DNA from: Flavobacteriales bacterium
GTDB taxonomy: Bacteria; Bacteroidota; Bacteroidia; Flavobacteriales_D; Sanyastnellaceae
Length of the DNA: 45,616 nucleotides
NCBI GenBank assembly: GCA_027491215.1
Contig: JAIXWP010000104.1
Coordinates: 1-45,616, forward strand
Reading direction: 5' to 3'
Shown here: positions 1 to 45,616 of the stretch, piece by piece
Layout of the letters: every line of letters starts with the position of its first letter
Numbering within the stretch: position 1 is the first letter of the stretch
The notes under the pieces: model-generated
Seen by the model: only the letters and a program-made list of their open reading frames with translations
Told to the model about the DNA's origin: nothing
The model's database searches: none
Program-made: the position numbers and the translations under genes

Positions 1-150
1 AGTGGTGACAAGGAATTCCTGAATATTATCACCGCAGTTAAAGATGATAAGCGTAAGTTTGAAGAGAATAATGTGAAGTACACCTTCCAACATATTGCCT
101 CTAAAAAGAAGAGAGATGATTTCGTAGCTCGATTCGCAGATTTGAATTAA
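1..150 (+). CDS. C-terminal end of an unidentified protein (partial)
   Basis: The window opens inside a reading frame that gives 49 residues and ends at TAA (148-150), directly followed by an in-frame TAG. The visible tail is rich in Lys and Asp, contains the stretch HIASKKKRDDFVARF and looks soluble and helical. No domain can be recognised from so short a piece and the start lies outside the window. It runs in the same direction as the small gene that begins 64 bases downstream, so the two could share a transcript ending at the hairpin near 403-436. Confidence 0.6.
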   Translation, partial: SGDKEFLNIITAVKDDKRKFEENNVKYTFQHIASKKKRDDFVARFADLN

Positions 151-214
151 TAGAGGTGTAACCTCATAGAATTTTACTCGTAGAAAGTGTCAAACAGCAT
201 GATAACACACTAAT

Positions 215-397
215 ATGAGCAATATACAACTCGAGCAAATGAAGTCATTAGTTAATGCGCTTCATAACATTCAAGAGCGTATGGCACGCAGCAAAAGCAT
301 GTTCCCAGCGCACCACGCACACCTAGAAGAACGTTATACGGAACTTCTGAATGATGCAAAATCGAATAAGATTACACCGCCTTGGATGGCGGCCTAA
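215..397 (+). CDS. Small hypothetical protein, 60 residues
   Basis: A 60-residue frame starting at ATG 215 and stopping just before a strong terminator hairpin. The product has no signal peptide or membrane segment. It is mostly charged and helical, with a His-containing turn (FPAHHAHLEERY) near residues 30-41 and a tail ending PPWMAA. I do not recognise a family. It is likely real because it sits between a coding tail and a terminator on the same strand, and no longer frame competes with it. Short helical cytosolic proteins of this kind are often protein-binding, but nothing here shows a partner. Confidence 0.5.
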   Translation: MSNIQLEQMKSLVNALHNIQERMARSKSMFPAHHAHLEERYTELLNDAKSNKITPPWMAA

Positions 398-402
398 AAC
401 TA

Positions 403-436
403 AAAATCCTCTAGTTCATCACTAGAGGATTTTTTT
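403..436. terminator. Bidirectional Rho-independent terminator
   Basis: A perfect 11-bp inverted repeat (AATCCTCTAGT at 405-415, ACTAGAGGATT at 421-431) with a TCATC loop is flanked by an A tract on the left and a T tract on the right. It can therefore end the plus-strand small gene and also the minus-strand oxygenase gene, whose stop codon is at 436-438. Confidence 0.85.
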
Positions 437-1026
437 TATATCCATTTTTTTTCGTTGAGGATCCAACCTGTTATGCTATTTCTTACCCTCTTTGTTTCAA
501 GCACCTCATGTAACTTATCACTTAGAAAAATAGCCAACTTGCCATTTTCCGGAAGTATGTCGATATAAGTTTCATCTTCTTGATAGATTCTGAGGTGTCC
601 TCCATCTGACTCCTTCCAATCTTCATTCAGATATAAAACAAATGATATCACTCTACTCGATCCCGATTTGTGCTTATCACTATGCTTCATATATCGAGTT
701 CCCTCAGGGTACTGTGTGTAATGACTCTCGAAATCACGAAGACCTAGATAAAAATTTCGATTGAGTTCTTGAATGAGGTCATTCAATTTTTCCAAGAAAA
801 CACTTGTTCCTTCGAATACGTCCTGCGGCTCAATCCAGTGAATAAAATCTCCTCGCTTAGTAGTATCTACTTCGAAAGAACCTTCTTTACCGATACCCGC
901 TTTTTTCATTCGCTCAGTATCAATCAGAACAGCTATGTGTTCTCGAATTCTTTGAGCATCTGCAGGTTGAATAAACGCATCGATTGCGACAAAGCCATTT
1001 TTTTCAAAAAAATCTAAATCAAACAT
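436..1026 (-). CDS. 2-oxoglutarate/Fe(II)-dependent dioxygenase, prolyl 4-hydroxylase-like
   Basis: The 196-residue protein has the double-stranded beta-helix signatures of the prolyl 4-hydroxylase / EGLN (SM-20) branch. The iron triad can be read directly: His115 and Asp117 in MKHSDKH and a distal His173 in KLHEV. Arg182 in RNSITGW is the expected 2-oxoglutarate carboxylate ligand. The DGGHLRIY strand (141-148) is typical of the family. Enzymes of this group oxidise a protein or small-molecule substrate while converting 2-oxoglutarate to succinate; the substrate cannot be told from sequence. There is no signal peptide, so it should be cytosolic. It is a single gene with its own terminator, and its promoter should lie in 1027-1100, where I see no clear motif. 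Confidence 0.85.
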   Translation of the reverse strand: MFDLDFFEKNGFVAIDAFIQPADAQRIREHIAVLIDTERMKKAGIGKEGSFEVDTTKRGDFIHWIEPQDVFEGTSVFLEKLNDLIQELNRNFYLGLRDFESHYTQYPEGTRYMKHSDKHKSGSSRVISFVLYLNEDWKESDGGHLRIYQEDETYIDILPENGKLAIFLSDKLHEVLETKRVRNSITGWILNEKKWI

Positions 1027-1156
1027 TACCAGTATTTAATCCCACAAAGATGTTACAGATTTCAATGAAATAATGCGTTTGAATCATAAATCAACACCAT
1101 GCAAAAAGCAGCGCTGGTTAAAATTAAGACAGCTTTATATAACCTGATGATATGCT

Positions 1157-1174
1157 GTCACTATCTGAAGTGAC
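1157..1174 (-). terminator. Possible weak terminator hairpin
   Basis: A 6-bp inverted repeat (GTCACT, loop ATCTGA, AGTGAC) lies directly after the stop of the minus-strand PD40 gene. No T run follows it, so it is at best a weak terminator or 3'-end stabiliser. Confidence 0.3.
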
Positions 1175-1175
1175 T

Positions 1176-2276
1176 CTAGTTATTTTTCCAGTCCGCTATA
1201 AACACATTCGTGTCTCTTGTTCGACCATTGTGTCTGTTGCTGCACCAAACGAATTTCTTTCCATCAGGAGAGAACATTGGGAATGAATCAAATTGATCAT
1301 CGTATGTCAATTGCTCCAAGCCTGTTCCGTCTAAATTGATGAGATATAGGTTGAATGGAAATCCTCTTTCACTTTTATAATTACTACAGAAGATAATCTT
1401 CTTACCATCTGGAGTGAATGTTGGTGCCCAGTTCGCTTTACCAAGATTGGTAACTTGGTGAGCATCTGTTCCATCTGCATTTGCCACCCAAATCTCCAGA
1501 TTGTTTGGTTCTACCATATCCTGATTTAGCAAATCCACATAAGCTTGTGACTCTTCGTCTGTAGCTGGTCTTGATGCTCTCCAAACGATTTTGGTTCCGT
1601 CAGAACTGAAGCATGCTCCTCCATCATATCCGAGCTCTGAAGTAATTTGTTTTACATCTGTTCCATCCAGATTCATGGTGTACAATTCCAAATCCCCCGA
1701 GCGAAGCGATGTGAATATTATTTTATCACCTTTTGGGCTTACTGTTGCTTCTGCATCATAGCGATATTCAGAAGTCAACTGCTTCTTAATGTTTCCCTTC
1801 AAATCTGCAGTGAAAATGTCGTATGACGGATAGAGTTGCCAAACATAACGGCGGCCCATATCTGGAACTGGAGGGCAAGAATCACCTCCGAGGTGAGTAC
1901 TTGCGTACAAAATCGACTTGTTATCTGGCATGAACCAACTGCAAGTAGTGCGGCCTTTGCCAGTAGAAATCATTTGAAGCTTATTACTATCTGGCTTTGC
2001 AGAGATATCGAGCATAAAGATTTGGTCACAACCTAAATTCCAATTTCTATTATCACTTTGGAAAATGAGTTTTTTACCATCAAAACTCCAATAAGCTTCG
2101 GCATTATTACCACCGTAGGTCAATTGCTTCACATTGGTGAAGTACTTTTCACTTGGATAATGAATAGGCTCATCAGATGAACCCACAGAAGAAGCACCCT
2201 TTGCAGCCTCTTGTGCTTTCATTTGACATGATGCCAATGCGATAATGCAAGAGGCAGTAATTGTGAAAATTTTCAT
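1176..2276 (-). CDS. TolB-like PD40 beta-propeller lipoprotein
   Basis: A 366-residue protein with a lipoprotein signal peptide: a basic start, a hydrophobic run, then lipobox LASC with Cys17 as the lipidated residue. The mature part is made of WD40-like PD40 repeats of the form FSPDGKKI.F.S...G...LY..NLDGT....LT, best seen between residues 180 and 360, so a five- to six-bladed propeller is likely. Related proteins include TolB-like modules and surface or periplasmic binding propellers; the ligand is unknown. No TolA/TolQ/Pal genes are nearby. It is divergent from the M28 peptidase, with 90 bases between the start codons. Confidence 0.8.
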   Translation of the reverse strand: MKIFTITASCIIALASCQMKAQEAAKGASSVGSSDEPIHYPSEKYFTNVKQLTYGGNNAEAYWSFDGKKLIFQSDNRNWNLGCDQIFMLDISAKPDSNKLQMISTGKGRTTCSWFMPDNKSILYASTHLGGDSCPPVPDMGRRYVWQLYPSYDIFTADLKGNIKKQLTSEYRYDAEATVSPKGDKIIFTSLRSGDLELYTMNLDGTDVKQITSELGYDGGACFSSDGTKIVWRASRPATDEESQAYVDLLNQDMVEPNNLEIWVANADGTDAHQVTNLGKANWAPTFTPDGKKIIFCSNYKSERGFPFNLYLINLDGTGLEQLTYDDQFDSFPMFSPDGKKFVWCSNRHNGRTRDTNVFIADWKNN

Positions 2277-2297
2277 TTATTCTGAAATATTGGACGG

Positions 2298-2305
2298 CAA
2301 AAGTA
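2298..2305 (-). promoter_or_regulatory. Candidate -7 promoter element of the PD40 lipoprotein gene
   Basis: Read on the minus strand, TACTTTTG matches the Bacteroidota TAnnTTTG -7 consensus and lies 21 bases before the start codon. A TTG sits 15 bases upstream of it, slightly closer than the usual -33 spacing. Confidence 0.4.
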
Positions 2306-2366
2306 ATATTAGGTACAGTTCAATCTTCATACAATTGTAAATTGCGCCATATTTATAAGATTTGAT

Positions 2367-3665
2367 ATGAAATTACCATATTCGCTCACTGCAATTACTA
2401 TATTCTCCGTACTCGTTTTTTCTCAGGCTTTTCAATGCAGCCAGGTAAAAAAATTCCCCTATGAGGTCATTTCAGCACCCGCTTCTGTTGATACACCAGA
2501 AAGAATGCTCGGTGTGTTAGCTTCTGATTCTTTAGAGGGCCGGGGCACTGGAACAGTTGGTGAACAAAAGGCGGCGAGCTACATCGTTTCTCAATTCACT
2601 AAAATGGGATTGACACCAAAAGGTGAGAATGGTTCGTGGTTCCAAACTTTTACATTCACTCCTCACCCTCCTATTCAGAAGCATCAGGTTGGTGATAGCG
2701 TGAAATTGGGGATGGGATTGGTGAAAGAAATTTCGGGAAAAAATGTCATTGCTTTTTTAGATAATGGTGCTGCAAACACCGTGGTTATTGGTGCCCATTA
2801 TGACCACCTTGGATGGGGAGACGAAAACTCTCTTCATAGCGGAGAAAGAGCAATTCACAATGGTGCAGATGACAATGCTAGCGGAGTAACCGTCATGCTT
2901 CAGGTTGCAGATCGTTTGAAAAAATCTAATTTAAAAAACAATAACTACCTCTTTGTTGCTTTTAGCGGCGAAGAGAAAGGTCTATGGGGAAGTAATTTTT
3001 TTACTAAAAACCCAACGATAAGCAACATGAACTACATGATTAATATGGACATGGTAGGTCGTTTGAACAAAGAGAAATCATTAGCTATTAGTGGTATTGG
3101 AACAGCCCCTGTTTGGAAAGCAATTCTTGAAAGTGAGAATACCTCAGGCTTGAGTTTGGTGTTGACTGAAAGTGGCGTTGGTCCAAGCGATCACACTTCG
3201 TTCTACAATATTGGTATTCCTGCTATTCACCTATTTACTGGTCAGCACGAAGATTATCACAAGCCAGCAGATGATGCGGATAAAATCAATTATGCTGGTG
3301 TTAAAGAAATCATTGAATACACTTATCGTGTGGTGGCAAAACTTGACAAAGAGAGCAAGCTTTCTTTCCAAAAAACAAAAGATGAGAGCACAGCATCAGC
3401 CGCCGACTTTAAAGTCACTCTTGGCGTTATTCCTGATTATTTATACAGCGGTGAAGGAATGAGAATTGACGGAGTAAAGGAAGGCAGACCAGCAGCTAAG
3501 GCAGGAATGAAGCAGGGAGATGTAGTTATTTCTATTGGGGAAAACAAAATCTCTGATATGTACAGTTACATGGATGCTTTAAGCAAGTACGAAAAAGGTC
3601 AGACCACAGATGTTGTAATTGAGCGCGCTGGTGTGAGAGAAACTGTTAAAGTAACTTGGGAATAA
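2367..3665 (+). CDS. Secreted M28-family zinc aminopeptidase with C-terminal PDZ domain
   Basis: The 432-residue protein begins with a signal peptide (residues 1-21) and then carries a complete M28 peptidase domain. The co-catalytic zinc ligands are visible: His144 in AHYDHLG, bridging Asp168 in GADDN, Glu203 in SGEEKGLWGS, Asp228 in NMDMVGR and His298 in DYHKPADD. Glu202 is the general base. Residues 350-432 form a PDZ domain (GVIPDY, GRPAAKAGMKQGDVV). M28 plus PDZ proteins are common in Bacteroidota and probably trim peptides in the periplasm or at the surface. The gene ends flush against the stop codon of the convergent ZIP gene, with no spacer. Confidence 0.92.
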   Translation: MKLPYSLTAITIFSVLVFSQAFQCSQVKKFPYEVISAPASVDTPERMLGVLASDSLEGRGTGTVGEQKAASYIVSQFTKMGLTPKGENGSWFQTFTFTPHPPIQKHQVGDSVKLGMGLVKEISGKNVIAFLDNGAANTVVIGAHYDHLGWGDENSLHSGERAIHNGADDNASGVTVMLQVADRLKKSNLKNNNYLFVAFSGEEKGLWGSNFFTKNPTISNMNYMINMDMVGRLNKEKSLAISGIGTAPVWKAILESENTSGLSLVLTESGVGPSDHTSFYNIGIPAIHLFTGQHEDYHKPADDADKINYAGVKEIIEYTYRVVAKLDKESKLSFQKTKDESTASAADFKVTLGVIPDYLYSGEGMRIDGVKEGRPAAKAGMKQGDVVISIGENKISDMYSYMDALSKYEKGQTTDVVIERAGVRETVKVTWE

Positions 3666-4442
3666 CTACGAAACCAAGGCTGCTAGGGCAATCCCGACCA
3701 AGATTGATCCGAATTTCATCCAATTAAACTTGTGTCCTTCTTCGCTCTCAAAGATAATAGTCGTTGAGACATGGAGCAGGATTCCTATTAATACACCCGT
3801 CACCTTTGGTGTTAGAGTAGCAACACCTTCAATATTCAAGTCGATTAGATAATGGTGTACAAACGCTCCGGCTGGGGCTACCATCGCAAATACGATTACC
3901 CAAAAAAGCGCACGTGATGTTTTTACGCCGCTATTGATAAGGAGAGCAGCGAACACCAATGATTCTGTGATTTTATGAAGCGAGATACCAATCAATAATG
4001 AGCCGCGGTGATCATCACCTATAGGTCCATGACTATGTCCGTGATGGCTATGATCATGAACATGTCCTGCCATTTCTCCTCCAAAAGGCATTCCTTCAAT
4101 AAATGCATGCACCCACAAAGAAGCCATCACTGTAAACAGGAATCTTGTTCCCGCTTGGGCATGTGAATGAGCGTGTCCGTGTTCGACACCATGTGAGAAA
4201 AAATCCAAAATTACTTGAAGTAAAAAGCCTGCCATGACATACCAACCGGCATATTCGATACCGCTCTCAAATAATTCTGGAAAGAGGTGAAGCAACGTTA
4301 GTCCTAATAAATATGCAGCACTAAAGCTCAATAGCAATTTGATGCTATTGGTAGATTGCTTCTTAGTCAGAAAGAATATTCCTCCCCCAAGCATTGCTGC
4401 TAGGAAAAGAATTAGCATGTAGAAATATGGGGAATCGTTCAT
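3666..4442 (-). CDS. ZIP-family divalent metal transporter
   Basis: A 258-residue polytopic membrane protein with about eight hydrophobic segments. Its metal-binding helices carry His112 and Glu116 (HAFIEG) and His156 and Glu160 (HKITES), the paired motifs of ZIP helices 4 and 5. Two histidine-rich loops (84-94 and 127-138) probably sense or concentrate zinc. ZIP proteins move Zn or Fe into the cytosol. The start codon overlaps the stop of the upstream methyltransferase gene by 4 bases (ATGA), which suggests coupled translation. I see no Zur-type operator. Confidence 0.9.
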   Translation of the reverse strand: MNDSPYFYMLILFLAAMLGGGIFFLTKKQSTNSIKLLLSFSAAYLLGLTLLHLFPELFESGIEYAGWYVMAGFLLQVILDFFSHGVEHGHAHSHAQAGTRFLFTVMASLWVHAFIEGMPFGGEMAGHVHDHSHHGHSHGPIGDDHRGSLLIGISLHKITESLVFAALLINSGVKTSRALFWVIVFAMVAPAGAFVHHYLIDLNIEGVATLTPKVTGVLIGILLHVSTTIIFESEEGHKFNWMKFGSILVGIALAALVS

Positions 4443-5185
4443 TTCAATTTTGCAATAACAATGTACCTATCAGATGATTTCGTATTAAATGAATCTAATT
4501 GATAATTGCCAAAGGTATGTAGTATTTCAAATCCTGAACTAGCTAGCATTTCATTGATTGCTTCATCATATAACAATTGAACTTTTTCTTGGAAAGAAAA
4601 AGGTTGTCCTTCTACATCAAAGGCAATTGTCTTTATTATTTGGCCATTACTTATTTCTTTAGAAATATCAAACTTATAGCCATCGAGCTCTTTTACCTCA
4701 TGAGGAATCAGCGCTTCTTCAACTTTATAAGCATTAAAATAGTCCATTACAAAAAAACCGTCCTTGAGTAAGTGTCCCTTAATATTCGAAAGAACCTTGA
4801 GATTATCATCTAATGATTCGAAATAGCCAAAACTTGTGAATAGATTGAAAATGGCATCAAACTTTAGAGAAAGATTAAAATATCGCATGTCACCTGTTTC
4901 AAAGTGCAAAGTTTCAGTTTCATACTTTTTTGCATGTGCAATGCTATTATTTGAAAGATCTATTCCTACAACTCTAAAATGTTTTTTGTTAAGATAAATG
5001 CTATGTCGGCCTTTTCCGCAGGCTAGGTCTAGCACCCGAGCTCGATCAGGCAAGTCTAGCTTAGTTGTCAGATTATCTAGAAATAACGCAGCCTCTTCAT
5101 CACTTCTATTTTTATAGAGAATGGAATAATAAGGAGAATCAAACCATGTTTTGAACCATTCGTTCTTATTATTTGTCTTGTCCAT
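4439..5185 (-). CDS. Class I SAM-dependent methyltransferase
   Basis: The 248-residue cytosolic protein has the Rossmann methyltransferase motif I VLDLACGKGRH (51-61), the acidic residue after strand 2 (VVGIDLS, Asp76) and a motif III/IV region FDAIFNLFTSFGYFE. The C-terminal half (FFVMDYFNAYKVEEALI) resembles small-molecule methyltransferases annotated as Methyltransf_25/11. The substrate is not evident. It is first in a two-gene operon with the ZIP transporter. TATCTTCG, one mismatch from TAnnTTTG, lies a short distance upstream on the minus strand. Confidence 0.85.
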   Translation of the reverse strand: MDKTNNKNEWFKTWFDSPYYSILYKNRSDEEAALFLDNLTTKLDLPDRARVLDLACGKGRHSIYLNKKHFRVVGIDLSNNSIAHAKKYETETLHFETGDMRYFNLSLKFDAIFNLFTSFGYFESLDDNLKVLSNIKGHLLKDGFFVMDYFNAYKVEEALIPHEVKELDGYKFDISKEISNGQIIKTIAFDVEGQPFSFQEKVQLLYDEAINEMLASSGFEILHTFGNYQLDSFNTKSSDRYIVIAKLK

Positions 5186-5301
5186 TACCTCGATTTTGAG
5201 GGTGCGAAGATATAAACGAGTTGATTGTTAATACTTATATACTTTTTTTAGCACATTTGTCCACAGATTGCGCAAATTGCAGCTCGTAATAAGAATAGCA
5301 T

Positions 5302-5679
5302 ATGGAAAATATTAATTTACAGCCTTCTCCTAAGACTCCATCAGTAAACTTTAATGAAGGTGAAGGAATTCTTGAAATCAAAGGAAGATCTATTCCTGAG
5401 AATTCTCTAGAATTCTATAAGCCGCTTATCGAATGGGTGGAAAAATATGCTGCTCAAAGCAAGCCTGACACTAACGTTCATATTCAGTTAGAATATTTCA
5501 ACACTAGTTCTAGCAAATGCCTTCTTGATCTTTTCAAGAGATTAGAAGCTATTTCCAACAAGGTAGTAATCAATTGGTACTACGAGCAGGATGACGAAGA
5601 TATGCTTGAGGCTGGTGAAGATTATGAGGCAATCATCAATGTGCCTTTCAAAATGATCGAAGTAGAAGAGTTAAAATAG
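5302..5679 (+). CDS. DUF1987 / SiaC-like regulatory phosphoprotein
   Basis: The 125-residue protein matches the DUF1987 pattern: an N-terminal PSPKTPSVNF segment, GRSIPENSLEFYKPLIEWVEKY (residues 28-49), then EYFNTSSSKCLLDLF. In Pseudomonas SiaC, the studied member, a threonine in the equivalent NTSS motif is phosphorylated by SiaB and dephosphorylated by SiaA to control a diguanylate cyclase. Here that threonine is Thr68. None of the partner genes is visible next to it, so either partners are elsewhere or the protein serves another switch. It is monocistronic with its own terminator. Confidence 0.85.
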   Translation: MENINLQPSPKTPSVNFNEGEGILEIKGRSIPENSLEFYKPLIEWVEKYAAQSKPDTNVHIQLEYFNTSSSKCLLDLFKRLEAISNKVVINWYYEQDDEDMLEAGEDYEAIINVPFKMIEVEELK

Positions 5680-5685
5680 AGTATA

Positions 5686-5719
5686 AAAAAAGTGGAAATC
5701 AATCGATTTCCACTTTTTT
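5686..5719. terminator. Bidirectional Rho-independent terminator
   Basis: A perfect 15-bp inverted repeat (AAAAAAGTGGAAATC / GATTTCCACTTTTTT) with loop AATC serves both convergent genes. It overlaps the last codons of the minus-strand ABC transporter, which stops at 5699. Confidence 0.85.
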
Positions 5720-8700
5720 CTTTAGTCCTATTTTTTCTACTAATCGCTCAGCGCTAAATCCTATCCATGTAAAGGTTCGTTTTAATCCGTCAACAAAGAG
5801 CACTGCTACGAGGGTTATAGTCATTAACCAAATTACCAGGATATTTGCGGATAGTGTTGTTATCTGCTTACCAAAGAGTGGTTTAGATGGTGCATAGAAA
5901 TGAGCTCCGAATAGCCCCACATCCACTGGGGTAAGATAAATCAAGTTTTGCTTTTGTACTAGCTGATCCTCATATTCCACTATTTTTTTCAAATCATTTT
6001 TATTGGTCACGAAATCCTCGAGGCTTTCATTATAATGATCATCTTGCAATGCCAAGTATTGATCTCTTAACTCAGGAGTTGAGGTAAGAGCCGTGATTTG
6101 TTTCTCACGGGCACCGTTTGCAGTGTTGTAAGCTCGAATGTAAAATTGCTCTAGCTCTTGAAGTTTTAGCTCTGCTTCTTGAAGTGTCGCCAATGTTATT
6201 TTCTCCTCAAATAAACTTTCAACACCAGGGAATTTGAAAGCAGCATTATGTCTTACTTCCTTTTCAAACTCATTTCGAATGATGGTTAGATTATACTCGA
6301 ATGATTCGGCTTTGCCTCCACTTTCAAGTTGGCGCTGCGCCTCTACAATTTTTGTATTAAGTTCTTTTACCCAATAATCTTTTTTCCATCCACAGTATTT
6401 TCTCGTTTGATCAGTTTCAAAGAATATTTTATTGAATTCATTATTTCTAAACTGATGCACCGCCATTGCCTCATATGCCCATCTTGAAGTCATCACATTG
6501 CCTATCAATGGAACGCTATTTTGGCTGGAAATCGCAGGGAATAGTCTATCGAATCTTACGATCACTCCGCTAAAGAGTAACTGAGGGATGATCAATATTG
6601 GAATGATAATATAGATCACTTTTGCACTATTGAAAGTTGCCGAAATATTTAAGCCTAAAACATTTGCAAAGCAGCTAGTGCTAAATAGCACCATCCAAAA
6701 CGGCAACAACATCCCTTTTACTTCAAGGATTGAGTTGCCCACTAGTACAAAGGTTAAACTTTGAACCAAGGAGATGAAAAACATGATTCCAAGCTTCGAA
6801 AAAAGATAGCTTCCTTTACTTAGATGCAAGTATTTTTCTCGCTTCAAAATCTTCTGATCCTTGATGATTTCTTCAGCACTCACCGTCAATCCAAGAAACA
6901 ATGCCACTACTACAGAAATGAAAAGGTATTGTGGGAAGTTGAGGTTTTCTCTTAGTGAATAAACCTCTCCACCACCCTTCACTGTTGGGTAGTACTTGAT
7001 AAATAATGAGAGTACAAATGCTAAAACTGGAGCCTCTAGGAAATTAATAAGCATGTATTGCTTATTGACAATCTTGCTCAAAACATCCCTTACCAAAAAG
7101 ACCTTGAACTGAGCGAATTTACTAGGCAACGCAAAGGAACTTTCTGGACGTTCATTAAAATCTTCTTCTTTGCTTAAGTGGTTTCCAATAATTACATTGT
7201 AAAAATTGTTCCACTCTTTAGGTGAAATTTTTCGATGCTCTGTTTCATTGCCATATTCATCGACAACTTTTGCTTCGATGATGTTGAAGATTTGCTCGGG
7301 GTTTACATTACCGCAATGAGGACATTCACTTTCAGAAAGGTTGACCTGATTGACCAATCTTTTGAAGTAGATAATACTCTCAACTGGGTTGCCGTAGTAG
7401 ATTGGATAACCACCATTATCAAGGATAAAAAGCTTATCAAACATCTTGAAGATGTCACTTGAAGGCTGGTGAATAACAACAAATATTAATTTACCTCTCA
7501 AGGTCAATTCCTTCAAGAGGTCCATGATATTTTCAGAGTCACGACTAGAGAGTCCGCTTGTTGGTTCATCAACAAAAAGGACCGATGGTTCACGTATCAG
7601 TTCTAGTGCGATATTGAGTCGTTTTCTTTGGCCGCCCGAGATTGTTTTTTCTAATACCGAACCTACTTTGAGGTCTTTACATTCATACAATCCAATAGAC
7701 TGCAATGTGTGTGAGACCATAACTTCCAACTGCTCATCAGTCTTGTCATTAAAACAGAGTTTTGCGTTGTAGTATAGGTTTTGAAAGACAGTTAGTTCTT
7801 CAATCAATAAGTCGTCTTGAGCAACATAGCCCAAGATTCCGGACACTTCACCAGGTTGATGGTGAATATCCAGTCCGTTGATAGTAACTCTGCCGTATGT
7901 AGGAGTGTAATTTCCGTTAAGTACGTTAAGAAGTGTACTTTTACCAGCGCCACTCCCCCCCATGATTCCAACAAGATTTCCACTTTGTTCTTCAAGATTG
8001 AACTGGTGCAATGCTTGTTTCTTTGTGCTAGGAAAGTAATAAGAAACATTTTCAGCACGATAAACGGTGCGGCTTCCACCTTCTAGTTTCAAGTACTTAT
8101 GCAGAACATCACTGTAAAATACAGGATTGATCTTGCTTCCACGAATATTTGCTCCTTGAGCGAATACGTAAGTACGATTTTGAATAATATTTTGGCTATT
8201 CAAGAAAAGAGAATCCGTGCCGAAGTAGCGCACAAAAAATAAGTTCTCTTCCTCGAGTCTCAAAAATACCAATTGACCTTTAAGCCCTTCCACAGATAGC
8301 TTACCTGGCTCACTGTGTATATGTCCGAATGATTTCGCTACAAGAAAAGCTTCGTCTTCGAAAGCCCCTTCCTCACTTGCTTCAATCAATTCTTTAATGA
8401 GAGAAAATGTCTTTTTATCAATGTTAAAAGCATCAGCAACCGTTTCAATAAACTCCCATTCCTGCTCTCCTCTTTCGCTGAATTCAGTTATAAATTCAAG
8501 AAGTCTCACCACAACGAAGAACTTCTCTTTCTGCTGAAGTTCATCATTAATTTGATCACAGATCCTCAAAACCTTTACAGAAGCGAGAGATGTGCGCTTC
8601 TCTGAAGATTTTCCTTGGTGAAACTTCTCAGCGTACTTCTCATAATCTTCTAGGTACTTATTGACTAGTTCTTTATTCAATTGCTGTCTTAAAAAAACTG

Positions 8701-8785
8701 CAACAATCTCTCTACCAGAAGCTTTATTAGCTCCAGCAATGATTGCAAACAGTTGCATTAAGGCGCGTAGAATTCCTGCACTCAT
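5699..8785 (-). CDS. Large ABCG-type ABC transporter with TerB-like N-terminal region
   Basis: A 1028-residue fused ATPase/permease. The nucleotide-binding domain has Walker A GGSGAGKST (276-284), Q-loop VAQDD (321-325), signature ISGGQRKR (382-389), Walker B VLFVDEPTSGLSS (402-414) and the H-loop in VVIHQPSSD. The signature and PTSG sequence are typical of the ABCG/White group, in which the ATPase precedes the membrane domain. About 140 N-terminal residues resemble a TerB-like helical fold, followed by a linker to about residue 240. Hydrophobic segments cluster at about 570-760, and a last one lies near 975-1000. Between them is a charged, coiled-coil-rich region of about 200 residues. The substrate is unknown. 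It is probably co-transcribed with the two secreted-protein genes upstream. Confidence 0.88.
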   Translation of the reverse strand: MSAGILRALMQLFAIIAGANKASGREIVAVFLRQQLNKELVNKYLEDYEKYAEKFHQGKSSEKRTSLASVKVLRICDQINDELQQKEKFFVVVRLLEFITEFSERGEQEWEFIETVADAFNIDKKTFSLIKELIEASEEGAFEDEAFLVAKSFGHIHSEPGKLSVEGLKGQLVFLRLEEENLFFVRYFGTDSLFLNSQNIIQNRTYVFAQGANIRGSKINPVFYSDVLHKYLKLEGGSRTVYRAENVSYYFPSTKKQALHQFNLEEQSGNLVGIMGGSGAGKSTLLNVLNGNYTPTYGRVTINGLDIHHQPGEVSGILGYVAQDDLLIEELTVFQNLYYNAKLCFNDKTDEQLEVMVSHTLQSIGLYECKDLKVGSVLEKTISGGQRKRLNIALELIREPSVLFVDEPTSGLSSRDSENIMDLLKELTLRGKLIFVVIHQPSSDIFKMFDKLFILDNGGYPIYYGNPVESIIYFKRLVNQVNLSESECPHCGNVNPEQIFNIIEAKVVDEYGNETEHRKISPKEWNNFYNVIIGNHLSKEEDFNERPESSFALPSKFAQFKVFLVRDVLSKIVNKQYMLINFLEAPVLAFVLSLFIKYYPTVKGGGEVYSLRENLNFPQYLFISVVVALFLGLTVSAEEIIKDQKILKREKYLHLSKGSYLFSKLGIMFFISLVQSLTFVLVGNSILEVKGMLLPFWMVLFSTSCFANVLGLNISATFNSAKVIYIIIPILIIPQLLFSGVIVRFDRLFPAISSQNSVPLIGNVMTSRWAYEAMAVHQFRNNEFNKIFFETDQTRKYCGWKKDYWVKELNTKIVEAQRQLESGGKAESFEYNLTIIRNEFEKEVRHNAAFKFPGVESLFEEKITLATLQEAELKLQELEQFYIRAYNTANGAREKQITALTSTPELRDQYLALQDDHYNESLEDFVTNKNDLKKIVEYEDQLVQKQNLIYLTPVDVGLFGAHFYAPSKPLFGKQITTLSANILVIWLMTITLVAVLFVDGLKRTFTWIGFSAERLVEKIGLKKKVEID

Positions 8786-8822
8786 AATTTATGAGAGTAT
8801 AATTTTATATATGATCTACCAA

Positions 8823-9233
8823 TTATCTTTTAAATCCAATAATGACTACTGCGCATCCTGAGGATGACCTTGTATTATCTAGATTAGCTTCAATCGTCAC
8901 GACCATGGTGTTTTCAATGACAAAATCCCAATAAGGAGTATTGCTAAATTCAACACTTGAGAATAATAGATTTTTCTCTTGATCATAAATTTTAAATACC
9001 AAATTCCCATCATCCGTTCCACTGCATGCAGCTATTCTGTAAGTGTTTCCACCGAACAATGTAGTTTTGAATTCCGCTACTTCAGTTCCATTGAGCAAGG
9101 CTCTATAGGCTTGTCCATCGGTGATGTAATTCTTCGTGATATGTTTTTCACAAATTCCAGCAAGGCTATCACACTGCGAATAACCTAGCATGGTAGAAAC
9201 TGCAATCAATAGGGTTAAAATCGACTTTTTCAT
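8823..9233 (-). CDS. Hypothetical secreted protein
   Basis: A 136-residue protein with a clear signal peptide (MKKSILTLLIAVSTMLGYSQ) and a compact, beta-rich mature part containing Cys21, Cys28, Cys70 and Cys127, so disulfides are plausible. I do not recognise a named family. It lies 8 bases after the lipoprotein gene and 37 bases before the ABCG transporter gene on the same strand. A shared operon and a role in the cell envelope are therefore likely, but this is inference. Confidence 0.65.
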   Translation of the reverse strand: MKKSILTLLIAVSTMLGYSQCDSLAGICEKHITKNYITDGQAYRALLNGTEVAEFKTTLFGGNTYRIAACSGTDDGNLVFKIYDQEKNLLFSSVEFSNTPYWDFVIENTMVVTIEANLDNTRSSSGCAVVIIGFKR

Positions 9234-9241
9234 TTTGCTAG

Positions 9242-10132
9242 TTATTGAGTAATGATTTGACGAATCGCTTCAATTTTGACTTTTACTTTTGCAAGATCCT
9301 CCACCGAAAGCATCACAGTGCTTTTACTAGTAAAGTAGGTCGTTTTTTCTTTTGCATCAGTAATCGGCTTTCCATACACATACTTTGGAGTGAAGTTGGT
9401 GTAAATCGCCTTCAGTTCATTAAGCTGTTTCTGAAGATCTGACATCGATGGATCTGTGAATTTGTTGAGAAGCTCACTCAGGCTTTCACAAGCGTGCTTT
9501 TGCTCACCAATTCTATTTCTGACATCGTCATTTACTGCACCCGCGTCCATTGCAAGGTGTAATGACTCTACCCAGCCTCCGAGCAAGACCAATCCTGCCA
9601 AGTCAGCTCTTTCATTACTCTTCAAATAGCGATCAGCAGCTTGGAAAAACTGGGCACTCAATCGAAGAACACTATCTCTTTCTGATATATTATTCGAGAT
9701 TCTGGAAACCAGCTTTCCATCGATATGATCCAAAATTTCTAAATCTCCGGCTGATTTACCCACAGCATCGAAATAGTCATTGGCAATCTGTCCTTGTTGG
9801 TAGTTTGCGATGTAAGCGAGGTCAGCTCCGTAGACACCAAGATTTAAAGCCTTCTTTTGCTCGCTAAGATACTTTTCTCTCTTAGCAAGATCATGCATCA
9901 ATTCCTTTCGGAAAGGCACTTTCGACTGTTCAACCAGAATAGCCAGTTGAGTTGGGCTTGGAATGGAGATGATTTGACCATCTAATTTGATGGTACCAGC
10001 ACTCGAAACGCTATTGCTGTCGAGCAAGGGTGCTTTTGTGTTAGAATTGGTAGGTTGTTCGCATCCATACTGCGTGAACAGCAAGGCAATTAAAACAATC
10101 CAAGTACCAATGAATGCAGGGCGGAGCTTCAT
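9242..10132 (-). CDS. Hypothetical lipoprotein, helical
   Basis: The frame opens at 10156, but ATG 10132 is preferred because it places MKLRPAF directly before the hydrophobic stretch and lipobox-like QYGC, giving a 296-residue lipoprotein. The mature protein is largely alpha-helical, with a long charged middle and a C-terminal stretch SVEDLAKVKVKIEAIRQII. No catalytic motif is visible and I do not recognise the family. It is the first gene of the probable lipoprotein / secreted protein / ABCG operon and is divergent from ffh. CAAAGTAA near 10204 could be an imperfect minus-strand -7 element. Confidence 0.65.
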   Translation of the reverse strand: MKLRPAFIGTWIVLIALLFTQYGCEQPTNSNTKAPLLDSNSVSSAGTIKLDGQIISIPSPTQLAILVEQSKVPFRKELMHDLAKREKYLSEQKKALNLGVYGADLAYIANYQQGQIANDYFDAVGKSAGDLEILDHIDGKLVSRISNNISERDSVLRLSAQFFQAADRYLKSNERADLAGLVLLGGWVESLHLAMDAGAVNDDVRNRIGEQKHACESLSELLNKFTDPSMSDLQKQLNELKAIYTNFTPKYVYGKPITDAKEKTTYFTSKSTVMLSVEDLAKVKVKIEAIRQIITQ

Positions 10133-10234
10133 AGATATTGATCTTTTGTTAATCACTTAGGTAGTTTCTACGGAGGAAGACCTAAAAAGATACATTCCTG
10201 AAACAAAGTAAAGTGTTTTCATCGAATCAGCTAT

Positions 10235-10242
10235 TACATTTG
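10235..10242 (+). promoter_or_regulatory. Candidate -7 promoter element of ffh
   Basis: TACATTTG is an exact match to TAnnTTTG and lies 31 bases before the ffh start codon. The same octamer occurs upstream of the nucleotidyltransferase gene (19267). Confidence 0.5.
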
Positions 10243-10273
10243 CACTCCTGTTTATCAAAGGAGCTTTACTGAT

Positions 10274-11611
10274 ATGTTTGAAAATTTAACCGAGAAATTT
10301 GATAGAGCGTTCAAAGTCTTAAAAGGCGAAGGACAGATTACAGAAATAAACGTTGCTGAGACGCTAAAAGAGGTGCGCAGAGCCCTTTTAGATGCTGACG
10401 TTAGTTTTAAGACAGCTAAAGATTTCACGGAGCGTGTGAAAGAAACTGCTCTAGGACAAAACGTATTAACTGCGGTGAGTCCTGGCCAGTTGTTGATAAA
10501 AATCACTCATGATGAATTAAAAGAATTGATGGGAGGTAATGCCTCTGAAATCAATCTTCAAGGCAATCCAGCCATCATCTTAATGAGTGGTCTTCAAGGT
10601 AGCGGAAAAACTACCTTTTCAGGAAAGCTAGCCAATTATTTAAAGACTAAAAAGGGAAAGAATCCACTTCTTGTGGCTTGTGACATCTATCGCCCTGCTG
10701 CGATTGACCAGCTTCATGTGGTAGGAGAATCGATAAACGTTCCTGTATTTAGCCAAAAAGAAAATAAAGATGCCGTCAGCATCGCTACGCAAGCAATTGC
10801 TTTCGCTAAGCAGAATGGACATAACGTTGTAATCATCGATACTGCGGGTCGTCTCGCGATTGATGAGGAGATGATGACCGAGATCGAGAATGTGAAGAAG
10901 GCGATCAACCCTTCTGAAACACTCTTTGTCGTAGATGCAATGACCGGTCAAGATGCCGTGAATACGGCTCGCACCTTCAACGAACGCCTCAATTTCGATG
11001 GGGTTGTACTTACAAAATTAGACGGTGACACAAGAGGTGGAGCTTCACTTTCCATCAAGAGTGAGGTTAACAAGCCAATCAAATTCGTTGGTACTGGTGA
11101 AAAGATGGATGCGCTTGATGTGTTCTACCCTGAACGTATGGCAAGCCGTATCCTTGGCATGGGTGACGTTGTATCACTTGTTGAGAAAGCACAAGAGCAA
11201 TACGACGAAGAACAAGCCAAGCGACTTGAAAAGCGCATCAAAAAGGACCAGTTTGATTTTAATGACTTCTTAGATCAAATACAACAGATCAAGAAGATGG
11301 GTAGTGTCAAAGATTTGATGGGAATGCTTCCGGGAATGGGCAAGGCATTGAAAGATGTCGAGATCAGTGATGACGCATTCAAGCACATAGAAGCAATCAT
11401 TCGATCAATGACACCTCAAGAACGTGCAGCACCATCTGTTCTCGATATGAATAGAAAGAAAAGAATCGCTGCTGGTTCAGGAAGACCTCTTGATGAAGTG
11501 AATAAGCTCTTGAAGCAGTTCGATCAGACCAAAGAAATGATGAAAATGCTGACCAATAAGAGTCAGATGATGAGCATGATGAAAAACATGCGCGGAATGC
11601 GCCCTAGATAA
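10274..11611 (+). CDS. ffh: Signal recognition particle protein Ffh (SRP54 GTPase)
   Basis: The 445-residue protein is full length for Ffh. The N domain (1-95) precedes the G domain with P-loop GLQGSGKTT (106-114), [20 protein letters not shown] and [10 protein letters not shown]. The methionine-rich M domain follows (from about 300), with GMGKALK, the RIAAGSGRP helix that contacts SRP RNA, and a Met-rich end. Ffh binds 4.5S/6S SRP RNA and signal sequences on ribosomes and hands them to FtsY at the membrane. The SRP RNA gene is not in the window. purC follows after 4 bases, so both are probably on one transcript ending at the hairpin after purC. Confidence 0.98.
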
Positions 11612-11615
11612 AACA

Positions 11616-12551
11616 ATGGAAGCAATTTATACAACAGATTTCAATTTCCCTGGACAGCAAAATGTTTATCACGGCAAAGTGAGGGATGTTTATTCTATTG
11701 GCGAGGAAAACCTCGTCATGGTTGCTACCGACCGAATCTCTGCATTTGATGTTATACTACCTCGCCCAATTCCCTTCAAAGGTCAGGTCCTAAATCAGAT
11801 TGCAGCTCATATGCTTGACGCTACATCTTCTGTAGTGCCTAACTGGAAATTGAGCTCACCAGATCCAAATGTGACTATTGGTAAGCGATGTGAACCGTTT
11901 AAGGTGGAAATGGTCATCCGAGGCTATCTTACCGGACATGCTTGGAGAACTTATAAGAGCGGGCTCAGAACACTTTGCGGTGTTTCACTACCTGATGGCT
12001 TGAAAGAACACGATCGTCTACCAGAGCCTATCATTACTCCCACTACTAAGGCTTCAGAAGGACATGATGAGGATATTTCTAGAGAAGAGATTATTCGTCA
12101 GGGAATTGTCTCAGAAGAAGATTATATCATCTTAGAAAAATATACTCACGCACTCTTTGCCAAGGGCACCGAATTAGCTGCAGAACGCGGCTTGATTCTC
12201 GTGGACACGAAGTATGAATTTGGTAAATCAAACGGTATGGTTGTCCTAATGGACGAAATACATACGCCAGACTCATCACGTTACTTCTACTCTGAAGGTT
12301 ATAAAGAGCGCCAAGAAAATGGTTCCGAACAAAAGCAATTGAGCAAGGAATTCGTTCGTGAATGGCTCATCTCAAATAACTTCATGGGGAAGGAAGGACA
12401 AACAGTTCCTGAAATGTCAGATGAATTTGTGCAACAAGTTTCTGATCGCTACATCGAATTGTACGAACTAGTAACAGGTAAAAAGTTCATACCTCAAGAC
12501 TATGGAAATGCCCATCACCGAATAGAGCAAAATATTTTAAAAGCTATATAA
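11616..12551 (+). CDS. purC: Phosphoribosylaminoimidazole-succinocarboxamide synthase (SAICAR synthetase)
   Basis: A 311-residue enzyme of purine biosynthesis that joins aspartate to CAIR with ATP. Diagnostic segments are GKVRDVY (20-26), [17 protein letters not shown], the central [15 protein letters not shown] loop and [12 protein letters not shown]. The length is that of the long, yeast Ade1-like form rather than the roughly 240-residue E. coli form. It directly follows ffh, and no other pur gene is nearby. Confidence 0.97.
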
Positions 12552-12554
12552 AAT

Positions 12555-12584
12555 AAAAAACCTCGGAATATCCGAGGTTTTTTT
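12555..12584 (+). terminator. Rho-independent terminator after purC
   Basis: CCTCGGA (12561-12567) and TCCGAGG (12571-12577) pair around an ATA loop, with an A tract before and seven T after. It also faces the 3' end of the convergent minus-strand gene and can act in both directions. Confidence 0.85.
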
Positions 12585-12603
12585 ATGTCTTGTTTGAGCA
12601 AAC

Positions 12604-15600
12604 TTATTTGCCGCTCAATACTTGTATTGCTCCTTCACCAGAATATGATTTACCATCTTTTCCGGTTGCTTCATAGAAGTAGAAATAAGTACCGTCATTG
12701 AAATCCCCTTTTGGAGACCATGTGTCGTTCTCGTTCTTCAATTCAGCAACGAATTGACCATTTCTGTCATAGATCATCATTCTGAATTCTCTCAAGAAAA
12801 TACCTTGTACTTTATAAACGTCATTTTCACCATCACCATTATTAGTAACGATATTAGGAATTAGGACGCTTGAGATACCGAAGATATCTACAGAGAATGT
12901 GTTTGTTTCGCTACAGCCATCTAGGAATGCAGTTACAGTTACGTTGAAAATTTGTTCTTCTTGATATTGTGTGTACACATCCTGACCAGCGCTGAAGCTC
13001 TCATCAGTATCACCATTACCAAAATCCCATTCGAAGGTGTCAGCATTAGAGTTAACATCAAATGCAGCAGTAAATGGTAACATACCGCCGAATGAAGATC
13101 CTGAAGGATTCGGAGTTAGAACATTATTTGCATCAACATAGTAAGGATTAATTGTAACGTTGATGATTGTCACTCCAACAGTTACTTGATCAGAACCAGC
13201 ACAGCCATTTGCATCCGTTCCACTTACCGTGTAAACGGTAGTTGTAGCAGGAGAGGCTGTAGTTGTTGATCCAAAAGCAGTAGATAATCCAGCGCTTGGA
13301 GACCACTGATAGCTTGTAAGTCCAGTAGCTACCAATTCAACTTCTCCATCTTCACATATGAATGGGTTGTTGTTCAAGATATTTACAATTGGTAATGGGT
13401 TTACCACTACAGTTACTTGATCTGAGCTTGAACAGTTGTTCGCATCGGTTCCGGTTACTGTGTAAGTATTAGTAGTACTAGGCTGAGCTTGAGTAGTCGC
13501 GCTTGTTGGTGAGAATACACCTCCTGTCCATACATATGATGGTGCACCGGTTGCTGAAAGCGTTACTGTAGCACCAGCACAAATTTCAAGGTCAGCTCCT
13601 GCCGAAACGACTGGCAATGCAACTACATTGACATTTACAGTTTCTGATGCAGAGCAAACACCTGTTATTGAGTAGGTCAAAGTTTCTGGACCAATACCCG
13701 CTGTTCCTGCTGTGAATATTCCATTCGGAGTAACACCAACACCAGACCAAACACCTCCAAGTGGAGTTGCAATGATTTGCTCAGGTGCATCGTTAATACA
13801 AATTGGACCTGGGTTTGTGAGTGAAATATTTGGAATCGCAGCAATTACAATTGTTGATTGATCCTGTCCAAAGCAAACATCATCAATAGTATAGGTAACA
13901 ACATTATTTCCCACCTGCCCAATAGCAGGATTAAAGAATCCTGTTGATGATACCCCCAATCCTGTCCACACACCACCAAGTGTTGCAGCCACTAATTGGA
14001 ATCCAGAAGCATCCTCACAAATAGGAGCCACATCGGTAATAGTAGCATTGGCAAATTCTTCAACTACAATCTCAATTGAAGTTCCCGGGATACACGGATC
14101 ATTGCTAGCTAGCGTAATTTCATGAACTCCAACTCCAGCGGCCGTAGCGCTAAACGTTCCGTTCGCATTATTGGTGATTCCAGGGCCTGACCAAGTTCCA
14201 CCAGTAATATTTGATCCCAAATTAAAGGCAGGAGAACTAATACATAATGCACCTGGATCAGTGATTTGTGCGTTGATATCAGGTGATACTTCAATCTCAA
14301 TGCTCAAGTCGCCGTTACAAACGCCTGGAATCGTATATTGAATAGTGTGCGTGCCTGAACCAGCAGCAACTGGATCGAATTGTCCAGTGGTATTATTTAC
14401 AATACCGTCTCCACTCCACTGTCCAGAATTAATATCAGGAGTCAATGCAAGGTCTAAAATTCCTTGGTTATAACAGATGAATCCTGGATCTACTATCGTA
14501 GAGGTATTAGTTGGAACCACCTCAATTTGATATGACGTTGAACTGATACAGCCAGAATTAAAATTATAGTTAACTGTTATAGTTCCTGAACCCGAAATTG
14601 AAGGATCAAAAGTTCCATTGGTAGCATTTGTAATTCCAGGACCTACCCAAGTTCCACCTGTAGGCGAACCTACTAAGTTTATAGGGCTTCCAAATTCACA
14701 AATTTGACCTGGATCATTGATACTCGCTGGCTGTGCACCAACAACAACAATATCTGCGGTCTGAGTTCCATTGCAAAAATTAGCAATAGAGTATGTAATC
14801 GTTTCAGTACCTGCCCCTGCGATCGCAGGATCAAATAGACCTTGAGCTGCATCTACTATACCGAGACCTGACCATGTACCACCAGCGGTAGCCGCGTTCA
14901 AATCTACAATACCATTTAGGATACAAACTGGGCCTGGATTGGTTATGGTAGCATTAGTCGCTGGAAGCAATTGAATAGTTACCTGTGCTGTTGATACACA
15001 ACCTCCACTATTCAATGTATAAAGGATAATTTTATTTCCAGCTGCTCCAGCATTATTTGGGTTCCATGTTCCGTTGGTTGCATTTGTAATACCTGGACCG
15101 CTCCAAGTTCCACCAGCTGGAGTTGCCGTAAGCGTATAGGCTGATTCGCCAATACATACCGATGTTGGCGCGAAAGTAATTGTCGCTCCAACTCCGCTAT
15201 ATTGTCTTAACTCAGAATCTGTAATATTTCCACCACAAGCCGCACCTGGTCCATTACCAGTTATTGTTAAAGTAAAAGTTGTGTTTACTTGAGGACCTGG
15301 TGATACGATTGGAGTTAAAGAACTGGTAGGGTTAGGAATAATAACATTTGGAGTAGATGTCCATTGGTAGCCATTGGTATACGGAACCGCCGCAGAAGAT
15401 GTAACTGGTACAGTAAATATAGAAGCAGTAGTTGCTGCACATGTATTGTCAGCAATTGGTGAGCTATAACCAGCAGGGGTGCTATATGTTATCGTTTGTG
15501 GATTTCCGCATCCATCTGGACCTGTAAAGCTCAACGTAGCATCTGTTAATGCTCCAGTATCAATACCTACACAATCATAAATCTGAACTCTCCAACCTGA

Positions 15601-16404
15601 TGCAGTCGCATCACATCCATTGAGGGGTGTCCAGTTAATGGGCGTGCTCGCAGCTCCATATGTTCCAAAAGTTCCTGTTGGAGTGAATGGACCTGTACCA
15701 CATACATTAAAATTGGCTGTAGACTCTGTAGAGAAGCATAAGTTGTTAATGTTATCACCACTATTACAATTGGTGCCAGGATTGGGGGATAGAGTAATTG
15801 TAGGACTGCCGCATGATGCTGGACCTACCAAATAAAATCCAAGGTCAGAAACGAATGTGTGCGTTCCACTGAAACAGATACTAATTTCTGTATTACTGTT
15901 AACAACCATTGGATCTGGAGGCACGTTGTAATATGGTGTGGCCGTTCCATATGTCACTTGACCGTTCAAGTTGACGTTACCACAACCTGGAGCCATAGGG
16001 TTAACGTTGACACTAGGATTCGACAATACTTGAGCAATCCAAGCTCTATCACAACCTACGATGTCTCCATTAGAGTCAGTAATAGTCACTCTGTAACCAC
16101 CTGGCTGTAAACTAGTAATTGTTGAAACGGCAACATCAACTTCAGTGCTGAAAGCAACAAAAGAATTGCTCACAGTACTAAACTGTTGCCATGTGAAATC
16201 AAATGGAGCTACACCAGTTCCTTGAGGTGTGGCTGTTAATGTGCCTAAACCGCCATTGCAATAGAAATAAATACTATCGTTGGTGGCACCATTAGTATAG
16301 GCAGTTAATGAGCGCGAAGCAAAACCGCTTGAAGTAATTATCTGGCTATATGCCAATACTGTCATCAATGAAAGTACGGCCAGGGCTAGAATTTTTTTCA
16401 TCAT
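12604..16404 (-). CDS. Large T9SS type B surface protein with seven GGxWSG repeats
   Basis: The 1266-residue secreted protein has a signal peptide (MMKKILALAVLSLMTVLAYSQ). Residues 135-300 resemble a proprotein-convertase P domain (ISICFSGTHTFVSDLGFYLVGP). Seven tandem repeats of about 75 residues (413-932) share GGTWSGPGI and two cysteines. Two Ig/PKD-like copies follow (930-1080), each with TYTVTGTDANNC-type text, then a PKD domain (1105-1170, FEWDFGNGDTDES). The end (1178-1266) is the gliding-motility-associated CHU_C domain (LIPNIVTNNGDGENDVY, YDRNGQFV, DGTYFYF), the type B T9SS signal. It should be exported across the outer membrane and displayed or released, as an adhesin-like protein. 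A small secreted-protein gene lies 9 bases upstream. Confidence 0.9.
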   Translation of the reverse strand: MMKKILALAVLSLMTVLAYSQIITSSGFASRSLTAYTNGATNDSIYFYCNGGLGTLTATPQGTGVAPFDFTWQQFSTVSNSFVAFSTEVDVAVSTITSLQPGGYRVTITDSNGDIVGCDRAWIAQVLSNPSVNVNPMAPGCGNVNLNGQVTYGTATPYYNVPPDPMVVNSNTEISICFSGTHTFVSDLGFYLVGPASCGSPTITLSPNPGTNCNSGDNINNLCFSTESTANFNVCGTGPFTPTGTFGTYGAASTPINWTPLNGCDATASGWRVQIYDCVGIDTGALTDATLSFTGPDGCGNPQTITYSTPAGYSSPIADNTCAATTASIFTVPVTSSAAVPYTNGYQWTSTPNVIIPNPTSSLTPIVSPGPQVNTTFTLTITGNGPGAACGGNITDSELRQYSGVGATITFAPTSVCIGESAYTLTATPAGGTWSGPGITNATNGTWNPNNAGAAGNKIILYTLNSGGCVSTAQVTIQLLPATNATITNPGPVCILNGIVDLNAATAGGTWSGLGIVDAAQGLFDPAIAGAGTETITYSIANFCNGTQTADIVVVGAQPASINDPGQICEFGSPINLVGSPTGGTWVGPGITNATNGTFDPSISGSGTITVNYNFNSGCISSTSYQIEVVPTNTSTIVDPGFICYNQGILDLALTPDINSGQWSGDGIVNNTTGQFDPVAAGSGTHTIQYTIPGVCNGDLSIEIEVSPDINAQITDPGALCISSPAFNLGSNITGGTWSGPGITNNANGTFSATAAGVGVHEITLASNDPCIPGTSIEIVVEEFANATITDVAPICEDASGFQLVAATLGGVWTGLGVSSTGFFNPAIGQVGNNVVTYTIDDVCFGQDQSTIVIAAIPNISLTNPGPICINDAPEQIIATPLGGVWSGVGVTPNGIFTAGTAGIGPETLTYSITGVCSASETVNVNVVALPVVSAGADLEICAGATVTLSATGAPSYVWTGGVFSPTSATTQAQPSTTNTYTVTGTDANNCSSSDQVTVVVNPLPIVNILNNNPFICEDGEVELVATGLTSYQWSPSAGLSTAFGSTTTASPATTTVYTVSGTDANGCAGSDQVTVGVTIINVTINPYYVDANNVLTPNPSGSSFGGMLPFTAAFDVNSNADTFEWDFGNGDTDESFSAGQDVYTQYQEEQIFNVTVTAFLDGCSETNTFSVDIFGISSVLIPNIVTNNGDGENDVYKVQGIFLREFRMMIYDRNGQFVAELKNENDTWSPKGDFNDGTYFYFYEATGKDGKSYSGEGAIQVLSGK
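13609..15168 (-). repeat. Seven tandem repeats of about 225 bp, coding
   Basis: Within the type B surface protein, the block of about 75 residues recurs seven times at residues 413-932. Each copy has a PGxIC-type start, GG(T/V)WSG(P/L/V)G near its middle and a second Cys before the next linker. The copies are diverged, so the array is old rather than a recent expansion. Confidence 0.85.
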
Positions 16405-16413
16405 GTGAGAGAA

Positions 16414-16773
16414 TTATAAATTATTTGAGCTCAAAAACTCTTCAACGGAGATTAACTTACCATTGACCTTAACACCCGTGATGTGCATCATTGCAAATGG
16501 TTTAAGAATGTAATTTCTATCAAGTCTTTCAATAGCTGTGGTAAGGACTACCTTTTTATCGACAACTGTTAGCGTCAATAACGATGTATTGTCAGACGCT
16601 AATTGTTTGATATCATTCATCTCTGATTCGCTCAAAGCTGAATCCAAAATGATTGATAATGTAACCTCTGATTTGCTTTGATTCTTCTCAAAAGCCTTCT
16701 CTACTGTTGCTGTGTGCTGTGCACTTGCAAGAGAGGAAATCCCTAGAAAAAGGAAAAATAGAATTCTCTTCAT
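16414..16773 (-). CDS. Small hypothetical secreted protein
   Basis: A 119-residue protein with a signal peptide (MKRILFFLFLGISSLASAQ). The mature part is an alternating helix/strand unit of about 100 residues without cysteines, ending VNGKLISVEEFLSSNNL. The pattern loosely recalls a small ferredoxin-like beta-alpha-beta fold, but no metal-binding CxxC is present, and I do not assign a family. It lies 9 bases upstream of the large type B T9SS protein gene on the same strand, so the two should be co-expressed. It might be a chaperone or accessory factor for that protein, which is inference from context only. Confidence 0.65.
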   Translation of the reverse strand: MKRILFFLFLGISSLASAQHTATVEKAFEKNQSKSEVTLSIILDSALSESEMNDIKQLASDNTSLLTLTVVDKKVVLTTAIERLDRNYILKPFAMMHITGVKVNGKLISVEEFLSSNNL

Positions 16774-16992
16774 TTGGTTTGGTTCTAAAAATTGCGGATG
16801 CCAAAGAAAATACAGAAATCGCTTCCTACGGCATTCTCATGAACATGATGTTAAAATTTAACGAACAGTTGTCTAGCTTGCATTATTTTATTGGTTTAAC
16901 CTACCTTCGTGTTTGCGCTACCCTTTCACCTTTTGAGTAGAAAACACGACACCAAGACTTGCAAGACATTGTTTTACAACAAAATATATCTT

Positions 16993-19242
16993 TTGAATAA
17001 ATTATTCACTTTAAGTACTTGTTTTTTTATCTTCTTGCAAATTACTCCATTTGAAGTAATCGGACAGTCTTTGCCCAATTTTGAGCCGGTCTACCCACAA
17101 GACGAAATTACGACCATCAAAATTCAGATTCATCCCGATAGTCTTGCCTGGATTCTGTCTGAGGAAAACCTCTACAGTGACCATGAATTTCCAGCAACAT
17201 TCATCTTTGAAAGCTCATCACTACTAGATACTATTGAAAACATCGGATTCAGACTTCGCGGAAATACCAGCAGAACTGCCGCGAAAAAGTCATTCAAAGT
17301 TTCTTTTAATACTTTTTTAAGTCAAAAATGGAATGGATTCGAGAAGTTAAATCTCAATGGCCAGCACAATGATGTAAGTCTGCTTCGCACTAAGCTTTGC
17401 TGGGACATGATGCGCGAAGCGGGACTCGTAGGCTCAAGAGTAGGCTTCACAAAGCTCTACATCAATGATGAATTCAGAGGGTTGTACCTGAACGTAGAGC
17501 ATATCGACGAGAACTTTGCTGCAACTTACTTCGATGGTGAGGGTGATGGCAACTTATTTAAGTGCCTCTACCCTGCTGATCTCACATACCTTGGATCTAA
17601 TGATGATAGTTATAAAGCGGAGGTATTTGGAAGACGCATTTATGAACTCAAAACGAATCTATGGCAAGATAACTATGCAGACCTTGCAGATTTTGTAGCT
17701 GCTTTAGATAATACTAGTAATAGCCAGCTAGCATGTGAACTAGAGTCTGTTTTTGACGTTAAAACGTATATAAAGTATGCTGCACTCGAAGTGCTTCAAG
17801 GACATTGGGATGGCTATATTTTCAATCAAAATAACTATTATCTCTATCACGACCAAGGCACAGGCTTAATGAAGTGGATACCCTACGACCTTGATAATAC
17901 CCTAGGTATCGATTGGGTGAATCAAGATTGGGCTTCACGAAACATTTATGATTGGGAACAAGGTGGTAGCGATCGTCCATTGTTCGAAAGATTAATCAAT
18001 AATGCTAAATATAGAGACTTGTACTCCCAGGCCATTGATCAATACCTCAATCAATTTTTTGAATCCAATTGGTTGGTTGATAAAGTAGATTTTTATCATA
18101 ATCTGATTTCTGAAACTGTTCAAGAAGATCCTTATTTTTCGCTAGACTATGGCTTCACTTACGATCAATTTTTAGAAGCTCCAACACAGGCCTGGGGTAA
18201 TCAAATCACCTATTCGATTGGAGCGTATTTCAATCAAAGAAAATTGACAGCTAACGCTCAACTTGAGACCTTTCAAATACAGCCCATTTTGAGCAATTTG
18301 AAAAACAATGGGCCTTCACAAGATTTCGTAGTAGTTACGTGTGAAGCAAGCGGAGTTTCCGATCCAATTTTAAAAGTTCTCGTAGACAATGTCACACCTC
18401 TTGAATTTCCGATGTTGGATGATGGAGTGTTCCCTGATATAGTGGCGAATGACTACATTTTCACTACAGGCTTTGATGCCCCAACAGGCGATAAACTAAA
18501 TTATCAGGTGGGCTATATTTTCAACGGAAACGAGCAATTATTTCCGTGCACACCAATAACTCAATGGCTGACCAACTCCCCTACTGCGATTCAATTAAAC
18601 GAGGTCATGCCCAATAACCTGAGTACCGTTGCAGATGAAGTTGGCGAGTACAATGACTGGATTGAACTATATAATTCTGGAAACTTAAATGTCAATTTGA
18701 GTCCCTTCTACCTCACAGATGAAATCAACAACTGGAATAAATGGAAGCTTCCAGCTCTGAATTTATTTCAAAATGATTTCAAAGTTATCTGGGCAGATGA
18801 CCAGCCTCAGCAAGGAAATTCTCACACCAATTTTCAAATAAGTGCAAACGGAGAAACAATTTGGTTGATTCGCTACGAGAGCAATGCTCCTAGAATAGTT
18901 GATGCGATCTATGTTCCTGCTTGCATCGTTGATGAATCATATGGCAGAGAAATGGAAACCTCAAATGAGTGGATTCATTTTAACCCAGCTACTCCTGATG
19001 CACCTAATATGATTGTTTCAGTTGAAGAATCTATGTTGTCAGCCATTCAATGGTATCCCAATCCTGCGCAAGACATCCTTCATTTTACCAAAGAAATAGA
19101 TAGCCTTCAGGTATTTGACTTAGCGGGAAGATTTGTTCTCTCCAAACAAAGAATTAAATCATTGGATACTTCTGGTCTTCAAAATGGCATGTATATTTTT
19201 CAAGTAAATACTGAGACTTTCCCCGTTGTTATTAGTCGCTAA
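16993..19242 (+). CDS. CotH-family protein with lamin-tail domain and T9SS type A signal
   Basis: The frame can open at GTG 16909 (777 residues), but TTG 16993 is preferred: it gives MNKLFTLSTCFFIFLQ, a normal signal peptide, and a 749-residue product. The CotH kinase-like domain covers roughly the first 400 residues. It shows GFRLRGNTSR, a KSFKVSF lysine, LNLNGQHNDVSLLRTKL and WIPYDLDNTLG with the acidic metal-binding residues. A lamin-tail domain follows (LNEVMPNNLSTVADEVGEYNDWIELYN). The final 70 residues (WYPNPAQDILHF, LQNGMYIFQV) are a type A T9SS sorting domain. CotH proteins phosphorylate spore-coat or surface proteins; the target here is unknown. It is exported and probably surface attached. 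Confidence 0.85.
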   Translation: MNKLFTLSTCFFIFLQITPFEVIGQSLPNFEPVYPQDEITTIKIQIHPDSLAWILSEENLYSDHEFPATFIFESSSLLDTIENIGFRLRGNTSRTAAKKSFKVSFNTFLSQKWNGFEKLNLNGQHNDVSLLRTKLCWDMMREAGLVGSRVGFTKLYINDEFRGLYLNVEHIDENFAATYFDGEGDGNLFKCLYPADLTYLGSNDDSYKAEVFGRRIYELKTNLWQDNYADLADFVAALDNTSNSQLACELESVFDVKTYIKYAALEVLQGHWDGYIFNQNNYYLYHDQGTGLMKWIPYDLDNTLGIDWVNQDWASRNIYDWEQGGSDRPLFERLINNAKYRDLYSQAIDQYLNQFFESNWLVDKVDFYHNLISETVQEDPYFSLDYGFTYDQFLEAPTQAWGNQITYSIGAYFNQRKLTANAQLETFQIQPILSNLKNNGPSQDFVVVTCEASGVSDPILKVLVDNVTPLEFPMLDDGVFPDIVANDYIFTTGFDAPTGDKLNYQVGYIFNGNEQLFPCTPITQWLTNSPTAIQLNEVMPNNLSTVADEVGEYNDWIELYNSGNLNVNLSPFYLTDEINNWNKWKLPALNLFQNDFKVIWADDQPQQGNSHTNFQISANGETIWLIRYESNAPRIVDAIYVPACIVDESYGREMETSNEWIHFNPATPDAPNMIVSVEESMLSAIQWYPNPAQDILHFTKEIDSLQVFDLAGRFVLSKQRIKSLDTSGLQNGMYIFQVNTETFPVVISR

Positions 19243-19266
19243 TCACAGAGATTGCATAGAAAAGGC

Positions 19267-19274
19267 TACATTTG
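19267..19274 (+). promoter_or_regulatory. Candidate -7 promoter element of the nucleotidyltransferase gene
   Basis: TACATTTG matches TAnnTTTG exactly and lies 46 bases before ATG 19321. It falls inside the longest possible frame, which supports the downstream start. Confidence 0.45.
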
Positions 19275-19320
19275 TGCCCGCATTTTTATTTTGAATCTCA
19301 AATCTTACATAAAGCCTCAA

Positions 19321-20703
19321 ATGTTTAAAACCATTGGAAAAGCTGCTCAAGAGCTTAATTCCGATGTGTTTGCTATTGGTGGAATGGTTAGAGATATTCT
19401 ATTGAAGAGACCAAATAAAGACTACGATTTCGTAACCAACGGCGATGGTATTGCTCTTGCAAATCAAGTTGCAAGACATCTTGGAGTAAAAAAAGTCAAC
19501 GTTTTCAAGAATTTTGGCACTGCTCAATTTCATTTTGCAGATTACGACCTAGAGTTTGTTGGCGCTCGAAAAGAAAGCTATAATCAGCATTCGCGCAAGC
19601 CAGATGTTATTCCTGGCACTATTACAGACGATCAAAATAGAAGAGACTTTACCATCAATGCGATGGCTATTTCCCTTCAAGAAAATAATTTTGGAGAGCT
19701 CATCGATCCGTTTAATGGATATGCAGATCTTCAAAATAAAATCATTCGCACCCCACTCGATCCAGACATCACATTTAGTGATGATCCATTGAGAATGATG
19801 CGCGCGATTCGATTTGCTTCACAACTCGGTTTTTCTATTCACCCTGATAGTTTCCAAGCTATTGCTAGAAATGCAGACAGATTGAAAATCGTTAGTATGG
19901 AGCGTATCATGACTGAGGTGAATAAAATCATCATGACACGTCGACCAAGCAAGGGTTTCAAGATGATGTTTGAAACAGGTTTGCTACACCAGTTTTTTCC
20001 AGAAATGGTAAAACTTCATGGAACTGAAAAGCGTGATGGTATTAGCCATAAGGATAATTTCTACCACACACTTCAAGTATTAGACAATCTATGTGAATCA
20101 ACCGATAACCTTTGGCTGCGTTGGTCTGCAATACTTCATGACATTGCTAAACCTCCAACTAAACGATTTGAACCCGGCATCGGATGGACTTTTCATGGAC
20201 ATGAAGATCTTGGGGCGCGCATGGTTCCAAAGCTATTTAATCGATTTAAACTTCCGCTTGATCATCAAATGAAATATGTACAAAAACTTGTGCAGCTTCA
20301 TTTGCGTCCAATTGCGCTTACTAAAGAGGAAATTTCAGACAGCGCCATAAGAAGACTATTGTTCGAAGCTGGTGATGACATCGATGATTTGATGCTTCTT
20401 TGCAAGGCCGATATCACTTCAAAGAATGAGGAAAAAGTAAAGCGTTATCTCAATAACTATGAGATTGTAAAAGAAAAACTCATTGAAGTAGAGAAAAAAG
20501 ACCACGTTCGCAATTTCCAACCACCGATCTCAGGTGAATTAATTATGTCTACGTTCGGCCTCACACCTGGTCGAGAAGTGGGTATTATTAAAAATGCTAT
20601 CAAAGACGCTATTCTCGATGGCGATATTCATAATGACTTTGACAGTGCTTTTAGTTACATGTTAAAACAAGCTGAATCTCTAGGTTTGCAAAAATTAGCG
20701 TAA
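19321..20703 (+). CDS. CCA-adding tRNA nucleotidyltransferase / poly(A) polymerase family, with HD domain
   Basis: A 460-residue class II nucleotidyltransferase. Its N-terminus contains GGMVRD (20-25) and the catalytic pair Asp34 and Asp36 in KDYDF; later motifs are RRDFTINAMA, DPLRMMRAIRFASQLGF and an HD phosphohydrolase-like segment with HDIAKPPTKRF. Members repair or add the tRNA 3'-CCA end. As the likely only such enzyme it would be the CCA-adding enzyme, but poly(A) polymerases share these motifs. ATG 19321 is chosen over an in-frame ATG at 19252 because homology to the family starts there and a promoter-like TACATTTG lies between. The gene follows the CotH gene on the same strand. Confidence 0.9.
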   Translation: MFKTIGKAAQELNSDVFAIGGMVRDILLKRPNKDYDFVTNGDGIALANQVARHLGVKKVNVFKNFGTAQFHFADYDLEFVGARKESYNQHSRKPDVIPGTITDDQNRRDFTINAMAISLQENNFGELIDPFNGYADLQNKIIRTPLDPDITFSDDPLRMMRAIRFASQLGFSIHPDSFQAIARNADRLKIVSMERIMTEVNKIIMTRRPSKGFKMMFETGLLHQFFPEMVKLHGTEKRDGISHKDNFYHTLQVLDNLCESTDNLWLRWSAILHDIAKPPTKRFEPGIGWTFHGHEDLGARMVPKLFNRFKLPLDHQMKYVQKLVQLHLRPIALTKEEISDSAIRRLLFEAGDDIDDLMLLCKADITSKNEEKVKRYLNNYEIVKEKLIEVEKKDHVRNFQPPISGELIMSTFGLTPGREVGIIKNAIKDAILDGDIHNDFDSAFSYMLKQAESLGLQKLA

Positions 20704-20735
20704 CCCTTTTTGGAGGGCTTCGTATTTTTGTAGTT

Positions 20736-23285
20736 ATGAAACACAGAATCTATTTCCTCTTGGCGTTTCTGCCTTCTTTTGCTATTGCACAAGGATACAA
20801 CTTTGCAAATTCCGAATACAATATCAATGTTCTAAATACGGGTGGTATTCTTCACGGAGCGGGAGTAACTTTCTATGATTTCAATAAAGATGGTCTAGAC
20901 GACTTGACGTTCTGCACTGCTAGTGACTCATTGATTTTTTATGAAAGCACTGGCACAGGCTTTAATAGAATAGAAATTATTCCGAACACACTCGATATGC
21001 GTCAAGCTTCTTGGGTGGACTATGATAACGATGGCGACGCTGACCTACTTGTCACTAAAGCGCGTAATGTCGGAAACAACACGAAGCTATACCGCAACGA
21101 TGGATGGCCGGTTTTTACTGATGTAACAGCACAACTCAATATGCCTAATTTCGGAGGCGTGCGTTCATATGGTCAAGCTTGGGGAGATTACGATAGAGAT
21201 GGATATCTCGATTTGTACATATGTAATTACAACCTCGGTGGTGGTATCACGAACTGGTTATTTCATAACCTAGGAGATGGGACCTTTGAAGAGGTGTCCT
21301 TCATTGCTGGTGTAGATAATGGAACCAGACTTTCATTCCAAGCTGCTTGGCAAGACTTCAACGAAGATGGTTGGTTAGATTTATATGTCATCAACGACCT
21401 TGACCAACAGAGCTACATGTACTACAATAACCAAGACGGAACATTCACCGACGTCAGTATTGAAACAGGTACAAACATCATGATTGAGGCAATGTGTATT
21501 TCAATAGATGATCTGGAACAAGACGGAGACTGGGATATATATGTTTCAAATATTGCTGACGGGAATTATTATCTTATCAATGAAGGCGGCGTATTTTCGA
21601 ATCAAGCAGCTGCAGCCGGACTTGAAGTTAATCGCATGACCTGGGGAGTAACATGGGTTGATTATGATAATGATGGCGATAATGATGTTCATATGGTCAC
21701 AACCCAAGGAAGCAATAATCAAAATCCATTTTTCACAAACAATGGTGATGGAACATTTACAGAAACTAACTCGATAGGTTTTGAAGGAGATCTGACCAAT
21801 GCCTACAGCAATGCAAAGGGAGACTTCAATAATGATGGTTTCTATGATTTGATTCACTCTACTGTTGGTAGCCAAAACAGCTATAGACTTTGGGAAAACA
21901 TTGGTTTGGGTGGCAACTATGTAAAGGTTGATCTCACTGGAGTTGTAAGCAATCGTGATGCGATTGGTTCCACTGTTGACTATTGGATCGGTGGTGTGAA
22001 AAAGCGATATTTTACCGCTGTTGGAGGAGGCTTTTTATCTCAAAATGCACACACTCAAATCATCGGTATAGCTGATGCTACGCAGATTGATTCTATTCAG
22101 ATCAATTGGCCAAGAGGCATCGTAGAAAAGCACTACAACCTTCAAGCTGGACAACGATATGATTTCACAGAAGGAGAAACTTTTGCAGCGGAAATCACAA
22201 CTACAAATGATCAGTTCTTATGTGAGTCACTTGTGCTCGATGCTGGCGAATGGAACTCATATACTTGGTCTGACAGTTCATCTGATCGCTATCTCACAGT
22301 TACTGAACCAGGCACATATGAAGTTATAGTGACTAATGAATTTAACTTGCCTATCATTGCTTCTATCGAAATATTTGAAGGAGTGTTCAATGACTTCGTT
22401 TCTACTGTAACGCCTTTGGACTGTCACAATGAAACAAGCGCAAGTATCCTTCTCTCAGAGTCCAATGACGCTACATTCAGCATTATTTGGGAAAATGAAA
22501 GCACAGAGCCGAATCGATTTGATCTTGGTCCTGGCGAATACTCTTATGTTGCCACCAGTGAAACAAACTGCATCACTTCTGGAATATTCTCTATTTCGAA
22601 TCCTGACTCACTGTATTTGGAACTCATAACAACTGATGTCACTTGTTTTGGGTTGGATAATGGAAGCGCTATTTTCAATGCTTTTGGTGGTACCGGTGTG
22701 TTCACATTTGACTTTGGTAATTCCCTTCCTGAATCGCTCGCGGCAGGTGAATATACTTTCAGTGCAACTGATGAAAACTTGTGTCTTGTGGATACCACCT
22801 TCGTTATCACCGAACCTTCATTAATCATAGTTTCGGATATAATTAATGACGCTGAAAACGGCAACAATGGATCAATTGAATTGACTGTATCAGGCGGAAC
22901 ACCAGAATACTCTTATTTATGGAGCAATGGAGATGAAGATGCTACTGCGGAAAATATTGGTCAAGGTTCTTACACTTGCGTTATTACAGACTCGAATGAC
23001 TGCACCTATGAGTATGAAGGTGCTATTATTGATGTGAATGTTTCTGAAATTGATGTGACCTCACTTTCCATTTACCCGAATCCTTCAAATGATTTTATAC
23101 AATTAGAATGGAATAAAAAACCATACAATGGAATAATTGAATTGCATAGCATCAATGGAAGCCATATTCAACTCACGCAAGAATTCCTAACGCCTGGAAT
23201 GCTCGATGTTCGCTCACTTGCTAGTGGAATTTATCTGATAAAGCTAGTAGAAGAAGGAACTACAATCTCGTTTATTCGCGAATAA
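20736..23285 (+). CDS. FG-GAP/UnbV/SprB-repeat protein with T9SS type A signal
   Basis: The 849-residue secreted protein has a signal peptide (MKHRIYFLLAFLPSFAIAQ). At least six calcium-binding FG-GAP/VCBS loops follow (DFNKDGLDDL, DYDNDGDADL, DYDRDGYLDLY, DFNEDGWLDLY, DYDNDGDNDV, DFNNDGFYDL), enough for an integrin-like propeller over residues 40-390. An ASPIC/UnbV domain follows (RDAIGSTVDYWIGG to INWPRGIVEKH). Then come SprB-type repeats (VTCFGLDNGSAIFNAFGGTG, GGTPEYSYLWSNGD). The end is a type A sorting domain (IYPNPSNDFIQLEW, LASGIYLIKL). TATTTTTG (20723-20730) sits only 5 bases before ATG, so a leaderless transcript is possible. The last 14 bases overlap the convergent MutS2-like gene. 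Confidence 0.88.
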   Translation: MKHRIYFLLAFLPSFAIAQGYNFANSEYNINVLNTGGILHGAGVTFYDFNKDGLDDLTFCTASDSLIFYESTGTGFNRIEIIPNTLDMRQASWVDYDNDGDADLLVTKARNVGNNTKLYRNDGWPVFTDVTAQLNMPNFGGVRSYGQAWGDYDRDGYLDLYICNYNLGGGITNWLFHNLGDGTFEEVSFIAGVDNGTRLSFQAAWQDFNEDGWLDLYVINDLDQQSYMYYNNQDGTFTDVSIETGTNIMIEAMCISIDDLEQDGDWDIYVSNIADGNYYLINEGGVFSNQAAAAGLEVNRMTWGVTWVDYDNDGDNDVHMVTTQGSNNQNPFFTNNGDGTFTETNSIGFEGDLTNAYSNAKGDFNNDGFYDLIHSTVGSQNSYRLWENIGLGGNYVKVDLTGVVSNRDAIGSTVDYWIGGVKKRYFTAVGGGFLSQNAHTQIIGIADATQIDSIQINWPRGIVEKHYNLQAGQRYDFTEGETFAAEITTTNDQFLCESLVLDAGEWNSYTWSDSSSDRYLTVTEPGTYEVIVTNEFNLPIIASIEIFEGVFNDFVSTVTPLDCHNETSASILLSESNDATFSIIWENESTEPNRFDLGPGEYSYVATSETNCITSGIFSISNPDSLYLELITTDVTCFGLDNGSAIFNAFGGTGVFTFDFGNSLPESLAAGEYTFSATDENLCLVDTTFVITEPSLIIVSDIINDAENGNNGSIELTVSGGTPEYSYLWSNGDEDATAENIGQGSYTCVITDSNDCTYEYEGAIIDVNVSEIDVTSLSIYPNPSNDFIQLEWNKKPYNGIIELHSINGSHIQLTQEFLTPGMLDVRSLASGIYLIKLVEEGTTISFIRE

Positions 23286-25371
23286 GTTCGAGTTTAAAGA
23301 CGTCCACTTTTGTTTTAAAAACACCAAAGGCAACAATTGCTTGACCACTTTCGAGCTCGAGTACCTCGCCTGTTTGTTTTGTGTTTTCAAGACGAACAAG
23401 GCTACCTACTTTCATTCGGTCACGGCTCGATTTCTTTTGTTGCTTGACTTCCGTGTTTTGGCTTATTTTCTTTTGAATTGCTTTTGTTTTGCGCTCCTCA
23501 TCAATCTTGGATTTTTCTACCACCACATACTTTTTGACTTCATCAAGAAGTTCTTTATTCTTGGCGCGCAAGTTCCATGACTCAATAAACTGAGCCATTC
23601 TTTTACCATGATTTAAATACTTGTTATTGCGCTCGATTGTTTCTTGTTGACGAGCGAGTTTATCCTCAAACTTCTCCCTTCTTTTTTCAAAATCCTTAAT
23701 GGTTTGACTTGCCAATTGCCCTGCCTCATCAGCATTTCTTGATAGTTCTTCGAATTTGGTTTTCTCTACTTGAAGAGAGGAAAGCAACTCATCCATTTGA
23801 ACTTTTTGACTGCTCAACTTAGATTTCGCTGCCACAATCATACTCATAGGAATACCATTAATTTCAGCTACTTCAAAAGTGAATGAGCTACCTGGCTGAC
23901 CAATACTGAGTTTGTAGGTTGGTTCGAGTGTTTCTGTATTGAACAACATACATCCATTCACTGCATTGCGCAATTGCGCAGCTTTCAATTTAATGTTGCT
24001 ATAGTGAGTGGTGATTACACCAAATGCTTTTCTGTTATAAAGTTCTTCAAAGAAAACTTCAGCCAGCGCACCACCAAGATCTGGGTCAGACCCCGTTCCG
24101 AATTCATCTAACAATACCAGACTTCTTCGATTTGCCACTTTAAGAAAATGATTCATTCTCTTTAAGCGATAGCTATATGTAGAGAGTTGATTCTCGATAC
24201 TCTGATTATCTCCTATATCAGTGAGTACTGCATGGAAGAGCGACATTTTACTCTTATCTCCAATAGGCAGTAGCAAGCCACTTTGAAGCATGATTTGCAA
24301 AAGTCCAATGGTTTTCATCGTTATCGATTTACCACCAGCATTTGGACCTGAAATGACTAGCATTCTACTGAACTTATCCATCGTTAGCGTTTGAGGATAA
24401 GTAACACGCCCCAGTCTTCTATTGTTAAGCAACAAAACAGGGTGATATGCTTTAACCAAATCAATCATCGGCTCTTCTTCAATGGTAGGCAAGACACCAT
24501 CCATATCCAGAGCGAGTCTTGCCTTTGCTTGAATAAAATCTATTTCCGTCAATAATGTTTGATACTGTTCTATCAAAGGCAAGCGGTGTCGGATTTCATT
24601 GGTTAGTTGCTGTAATATTTTTCTAATTTCTCTGCGCTCATCATCGAAAAGTGACTCTAATTCAAAGTTGAGTTGAATATTCACTTCTGGTTCGATGTAG
24701 GTAAGATTTCCCGTCTTACTGCTACCTGCTACTACTCCATTCACCTTGCGCTTGTGAGTGCTGTAGATTGCGAGCACACGACGTTCATTGATATATGCTT
24801 CACCTGTATCGGCTAAAAAACCTTTGCCATTATAATCTTTAAGAACCTTAGCGAAGTTTTTTGCAATTTGTCTTCTTACTGCGCCAATTGAACTTCTGAT
24901 CGATTGCAGTTCAACAGATGCGTCATCCTTCACTTGCCATTTTAGATTGAATACTTTTTCAACAGCTTCACAAAGTTCTTTTGTTTGTTCTATTTCTGCT
25001 GTTAATGCATATAACTGAGGAAAGACCTCGTTGAGCTCTTTCAGGCTATTGATGATCTCATTAGTGAGATTGCTTGCTCTGTGAATGCGTCCGAATCCTT
25101 CTTCAGTTAAAGTACTATCCTTTACTTGAAGCCATTTGATTTCTTGACTGAGTTCTTCAAAATCTGCGGCTGGAAATGTGACCGCTTCTCTTCGAATACG
25201 CACAAATTCCTCGAGTCTCGCGAGCTCAACGAGGAGTTTTGAATGATCTAATAAAGGTGATAGATCAGCCATTCTCTCACGCGCAGTCGGCTGCACGCAA
25301 TAGTCGTGAAGTATTTTTCTCAATACATCAAATTCTAAGTCCTGAATGGTTTGCTGATCGAAATGATTCAT
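23272..25371 (-). CDS. MutS2-like ATPase lacking the Smr domain
   Basis: The 699-residue protein has the MutS2 layout: an N-terminal clamp-like helical region (1-330), then ATPase with Walker A GPNAGGKS (342-349), an EN/STYS switch (393-400), Walker B LVLLDEFGTGSDP (418-430) and His456 in TTHYS. A long coiled coil covers about 520-640, and a short KOW-like end (655-699, VGSLVRLENTKQTGEVLEL) closes the protein. The C-terminal Smr nuclease of Bacillus MutS2 (about 785 residues) is absent. A separate Smr protein is encoded about 6 kb away. In Firmicutes MutS2 splits collided ribosomes or affects recombination; the role here is inferred. It shares a 14-bp 3' overlap with the convergent gene. Confidence 0.9.
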   Translation of the reverse strand: MNHFDQQTIQDLEFDVLRKILHDYCVQPTARERMADLSPLLDHSKLLVELARLEEFVRIRREAVTFPAADFEELSQEIKWLQVKDSTLTEEGFGRIHRASNLTNEIINSLKELNEVFPQLYALTAEIEQTKELCEAVEKVFNLKWQVKDDASVELQSIRSSIGAVRRQIAKNFAKVLKDYNGKGFLADTGEAYINERRVLAIYSTHKRKVNGVVAGSSKTGNLTYIEPEVNIQLNFELESLFDDERREIRKILQQLTNEIRHRLPLIEQYQTLLTEIDFIQAKARLALDMDGVLPTIEEEPMIDLVKAYHPVLLLNNRRLGRVTYPQTLTMDKFSRMLVISGPNAGGKSITMKTIGLLQIMLQSGLLLPIGDKSKMSLFHAVLTDIGDNQSIENQLSTYSYRLKRMNHFLKVANRRSLVLLDEFGTGSDPDLGGALAEVFFEELYNRKAFGVITTHYSNIKLKAAQLRNAVNGCMLFNTETLEPTYKLSIGQPGSSFTFEVAEINGIPMSMIVAAKSKLSSQKVQMDELLSSLQVEKTKFEELSRNADEAGQLASQTIKDFEKRREKFEDKLARQQETIERNNKYLNHGKRMAQFIESWNLRAKNKELLDEVKKYVVVEKSKIDEERKTKAIQKKISQNTEVKQQKKSSRDRMKVGSLVRLENTKQTGEVLELESGQAIVAFGVFKTKVDVFKLELIRE

Positions 25372-25381
25372 AAATATGTGA

Positions 25382-25409
25382 CAAAGCTAATAGAAGCGCA
25401 GATTTCAAA
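25382..25409 (-). promoter_or_regulatory. Candidate sigma-A-type promoter of the MutS2-like gene
   Basis: On the minus strand, TTTG (25406-25409), 16 bases, then TAGCTTTG (25382-25389) closely fits the Bacteroidota -33/-7 pattern TTTG...TAnnTTTG. The -7 box is 10 bases from the start codon. Confidence 0.6.
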
Positions 25410-25528
25410 CACCTATCCTTCCGAATAGTTTTATAATTGGCCAGTGATGCGATGATTTTTAATAATGGTGTTTATAAGATGATTTTTCGCAGCCTCAAAT
25501 GCAGCCCTTTTCGATGTTCTTTTGTGAT

Positions 25529-25828
25529 ATGAAAAAGCGCATAGTTAGATTTTTCAAGAATAAATACGCCATCAGCATCACCATTTTTGTGTTGTGGGTG
25601 TGCTTTTTCAATGAAGTAGATTTATTCTATGTCTTCAAAAGTCGAATGGAGTTGTATTCACTTCAGAAAGAAGTGAAAGAACTCGAAAAGAAGAATGAGC
25701 AAGCTAAAGTTTCTTTAGAAGACTTGAAGAATAATCAAGCATCTTTGGAAAAATTCGCACGCGAAACTTACTACATGAAGCGCGACAATGAAGTAGTATT
25801 TGTTTTTAAAGAGGCTACCGAAGAATAA
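25529..25828 (+). CDS. DivIC/FtsB-like septum formation initiator
   Basis: The frame opens at 25499, but ATG 25529 gives MKKRIVRFFKNKY and a 99-residue protein of normal family size. A basic N-terminus precedes one transmembrane helix (about 13-30, ISITIFVLWVCFFN). A periplasmic coiled coil follows (36-70, ELYSLQKEVKELEKKNEQ), then the family's LEKFARETYYMKRDNEVVFVF segment, matching the FAREyYxMkr...E.VF pattern. Such proteins connect early and late parts of the divisome (with FtsL and FtsQ/DivIB). Its TAA abuts the rimM stop codon with no spacer. Confidence 0.88.
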   Translation: MKKRIVRFFKNKYAISITIFVLWVCFFNEVDLFYVFKSRMELYSLQKEVKELEKKNEQAKVSLEDLKNNQASLEKFARETYYMKRDNEVVFVFKEATEE

Positions 25829-26359
25829 TTACAGATACAAGTCTATCAATCCTTCTGGAGCTTCGATCTGAATCAATTTCTTCTTGTGATCAATTTCCTT
25901 GATGAAATCTTCATGCAAGGGAAGCAGAATAATTTTGTTCTTGTATTTGATTTCCAATTGAGGATTACCTGCCAATTCTAGCACTTGCTCGATGTGTCCG
26001 ATGTCTCCTTTCACTGCATCATTTACTTGATATCCTTGCAGTGCACGTAGTTCAAGGCGCGTTTCATCCTCTTCTGAAATTTCTTCTTTTTTGATGAAAA
26101 TTTTTGCTTTCACCAACGTCTTCGCTAATTCTTCAGAGTCGATACCCTCAAGCTTTACTTTAACAGAAGTATTCGTTTTATACTCTAATGTTTCGATAAA
26201 ATAAGGCACAAGTTGACCTTTCAATTCAATGAAAACCGTTTCGATATCTTCATAATCGCTCCAATCCTCGGTATCGAGAAAAGCAGTGAGTTCTCCTTTG
26301 TAGCCGTGGAGTTTAGTAAAATATCCGAGTTGATGAAGTTCTGATTTATCTGGAATCAT
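25829..26359 (-). CDS. rimM: Ribosome maturation factor RimM
   Basis: A 176-residue protein with the two RimM beta-barrel domains: an N-terminal part with LGYFTKLHGYKGELTAFLDTED (11-32) and a PRC-barrel part with ALQGYQVNDAVKGDIGHIEQVLE and ILLPLHEDFIKEID. RimM binds S19 and helps mature the 30S head. It follows rpsP on the same strand, the classical pairing, but a hairpin separates the two. Confidence 0.95.
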   Translation of the reverse strand: MIPDKSELHQLGYFTKLHGYKGELTAFLDTEDWSDYEDIETVFIELKGQLVPYFIETLEYKTNTSVKVKLEGIDSEELAKTLVKAKIFIKKEEISEEDETRLELRALQGYQVNDAVKGDIGHIEQVLELAGNPQLEIKYKNKIILLPLHEDFIKEIDHKKKLIQIEAPEGLIDLYL

Positions 26360-26381
26360 TGGAAAAATAGTTAGAAATAAA

Positions 26382-26409
26382 AGAGGCCTTTTCAGGAGAA
26401 AAGGCCTCT
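26382..26409 (-). terminator. Hairpin between rpsP and rimM, probable attenuator or processing site
   Basis: A perfect 11-bp inverted repeat (AGAGGCCTTTT at 26382-26392, AAAAGGCCTCT at 26399-26409) with a 6-base loop. In the direction of transcription it is followed by TTTATTTC, a weak U run, so it may reduce rather than abolish read-through from rpsP into rimM. Confidence 0.65.
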
Positions 26410-26430
26410 AATTTTTTAAAGAAAACAATT

Positions 26431-26979
26431 TTATGCTTCTGCATTTTCATTGCTTTCTGCAGCTTCAGGAGCAGCAGTCTCTTCTGCAACAGGTGCAGGA
26501 GCTGGAGCTTCTTCAACAACAGGAGCAGCGGCAGCAGCGAGTGACTTCAAACGATTTTCGTTTACTTCACGCTCGTGCTTCAATTGCTTTGTTTTAGCTT
26601 CTTCTTTGTTCTTAGCTAGGCCATCACGCTTTGCTTGAATCTTTTGCTCTTTGCTTTCTCTCCAAGCAGCAAGACGCTTGTCAGCTTCTTCTTGAGTTAA
26701 AGCACCTTTAGCAACACCTTTGTGAAGGTGCAATGCATAAAGAACACCTCTGTAGCTAAGCATTGCTCTCATTGTTTCAGTAGGTTGAGCACCTTTCTGA
26801 AGCCAATCAAGCGCTTTATCGTTATCTAGAACGATAGTTGCAGGGTTGGTGTTTGGGTTGTAGCTACCGATACGCTCGATGAATTTACCATCACGTGGTG
26901 AACGAGAGTCTGCGGCAACAATGTGGAAGAAAGGTTTTCCTTTCTTACCGTGACGTTGTAGTCTAATTTTTACTGGCAT
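26431..26979 (-). CDS. rpsP: 30S ribosomal protein S16 with long C-terminal extension
   Basis: The first 80 or so residues are a canonical bS16 ([36 protein letters not shown]; the core ends near [19 protein letters not shown]). About 100 extra residues follow: a Lys/Glu-rich helical stretch, then an Ala/Pro/Glu tail ([16 protein letters not shown]). Long S16 proteins are normal in Bacteroidota, so this is a lineage trait rather than a fusion error. S16 stabilises the 30S body during assembly. Confidence 0.96.
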
Positions 26980-27034
26980 AGTAAATTGTTTGGTGGGTAC
27001 GAAACCCGGTTAACAATAATAATTAATTGGGGGG

Positions 27035-27042
27035 CAAAAGTA
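27035..27042 (-). promoter_or_regulatory. Candidate -7 promoter element of rpsP
   Basis: TACTTTTG on the minus strand matches TAnnTTTG. It implies an rpsP leader of about 50 nt that contains a small GGGT/ACCC inverted repeat. Confidence 0.5.
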
Positions 27043-27096
27043 GTAAATTTTCGGCAATTCCGCACTAAATTTGAATTTGCTTTGTTTAAGGCCCGA

Positions 27097-27654
27097 ATGA
27101 AACCAATTTATCTACTAATATTTTTAGCTTTCTTCTTCTCAAATCTCACATTTGGGCAGTACAAAACTAATCCATTGGCCAATAAAGAGTGGCTTAATTC
27201 CTCCATAGGAGCTAATACTGCCGACAATATCTCGTGGCAAATGGCTGCCACTTATTCAAAAAGATCTGATGTTCTTATTACGGCAGTTCGACTCGGGTAT
27301 TCTCAAGAATTCATTGAATCAGCTGCTGACTCTGTTACTTCTAAGAAGAATAAAATAATAGAAGCGGGTATGATGTGGGGAGAAGGTTATGGGGGCGAAC
27401 ATTGGTATGCGAGCATTGCTGGCGGTATGGGACTCAACGTTCGACGCTATGCGGATGATATTGAAGATACAACGCTCGTTCGTGTCCTGACAGGAGTCAC
27501 CATTGGTGTTCCTGTTCAACTCGAAGTGGGATTACTTTTCAATGAGAACTGGGGAGCATCTGCTACAGCACTTGCTAATTGGAATTTCCGCCAGCCTTAT
27601 GTTGGTTTACATGTCGGTGTTGTTTATCGTCCATCAAAGAAGAAAAAGCAGTAA
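27097..27654 (+). CDS. Hypothetical secreted protein, likely beta-barrel
   Basis: The frame opens at 26986, but ATG 27097 gives MKPIYLLIFLAFFFSNLTFGQ, a typical signal peptide, and a 185-residue product; the upstream codons look non-coding and overlap the rpsP leader. The mature part alternates polar and aromatic residues in strand-like blocks (WQMAATYSKR, WYASIAGGMGLNV, QPYVGLHVGVVYRP), as small outer-membrane barrels do. No named family is recognised. It lies 15 bases before the globin gene on the same strand and may lead that operon. Confidence 0.7.
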   Translation: MKPIYLLIFLAFFFSNLTFGQYKTNPLANKEWLNSSIGANTADNISWQMAATYSKRSDVLITAVRLGYSQEFIESAADSVTSKKNKIIEAGMMWGEGYGGEHWYASIAGGMGLNVRRYADDIEDTTLVRVLTGVTIGVPVQLEVGLLFNENWGASATALANWNFRQPYVGLHVGVVYRPSKKKKQ

Positions 27655-27669
27655 TTTTTCTCAAAAAAA

Positions 27670-28032
27670 ATGAAGGAAATAGAGAATATAGAAGATGTTA
27701 CTCTTCTTGTTGAAGCCTTTTATAGCAAAGCCTTTGATGATCCAAAACTATCTCCGCATTTTGAAGGAATGGATTTCGAAGCACACAAGCCAAAAATGAT
27801 TGCATTTTGGGCGTTTGTATTGCTAGATCAACCAGGTTACACCACCAACGTTTTTGATAAACACACACATCTTAAAATAGACTCATCACATTTCAATCAA
27901 TGGATAAAACTATTCCACGCAGTAGTAGATGAACATTTCATTGGTGAAAAAGCAACTGATGCGAAGCTCAGAGCAACCACTATAGGTTGGACATTTGGTA
28001 ATAAAATGGAGCAACTCCATAAGAACCAATGA
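27670..28032 (+). CDS. Group III truncated hemoglobin
   Basis: The 120-residue protein follows the group III (P-type) truncated globin pattern: LVEAFYSKAFDDPKLSPHF, HKPKMIAFWAFVLL, YTTNVFDKHTHLKI and HFNQWIKLFHAVVDEHF. The proximal haem ligand should be His65 or His67, in the KHTHL segment; Phe46-Trp47 (FW) is a family hallmark. Such globins bind O2, NO or related ligands and are thought to act in redox or nitrosative stress; no experiment defines this one. Its stop overlaps the next start by 4 bases (ATGA), so it is translationally coupled to the amine oxidase. Confidence 0.88.
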   Translation: MKEIENIEDVTLLVEAFYSKAFDDPKLSPHFEGMDFEAHKPKMIAFWAFVLLDQPGYTTNVFDKHTHLKIDSSHFNQWIKLFHAVVDEHFIGEKATDAKLRATTIGWTFGNKMEQLHKNQ

Positions 28033-29408
28033 ATCGTAAAGACTTCCTTATAAAATCTTTGATGGCCGGAGGAGGACTCGCACTTCTCCCCTCTCTTCTT
28101 GCATCATGTAAAAGAGAAAATATTTTTGAAAACTCCAGCTTTAAAGGAAGTGTTGGAATTGTAGGTGCGGGAATCAGTGGACTGTACGCCGCATTATTAT
28201 TGAAAGAGCGTGGAATTGATGTTCAAATTTTTGAGGCCTCCAACGATTTTGGCGGACGAATAAAAACACTAGAAGGATTTGCTGACTTTAAAATTGAATT
28301 AGGAGCTGAATATGTTCATGGAAATAATTCAGTGTGGTATGACTTCGTGCGCAATGGTTCAAATAATTTCGTAACGTCTGATCTCCAAGACTATTACTTT
28401 TTGAACGGTCAAATTATGACGCAAACAGCCTTTGAAAGTACAAGTCAATATGCTGAAATCATAAGTTTGTTAGATAGTATTGAAAGCTATGCTTCTTCTG
28501 ATATTTCAGCATTGGGTTACGCAGTTTTAAATGGACTTTCAGAAGAACTCATACCTATTTGGAATGGATGGGTTGGAAACGAAAATGGAACAGACATATC
28601 TAAGATTGGCATCTCGGGACTCTCTTTTGTTGATCAATCTTGGGTGGCGGGTGAAGGAGATTTTTTATTGAAATCACCTGACTTCAAAACGATCATGCTT
28701 GAAGCTTTTTCGAGTGTGTTACCATATGTTCAATATAATACTCCTATTTCTCATATCAACTATGCTGATAGCAAGGTAAAACTATATGATGCAGATGGAC
28801 AAGAGTATTTGAAAGATCGAGTAATCGTGACGTCTTCGATTCAAGTATTGAAAGATCAACTTGTCACTTTTACTCCCAATCTTCCTCCTCTACAATTGCA
28901 AGCGATCAATAGTATTGCAATGGATAAGGGCTTGAAAATTATCTTAAAGTTTAGTGAAGGTTTTTGGCCTAATGATCTTGCATCTATTTATGGGGGCACT
29001 GTGGTTCCTGAATATTGGGCGACGGGAATTGGCGGAAGGAGCGCACAGAACAACATTCTCACAGCTTTTGTAAATGGTAGTGCAGCCGAAAACCTCATTG
29101 CGCTGGGTGATCAAATGATTCCAACTATTCTGACCGAATTAGATGGAATGTTTGGTGGAAGTATTGCCTCAAATAATTTCATTGACCATCGCTTTATCAA
29201 TTGGTCAGAGCAAGAATATATTAGAGGCACGTACTCCTATTTTCCTGTAGACCTATCCTCAGATATCAGAGGACAGTTAGCAGAACCAGTAAATAATAAA
29301 TTATTTTTTGCTGGCGAGGCAAGTCATTCAAGCGGACATCATGGCACTGTACATGGGGCCATGGAGGCGGCATTCAGAAGTGTCAAACAAATATTAGAAT
29401 CAGCATGA
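28029..29408 (+). CDS. Exported FAD-dependent amine oxidase family protein
   Basis: The 459-residue flavoprotein has the FAD Rossmann signature VGIVGAGISGLYAALLL (42-58) followed by acidic Glu69 and the GGRIKT motif. A C-terminal FAD-contact segment reads LFFAGEASHSSGHHGTVHGAMEAAF. This is the monoamine/polyamine oxidase fold. The N-terminus MNRKDFLIKSLMAGG with lipobox LLASC (Cys27) looks like a lipoprotein signal with an RK variant of the twin-arginine motif, which suits export of a folded flavoprotein. The substrate amine is unknown. It overlaps by 4 bases with the genes on both sides. Confidence 0.88.
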   Translation: MNRKDFLIKSLMAGGGLALLPSLLASCKRENIFENSSFKGSVGIVGAGISGLYAALLLKERGIDVQIFEASNDFGGRIKTLEGFADFKIELGAEYVHGNNSVWYDFVRNGSNNFVTSDLQDYYFLNGQIMTQTAFESTSQYAEIISLLDSIESYASSDISALGYAVLNGLSEELIPIWNGWVGNENGTDISKIGISGLSFVDQSWVAGEGDFLLKSPDFKTIMLEAFSSVLPYVQYNTPISHINYADSKVKLYDADGQEYLKDRVIVTSSIQVLKDQLVTFTPNLPPLQLQAINSIAMDKGLKIILKFSEGFWPNDLASIYGGTVVPEYWATGIGGRSAQNNILTAFVNGSAAENLIALGDQMIPTILTELDGMFGGSIASNNFIDHRFINWSEQEYIRGTYSYFPVDLSSDIRGQLAEPVNNKLFFAGEASHSSGHHGTVHGAMEAAFRSVKQILESA

Positions 29409-30163
29409 AGAAATGGTGCATCATCCTTTTCATTGCTGTTATTTCTGTTAACGCACAAGCGCAATGGAGTGCTCGATTGGGCTACAATTATTTGTTTGCT
29501 CCTGATTGGGATGAATCATTTTACAATTACAACTTCGCGCGTCCTTGGAATAAAAAAGAACTTTCACCACTCATTCATGGCTATGAAGCTCGTATGGGAT
29601 GGATTTTTCGATGGAAGGCTATCAAGAGTTTATATGTGCATCCTCAATTAGGAATGCACCAATTCACTAGTCGTTCGGCGAATAATGGGGAAGATATGTT
29701 TGTGAGACTCCGCAACTATTCACTTCAATGTGATGTCAATTTTAATCCACGTGCCCTTTTCAAAAATGTGAGTGCTGGTCCTCTTGGAACTCGTTTTCAC
29801 ATGTATATCAGCCCTGCACTTCATCTGTGGGATCCTCATGTGAACAAAGGCGAAGTGATCTACAGTGATCAATACGAAAAGAGATCTGAAGATTTATCCA
29901 TGTCATTCAGTGTGGGCGCGGGAATGGGATATCGTGCACTCATGATTGCAAAGAAATTTATCGTAACTCCTCAAGTGGGTGTACGATATGCTCCCAATGT
30001 TACGTTGAAGGAATTTCCTAATGCTATTCAAGGCGGAAATGAAACAAACTTGTTTCAAAAAGCTCAAGTGGTATGGTTATGGGAAACGGGAATCGAAGTG
30101 GTCTGGATTTTTCCAAGAACGAAATCTGGAAAAGGATATATGAGGCCTTGTACCGATTGTTGA
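29405..30163 (+). CDS. Outer-membrane beta-barrel-like protein
   Basis: A 252-residue protein with a signal peptide (MKKWCIILFIAVISVNAQAQ) and many alternating amphipathic strands (WSARLGYNYLF, LYVHPQLGMHQF, SMSFSVGAGMGYRAL, FIVTPQVGVRYAPN), typical of outer-membrane barrels. The end carries a CTDC motif. No family name is secure. It is the last gene of the overlapping globin/amine oxidase/barrel trio; a heptamer tandem repeat begins immediately after its stop. Confidence 0.75.
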   Translation: MKKWCIILFIAVISVNAQAQWSARLGYNYLFAPDWDESFYNYNFARPWNKKELSPLIHGYEARMGWIFRWKAIKSLYVHPQLGMHQFTSRSANNGEDMFVRLRNYSLQCDVNFNPRALFKNVSAGPLGTRFHMYISPALHLWDPHVNKGEVIYSDQYEKRSEDLSMSFSVGAGMGYRALMIAKKFIVTPQVGVRYAPNVTLKEFPNAIQGGNETNLFQKAQVVWLWETGIEVVWIFPRTKSGKGYMRPCTDC

Positions 30164-30164
30164 A

Positions 30165-30213
30165 GAGTTGGGAGTTAGGAGTTAGGAGTTAGGAGTTGGG
30201 AGATTGGAGTTGG
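30165..30213. repeat. Heptanucleotide tandem repeat, seven copies
   Basis: Seven consecutive heptamers (GAGTTGG, GAGTTAG x3, GAGTTGG, GAGATTG, GAGTTGG) cover 49 bases directly after the stop at 30163. The near-identity suggests slipped-strand expansion. It is non-coding in both neighbouring genes. Confidence 0.9.
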
Positions 30214-30249
30214 GGATGAAGAATTTTGAAATGATTGCAGGATTAGATA

Positions 30250-30295
30250 GCATGCTTTAGCATGCCTTCTTGTTGAAACACCTAATGAAATTAGG
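30250..30295. other. Two short inverted repeats in the 203-base spacer
   Basis: GCATGC-TTTA-GCATGC (30250-30265) and CCTAAT-GAA-ATTAGG (30281-30295) could form small hairpins. Neither has a T run, so they are not clear terminators. The rest of the spacer (30214-30366) shows only a hexamer repeat, AATATA/GATATG/GATATA/GATATG/GACATG at 30328-30357. Confidence 0.5.
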
Positions 30296-30366
30296 GGACG
30301 AGGGCAAGGAAGAAGTGATATGAACGGAATATAGATATGGATATAGATATGGACATGAAGGGAAAT

Positions 30367-31239
30367 ATGAAGAGCTTTGTTTTAATTTTAGGGTTAGTGA
30401 TTGGTTTTGGTGTTTCTGCTTTTTCGCAGGATGTGGCCGCTATTGAAGATTCACTTTCACGTTACTATAAAATTTTAGCGGCATCCAAGAATGATGCATT
30501 AAGCGACTCTACAAGTCAAAAAATGCGCAACCTGTTTATACAATCGTTCTCATTTCCTGAAACATTCATCTACCCATTTGAAAAATTGAATATGTCACGC
30601 ATCACCAGTTCTGATGGTCGTGTGAGACTTTTCAATTGGAACCAACCCAAGCAAGACGGTACTTATAAGTACTACTGCTTTGTACTCAATCGTGATATCA
30701 AAACAGGAGCTTATGAATGGTTTGAACTAGTCGACAATCAAAAAGAGGTAGATAAGATTGAAAATAAAATTCTCAATGCTGATAAGTGGATGGGAGCCCT
30801 GTACTATGAGATTATTCCACTTTCAACGGATAAAAAAAACAATTCATATGTCGTTTTGGGTTGGGATGGAAAGGATGATTTAACTACAAGAAAAATGGTT
30901 GATATCCTTGAATTCTCGGGATCAAAAGTGAGACTCGGAGCAGCTATCTTTAAGACAGAGCTCGGTTCTCAAAAGCGATTGATCTACGAATACAGTAATG
31001 ATATTAGTATGTCTATCAAGTTCTATCAGAAAAAAAAGTGCATTGTAATGGATCACTTGGCACCCAAGAATCCAATGATGACAGGAGTTTACGCCGATTA
31101 TGGACCAGACGGTACTTACGATCTATACCAATTAGAAAAAGGCAAGTTTGAGCTTCACGAAAAAATTGACATTAGTGAATTTGCAGAAGACGATGAACGT
31201 CCTTATGTTGATCCTCGTACACGAAGAAGAAGACGTTAA
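30367..31239 (+). CDS. Hypothetical secreted protein with Arg-rich tail
   Basis: In-frame ATGs occur at 30337, 30349, 30355 and 30367. The last gives MKSFVLILGLVIGFGVSAFSQ, a standard signal peptide, and 290 residues; the earlier ones arise from a hexamer repeat. The mature protein has a helical start (AAIEDSLSRYYKILAA), then mixed alpha/beta blocks (WMGALYYEIIPL, SYVVLGWDGKDD, GVYADYGPDGTYDLYQLEKGKFEL), and ends RTRRRRR. I recognise no named family. Its stop overlaps that of the convergent Smr gene through a shared TTAA. Confidence 0.7.
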   Translation: MKSFVLILGLVIGFGVSAFSQDVAAIEDSLSRYYKILAASKNDALSDSTSQKMRNLFIQSFSFPETFIYPFEKLNMSRITSSDGRVRLFNWNQPKQDGTYKYYCFVLNRDIKTGAYEWFELVDNQKEVDKIENKILNADKWMGALYYEIIPLSTDKKNNSYVVLGWDGKDDLTTRKMVDILEFSGSKVRLGAAIFKTELGSQKRLIYEYSNDISMSIKFYQKKKCIVMDHLAPKNPMMTGVYADYGPDGTYDLYQLEKGKFELHEKIDISEFAEDDERPYVDPRTRRRRR

Positions 31240-31841
31240 CGCATTTTTCTTTGTGGATGGATGCGCACTTCGGTAGCGCCATAGCCATAAGTGTGATAGG
31301 GTGCATCCATGAATTCACAGTGAGGATAATAATCATTGAGAATTTTTCGAATTTCTTGTCTAAGTACCCCCTGACCTACACCGTGAATAAATACTACTCT
31401 GGGTATTTTCTTTTCTTCAGCGTTGCGCAGCATTCGTTCGAAGTGTTCGATTTGTGCTACTACGATTTCCCCATTGGTTAAGCCTCTTTGTGAGTCAAGA
31501 ATTTCATGAGCATGAAGGTCTACCTCCATCAACTCCCCTTTTACAACAGTTTCGCCTTGTGATTTACTTTTATAAATAGACTTGAAATCGGCATTGGCTT
31601 TCTTTACCAGCTCCGAATCAATGTTTCTCTCTAGAAGTGAGCTTAGATCGGGTTTTACTTGATCATATTTTTTACTTTCCACTTGAAAGCCCATGATATG
31701 AACGAGTTCTTTCACTTGATGTTCATAGGCAAACCCGGAGACATCCTCTACCAATGCAATATTCTCACTAGGAAAATCAATGATTTTTCCCTCACCCTCA
31801 TCATTTAAGAATCTTACTCTATCTCCAATTTTGAAATTCAT
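31236..31841 (-). CDS. DUF2027/Smr-domain protein (stand-alone Smr)
   Basis: A 201-residue protein with an N-terminal KOW-like region (FKIGDRVRFLNDEGEGKIID) and a C-terminal Smr domain. The Smr motifs are VDLHAHEI (107-114), HGVGQGVLRQEI (153-164) and GATEVRI (188-194), matching LDLHG / HGxGxGxLR / GATxV of MutS2-type Smr nucleases. It may supply the nuclease missing from the MutS2-like protein at 23-25 kb, which is inference. It follows pdxH by 23 bases; TAGTTTTG (31846-31853, minus strand) in that gap could be its own -7 box. Confidence 0.88.
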   Translation of the reverse strand: MNFKIGDRVRFLNDEGEGKIIDFPSENIALVEDVSGFAYEHQVKELVHIMGFQVESKKYDQVKPDLSSLLERNIDSELVKKANADFKSIYKSKSQGETVVKGELMEVDLHAHEILDSQRGLTNGEIVVAQIEHFERMLRNAEEKKIPRVVFIHGVGQGVLRQEIRKILNDYYPHCEFMDAPYHTYGYGATEVRIHPQRKMR

Positions 31842-31864
31842 AATGCAAAACTACGAAGAGATTC

Positions 31865-32518
31865 TCATGGAGCGAGGCGATTGATAAACCAATTGAAGTC
31901 TTCATCTACTTTGTAGATAAGTCGATCGTGTAATCTGCTTGGGCGCCCTTGCCAGAATTCAAAATAATGCGCGATTATGCGGAAACCTCCCCAATGCTCA
32001 GGTCTTGGAACCGTTTGACCATCAAATTTAGTGGTATAATGTATTACCGCATTTTCCAACTCTTCGCGTGTGCGTAATGTAGAAGACTGCATGGAAGCCC
32101 ATGCAGCTATTTGACTTTCGCGTGGGCGGCTTGCGAAATATTCATCGCTTTCCTCAGTAGATATCTTACGAATTACTCCGTGCACTCGGATTTGACGCTC
32201 AAGTGTGTTCCAAAAAAAATTGACCCCAACTTTGTCATTTCCCTCAATGTCTTTTCCTTTACTCGAAAGATAATTGGTAAAGAAAACCAATCCATTTGCG
32301 TCAAAACTTCTTAACAAAACAACTCTTGTATTTGGAAAACCTTGTTGATTGATGGTAGTGATGCTCATCGCGTTATAATCCTTGATTCCTTCGCGACGTG
32401 CATCTTCTAACCAATATTCAAACTGTTCCCATGGATTAATTGAAGCTTCACTTTCTAAAAGAATGTGCTTGCGATATTCATTTCTTTCGGTGAAAAGGTC
32501 GTCGTTTATTCGTGTCAT
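31865..32518 (-). CDS. pdxH: Pyridoxamine/pyridoxine 5'-phosphate oxidase
   Basis: The 217-residue FMN enzyme makes pyridoxal 5'-phosphate from PNP/PMP. Family text is plain throughout: MSITTINQQGFPNTRVVLLRS, GLVFFTNYLSSKGKDIEGN, ERQIRVHGVIRKIS, the SRPRESQIAAWAS-type block (here FASRPRESQIAAWAS) and the end FEFWQGRPSRLHDR. The length is normal and the protein cytosolic. It is first of a likely two-gene transcript with the Smr gene and divergent from the acylase. Confidence 0.96.
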   Translation of the reverse strand: MTRINDDLFTERNEYRKHILLESEASINPWEQFEYWLEDARREGIKDYNAMSITTINQQGFPNTRVVLLRSFDANGLVFFTNYLSSKGKDIEGNDKVGVNFFWNTLERQIRVHGVIRKISTEESDEYFASRPRESQIAAWASMQSSTLRTREELENAVIHYTTKFDGQTVPRPEHWGGFRIIAHYFEFWQGRPSRLHDRLIYKVDEDFNWFINRLAP

Positions 32519-32538
32519 AGAAGTAGTTGTTACACCAA

Positions 32539-32546
32539 CAAATATA
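32539..32546 (-). promoter_or_regulatory. Candidate -7 promoter element of pdxH
   Basis: TATATTTG on the minus strand matches TAnnTTTG exactly, 20 bases before the start codon. No convincing -33 TTG is seen. Confidence 0.45.
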
Positions 32547-32622
32547 CTACCCGGACATTAGGTGAGTTGGACAGAATAGCTAACAATTCGTTAATTCAAA
32601 CAAAAATCATATTTTCACAGGC

Positions 32623-35076
32623 ATGAAATGGATCTGGAGAATACTTATAGCCATTGTTGCAATCATATTAATTGCCTTTGGATTTCTTTACTATAAAGGA
32701 AATAGCACCAAACCTATTTATAACGGAGAGCTTGGTTTAGCAGGGCTTGAGTCCGAGGTAAACGTGTATTATGATGAAGTTGGAGTACCTCACATTGAGG
32801 CCAAAACGAGAGCTGATCTTTACATAGCATTCGGCTATGTGCACGCACAAGATAGGTTGTTCCAAATGGAGTTATTGCGACGCGCTGGAAGTGGAACTTT
32901 AGCCGAAGTCATTGGAGAACCAATGGTAAAGGTTGACCGCATTTTTCACACCATTGGGCTTCCGGAATATGCTCGAGCCTCCGCAGCATATATGAACTCC
33001 CAAAAAGATACACAGATGTATCAGGACCTTACGAACTACATCGCCGGTATCAATAAATTTGTGGATTCTGGAAACCTCCCTCCCGAATTCTCTATCATCG
33101 GAATTCCACCTCATGCCTTTACTGTTGAAGATGTTTTTTACATCACAGGAGCCATGTCTTTTAGCTTTTCACAAGCGCAAAAAACAGAACCAGTTGTAAA
33201 TCATATCAAGTCGCTATATGGAAACGAATATTTAAGTGATATCGCACTTTGGCACCAATCAGGCGATAATGCTATTCCAGTTTTTGATACACGCGCAGCT
33301 TCATCGGCTGACACTTCATCAGTGAAGGCCTTGAGCATGATTGGTGATGAATTGGAAAACATTTTTGAACTCCTACCCTTTTCCCCTCTTGAAGGATCAA
33401 ATTCTTGGGTTGTGAATGGAACACGAACCAAGAGCAAAGAAGTTATTTTCTGTAACGACACTCATATTGGTTACCTCATTCCTCAGACGTGGTATGAAGC
33501 CTATTTAAAATGTCCCGACTTCGAATTATACGGTCATTTCATGGCGGCTGTTCCCTTTGCACTTGTGGGCCGAAATAGTCAACAATCTTGGGGTTTAACG
33601 ATGCTTCTCAATGATGACATGGATTTTTTCCAAGAAAAAATAGAAGGAGACCAAGTGCTGAGTAAAGGCAGTTGGGTGCCGCTAAAAAAGAAAACCATCT
33701 CAATCAAAGTAAAGGATGGTGAAGATGTAAACTTCGAAATTCCTATTACACCCCACGGCCCAGTCATTAACGGAGCTTTTGATGGTATGTCTGAGAAGGA
33801 TAGCCCCATATCTATGTCGTGGACATACACAATGTTTGAAAACAAAACCATGGATGGATTTTATGAGATGAATAATGCAACTGACATGAAAAAATTTGAG
33901 GCTGCATTATCAAAGATACATGCCCCGGGGTTGAGTGTTAATTATGGTGATGCGGAGGGTAATATTGCTTGGTGGGCATGCGCGCAATTAGTAAAGCGAG
34001 CTCATCATGTGAACTCATGGAGTTTGCTAGATGGAGGTTCCGGAAACGACGATTGGCAGGGTTATTACACTTTTTCAGAAAATCCCCGCAATATCAATCC
34101 CCCTTCAGGATTTATCTATAGTGCCAACAACTGGCCTGAGATGAAAGATTATCCAACTAAAAATCAACTTGACACTTCCTACATGTGGTATCCTGGCTAT
34201 TATAAACCAGAATACCGTGGTGAACGAATTAGTAAACTCCTTTCTGAAACTTCAGATTTTACGCTAGAGTCAATGAAGTCAGTAATGACCGATATCACCA
34301 GCGATGCAGACAAAAAAGTGATGGATGAATTTTTCAATATTGTTAATGACAGTTTAGACCTAAACAATCATTCAGAATACGCTCAATATCTAGAACTCTT
34401 TGAATGGGATGGTGCATATACAAGCGAATCGTATGGATCTACTTTTTTTACAAAAATGCTCTATCACTATCTCTCCTATGCTTGTGCAGATGAATTTGGT
34501 GAAGCGAACTTCAAACTTTTCTTAAGCACACATCAAGTGCAGCGAGCTCAATCTAAGTTGATCACGATTGAAGATTCTCCTTGGTGGGATGATGTAAATA
34601 CAAAAGATAAAAAAGAGACTCGAAAAGATATCATTGTAAAAGCATATCAACAAAGCATTGCAGAATTACAAGCTCAGTTTGGTGATAATCCTAAAATATG
34701 GAATTGGAGAAAAGCATGTTTCCTAGAATTGAAACATCCACTAGGCGAGGTAGCTGTATTGCGTCCGATTTTCAATGTAGGACCGCACCCTGTAGAAGGA
34801 AGCAATGAAACAATCATGCAAAGTGGATTCTTGTTGAATCCAGATGGTGAATACAAAGTTTATTTTGGTTCTCAAATGAGAATAATCGTAGACTTCGCTC
34901 ACGCTGATAGTGCTTTGAACATTACGCCATGCGGTCAAAGTGGACATTTGTTTAGCAAGCACTACTCAGATCAAAACGAGATGTATCGCAATAAAGAATT
35001 TAGAACACAACGTATGGGAATCTTCCCTGAAGAAGCAATAGATCATCTTGTGCTTTATCCTATTTATCCCAACTAA
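32623..35076 (+). CDS. Penicillin acylase family (S45) N-terminal nucleophile hydrolase
   Basis: The 817-residue protein starts with a membrane-anchor or signal segment (4-24). The A-chain region includes VPHIEAKTRADLYIAFGYVHAQDRLFQMELLRR. The chain break should occur before Ser259 in LEGSNSWVV, the conserved autocatalytic nucleophile; downstream family text includes CNDTHIGY, GHFMAAVPFALVGRN and SWGLTMLLNDD. The mature enzyme should be an exported heterodimer hydrolysing amides. Relatives cleave beta-lactam side chains, acyl-homoserine lactones or other N-acyl amides, and sequence alone does not choose. A phosphoesterase gene begins 3 bases after its stop. Confidence 0.93.
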   Translation: MKWIWRILIAIVAIILIAFGFLYYKGNSTKPIYNGELGLAGLESEVNVYYDEVGVPHIEAKTRADLYIAFGYVHAQDRLFQMELLRRAGSGTLAEVIGEPMVKVDRIFHTIGLPEYARASAAYMNSQKDTQMYQDLTNYIAGINKFVDSGNLPPEFSIIGIPPHAFTVEDVFYITGAMSFSFSQAQKTEPVVNHIKSLYGNEYLSDIALWHQSGDNAIPVFDTRAASSADTSSVKALSMIGDELENIFELLPFSPLEGSNSWVVNGTRTKSKEVIFCNDTHIGYLIPQTWYEAYLKCPDFELYGHFMAAVPFALVGRNSQQSWGLTMLLNDDMDFFQEKIEGDQVLSKGSWVPLKKKTISIKVKDGEDVNFEIPITPHGPVINGAFDGMSEKDSPISMSWTYTMFENKTMDGFYEMNNATDMKKFEAALSKIHAPGLSVNYGDAEGNIAWWACAQLVKRAHHVNSWSLLDGGSGNDDWQGYYTFSENPRNINPPSGFIYSANNWPEMKDYPTKNQLDTSYMWYPGYYKPEYRGERISKLLSETSDFTLESMKSVMTDITSDADKKVMDEFFNIVNDSLDLNNHSEYAQYLELFEWDGAYTSESYGSTFFTKMLYHYLSYACADEFGEANFKLFLSTHQVQRAQSKLITIEDSPWWDDVNTKDKKETRKDIIVKAYQQSIAELQAQFGDNPKIWNWRKACFLELKHPLGEVAVLRPIFNVGPHPVEGSNETIMQSGFLLNPDGEYKVYFGSQMRIIVDFAHADSALNITPCGQSGHLFSKHYSDQNEMYRNKEFRTQRMGIFPEEAIDHLVLYPIYPN

Positions 35077-35079
35077 TTG

Positions 35080-35586
35080 ATGAGAATAGGATTGATTTCT
35101 GATACACATGGATGGTTAGATCCAGCGGCACTAAAACACTTTGAAAATTGTGATGAGATTTGGCATGCTGGAGATATTGGTTCGATGGCGCTCCTTGAAG
35201 AGCTAAAGTCATTTAAGCCCGTTCGTGCAGTTTATGGCAACATAGATGATCATAAGATTCGCCAAGAATGTCCTGAGCATTTGCGTTGGAATTGTGAGGG
35301 AGTAGATGTCTGGATGACGCACATTGGAGGTCGTCCAGGAAATTACAGTTTGCCCGTTCGCCCTCTGATGAAAAGTAAACCGCCGAAATTGTTTATCTGC
35401 GGTCATTCTCACATTTGTTTAGTAAAAATGGATCAAACACATAAAAGTTTGTACATGAATTCAGGTGCTGCTGGTCGACATGGCTTTCATAAAATGAGAA
35501 CTATTCTAAGATTTGAAATCAATGCAGGCCGAATTGAAAATCTCGACCTCATAGAACTTGGTCCGCGCACACTTCCGAAGGAATGA
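35080..35586 (+). CDS. YfcE/MJ0936-type metallophosphoesterase
   Basis: The start is taken at ATG 35080, since the frame extends only one codon further, to a TTG. The 168-residue protein has the compact calcineurin-like motifs SDTHG (7-11), HAGDIG, GNIDDH, THIGG and CGHSH, all the metal-binding blocks of the small phosphodiesterase family. It is cytosolic. Close families hydrolyse model phosphodiesters; the natural substrate is undefined. It is tightly linked to the acylase gene upstream and overlaps the GNAT gene by 4 bases. Confidence 0.92.
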   Translation: MRIGLISDTHGWLDPAALKHFENCDEIWHAGDIGSMALLEELKSFKPVRAVYGNIDDHKIRQECPEHLRWNCEGVDVWMTHIGGRPGNYSLPVRPLMKSKPPKLFICGHSHICLVKMDQTHKSLYMNSGAAGRHGFHKMRTILRFEINAGRIENLDLIELGPRTLPKE

Positions 35587-36167
35587 TGGAGTTTTTGGAA
35601 AAAAGAAAAACAGCTATTCGAATCATGAAGAATAGCTTCGATGGGAACGATGCTGTTCATTATAGTATTGGTAAAACTGGATTAGGCTATTCGTTTCGAA
35701 AAGAAGCACTTGCTCGTTTTATGTTCGACTATTGCGAGAGGCGATCTGGAGTTTATTTGTCTAAAAATAATCAAGGAATCATTTGTTTTTATCTGAATTC
35801 GATTCCTGTTTGTTGGATATATAATTTGTGGGATGAACTGTGCCTTGGATTATTGGCAATTGGTCCTTTTCGCGTGTTTCGCGTATTGAAGAGGTCGAGT
35901 TTAGTGTCCAAAGCACGAGCAAGTCAGGGTGAGCATCTTCATTGTTGGTACTTAGGGGTTGAATCTGATGCTCGAACGATGACCACTGCCATTGAGCTAA
36001 GAAATCTGCTATATAGCGCCTCATCAAAAACAGGCCTACCCGTGCTCGCGGAGACCACGATGACCCAAAATCGTGATGTGTATGTGCGGATGGGCTTTCG
36101 AGTTTACGAGGAAATCAGATTAAGAGGATTGGTCACTTATTGTTTGATTTTAGATCCTCCATTGTAG
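35583..36167 (+). CDS. GNAT-like N-acetyltransferase
   Basis: The 194-residue protein resembles GCN5-related acetyltransferases in its second half: LHCWYLGVESDARTMTTAIEL (strand 4 and the following helix), PVLAETTMTQNRDVYVRMGFRVYEEI (strand 5, then the Y.r.GF motif) and a last strand. A clear Q/RxxGxG/A acetyl-CoA loop is not obvious, so binding could be altered. The substrate is unknown. Its start overlaps the phosphoesterase stop (ATGA), making an acylase/phosphoesterase/acetyltransferase transcript likely. It ends 6 bases from the convergent AraC-type gene. Confidence 0.7.
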   Translation: MMEFLEKRKTAIRIMKNSFDGNDAVHYSIGKTGLGYSFRKEALARFMFDYCERRSGVYLSKNNQGIICFYLNSIPVCWIYNLWDELCLGLLAIGPFRVFRVLKRSSLVSKARASQGEHLHCWYLGVESDARTMTTAIELRNLLYSASSKTGLPVLAETTMTQNRDVYVRMGFRVYEEIRLRGLVTYCLILDPPL

Positions 36168-36173
36168 AGAATT

Positions 36174-37037
36174 TCAGTTGCTAATGACCTTACGAGGACT
36201 GACCCCGAAAATGCTTTTGAATGCCGCACTAAAGTTCGATAGATTTTCATACCCGAAGTCAGTATAGATTTCAGAAGCTTTTACATTTCCTTTTTCCAAT
36301 AATTCTTTTGCTCTTGTCAATCGTTGAATTTGAAACCATTTGCCAGGACTCATACCATACTTCAGTATAAAATGTCTTTTAAATGATGAAAGACTCATAT
36401 TGCAAAGGAATGCTACCTCCTCGATGCTCAAATTAGAATAGACATTTCCTTCAATTATTTTCTTGAAAGTTGTATCATGTCTACTACCTAATATTCCTCT
36501 TAAAAAGTATGCGAAATGTTCACCTTCTTTTTCAAAAAGATAGTAGAAGAGTTCAAACAGTTTCACTTTGAGCATTGCTACTTGAGAATGTGAATTTACT
36601 TTTAAGAGAAGTTGCACGGACGATATGTAATTATTGATGAAAGCGTCTTTCTCAATAACAAAAAAACCTCTGTTTGGGAAATTCAAAAGGATATCATCGG
36701 CTTTGTAGTTAAGGGAAAACTTCACCAGGAATTCTTCGACATCGTCATTAGAAAAAAAGAATAATAAGCTTTTATATCCATGTTTTGGAGCTACTCTTTC
36801 TTTCATCAAGCAATTGCCATTCGCAATTAGAATGATTTTGTTCGAATCCATTTGGACAGATTCATTTTGAAGGTGTAATTCCTTTTGACCTTCGAGCAAC
36901 ATGCTAAAAACATTTCGGGAGAGGTGAACGCGACTTCTAGCATATTCCTTATCAAGTGAATATTCGTGCAGGAGCACCTCAGGAACTGGAGAGTCTTCTT
37001 TTTCATAGAAGACTTCAGGCACATATTGTATGCTCAT
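36174..37037 (-). CDS. AraC-family transcriptional regulator
   Basis: The 287-residue protein has an N-terminal sensing part of the ExsA/cupin-like type (20-120) and a C-terminal double helix-turn-helix. The first HTH is at about 203-225 (LSIEEVAFLCNMSLSSFKRHF), followed by GMSPGKWFQIQRLTRAKELL, and the second HTH ends in the family signature SEIYTDFGYENLSNFSAAFKSIFGVSPRK (256-283). It should bind DNA as an activator; the effector is unknown. A perfect palindrome lies 15 bases before its start, consistent with autoregulation. No obvious target operon is adjacent. Confidence 0.93.
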   Translation of the reverse strand: MSIQYVPEVFYEKEDSPVPEVLLHEYSLDKEYARSRVHLSRNVFSMLLEGQKELHLQNESVQMDSNKIILIANGNCLMKERVAPKHGYKSLLFFFSNDDVEEFLVKFSLNYKADDILLNFPNRGFFVIEKDAFINNYISSVQLLLKVNSHSQVAMLKVKLFELFYYLFEKEGEHFAYFLRGILGSRHDTTFKKIIEGNVYSNLSIEEVAFLCNMSLSSFKRHFILKYGMSPGKWFQIQRLTRAKELLEKGNVKASEIYTDFGYENLSNFSAAFKSIFGVSPRKVISN

Positions 37038-37051
37038 ATTAGTTTTGGTTA

Positions 37052-37069
37052 ATTAAGTGTGAACTTAAT
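37052..37069. promoter_or_regulatory. Candidate operator upstream of the AraC-family gene
   Basis: ATTAAGT-GTGA-ACTTAAT is a perfect 7-bp inverted repeat with a 4-base spacer, 15 bases before the regulator's start codon. Its position would let a bound protein block or adjust transcription. Confidence 0.5.
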
Positions 37070-37127
37070 CAAATATAACCAATTGAGCTACAAGATATTC
37101 CAAATAGTCTATTAAATATGCTAGAAA

Positions 37128-39737
37128 TTACTTTTCGATGGTTTGCACTGGAACTCTCGTACCTTCTTTATAGCCTACAATAAATGAATCAACAAACCCT
37201 CTTTTTTGAAGAACTGCTAGTGCAGCCTCTGCCTTTGCATAGGTAGTAAACATCCCCACACAGTATCGAGTAAATCCAGCCTTGGTTCTTTCAGCATAAA
37301 TTGGTTCAATACCGTTGAAAATTTCTGCATCTATTTGCTCACGAAAGGCCCCTACTTGAATCATATAAAGCTTTCCTGCAGGTAGCGAATTATTCTTTGT
37401 GATCGCCTCACTCGACGGGTATTGGATATCTACTCCGTAATTGAATCTATCCGCCTCTAATGGTGCGGATAATACAATTGACTGGCCTTCCACTCTAACT
37501 TCAGTAGTACTTGTATTATTAGTACTTGAGCTAGTAGGAATTGGGTTTCCAGATACCTTAGTTGAGTCGGATGAAGTAGCAACATCTGGAGTATCAACTA
37601 CGGATTCATTCTTCTGTAGTACCTTGAATTCTGTTCTTCTATTCAAAGCTAATTCATCTTCTGTACAAGTAGTCTGCTTTGCTCCTTCGCAAATACAGCC
37701 ATTGACAGGCACTTCTTCACCATACCCCTTGTACTTTAACTGAGCTTGCGTTACCCCTTTATTCAGTAGATATTTTACAGTGGAGTTTGCTCTTTTTGAT
37801 GAGAGTGTAGCATTAGCATTTTTATTCCCACGACAGTCGGTATGTGATCCACATTCAATTTTTATATCTGGGTTATTGATCAATATTTCAGCGATCTTAT
37901 CCAATTCCGTTGCACCTTGAACAGTTACATCCCACTTCGCGGATTCGAAATAAATTGGCTGAATCGCTAATAATGCTCCGAGATCGTCACCTACCGAAAT
38001 CTTTTTCATCGTTAGGTCACAAATTGAATTCAAATCGAACTGAGAATTGTTTGATTGAATCTTTACACTACTAATTTTCTTAGGTGCATAACCTTGCTTA
38101 CGCAGTTCGATATCAAATAGTGAATTTTCTGATAGTGCTTTTAAATCCAAGCCTTGAGTGAAAGCTCCGCCTGAACCAGAGGTCAAAGAATCATGTCCAG
38201 CAGATGTATTGAAATAAACAGTAACACCTTCGATACCTTCTCCTGATTCCAGATCTTTCACAATACCATTCACATCCAATGATGTTATTGGTGAAATAGC
38301 AAGAGTTTGTCTTACACTTCTGAAATAAGCGTGAGCTGGTGCTTCATAGGTTATCTGTGCTTGCTTATATCCAGGAGCAACGATATTCAATGTTCCTCCC
38401 TCCGCTTTTGCCTTGATTAAGCCACTATCATCGGTAACTATATTCTCTGAAGTAACGGAAGTCAAATCATATTGTGTTCTCACCTCTAGACCTCTCAAAA
38501 TTTCACCTGATGTTTCATTAGTCAATTGAACTTCCCAATCACCAAAAAGACTATTATCAATGAACACAGAGTAAATATTATCATTTCCATCTCTATTAGT
38601 AGTTATGAAATACTTCCCTTTTGTATCTAATGAGTTAATCAAATAAAAATCATCACGAGTAGAGTTTAATGGCAAGTCAAGCAACTTTGGCTCCGACCAT
38701 GCTCCATCTCTGTTCATGTAACATGAGTAAAGATCCAATCCCCCAAAACCACTTGCTCTGTCAGATGCAAACACGAGAATACTATCTGTTACCAATGTAG
38801 GATAAACCTCATCATCAGAAGTATTGATATTTCCAGCAACAGCTTGTGGCTCTCCGTATGTGCCATCATCATTTCTCACTACAGAATACAAATCCATTCC
38901 ACCTCTGCCATCTGGTTTATTGCTAGAGAAGAAAAGAATATTTGTTTTTGAATTAAAAAATGGGTGCGCGTAGGATGATTGCTTATCACAAAAAGAAAGT
39001 TCAGTCACCTTATTATCTTTCAATGTTGAAGTGCGTTTTTCGAAAAGGCTTAAGTGAGCTGGAGCCTTCTTCCCTTTAGCAGCAACGTTTCTGTTGATTA
39101 CCATGATACCTGCATCCTCTGCGATAGTAACCGGACCATCGTGCATAGCAGAGTTAATCGCAGCAAAACTGTTGCTATATGAGCCACTGCTATCTGAAAT
39201 TTGTAAAAAAGGTTTATCGTGCCATTTGAATTTGCTAGATGGAGAATAATTAGTAGCATGATTTGACATATAGTAAATATCTCCAACATAATAAAAAGGC
39301 GTCATTTCATCATCGAGTGAGTTAAATTCTTCTACATTGACTTTAATCTCCGTTTTCGCCTCCTTCACGAGTGGATTTTGGTACAGCACCTCTCGCCCTC
39401 CCGCTTCTGCAGATACTAGTTGCGCTAGTCTAACACTTTCTGTTAGATTACCCATTTGTTTTAATGCTTCACAATACATCAACTTTTCGTCAGCAGACAT
39501 TGTCTCTTCTGGCACCTTTGCAAAAGCTTCTGCTGCCTTGTCCATCTTGAGCATATTAAAATTGCTCAAGGCAAGAATGCGATATTTCTGAGCATCCTCT
39601 CCTTTGATAGACTCACAAACCTTTGCTGCTTCAGCAAATGATTTTTCGTTGTAGAGTTTTTCAGCATACTTCAGTCTTGCAGAACTTCCGCATGCCATTA
39701 AGAAAACTACTAATATTATTAAATATGATGATTTCAT
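37128..39737 (-). CDS. PorE-like lipoprotein: TPR, PD40 propeller, regulatory domain, OmpA and SPOR
   Basis: ATG 39737 (869 residues) is chosen because it places MKSSYLIILVVFLMAC as a lipoprotein signal with Cys16; the frame opens 9 codons earlier. Domains in order: TPR-like helices (20-115), PD40 blades (about 250-395, LFFSSNKPDGRGGMDLYSV, LVFASDRASGFGGLDLYSC), a carboxypeptidase-regulatory-like domain (485-565), an OmpA peptidoglycan-binding domain (590-708, GSHTDCRGNKNANATLSSKRA with the binding Asp and Arg), a Ser/Thr-rich linker, and a SPOR domain (788-860, LYMIQVGAFREQ). The first four match PorE, the T9SS-associated protein tying the machinery to peptidoglycan. The SPOR addition is notable. 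It lies 23 bases after the PorP/SprF gene. Confidence 0.88.
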   Translation of the reverse strand: MKSSYLIILVVFLMACGSSARLKYAEKLYNEKSFAEAAKVCESIKGEDAQKYRILALSNFNMLKMDKAAEAFAKVPEETMSADEKLMYCEALKQMGNLTESVRLAQLVSAEAGGREVLYQNPLVKEAKTEIKVNVEEFNSLDDEMTPFYYVGDIYYMSNHATNYSPSSKFKWHDKPFLQISDSSGSYSNSFAAINSAMHDGPVTIAEDAGIMVINRNVAAKGKKAPAHLSLFEKRTSTLKDNKVTELSFCDKQSSYAHPFFNSKTNILFFSSNKPDGRGGMDLYSVVRNDDGTYGEPQAVAGNINTSDDEVYPTLVTDSILVFASDRASGFGGLDLYSCYMNRDGAWSEPKLLDLPLNSTRDDFYLINSLDTKGKYFITTNRDGNDNIYSVFIDNSLFGDWEVQLTNETSGEILRGLEVRTQYDLTSVTSENIVTDDSGLIKAKAEGGTLNIVAPGYKQAQITYEAPAHAYFRSVRQTLAISPITSLDVNGIVKDLESGEGIEGVTVYFNTSAGHDSLTSGSGGAFTQGLDLKALSENSLFDIELRKQGYAPKKISSVKIQSNNSQFDLNSICDLTMKKISVGDDLGALLAIQPIYFESAKWDVTVQGATELDKIAEILINNPDIKIECGSHTDCRGNKNANATLSSKRANSTVKYLLNKGVTQAQLKYKGYGEEVPVNGCICEGAKQTTCTEDELALNRRTEFKVLQKNESVVDTPDVATSSDSTKVSGNPIPTSSSTNNTSTTEVRVEGQSIVLSAPLEADRFNYGVDIQYPSSEAITKNNSLPAGKLYMIQVGAFREQIDAEIFNGIEPIYAERTKAGFTRYCVGMFTTYAKAEAALAVLQKRGFVDSFIVGYKEGTRVPVQTIEK

Positions 39738-39760
39738 GATAGGTGGATTAAGAGACGAGA

Positions 39761-40675
39761 TCAATATAGTCGAGGAGAAATTTGTGCACCCTTCGGTCCC
39801 ATTTGGAAGCGCAACATCACTTCATGTGTATGTCCTACCAATGTACCTAGGTCAGTTAGTTCTCGATCATATGCATATCCAAGCTTTATAAAGGGATGAA
39901 CTTGACACTCAAGCATTGCAACTGCTGCACCGTTTGTTCTATAGCCAAGACCAACTCCTATCACTTTCTTGTAATAAACATTGGCATTGATATCAGCGAT
40001 AAGTGGAGCCGCCTCGATCTGTCTTACCAGAACGCTAGGTTTCAATGTAAACAATGGATCAATTTCCCATATATAACCTAATTGATAAAAGAAATGTGGA
40101 ACTTCTAATGCTTCAGTACTGCCAGCAATGTCTGTTGCAGAAAGGGAATTCTTCAAAATACTTGGAGCTGAAATCCCCCCATAAAAAGTATCAGAATAAT
40201 AGAAAACTCCAGCCCCCACATTGAATGTCGAAGAACTCAAATTAGAACTGAAAGTTGGGTCAGATGATCCATCCAAACTATGTTGAACCCCTGCTAATCC
40301 AACAGAATACTGGGCATAATTTGCTTGGATACCAAATGCTACTCTTGCTTTTTTCAAATGCAAATGATATGAACCTGCAAGTGCAATTTGGTTTCTATCT
40401 AATACACCAATCTGATCATTGTTAAATGATATCCCCGCACCAATTTTCTCTTGGAAAAAATTCTTGTGGGCATTTGCCACTAAAGTCTTAGGAGCTCCTG
40501 GTATACCTGTCCACTGTGTACGATATAACACCGAAGCATTTATTCCCTCTGCGCTACCGGCATAGGCAGGATTAATGGCAAGGCCATTAAACATGTACAT
40601 AGAGTACTGTGGATCTTGTTGTGCAGCGCTACAAAATGGCAAGGCTACCAACAAACTGAGAATTATTTTTTTCAT
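39761..40675 (-). CDS. PorP/SprF family type IX secretion outer-membrane protein
   Basis: The start is taken at ATG 40675 (MKKIILSLLVALPFCSAAQ, a signal peptide, 304 residues); ATG 40684 is an equally possible alternative 9 bases upstream. The mature N-terminus QQDPQYSMYMFNGLAINPAYAG is the hallmark of the family, followed by barrel strands (YRTQWTGIPGAPKT, IGAGISFNNDQIGVLDRN) to the end. SprF is needed for secretion of the SprB adhesin in Flavobacterium. Copies encoded beside type B T9SS substrates are thought to be dedicated partners, which fits the giant MopE-repeat protein just upstream. Confidence 0.93.
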   Translation of the reverse strand: MKKIILSLLVALPFCSAAQQDPQYSMYMFNGLAINPAYAGSAEGINASVLYRTQWTGIPGAPKTLVANAHKNFFQEKIGAGISFNNDQIGVLDRNQIALAGSYHLHLKKARVAFGIQANYAQYSVGLAGVQHSLDGSSDPTFSSNLSSSTFNVGAGVFYYSDTFYGGISAPSILKNSLSATDIAGSTEALEVPHFFYQLGYIWEIDPLFTLKPSVLVRQIEAAPLIADINANVYYKKVIGVGLGYRTNGAAVAMLECQVHPFIKLGYAYDRELTDLGTLVGHTHEVMLRFQMGPKGAQISPRLY

Positions 40676-40686
40676 GTTTTTCATGA

Positions 40687-43600
40687 TTAACGCCATAATG
40701 TGATGAATCCAACATTTTCTTTAGACACACCTTCTACAGTAATAATGTAATAGTATGTACCTGCTGGCAAATCGCCAGTGAATGCCCCTTCTGTAGACTT
40801 GCCGTCCCAGTCATTCGCATAGTTTTCGCTTTGATAAACTAGAGAGCCGTATCGATTAAAGAATTGAACGTTAACTGATGTGCCACCTTTCAATCCTTCA
40901 AGAACTAAGAGATCATTTACACCATCGCCATTTGGTGAGAAACCTTCTGGGATGAATAATTCACATTGTTCGCTGTCGAGATAATTTGGAATACCATCAT
41001 AGTTGCAATCATCTGGTGTAATTCCATCGCCATTATAATCCAACTCTTCTGACGTAAGTAATCCATCATTGTCGTCATCTACATCACGGAAGTCTGGGAA
41101 GCCATCTCCATCTGTATCGTCTGGACCTACTCCATCATTATTCGGATCATTTTCATCTTCATCCAATGCACCGTCATTATCACTATCCAATTCTTGGAAG
41201 TCAAATAGACCATCACCATCTGTATCTACTGGTGTGTTGCCATTGCTTTCAATGCTATCGTCAAGACCATTTCCATTTGCGTCTACAATAGGACCTGTTC
41301 CGATGTATCCATCGTTGTCACCATCAGCACCATTGGTTTCTATAACATCATTGATTCCATCTCCATCGCTATCGCTATCCAATGCATCAATGATTCCATC
41401 ATTATCTGTATCACCACCATTTTGTGCTGTAGCCATTTCAACGATATCTAGAACACCATCATTATCATCATCGATATCCTGACCATCTTTTACACCATCG
41501 TTATCAGTATCTGCGCAGTCGCCTTCAAATAGACCTTCATCGATTTGCGTATCGCAGTTATTATCAATAAAGTCGCAGATTTCTATTGCATCAGGGTTGA
41601 TTGCATTATTAGTATCATCGCAATCAAGACCATTGGTAACAAAATCAGGAACTGGAGTACATGAACTTACCAATGTAGAAGGATCACCATATCCGTCAAG
41701 GTCAATGTCTGCGAAGTAGTCCACAAATACAGCGTCTTCATCGATATCTGGATCGCAGTCATTATCGATACCATCACAAACGTCAGTGTTGCCCGGATAT
41801 ACATTGTTGTTAGTATCATCACAATCGGTGCTGTCAAAGACATAGCCCGTTGGTTGGAAGCATGATATTACGAAATCATTTACATCTCCAAAGCCATCAC
41901 CATCTGCATCAGCAAAGAATGTGAATGTTGTAAATCCTTCATCGATTTGTGTGTCACAGTTATTATCTATACCATCACACTCTTCCAAAATTGCAGGATT
42001 GATATTGTTGTTAGTGTCATCGCAATCCGTGTTATCAGAAACATAACCTGCAGGGGGTGCACATGAGAGTATTGTCACATTAGGATCCCCAAATCCATCG
42101 CCATCCGTGTCCGCATAGAAGGTGTCTGGTACAAAAGTTTCGTCAATTAAAGTGTTACAGTCATTATCTAGACCATCACACAATTCGATCATCCCTGGAT
42201 AAACATATTGCTCGTTGTCATCACAGTCTGTGTTGTCTGAAACATATCCTGGAGGTGCAACACATGCTTGAACAGAAACATTTGGATCTCCAAATCCATC
42301 ACCATCATTATCCAAATAGAATGTCTCAAGTGGGAAACCTTCGTCTATTTGTGTGTCGCAGTTGTTATCAAAGCCATCACAAATTTCTGGAGCGCTCGGA
42401 TATACCGCATTGTTGCTATCATTACAATCAGTGTTGTCAGTGGTAAACCCTGGTGGTAATGCACATGCTTCGATGGTATTGTTTGGATCTCCGAATCCGT
42501 CTGCATCATTATCGGCAAAGAATATTTCAAGCGGCGAAAGTCCTTCATCAATAAACGAATCACAGTTATTGTCTAAACCATCACACAATTCAGCTGCACC
42601 AGGGAAGAATGTGTTGTCGCTATCATCACAGTCCAAATCATTGTCAACAAAACCTACTGGTTGAACACATGCTTCAACAGGATTATTTCCATCTCCAAAT
42701 CCATCTCCATCTGCGTCTAACCAATATGTTGTTGTAGCAAATCCATCATCAAAAATGAGATTACAATCATTATCAATCCCATCACAAATTTCAATTGCTC
42801 CAGGGAATACCTCATCATTTGAATCATCACAATCAGTGTTATCGGTTACATAACCAATGGGCGCTACACAAGCTTGTGTGGTGTTATTTGGATCTCCAAA
42901 CCCATCGTTATCTGCATCTAGATAGAATACAATATCTCCTTCTTCATCAATATCTAAATCACAATCATTATCTTCTCCATCGCATACTTCATTTGCGTTC
43001 GGGAAGATTGCATTATTCGTGTCATCACAGTCAGTATTGTCGCTCACATATCCGGTTGGTGCTGTGCAAGCAAAAATTGAGTTGAGGGGATCACCAAATG
43101 TATCGCCATCTGTATCAGCGAAGAATTCGATGTTTCCTGTTTCGTCAATTTGTGTGTCACAGTTGTTATCAATACCATCACAAACTTCTAGTGCATCTGG
43201 AGAAATCGCGGCATCCGTATCATCACAATCAAGGTTATTAGCAACATATCCTGTTGGTGGAGTGCAAGCTAAAATCGTATTGGTTGGATCTCCGTATGTA
43301 TCACCATCTGTATCGGCAAAGAATACCAATGCTCCAGTTTCATCAATTTGGGTATCGCAATCGTTATCTACTCCATCACATACTTCTGTAGCTGATGAAT
43401 TGATTGCATTGTTATTGTCATTGCAATCGGTATTGTCAGCAACGAAACCTACTGGTGCACTGCAAGCAAGTGCTGTTATGTTTGGATCACCAAAACCGTC
43501 ATTATCATTGTCTGCATAGAAAGTTGTAAATGCTCCTTCATCAATAGCGAAGTTGCAGTTTTGATCTATTCCATCACAGATTTCAATTTCACCAGGATTG

Positions 43601-45616
43601 ATATTATTATCCGTATCATCACAATCAGTATTGTCAGATACAAATCCAGCTGGTGCGAAACATGCCAATGTTGTTACCGCAGGATCACCGAATCCATCTC
43701 CATCTGTATCTGCATAAAACACGTTGGTGCCACCTTCATCGATTTGTGTATCGCAATCGTTGTCTTCAGTATCGCAAACTTCTGTTCCAGCAGGGTTATT
43801 CGTCGCATTCGTATCATCACAATCGGTGTTATCCGAAACATAACCTGCAGGTGCAGAGCAAGCAAGGATTGTATTTAATGGATTGCCATAAGTATCTCCA
43901 TCATTATCTGCGTAGTAAGTTGTTTGAACTCCCTCATCGATTTGTGTGTCACAATCATTATCCACTAAGTCACAAACTTCAGTTCCATTCGTATTGATAG
44001 ATGCATCTGTATCATCACAATCAGTATTGTCTGTTACATACCCTGTTGGAACTGAGCAAGCCAAAATTGTATTCAATGGATCACCGAATGTATCTCCATC
44101 GGTATCTGCATAAAATATAGTCTGAACTCCTTCGTCAATTTGCGTGTCGCAATCATTATCGATTCCATCACAAATTTCCGTTGCAGCTATATTAATAGCA
44201 CTGTTAGTGTCATCACAATCGGTATTGTTTGCTACATATCCAATTGGCGCACTGCAAGACAGAGTTGTATTTAATGGGTCTCCATATGTGTCACCATCAG
44301 TGTCTGCGTAGAATGTAAGGAACGCGCCCTCATCAATAAGAGTATTACAGTTTTGATCAACACCATCACAAATTTCAGTGGCACCTTGATTGATGGTATT
44401 ATCTGTATCATCACAATCGGTATTATCTACTACAAATCCAATAGGTGCGAAACATGATAGCGTCGTAACTGCTGGATCACCAAATCCATCTCCATCAGTA
44501 TCTGCATAGAAGACGTTTGTTCCACCCTCGTCTATTTGAGTATCACAATCATTGTCTTCAAAATCACAAACCTCTATTCCTGCAGGATTATTCGCAGGAT
44601 TAGTGTCATCACAATCTGTATTGTCTGTCACATAACCTATAGGTGCTGTGCAACCAAAAATGATATTTAATGGATCACCATAGGTATCGCCATCAGCGTC
44701 AGCATAGAAAGGAATGTTACCCGTCTCGTCAATTGAAGTATCGCAATCATTATCCACACCATCACAAATCTCTGCTGCTGCTGGATTGATAGCTGCATTT
44801 GAGTCATCGCAATCTGTGTTGTCTGAAACAAAGCCCAATGGAGCTGTACATGCCAAAACTGTATTTAGTGGATCACCATAAGTATCACCGTCAGCATCTG
44901 CGAAGAAAGTCAGTTGTACTCCCTCATCTACGAGTACATCGCAATCATTATCAATTCCATCGCAAAGCTCTGCTTCGCCGGGATTGATGTTTGCATCAGA
45001 ATCGTCACAATCAGTATTATCTGTTACGTATCCTATTGGAGCTGTGCAGGCATCAATTGTGTTTAATGGATTACCGAAGTTGTCTCCATCAAGGTCCTCA
45101 TAGAATGTGATAAGTACACCTTCATCTATTAAGGTATTACAGTTCTGATCGATGCCATCACAGAGTTCAATAGCAGCAGGATTGATATTATTATCGGTAT
45201 CGTCACAATCTGTATTATCTGTTACATACCCCGCTGGTGGCACGCATGCCATTGTCGTATTCAATGGATCACCGAAACCATCATTATCTGCATCAAGATA
45301 GAATACTATGTTGCCGGTTTCATCAATTGCTAAATCACAATCATTATCTATCCCATCACAAATTTCCATAGCACCCGGAAAGATGGTTGGATCGTTATCA
45401 TCACAATCTGTGTTGTCAGAAACATACCCTAAAGGTGCTGTACATGCAAGGATCGTATTTGCTGCATCTCCGAAAGTATCACCATCCGTGTCAGCAAAGA
45501 ATACTGTTTGAACACCCTCGTCAATTTGTGTGTTACAATTATTGTCGATGCCATCACACACTTCAAGCGCACTAGAATTAATCGCAGGATTCGTATCATC
45601 ACAATCTGTATTATCC
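40687..45616 (-). CDS. Giant MopE-repeat / TSP3 surface protein with T9SS type B signal (5' end outside window)
   Basis: The reading frame enters from beyond 45616 and runs at least 1642 residues; the first apparent start (GTG 45561) is only an internal Val codon. It holds 20 complete MopE-type putative metal-binding modules (CDGIDN.CDTQIDEG..., about 66 residues) plus partial ones at both ends. An Asp-rich thrombospondin type 3-like region follows (40960-41514). The final 90 residues (40690-40959; FIPEGFSPNGDGVNDLL, FFNRYGSLVYQ, PAGTYYYIITVEG) form the CHU_C type B sorting domain. The protein should pass the outer membrane by T9SS and stay on the surface, probably calcium-stiffened. The missing N-terminus should carry a signal peptide. 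The PorP/SprF gene follows directly. Confidence 0.93.
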   Translation of the reverse strand, partial: DNTDCDDTNPAINSSALEVCDGIDNNCNTQIDEGVQTVFFADTDGDTFGDAANTILACTAPLGYVSDNTDCDDNDPTIFPGAMEICDGIDNDCDLAIDETGNIVFYLDADNDGFGDPLNTTMACVPPAGYVTDNTDCDDTDNNINPAAIELCDGIDQNCNTLIDEGVLITFYEDLDGDNFGNPLNTIDACTAPIGYVTDNTDCDDSDANINPGEAELCDGIDNDCDVLVDEGVQLTFFADADGDTYGDPLNTVLACTAPLGFVSDNTDCDDSNAAINPAAAEICDGVDNDCDTSIDETGNIPFYADADGDTYGDPLNIIFGCTAPIGYVTDNTDCDDTNPANNPAGIEVCDFEDNDCDTQIDEGGTNVFYADTDGDGFGDPAVTTLSCFAPIGFVVDNTDCDDTDNTINQGATEICDGVDQNCNTLIDEGAFLTFYADTDGDTYGDPLNTTLSCSAPIGYVANNTDCDDTNSAINIAATEICDGIDNDCDTQIDEGVQTIFYADTDGDTFGDPLNTILACSVPTGYVTDNTDCDDTDASINTNGTEVCDLVDNDCDTQIDEGVQTTYYADNDGDTYGNPLNTILACSAPAGYVSDNTDCDDTNATNNPAGTEVCDTEDNDCDTQIDEGGTNVFYADTDGDGFGDPAVTTLACFAPAGFVSDNTDCDDTDNNINPGEIEICDGIDQNCNFAIDEGAFTTFYADNDNDGFGDPNITALACSAPVGFVADNTDCNDNNNAINSSATEVCDGVDNDCDTQIDETGALVFFADTDGDTYGDPTNTILACTPPTGYVANNLDCDDTDAAISPDALEVCDGIDNNCDTQIDETGNIEFFADTDGDTFGDPLNSIFACTAPTGYVSDNTDCDDTNNAIFPNANEVCDGEDNDCDLDIDEEGDIVFYLDADNDGFGDPNNTTQACVAPIGYVTDNTDCDDSNDEVFPGAIEICDGIDNDCNLIFDDGFATTTYWLDADGDGFGDGNNPVEACVQPVGFVDNDLDCDDSDNTFFPGAAELCDGLDNNCDSFIDEGLSPLEIFFADNDADGFGDPNNTIEACALPPGFTTDNTDCNDSNNAVYPSAPEICDGFDNNCDTQIDEGFPLETFYLDNDGDGFGDPNVSVQACVAPPGYVSDNTDCDDNEQYVYPGMIELCDGLDNDCNTLIDETFVPDTFYADTDGDGFGDPNVTILSCAPPAGYVSDNTDCDDTNNNINPAILEECDGIDNNCDTQIDEGFTTFTFFADADGDGFGDVNDFVISCFQPTGYVFDSTDCDDTNNNVYPGNTDVCDGIDNDCDPDIDEDAVFVDYFADIDLDGYGDPSTLVSSCTPVPDFVTNGLDCDDTNNAINPDAIEICDFIDNNCDTQIDEGLFEGDCADTDNDGVKDGQDIDDDNDGVLDIVEMATAQNGGDTDNDGIIDALDSDSDGDGINDVIETNGADGDNDGYIGTGPIVDANGNGLDDSIESNGNTPVDTDGDGLFDFQELDSDNDGALDEDENDPNNDGVGPDDTDGDGFPDFRDVDDDNDGLLTSEELDYNGDGITPDDCNYDGIPNYLDSEQCELFIPEGFSPNGDGVNDLLVLEGLKGGTSVNVQFFNRYGSLVYQSENYANDWDGKSTEGAFTGDLPAGTYYYIITVEGVSKENVGFITLWR
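40960..41514 (-). repeat. Thrombospondin type 3-like Asp-rich repeats, coding
   Basis: About 185 residues of calcium-binding DxDxDGxxD loops (DTDNDGVKDGQDIDDDNDG, DTDGDGLFDFQELDSDNDG, DTDGDGFPDFRDVDDDNDG) join the MopE array to the sorting domain. Confidence 0.9.
41578..45616 (-). repeat. MopE-type module array, 20 complete copies of 198-204 bp
   Basis: Each module has cysteines near positions 1, 8, 39 and 52, an IDEG/T turn, a DxDGDxxGDP loop and a PxGYVxDNTDCDD loop. Modules 1-14 are exactly 66 residues, module 16 is 68, and modules 15 and 17-20 are 67. Modules 3, 7 and 11 share DQNCN; 6 and 10 share GGTNVFYADTDGDGFGDPAV; 5 and 9 share NNPAG. This gives a four-module period of 792 bp. Confidence 0.92.

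Follow-up and report, generated by a model that had tools for sequence, protein, structure and literature searches.

The window analysed here, a stretch of 45,616 bases that makes up the entire contig C105 of a genome in 150 contigs, carries a giant gene for an array of cysteine-bearing MopE-type modules and thereby raises the question of what such an array builds, how it is held on the cell and which ion it binds. The module family, PF11617, has a copper name and the description 'putative metal-binding motif', yet long arrays of it occur in several phyla. The present analysis favours, with good though incomplete confidence, a calcium-stiffened, disulfide-clamped stalk that would be exported by the type IX secretion system (T9SS) through a type B signal and anchored to the wall via PorP and a PorE-like protein, rather than a gliding adhesin. 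This reading draws on features of the sequence, namely the modules, the co-loss of cysteines, the type B signal, the gene order, the absence of histidine, the acidic columns and the presence of SprA.

The module array and its sorting signal

The giant open reading frame (ORF), which occupies 45615-40687 on the minus strand, runs for 1642 codons plus a stop and is open at the contig end. Its parts are as follows.

41626..45606, minus strand: 20 complete MopE-type (PF11617) modules with four Cys each, from the unit table and the PF11617 profile match
41515..41625, minus strand: a 21st, terminal and shortened unit, still with four Cys, which connects the array to a DxDxD-rich linker
40963..41514, minus strand: the acidic DxDxD-rich linker, thrombospondin type 3-like by motif only
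40687..40953, minus strand: T9SS type B C-terminal sorting domain (CHU_C / TIGR04131) and stop codon, from profile matches

The PF11617 profile matches this ORF in 21 stretches at E=4.2e-182 (590.3 bits against a curated cut-off of 27), so the array is not a product of chance. When a module is taken as the unit from one DC[DN]D to the next, the lengths along the array are 14 times 66 aa and then 67, 68, 67, 67, 67 and 67 aa, and exactly four cysteines are found in 20/20 complete units, giving 80 within the modules and 86 in the whole ORF. The original prediction, made from the letters of the DNA, had claimed 20 complete modules with four cysteines each, 80 in all, and an exact length for its 66-residue modules; the unit table and the PF11617 stretches confirm the former, and 14 units of exactly 66 aa bear out the latter. 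Since the end of C105 at position 45616 falls within the array, 20 is the count of complete modules in the resolved part only.

At the C-terminus, the sorting domain scores 49.8 bits against TIGR04131 (cut-off 35) and 81.3 against CHU_C (cut-off 27). Among the array ORFs with at least two motif cores and a complete C-terminus, which come from all phyla and from loci that are not a random sample, 4/91 end in a type B-like manner, namely that of the window, L046, L140 and L159. The pattern behind this count is rough: it leaves out L047, whose end looks similar and which has an adjoining PorP, and the uninterrupted homologue L181 described below is not among the 91. For L046 and L140, TIGR04131 is confirmed and PorP is adjacent.

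Partner genes and proposed anchoring

The giant gene is followed by two further ORFs, each overlapping the one before it.

39761..40696, minus strand: PorP/SprF-family outer-membrane barrel; its ORF shares 10 bases with the end of the giant gene
37128..39764, minus strand: PorE-like protein, its N-terminal part like PorE; the ORF overlaps porP by 4 bases

The barrel scores 252.4 bits against TIGR03519 (cut-off 90.55). Queried with this PorP, the named genome collection gave no match, and among the matches listed for the first 60 relatives, identity outside this genome was at most 40%. The PorE-like protein has an OmpA domain (aa 605-689) and then a SPOR domain (aa 797-863), both above cut-off, and a fragment in the genome G001 is 57% identical to it over query residues 416-876 and has both domains as well. 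Against full-length models it reaches 192.6 bits for PorE (cut-off 600) and 235.7 for CHU_0125 (cut-off 620), and because both scores lie below the cut-offs it is labelled 'PorE-like' only. SPOR domains bind denuded septal peptidoglycan, and the fibre might therefore sit at division sites.

The anchoring model builds on PMC9143113, which describes the binding of type B proteins to PorP-like barrels (PG1035 with PorP, SprB with SprF) and postulates that those accompanied by a PorE-like protein are held fast at the wall. A mobile gliding adhesin of the SprB kind, with a stalk dragged along the surface by the gliding machinery, would likewise have a type B signal and an adjacent PorP/SprF-like gene, and the genome does encode SprA (TIGR04189, matched twice within a single 2470-aa open frame on contig C14) and a GldJ-like ORF. 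This alternative is nevertheless improbable, since the GldJ match scores below its family cut-off and a porE-like gene follows porP, the very arrangement for which PMC9143113 postulates type B proteins that are immobile and anchored to the wall. The wall-anchored stalk is thus the preferred reading for the window; in the related genus represented by G063, the gene after porP showed no OmpA domain at E<=1, so that peptidoglycan anchoring may not hold there. The original prediction had named neither the contig break nor the type B signal and the PorP/PorE-like genes, and these hint at what the rod is attached to.

Contig C10 of this genome (locus L083, 1424-20000) carries a paralogous operon, which starts with a 5229-aa ORF that has a type B domain and 125 Cys and continues with a PorP and then a PorE-like gene. 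Its giant ORF has no DC[DN]D modules and matches the PKD-like domains instead. Within the window, 12604-16404 encodes another protein with a type B domain (1266 aa, PKD/Ig-like domains), while two more proteins carry a Por_Secre_tail (type A) T9SS signal, an FG-GAP/ASPIC protein with SprB repeats at 20736-23285 and a CotH-kinase/lamin-tail protein at 16909-19242.

The probable N-terminal half

The open end of C105 coincides with the end of another contig.

45590..45616, minus strand: contig end within the array; these 27 bases are shared exactly with the end of contig C106

The last 27 bases of C106 equal the end of C105 on the other strand, and the reading frame matches. A search of the C105 array strand, over its first 5,000 bases, finds the final 18, 21 or 24 bases of this string once, at the very end, and its final 15 bases twice. 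The terminal open frame of C106 is 584 codons long; it has a signal-peptide-like start, followed by PKD-like domains (three by eye, with one PF22352 stretch) and two complete modules; its hydrophobic N-terminus was judged by eye and sits on a separate contig from the type B signal. Across the genome, PF11617 gives 31 matches on five contigs (E<=0.001). Of these contigs, C105 and C106 alone break off within an array, C96 being also open at its end but beyond its modules.

Two other genomes bear on how these halves fit together. A congener, G002, has an orthologous N-terminal half (377/558 aligned residues identical) with the same neighbour gene, and this half also ends within the array; for the C-terminal half, G002 yielded no clear counterpart. 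In G063, L181 is an uninterrupted frame of 1903 aa, stop to stop, with PKD-like domains (three PF22352 stretches), 19 DC[DN]D units, an acidic linker and a type B signal. Its next gene is a PorP with 152/307 aa identical to that of the window, which was reached only through the N-terminal query.

The 27-base in-frame overlap, the lack of other array-broken contigs and the uninterrupted L181 together make the join likely, and the N-terminal half of the window protein probably lies at the end of C106. That the C105 array and the C106 half instead belong to two separate genes, each with its own array, is quite unlikely: it agrees with the recovery from G002 of an N-terminal half alone, but it leaves unexplained an overlap that occurs nowhere else in the array, the absence of any further contig broken inside a PF11617 array and a homologue with both halves in one frame. 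In the preferred single gene, modules may be missing between C106 and C105.

History of the array

The original prediction held that the array grew by copying blocks of four modules, that units 3/7/11, 6/10 and 5/9 are related at spacing four, and that recombination between units could vary protein length while keeping the frame. The modules with relatives at a multiple-of-four spacing are the following.

45211..45408, minus strand: module 2, sister of module 14 (42835-43032) at a spacing of 12 = 3 x 4; clade 90/94
45013..45210, minus strand: module 3, in one family with modules 7 (44221-44418) and 11 (43429-43626); DNA identity 71-72%, clade 96/94
44419..44616, minus strand: module 6, sister of module 10 (43627-43824); 80% DNA and 89% protein identity, clade 100/99

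Across the 14 units of 66 aa, DNA identity at lag 4 is 68.9%, where permuted orders average 65.4% (p=0.002), with p=0.016 for protein and p=0.023 for third codon positions. When all pairs at a multiple-of-four distance are compared with shuffled orders, the DNA values are 68.7 vs 65.4% (p=0.0002) and protein gives p=0.0008. The same permutation of module order shows no signal for periods 3, 5, 6 and 7 and p=0.04 in DNA for period 2, which contains period 4. The period-four signal persists once the values of the 6/10 and 3/7/11 pairs have been replaced by the mean (p=0.0018). In the module DNA tree, whose bootstrap is not fully settled and which leaves 13/21 inner branches open, the clades 6+10, 3+7+11 and 2+14 are recovered and 5+9 is not; the closest DNA relatives of module 5 are modules 8 and 13. 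Tandem Repeats Finder (TRF), with a maximum period of 500 bp, reported a 396-bp, two-module period, which was rejected because lag 2 is raised in neither DNA nor protein.

The permutation tests and the tree thus uphold growth by four-module blocks for this lineage, and of the proposed i/i+4 relationships 6/10 and 3/7/11 stand and 5/9 is not supported. The homologue L181 shows no period four (p=0.83), so the super-repeat is not a general feature; block growth is real here without being the rule.

Ongoing recombination between units finds no support in the resolved part of the array, where the 14 modules of 66 aa have on average about 65% DNA identity and no exact DNA repeat longer than 23 bp occurs within 4,000 bases from the start of the array strand. 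Judged by a best pair that is only 80% identical in DNA, the copies are old, and the resolved part has little to offer as a substrate for recombination. As a guess, copies of greater similarity may lie in the unassembled gap between C106 and C105, given that the G002 assembly breaks at about the same place, in the third module, and that of G062 without having reached a complete DC[DN]D unit. In related genomes, 4/10 array-bearing stretches carry an exact repeat of 100-110 bp, not every copy being confirmed within modules, and recent expansion of such arrays therefore probably occurs in these genomes. Among individual cases, the genomes G005 and G024 have at least 100 and at least 110 PF11617 matches, respectively, among 110 candidates scored in each, and stretches from them (L056 and L059) carry exact repeats of 110 bp that suggest recent expansion.

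Copper or calcium

Whether the modules bind copper, calcium or both had been left undecided by the original prediction. A copper-handling protein, in which the modules would bind copper as MopE does and the rod would act as a surface copper sponge, has some points in its favour: the Pfam name of PF11617 is Cu-binding_MopE, MopE is the only PDB relative found by single-sequence search (E=0.012), and weak Cu(II) binding by MopE* may involve its first 24 residues, a segment that extends into the shared motif, with His26, inside MopE's copy of the motif, named as a possible ligand in PMC3423442. The composition of the window protein speaks against it. Specifically, the 1642-aa ORF contains no His, 4 Met and 3 Trp, and across 224 distinct units of 66 aa, drawn from this genome and others, His and Met together reach at most 5.8% at any column. 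The Cu(I) ligands of MopE are His132, His203 and kynurenine130 (an oxidised Trp), and the first residue seen at the N-terminus of its crystal is Gly47, according to PMC3423442; these ligands fall outside the shared motif, and without His a His/kynurenine Cu(I) site of the MopE type cannot be present in the ORF. The same paper reports EPR results that do not support coordination by Cys, and a study of methanotroph copper proteins left PF11617 unused for lack of specificity (PMC6189053). Beyond the motif there is no likeness to MopE/CorA, with only 36 query residues aligning to the MopE structure 2vov at E=0.012 in searches with a two-module query and a two-module profile. Copper handling is accordingly very unlikely, and the 'copper-binding' label of the modules is probably misleading; with no His and with the co-loss map described below, this label can be tested and probably corrected.

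Calcium is the likelier ion, a best guess that draws on the charge of the protein, its motif and its analogy to thrombospondin type 3 repeats. The window ORF has 400 acidic against 7 basic residues. In the 224 units, Asp, Glu or Asn occupies positions 29, 30, 39, 41 and 43, the last three within the FYADxDxD stretch, in 93-99% of cases; none of these positions is demanded by the search pattern, while positions 1, 3, 4, 15, 18 and 21 are equally conserved but partly demanded by it. Thrombospondin type 3 repeats have acidic DxDxDG loops, disulfides and little secondary structure and are stabilised by Ca2+. Their loops are like those of the modules, whereas their Cys spacing differs, and the Pfam models for these repeats gave no match to the window ORF at E<=0.001 or to two two-module queries at E<=1. 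The relative L046 has sub-cut-off matches to TSP3_bac (E=0.0028) and to a toxin-family Ca-binding domain model, and the solved relatives found besides MopE with the two-module profile are weak EF-hand matches, including polcalcin (E about 0.5). For MopE itself, CaCl2 gives protection from proteolysis (PMC3423442). Of the two ions originally considered, copper is made less likely by the missing His, the scarcity of His and Met at every column and the position of the Cu(I) ligands, and Ca2+ is left as the likely one.

Probable cysteine pairing and predicted structure

Which cysteines pair with one another was read from their joint loss across units pooled from the window, 33 stretches of its own and related genomes (C106 included) and 79 named loci, the counts covering motifs that fit the search patterns. 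Among 546 distinct units, C2 occurs together with at least one linker Cys (C4) in 528, of which 526 have exactly one, and both are absent while C1 and C3 are kept in 17; the one remaining C2-less unit carries four linker Cys. The number of cysteines is even in 545/546 units, the odd one lying in L162. At mixed-C2 junctions the linker follows the preceding motif in 45/46 cases, 29 with C2 and one Cys (18 loci) and 16 with neither (9 loci), and the exception, in L135, has four linker Cys. For the other pair, 675/683 C2-anchored cores have both C1 and C3, seven have neither (in L051, L100 and L107), one has C1 without C3 (L163, with a Cys two residues later) and none lacks C1 while C3 is present. 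Six of the C1/C3-less cores, five from L107 and one from L051, were examined downstream, and all keep C2 and C4. Copies within one array are not independent, so Fisher values overstate the significance of the C1/C3 co-loss; counting loci gives a fairer measure, and the C1/C3 co-loss is seen in just three of them.

This pattern suggests disulfides between C1 and C3 and between C2 and C4, and since the two pairs are lost independently, it speaks for two disulfides and against a single metal site made of all four cysteines. Although many Zn ribbons have four Cys and the modules likewise have four invariant ones, a Zn, Fe or Cu thiolate site is hardly credible for a protein that is predicted to be exported and whose relatives lose C2 and C4 while keeping C1 and C3 in 17/546 units, and C1 and C3 while keeping C2 in 7/683 cores (with C4 kept in 6/6 examined). 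The co-loss thus supports the disulfide-clamped beads of the original prediction. One qualification concerns the first, shortened unit on C106 and in L181, which by eye has C2, C3 and C4 and lacks C1, so that one Cys there may pair elsewhere. A mixed array is seen in L096 (Snuella sedimenti, 4072-10425), where a 2118-aa ORF combines four-Cys and two-Cys types among 26 DC[DN]D units.

An AlphaFold2 model of two modules (mean pLDDT 93.2, pTM 0.65) has four short strands and is otherwise mostly coil. A Foldseek search of the PDB with this model returned one row, at E=9.3, and none at E<=0.001.

A model of a fixed surface fibre

In the proposed mechanism, the window encodes the C-terminal half of a giant surface protein that would be exported by the T9SS and whose array would form the stalk. 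Together with C106, its domain order would run from a signal-peptide-like start over one N-terminal domain and the PKD-like domains to at least 22 MopE-type modules, followed by the DxDxD-rich linker and the type B C-terminal signal. Each module would be a small bead with little regular secondary structure, held by two interlocked disulfides. One of these would join C1 to C3 within the DCDD...DCD motif, and the other would link C2 to the Cys in the FYADxDGDxxGD...C stretch that comes next. The Asp ladders of the bead probably bind Ca2+, which would make the chain stiffer. The PorP/SprF-like barrel of the adjacent gene is the predicted docking site of the type B signal, and the PorE-like OmpA and SPOR protein would in turn tether this barrel to peptidoglycan. 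The outcome would be a surface fibre that stays in place, presumably rod-shaped and possibly adhesive, with PKD-like domains presented at its tip, and not a gliding adhesin that moves.

The family itself is widespread. PF11617 is present in 46/60 relatives and in 0/14 control genomes, and a scan of the named collection matched 577 stretches, of which 469 were confirmed; the best 80 of these represent 79 distinct loci, with titles from Bacteroidota, Myxococcota/Deltaproteobacteria, Nitrospirae and archaea. Four array contigs (L117, L133, L140 and L141) come from metagenome bins titled Klebsiella pneumoniae or Chryseobacterium gleum, titles that seem doubtful. Long PF11617 arrays are therefore not rare; what is uncommon among the loci examined is an array that comes together with both a type B signal and a PorP/PorE-like operon. 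No description of this architecture was found in the open-access literature, and the co-loss disulfide map, the case against copper and the anchoring operon are new here. The operon joins the stalk to a dedicated T9SS anchor, which makes the proposal of fixed rather than mobile type B proteins (PMC9143113) testable on another cargo.

More speculatively, and at present more doubtful than probable, the window may represent a distinct class of wall-tethered T9SS fibre, in which calcium-loaded MopE beads with interlocked disulfides would make a protease-resistant stalk that is fixed by PorP and the PorE-like protein and placed at division sites by SPOR. PF11617 might then be a general extracellular rod-building module, rather than a copper motif, in Bacteroidota, Myxococcota and beyond.

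Comparison with known systems

MopE of Methylococcus capsulatus (PDB 2vov), which gave the family its name, has one DCxD...DxxC motif near the N-terminus of MopE*, at about chain residues 14-52; unlike the window modules it is without C2, and its motif is almost wholly unseen in the crystal and is not the Cu(I) site. SprB-SprF of Flavobacterium johnsoniae is likewise a giant repetitive type B protein encoded beside a PorP/SprF gene, as described in PMC9143113. The window differs from it in that the stalk consists of MopE-type modules, a porE-like gene for an OmpA and SPOR protein follows, and a role in motility is not indicated. A further parallel is PG1035-PorP-PorE of Porphyromonas gingivalis, where a type B protein, a PorP barrel and the peptidoglycan-binding PorE cooperate (PMC9143113). 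The window encodes the corresponding trio as three overlapping ORFs, but its cargo is a giant stalk protein and its PorE-like partner carries a SPOR domain.
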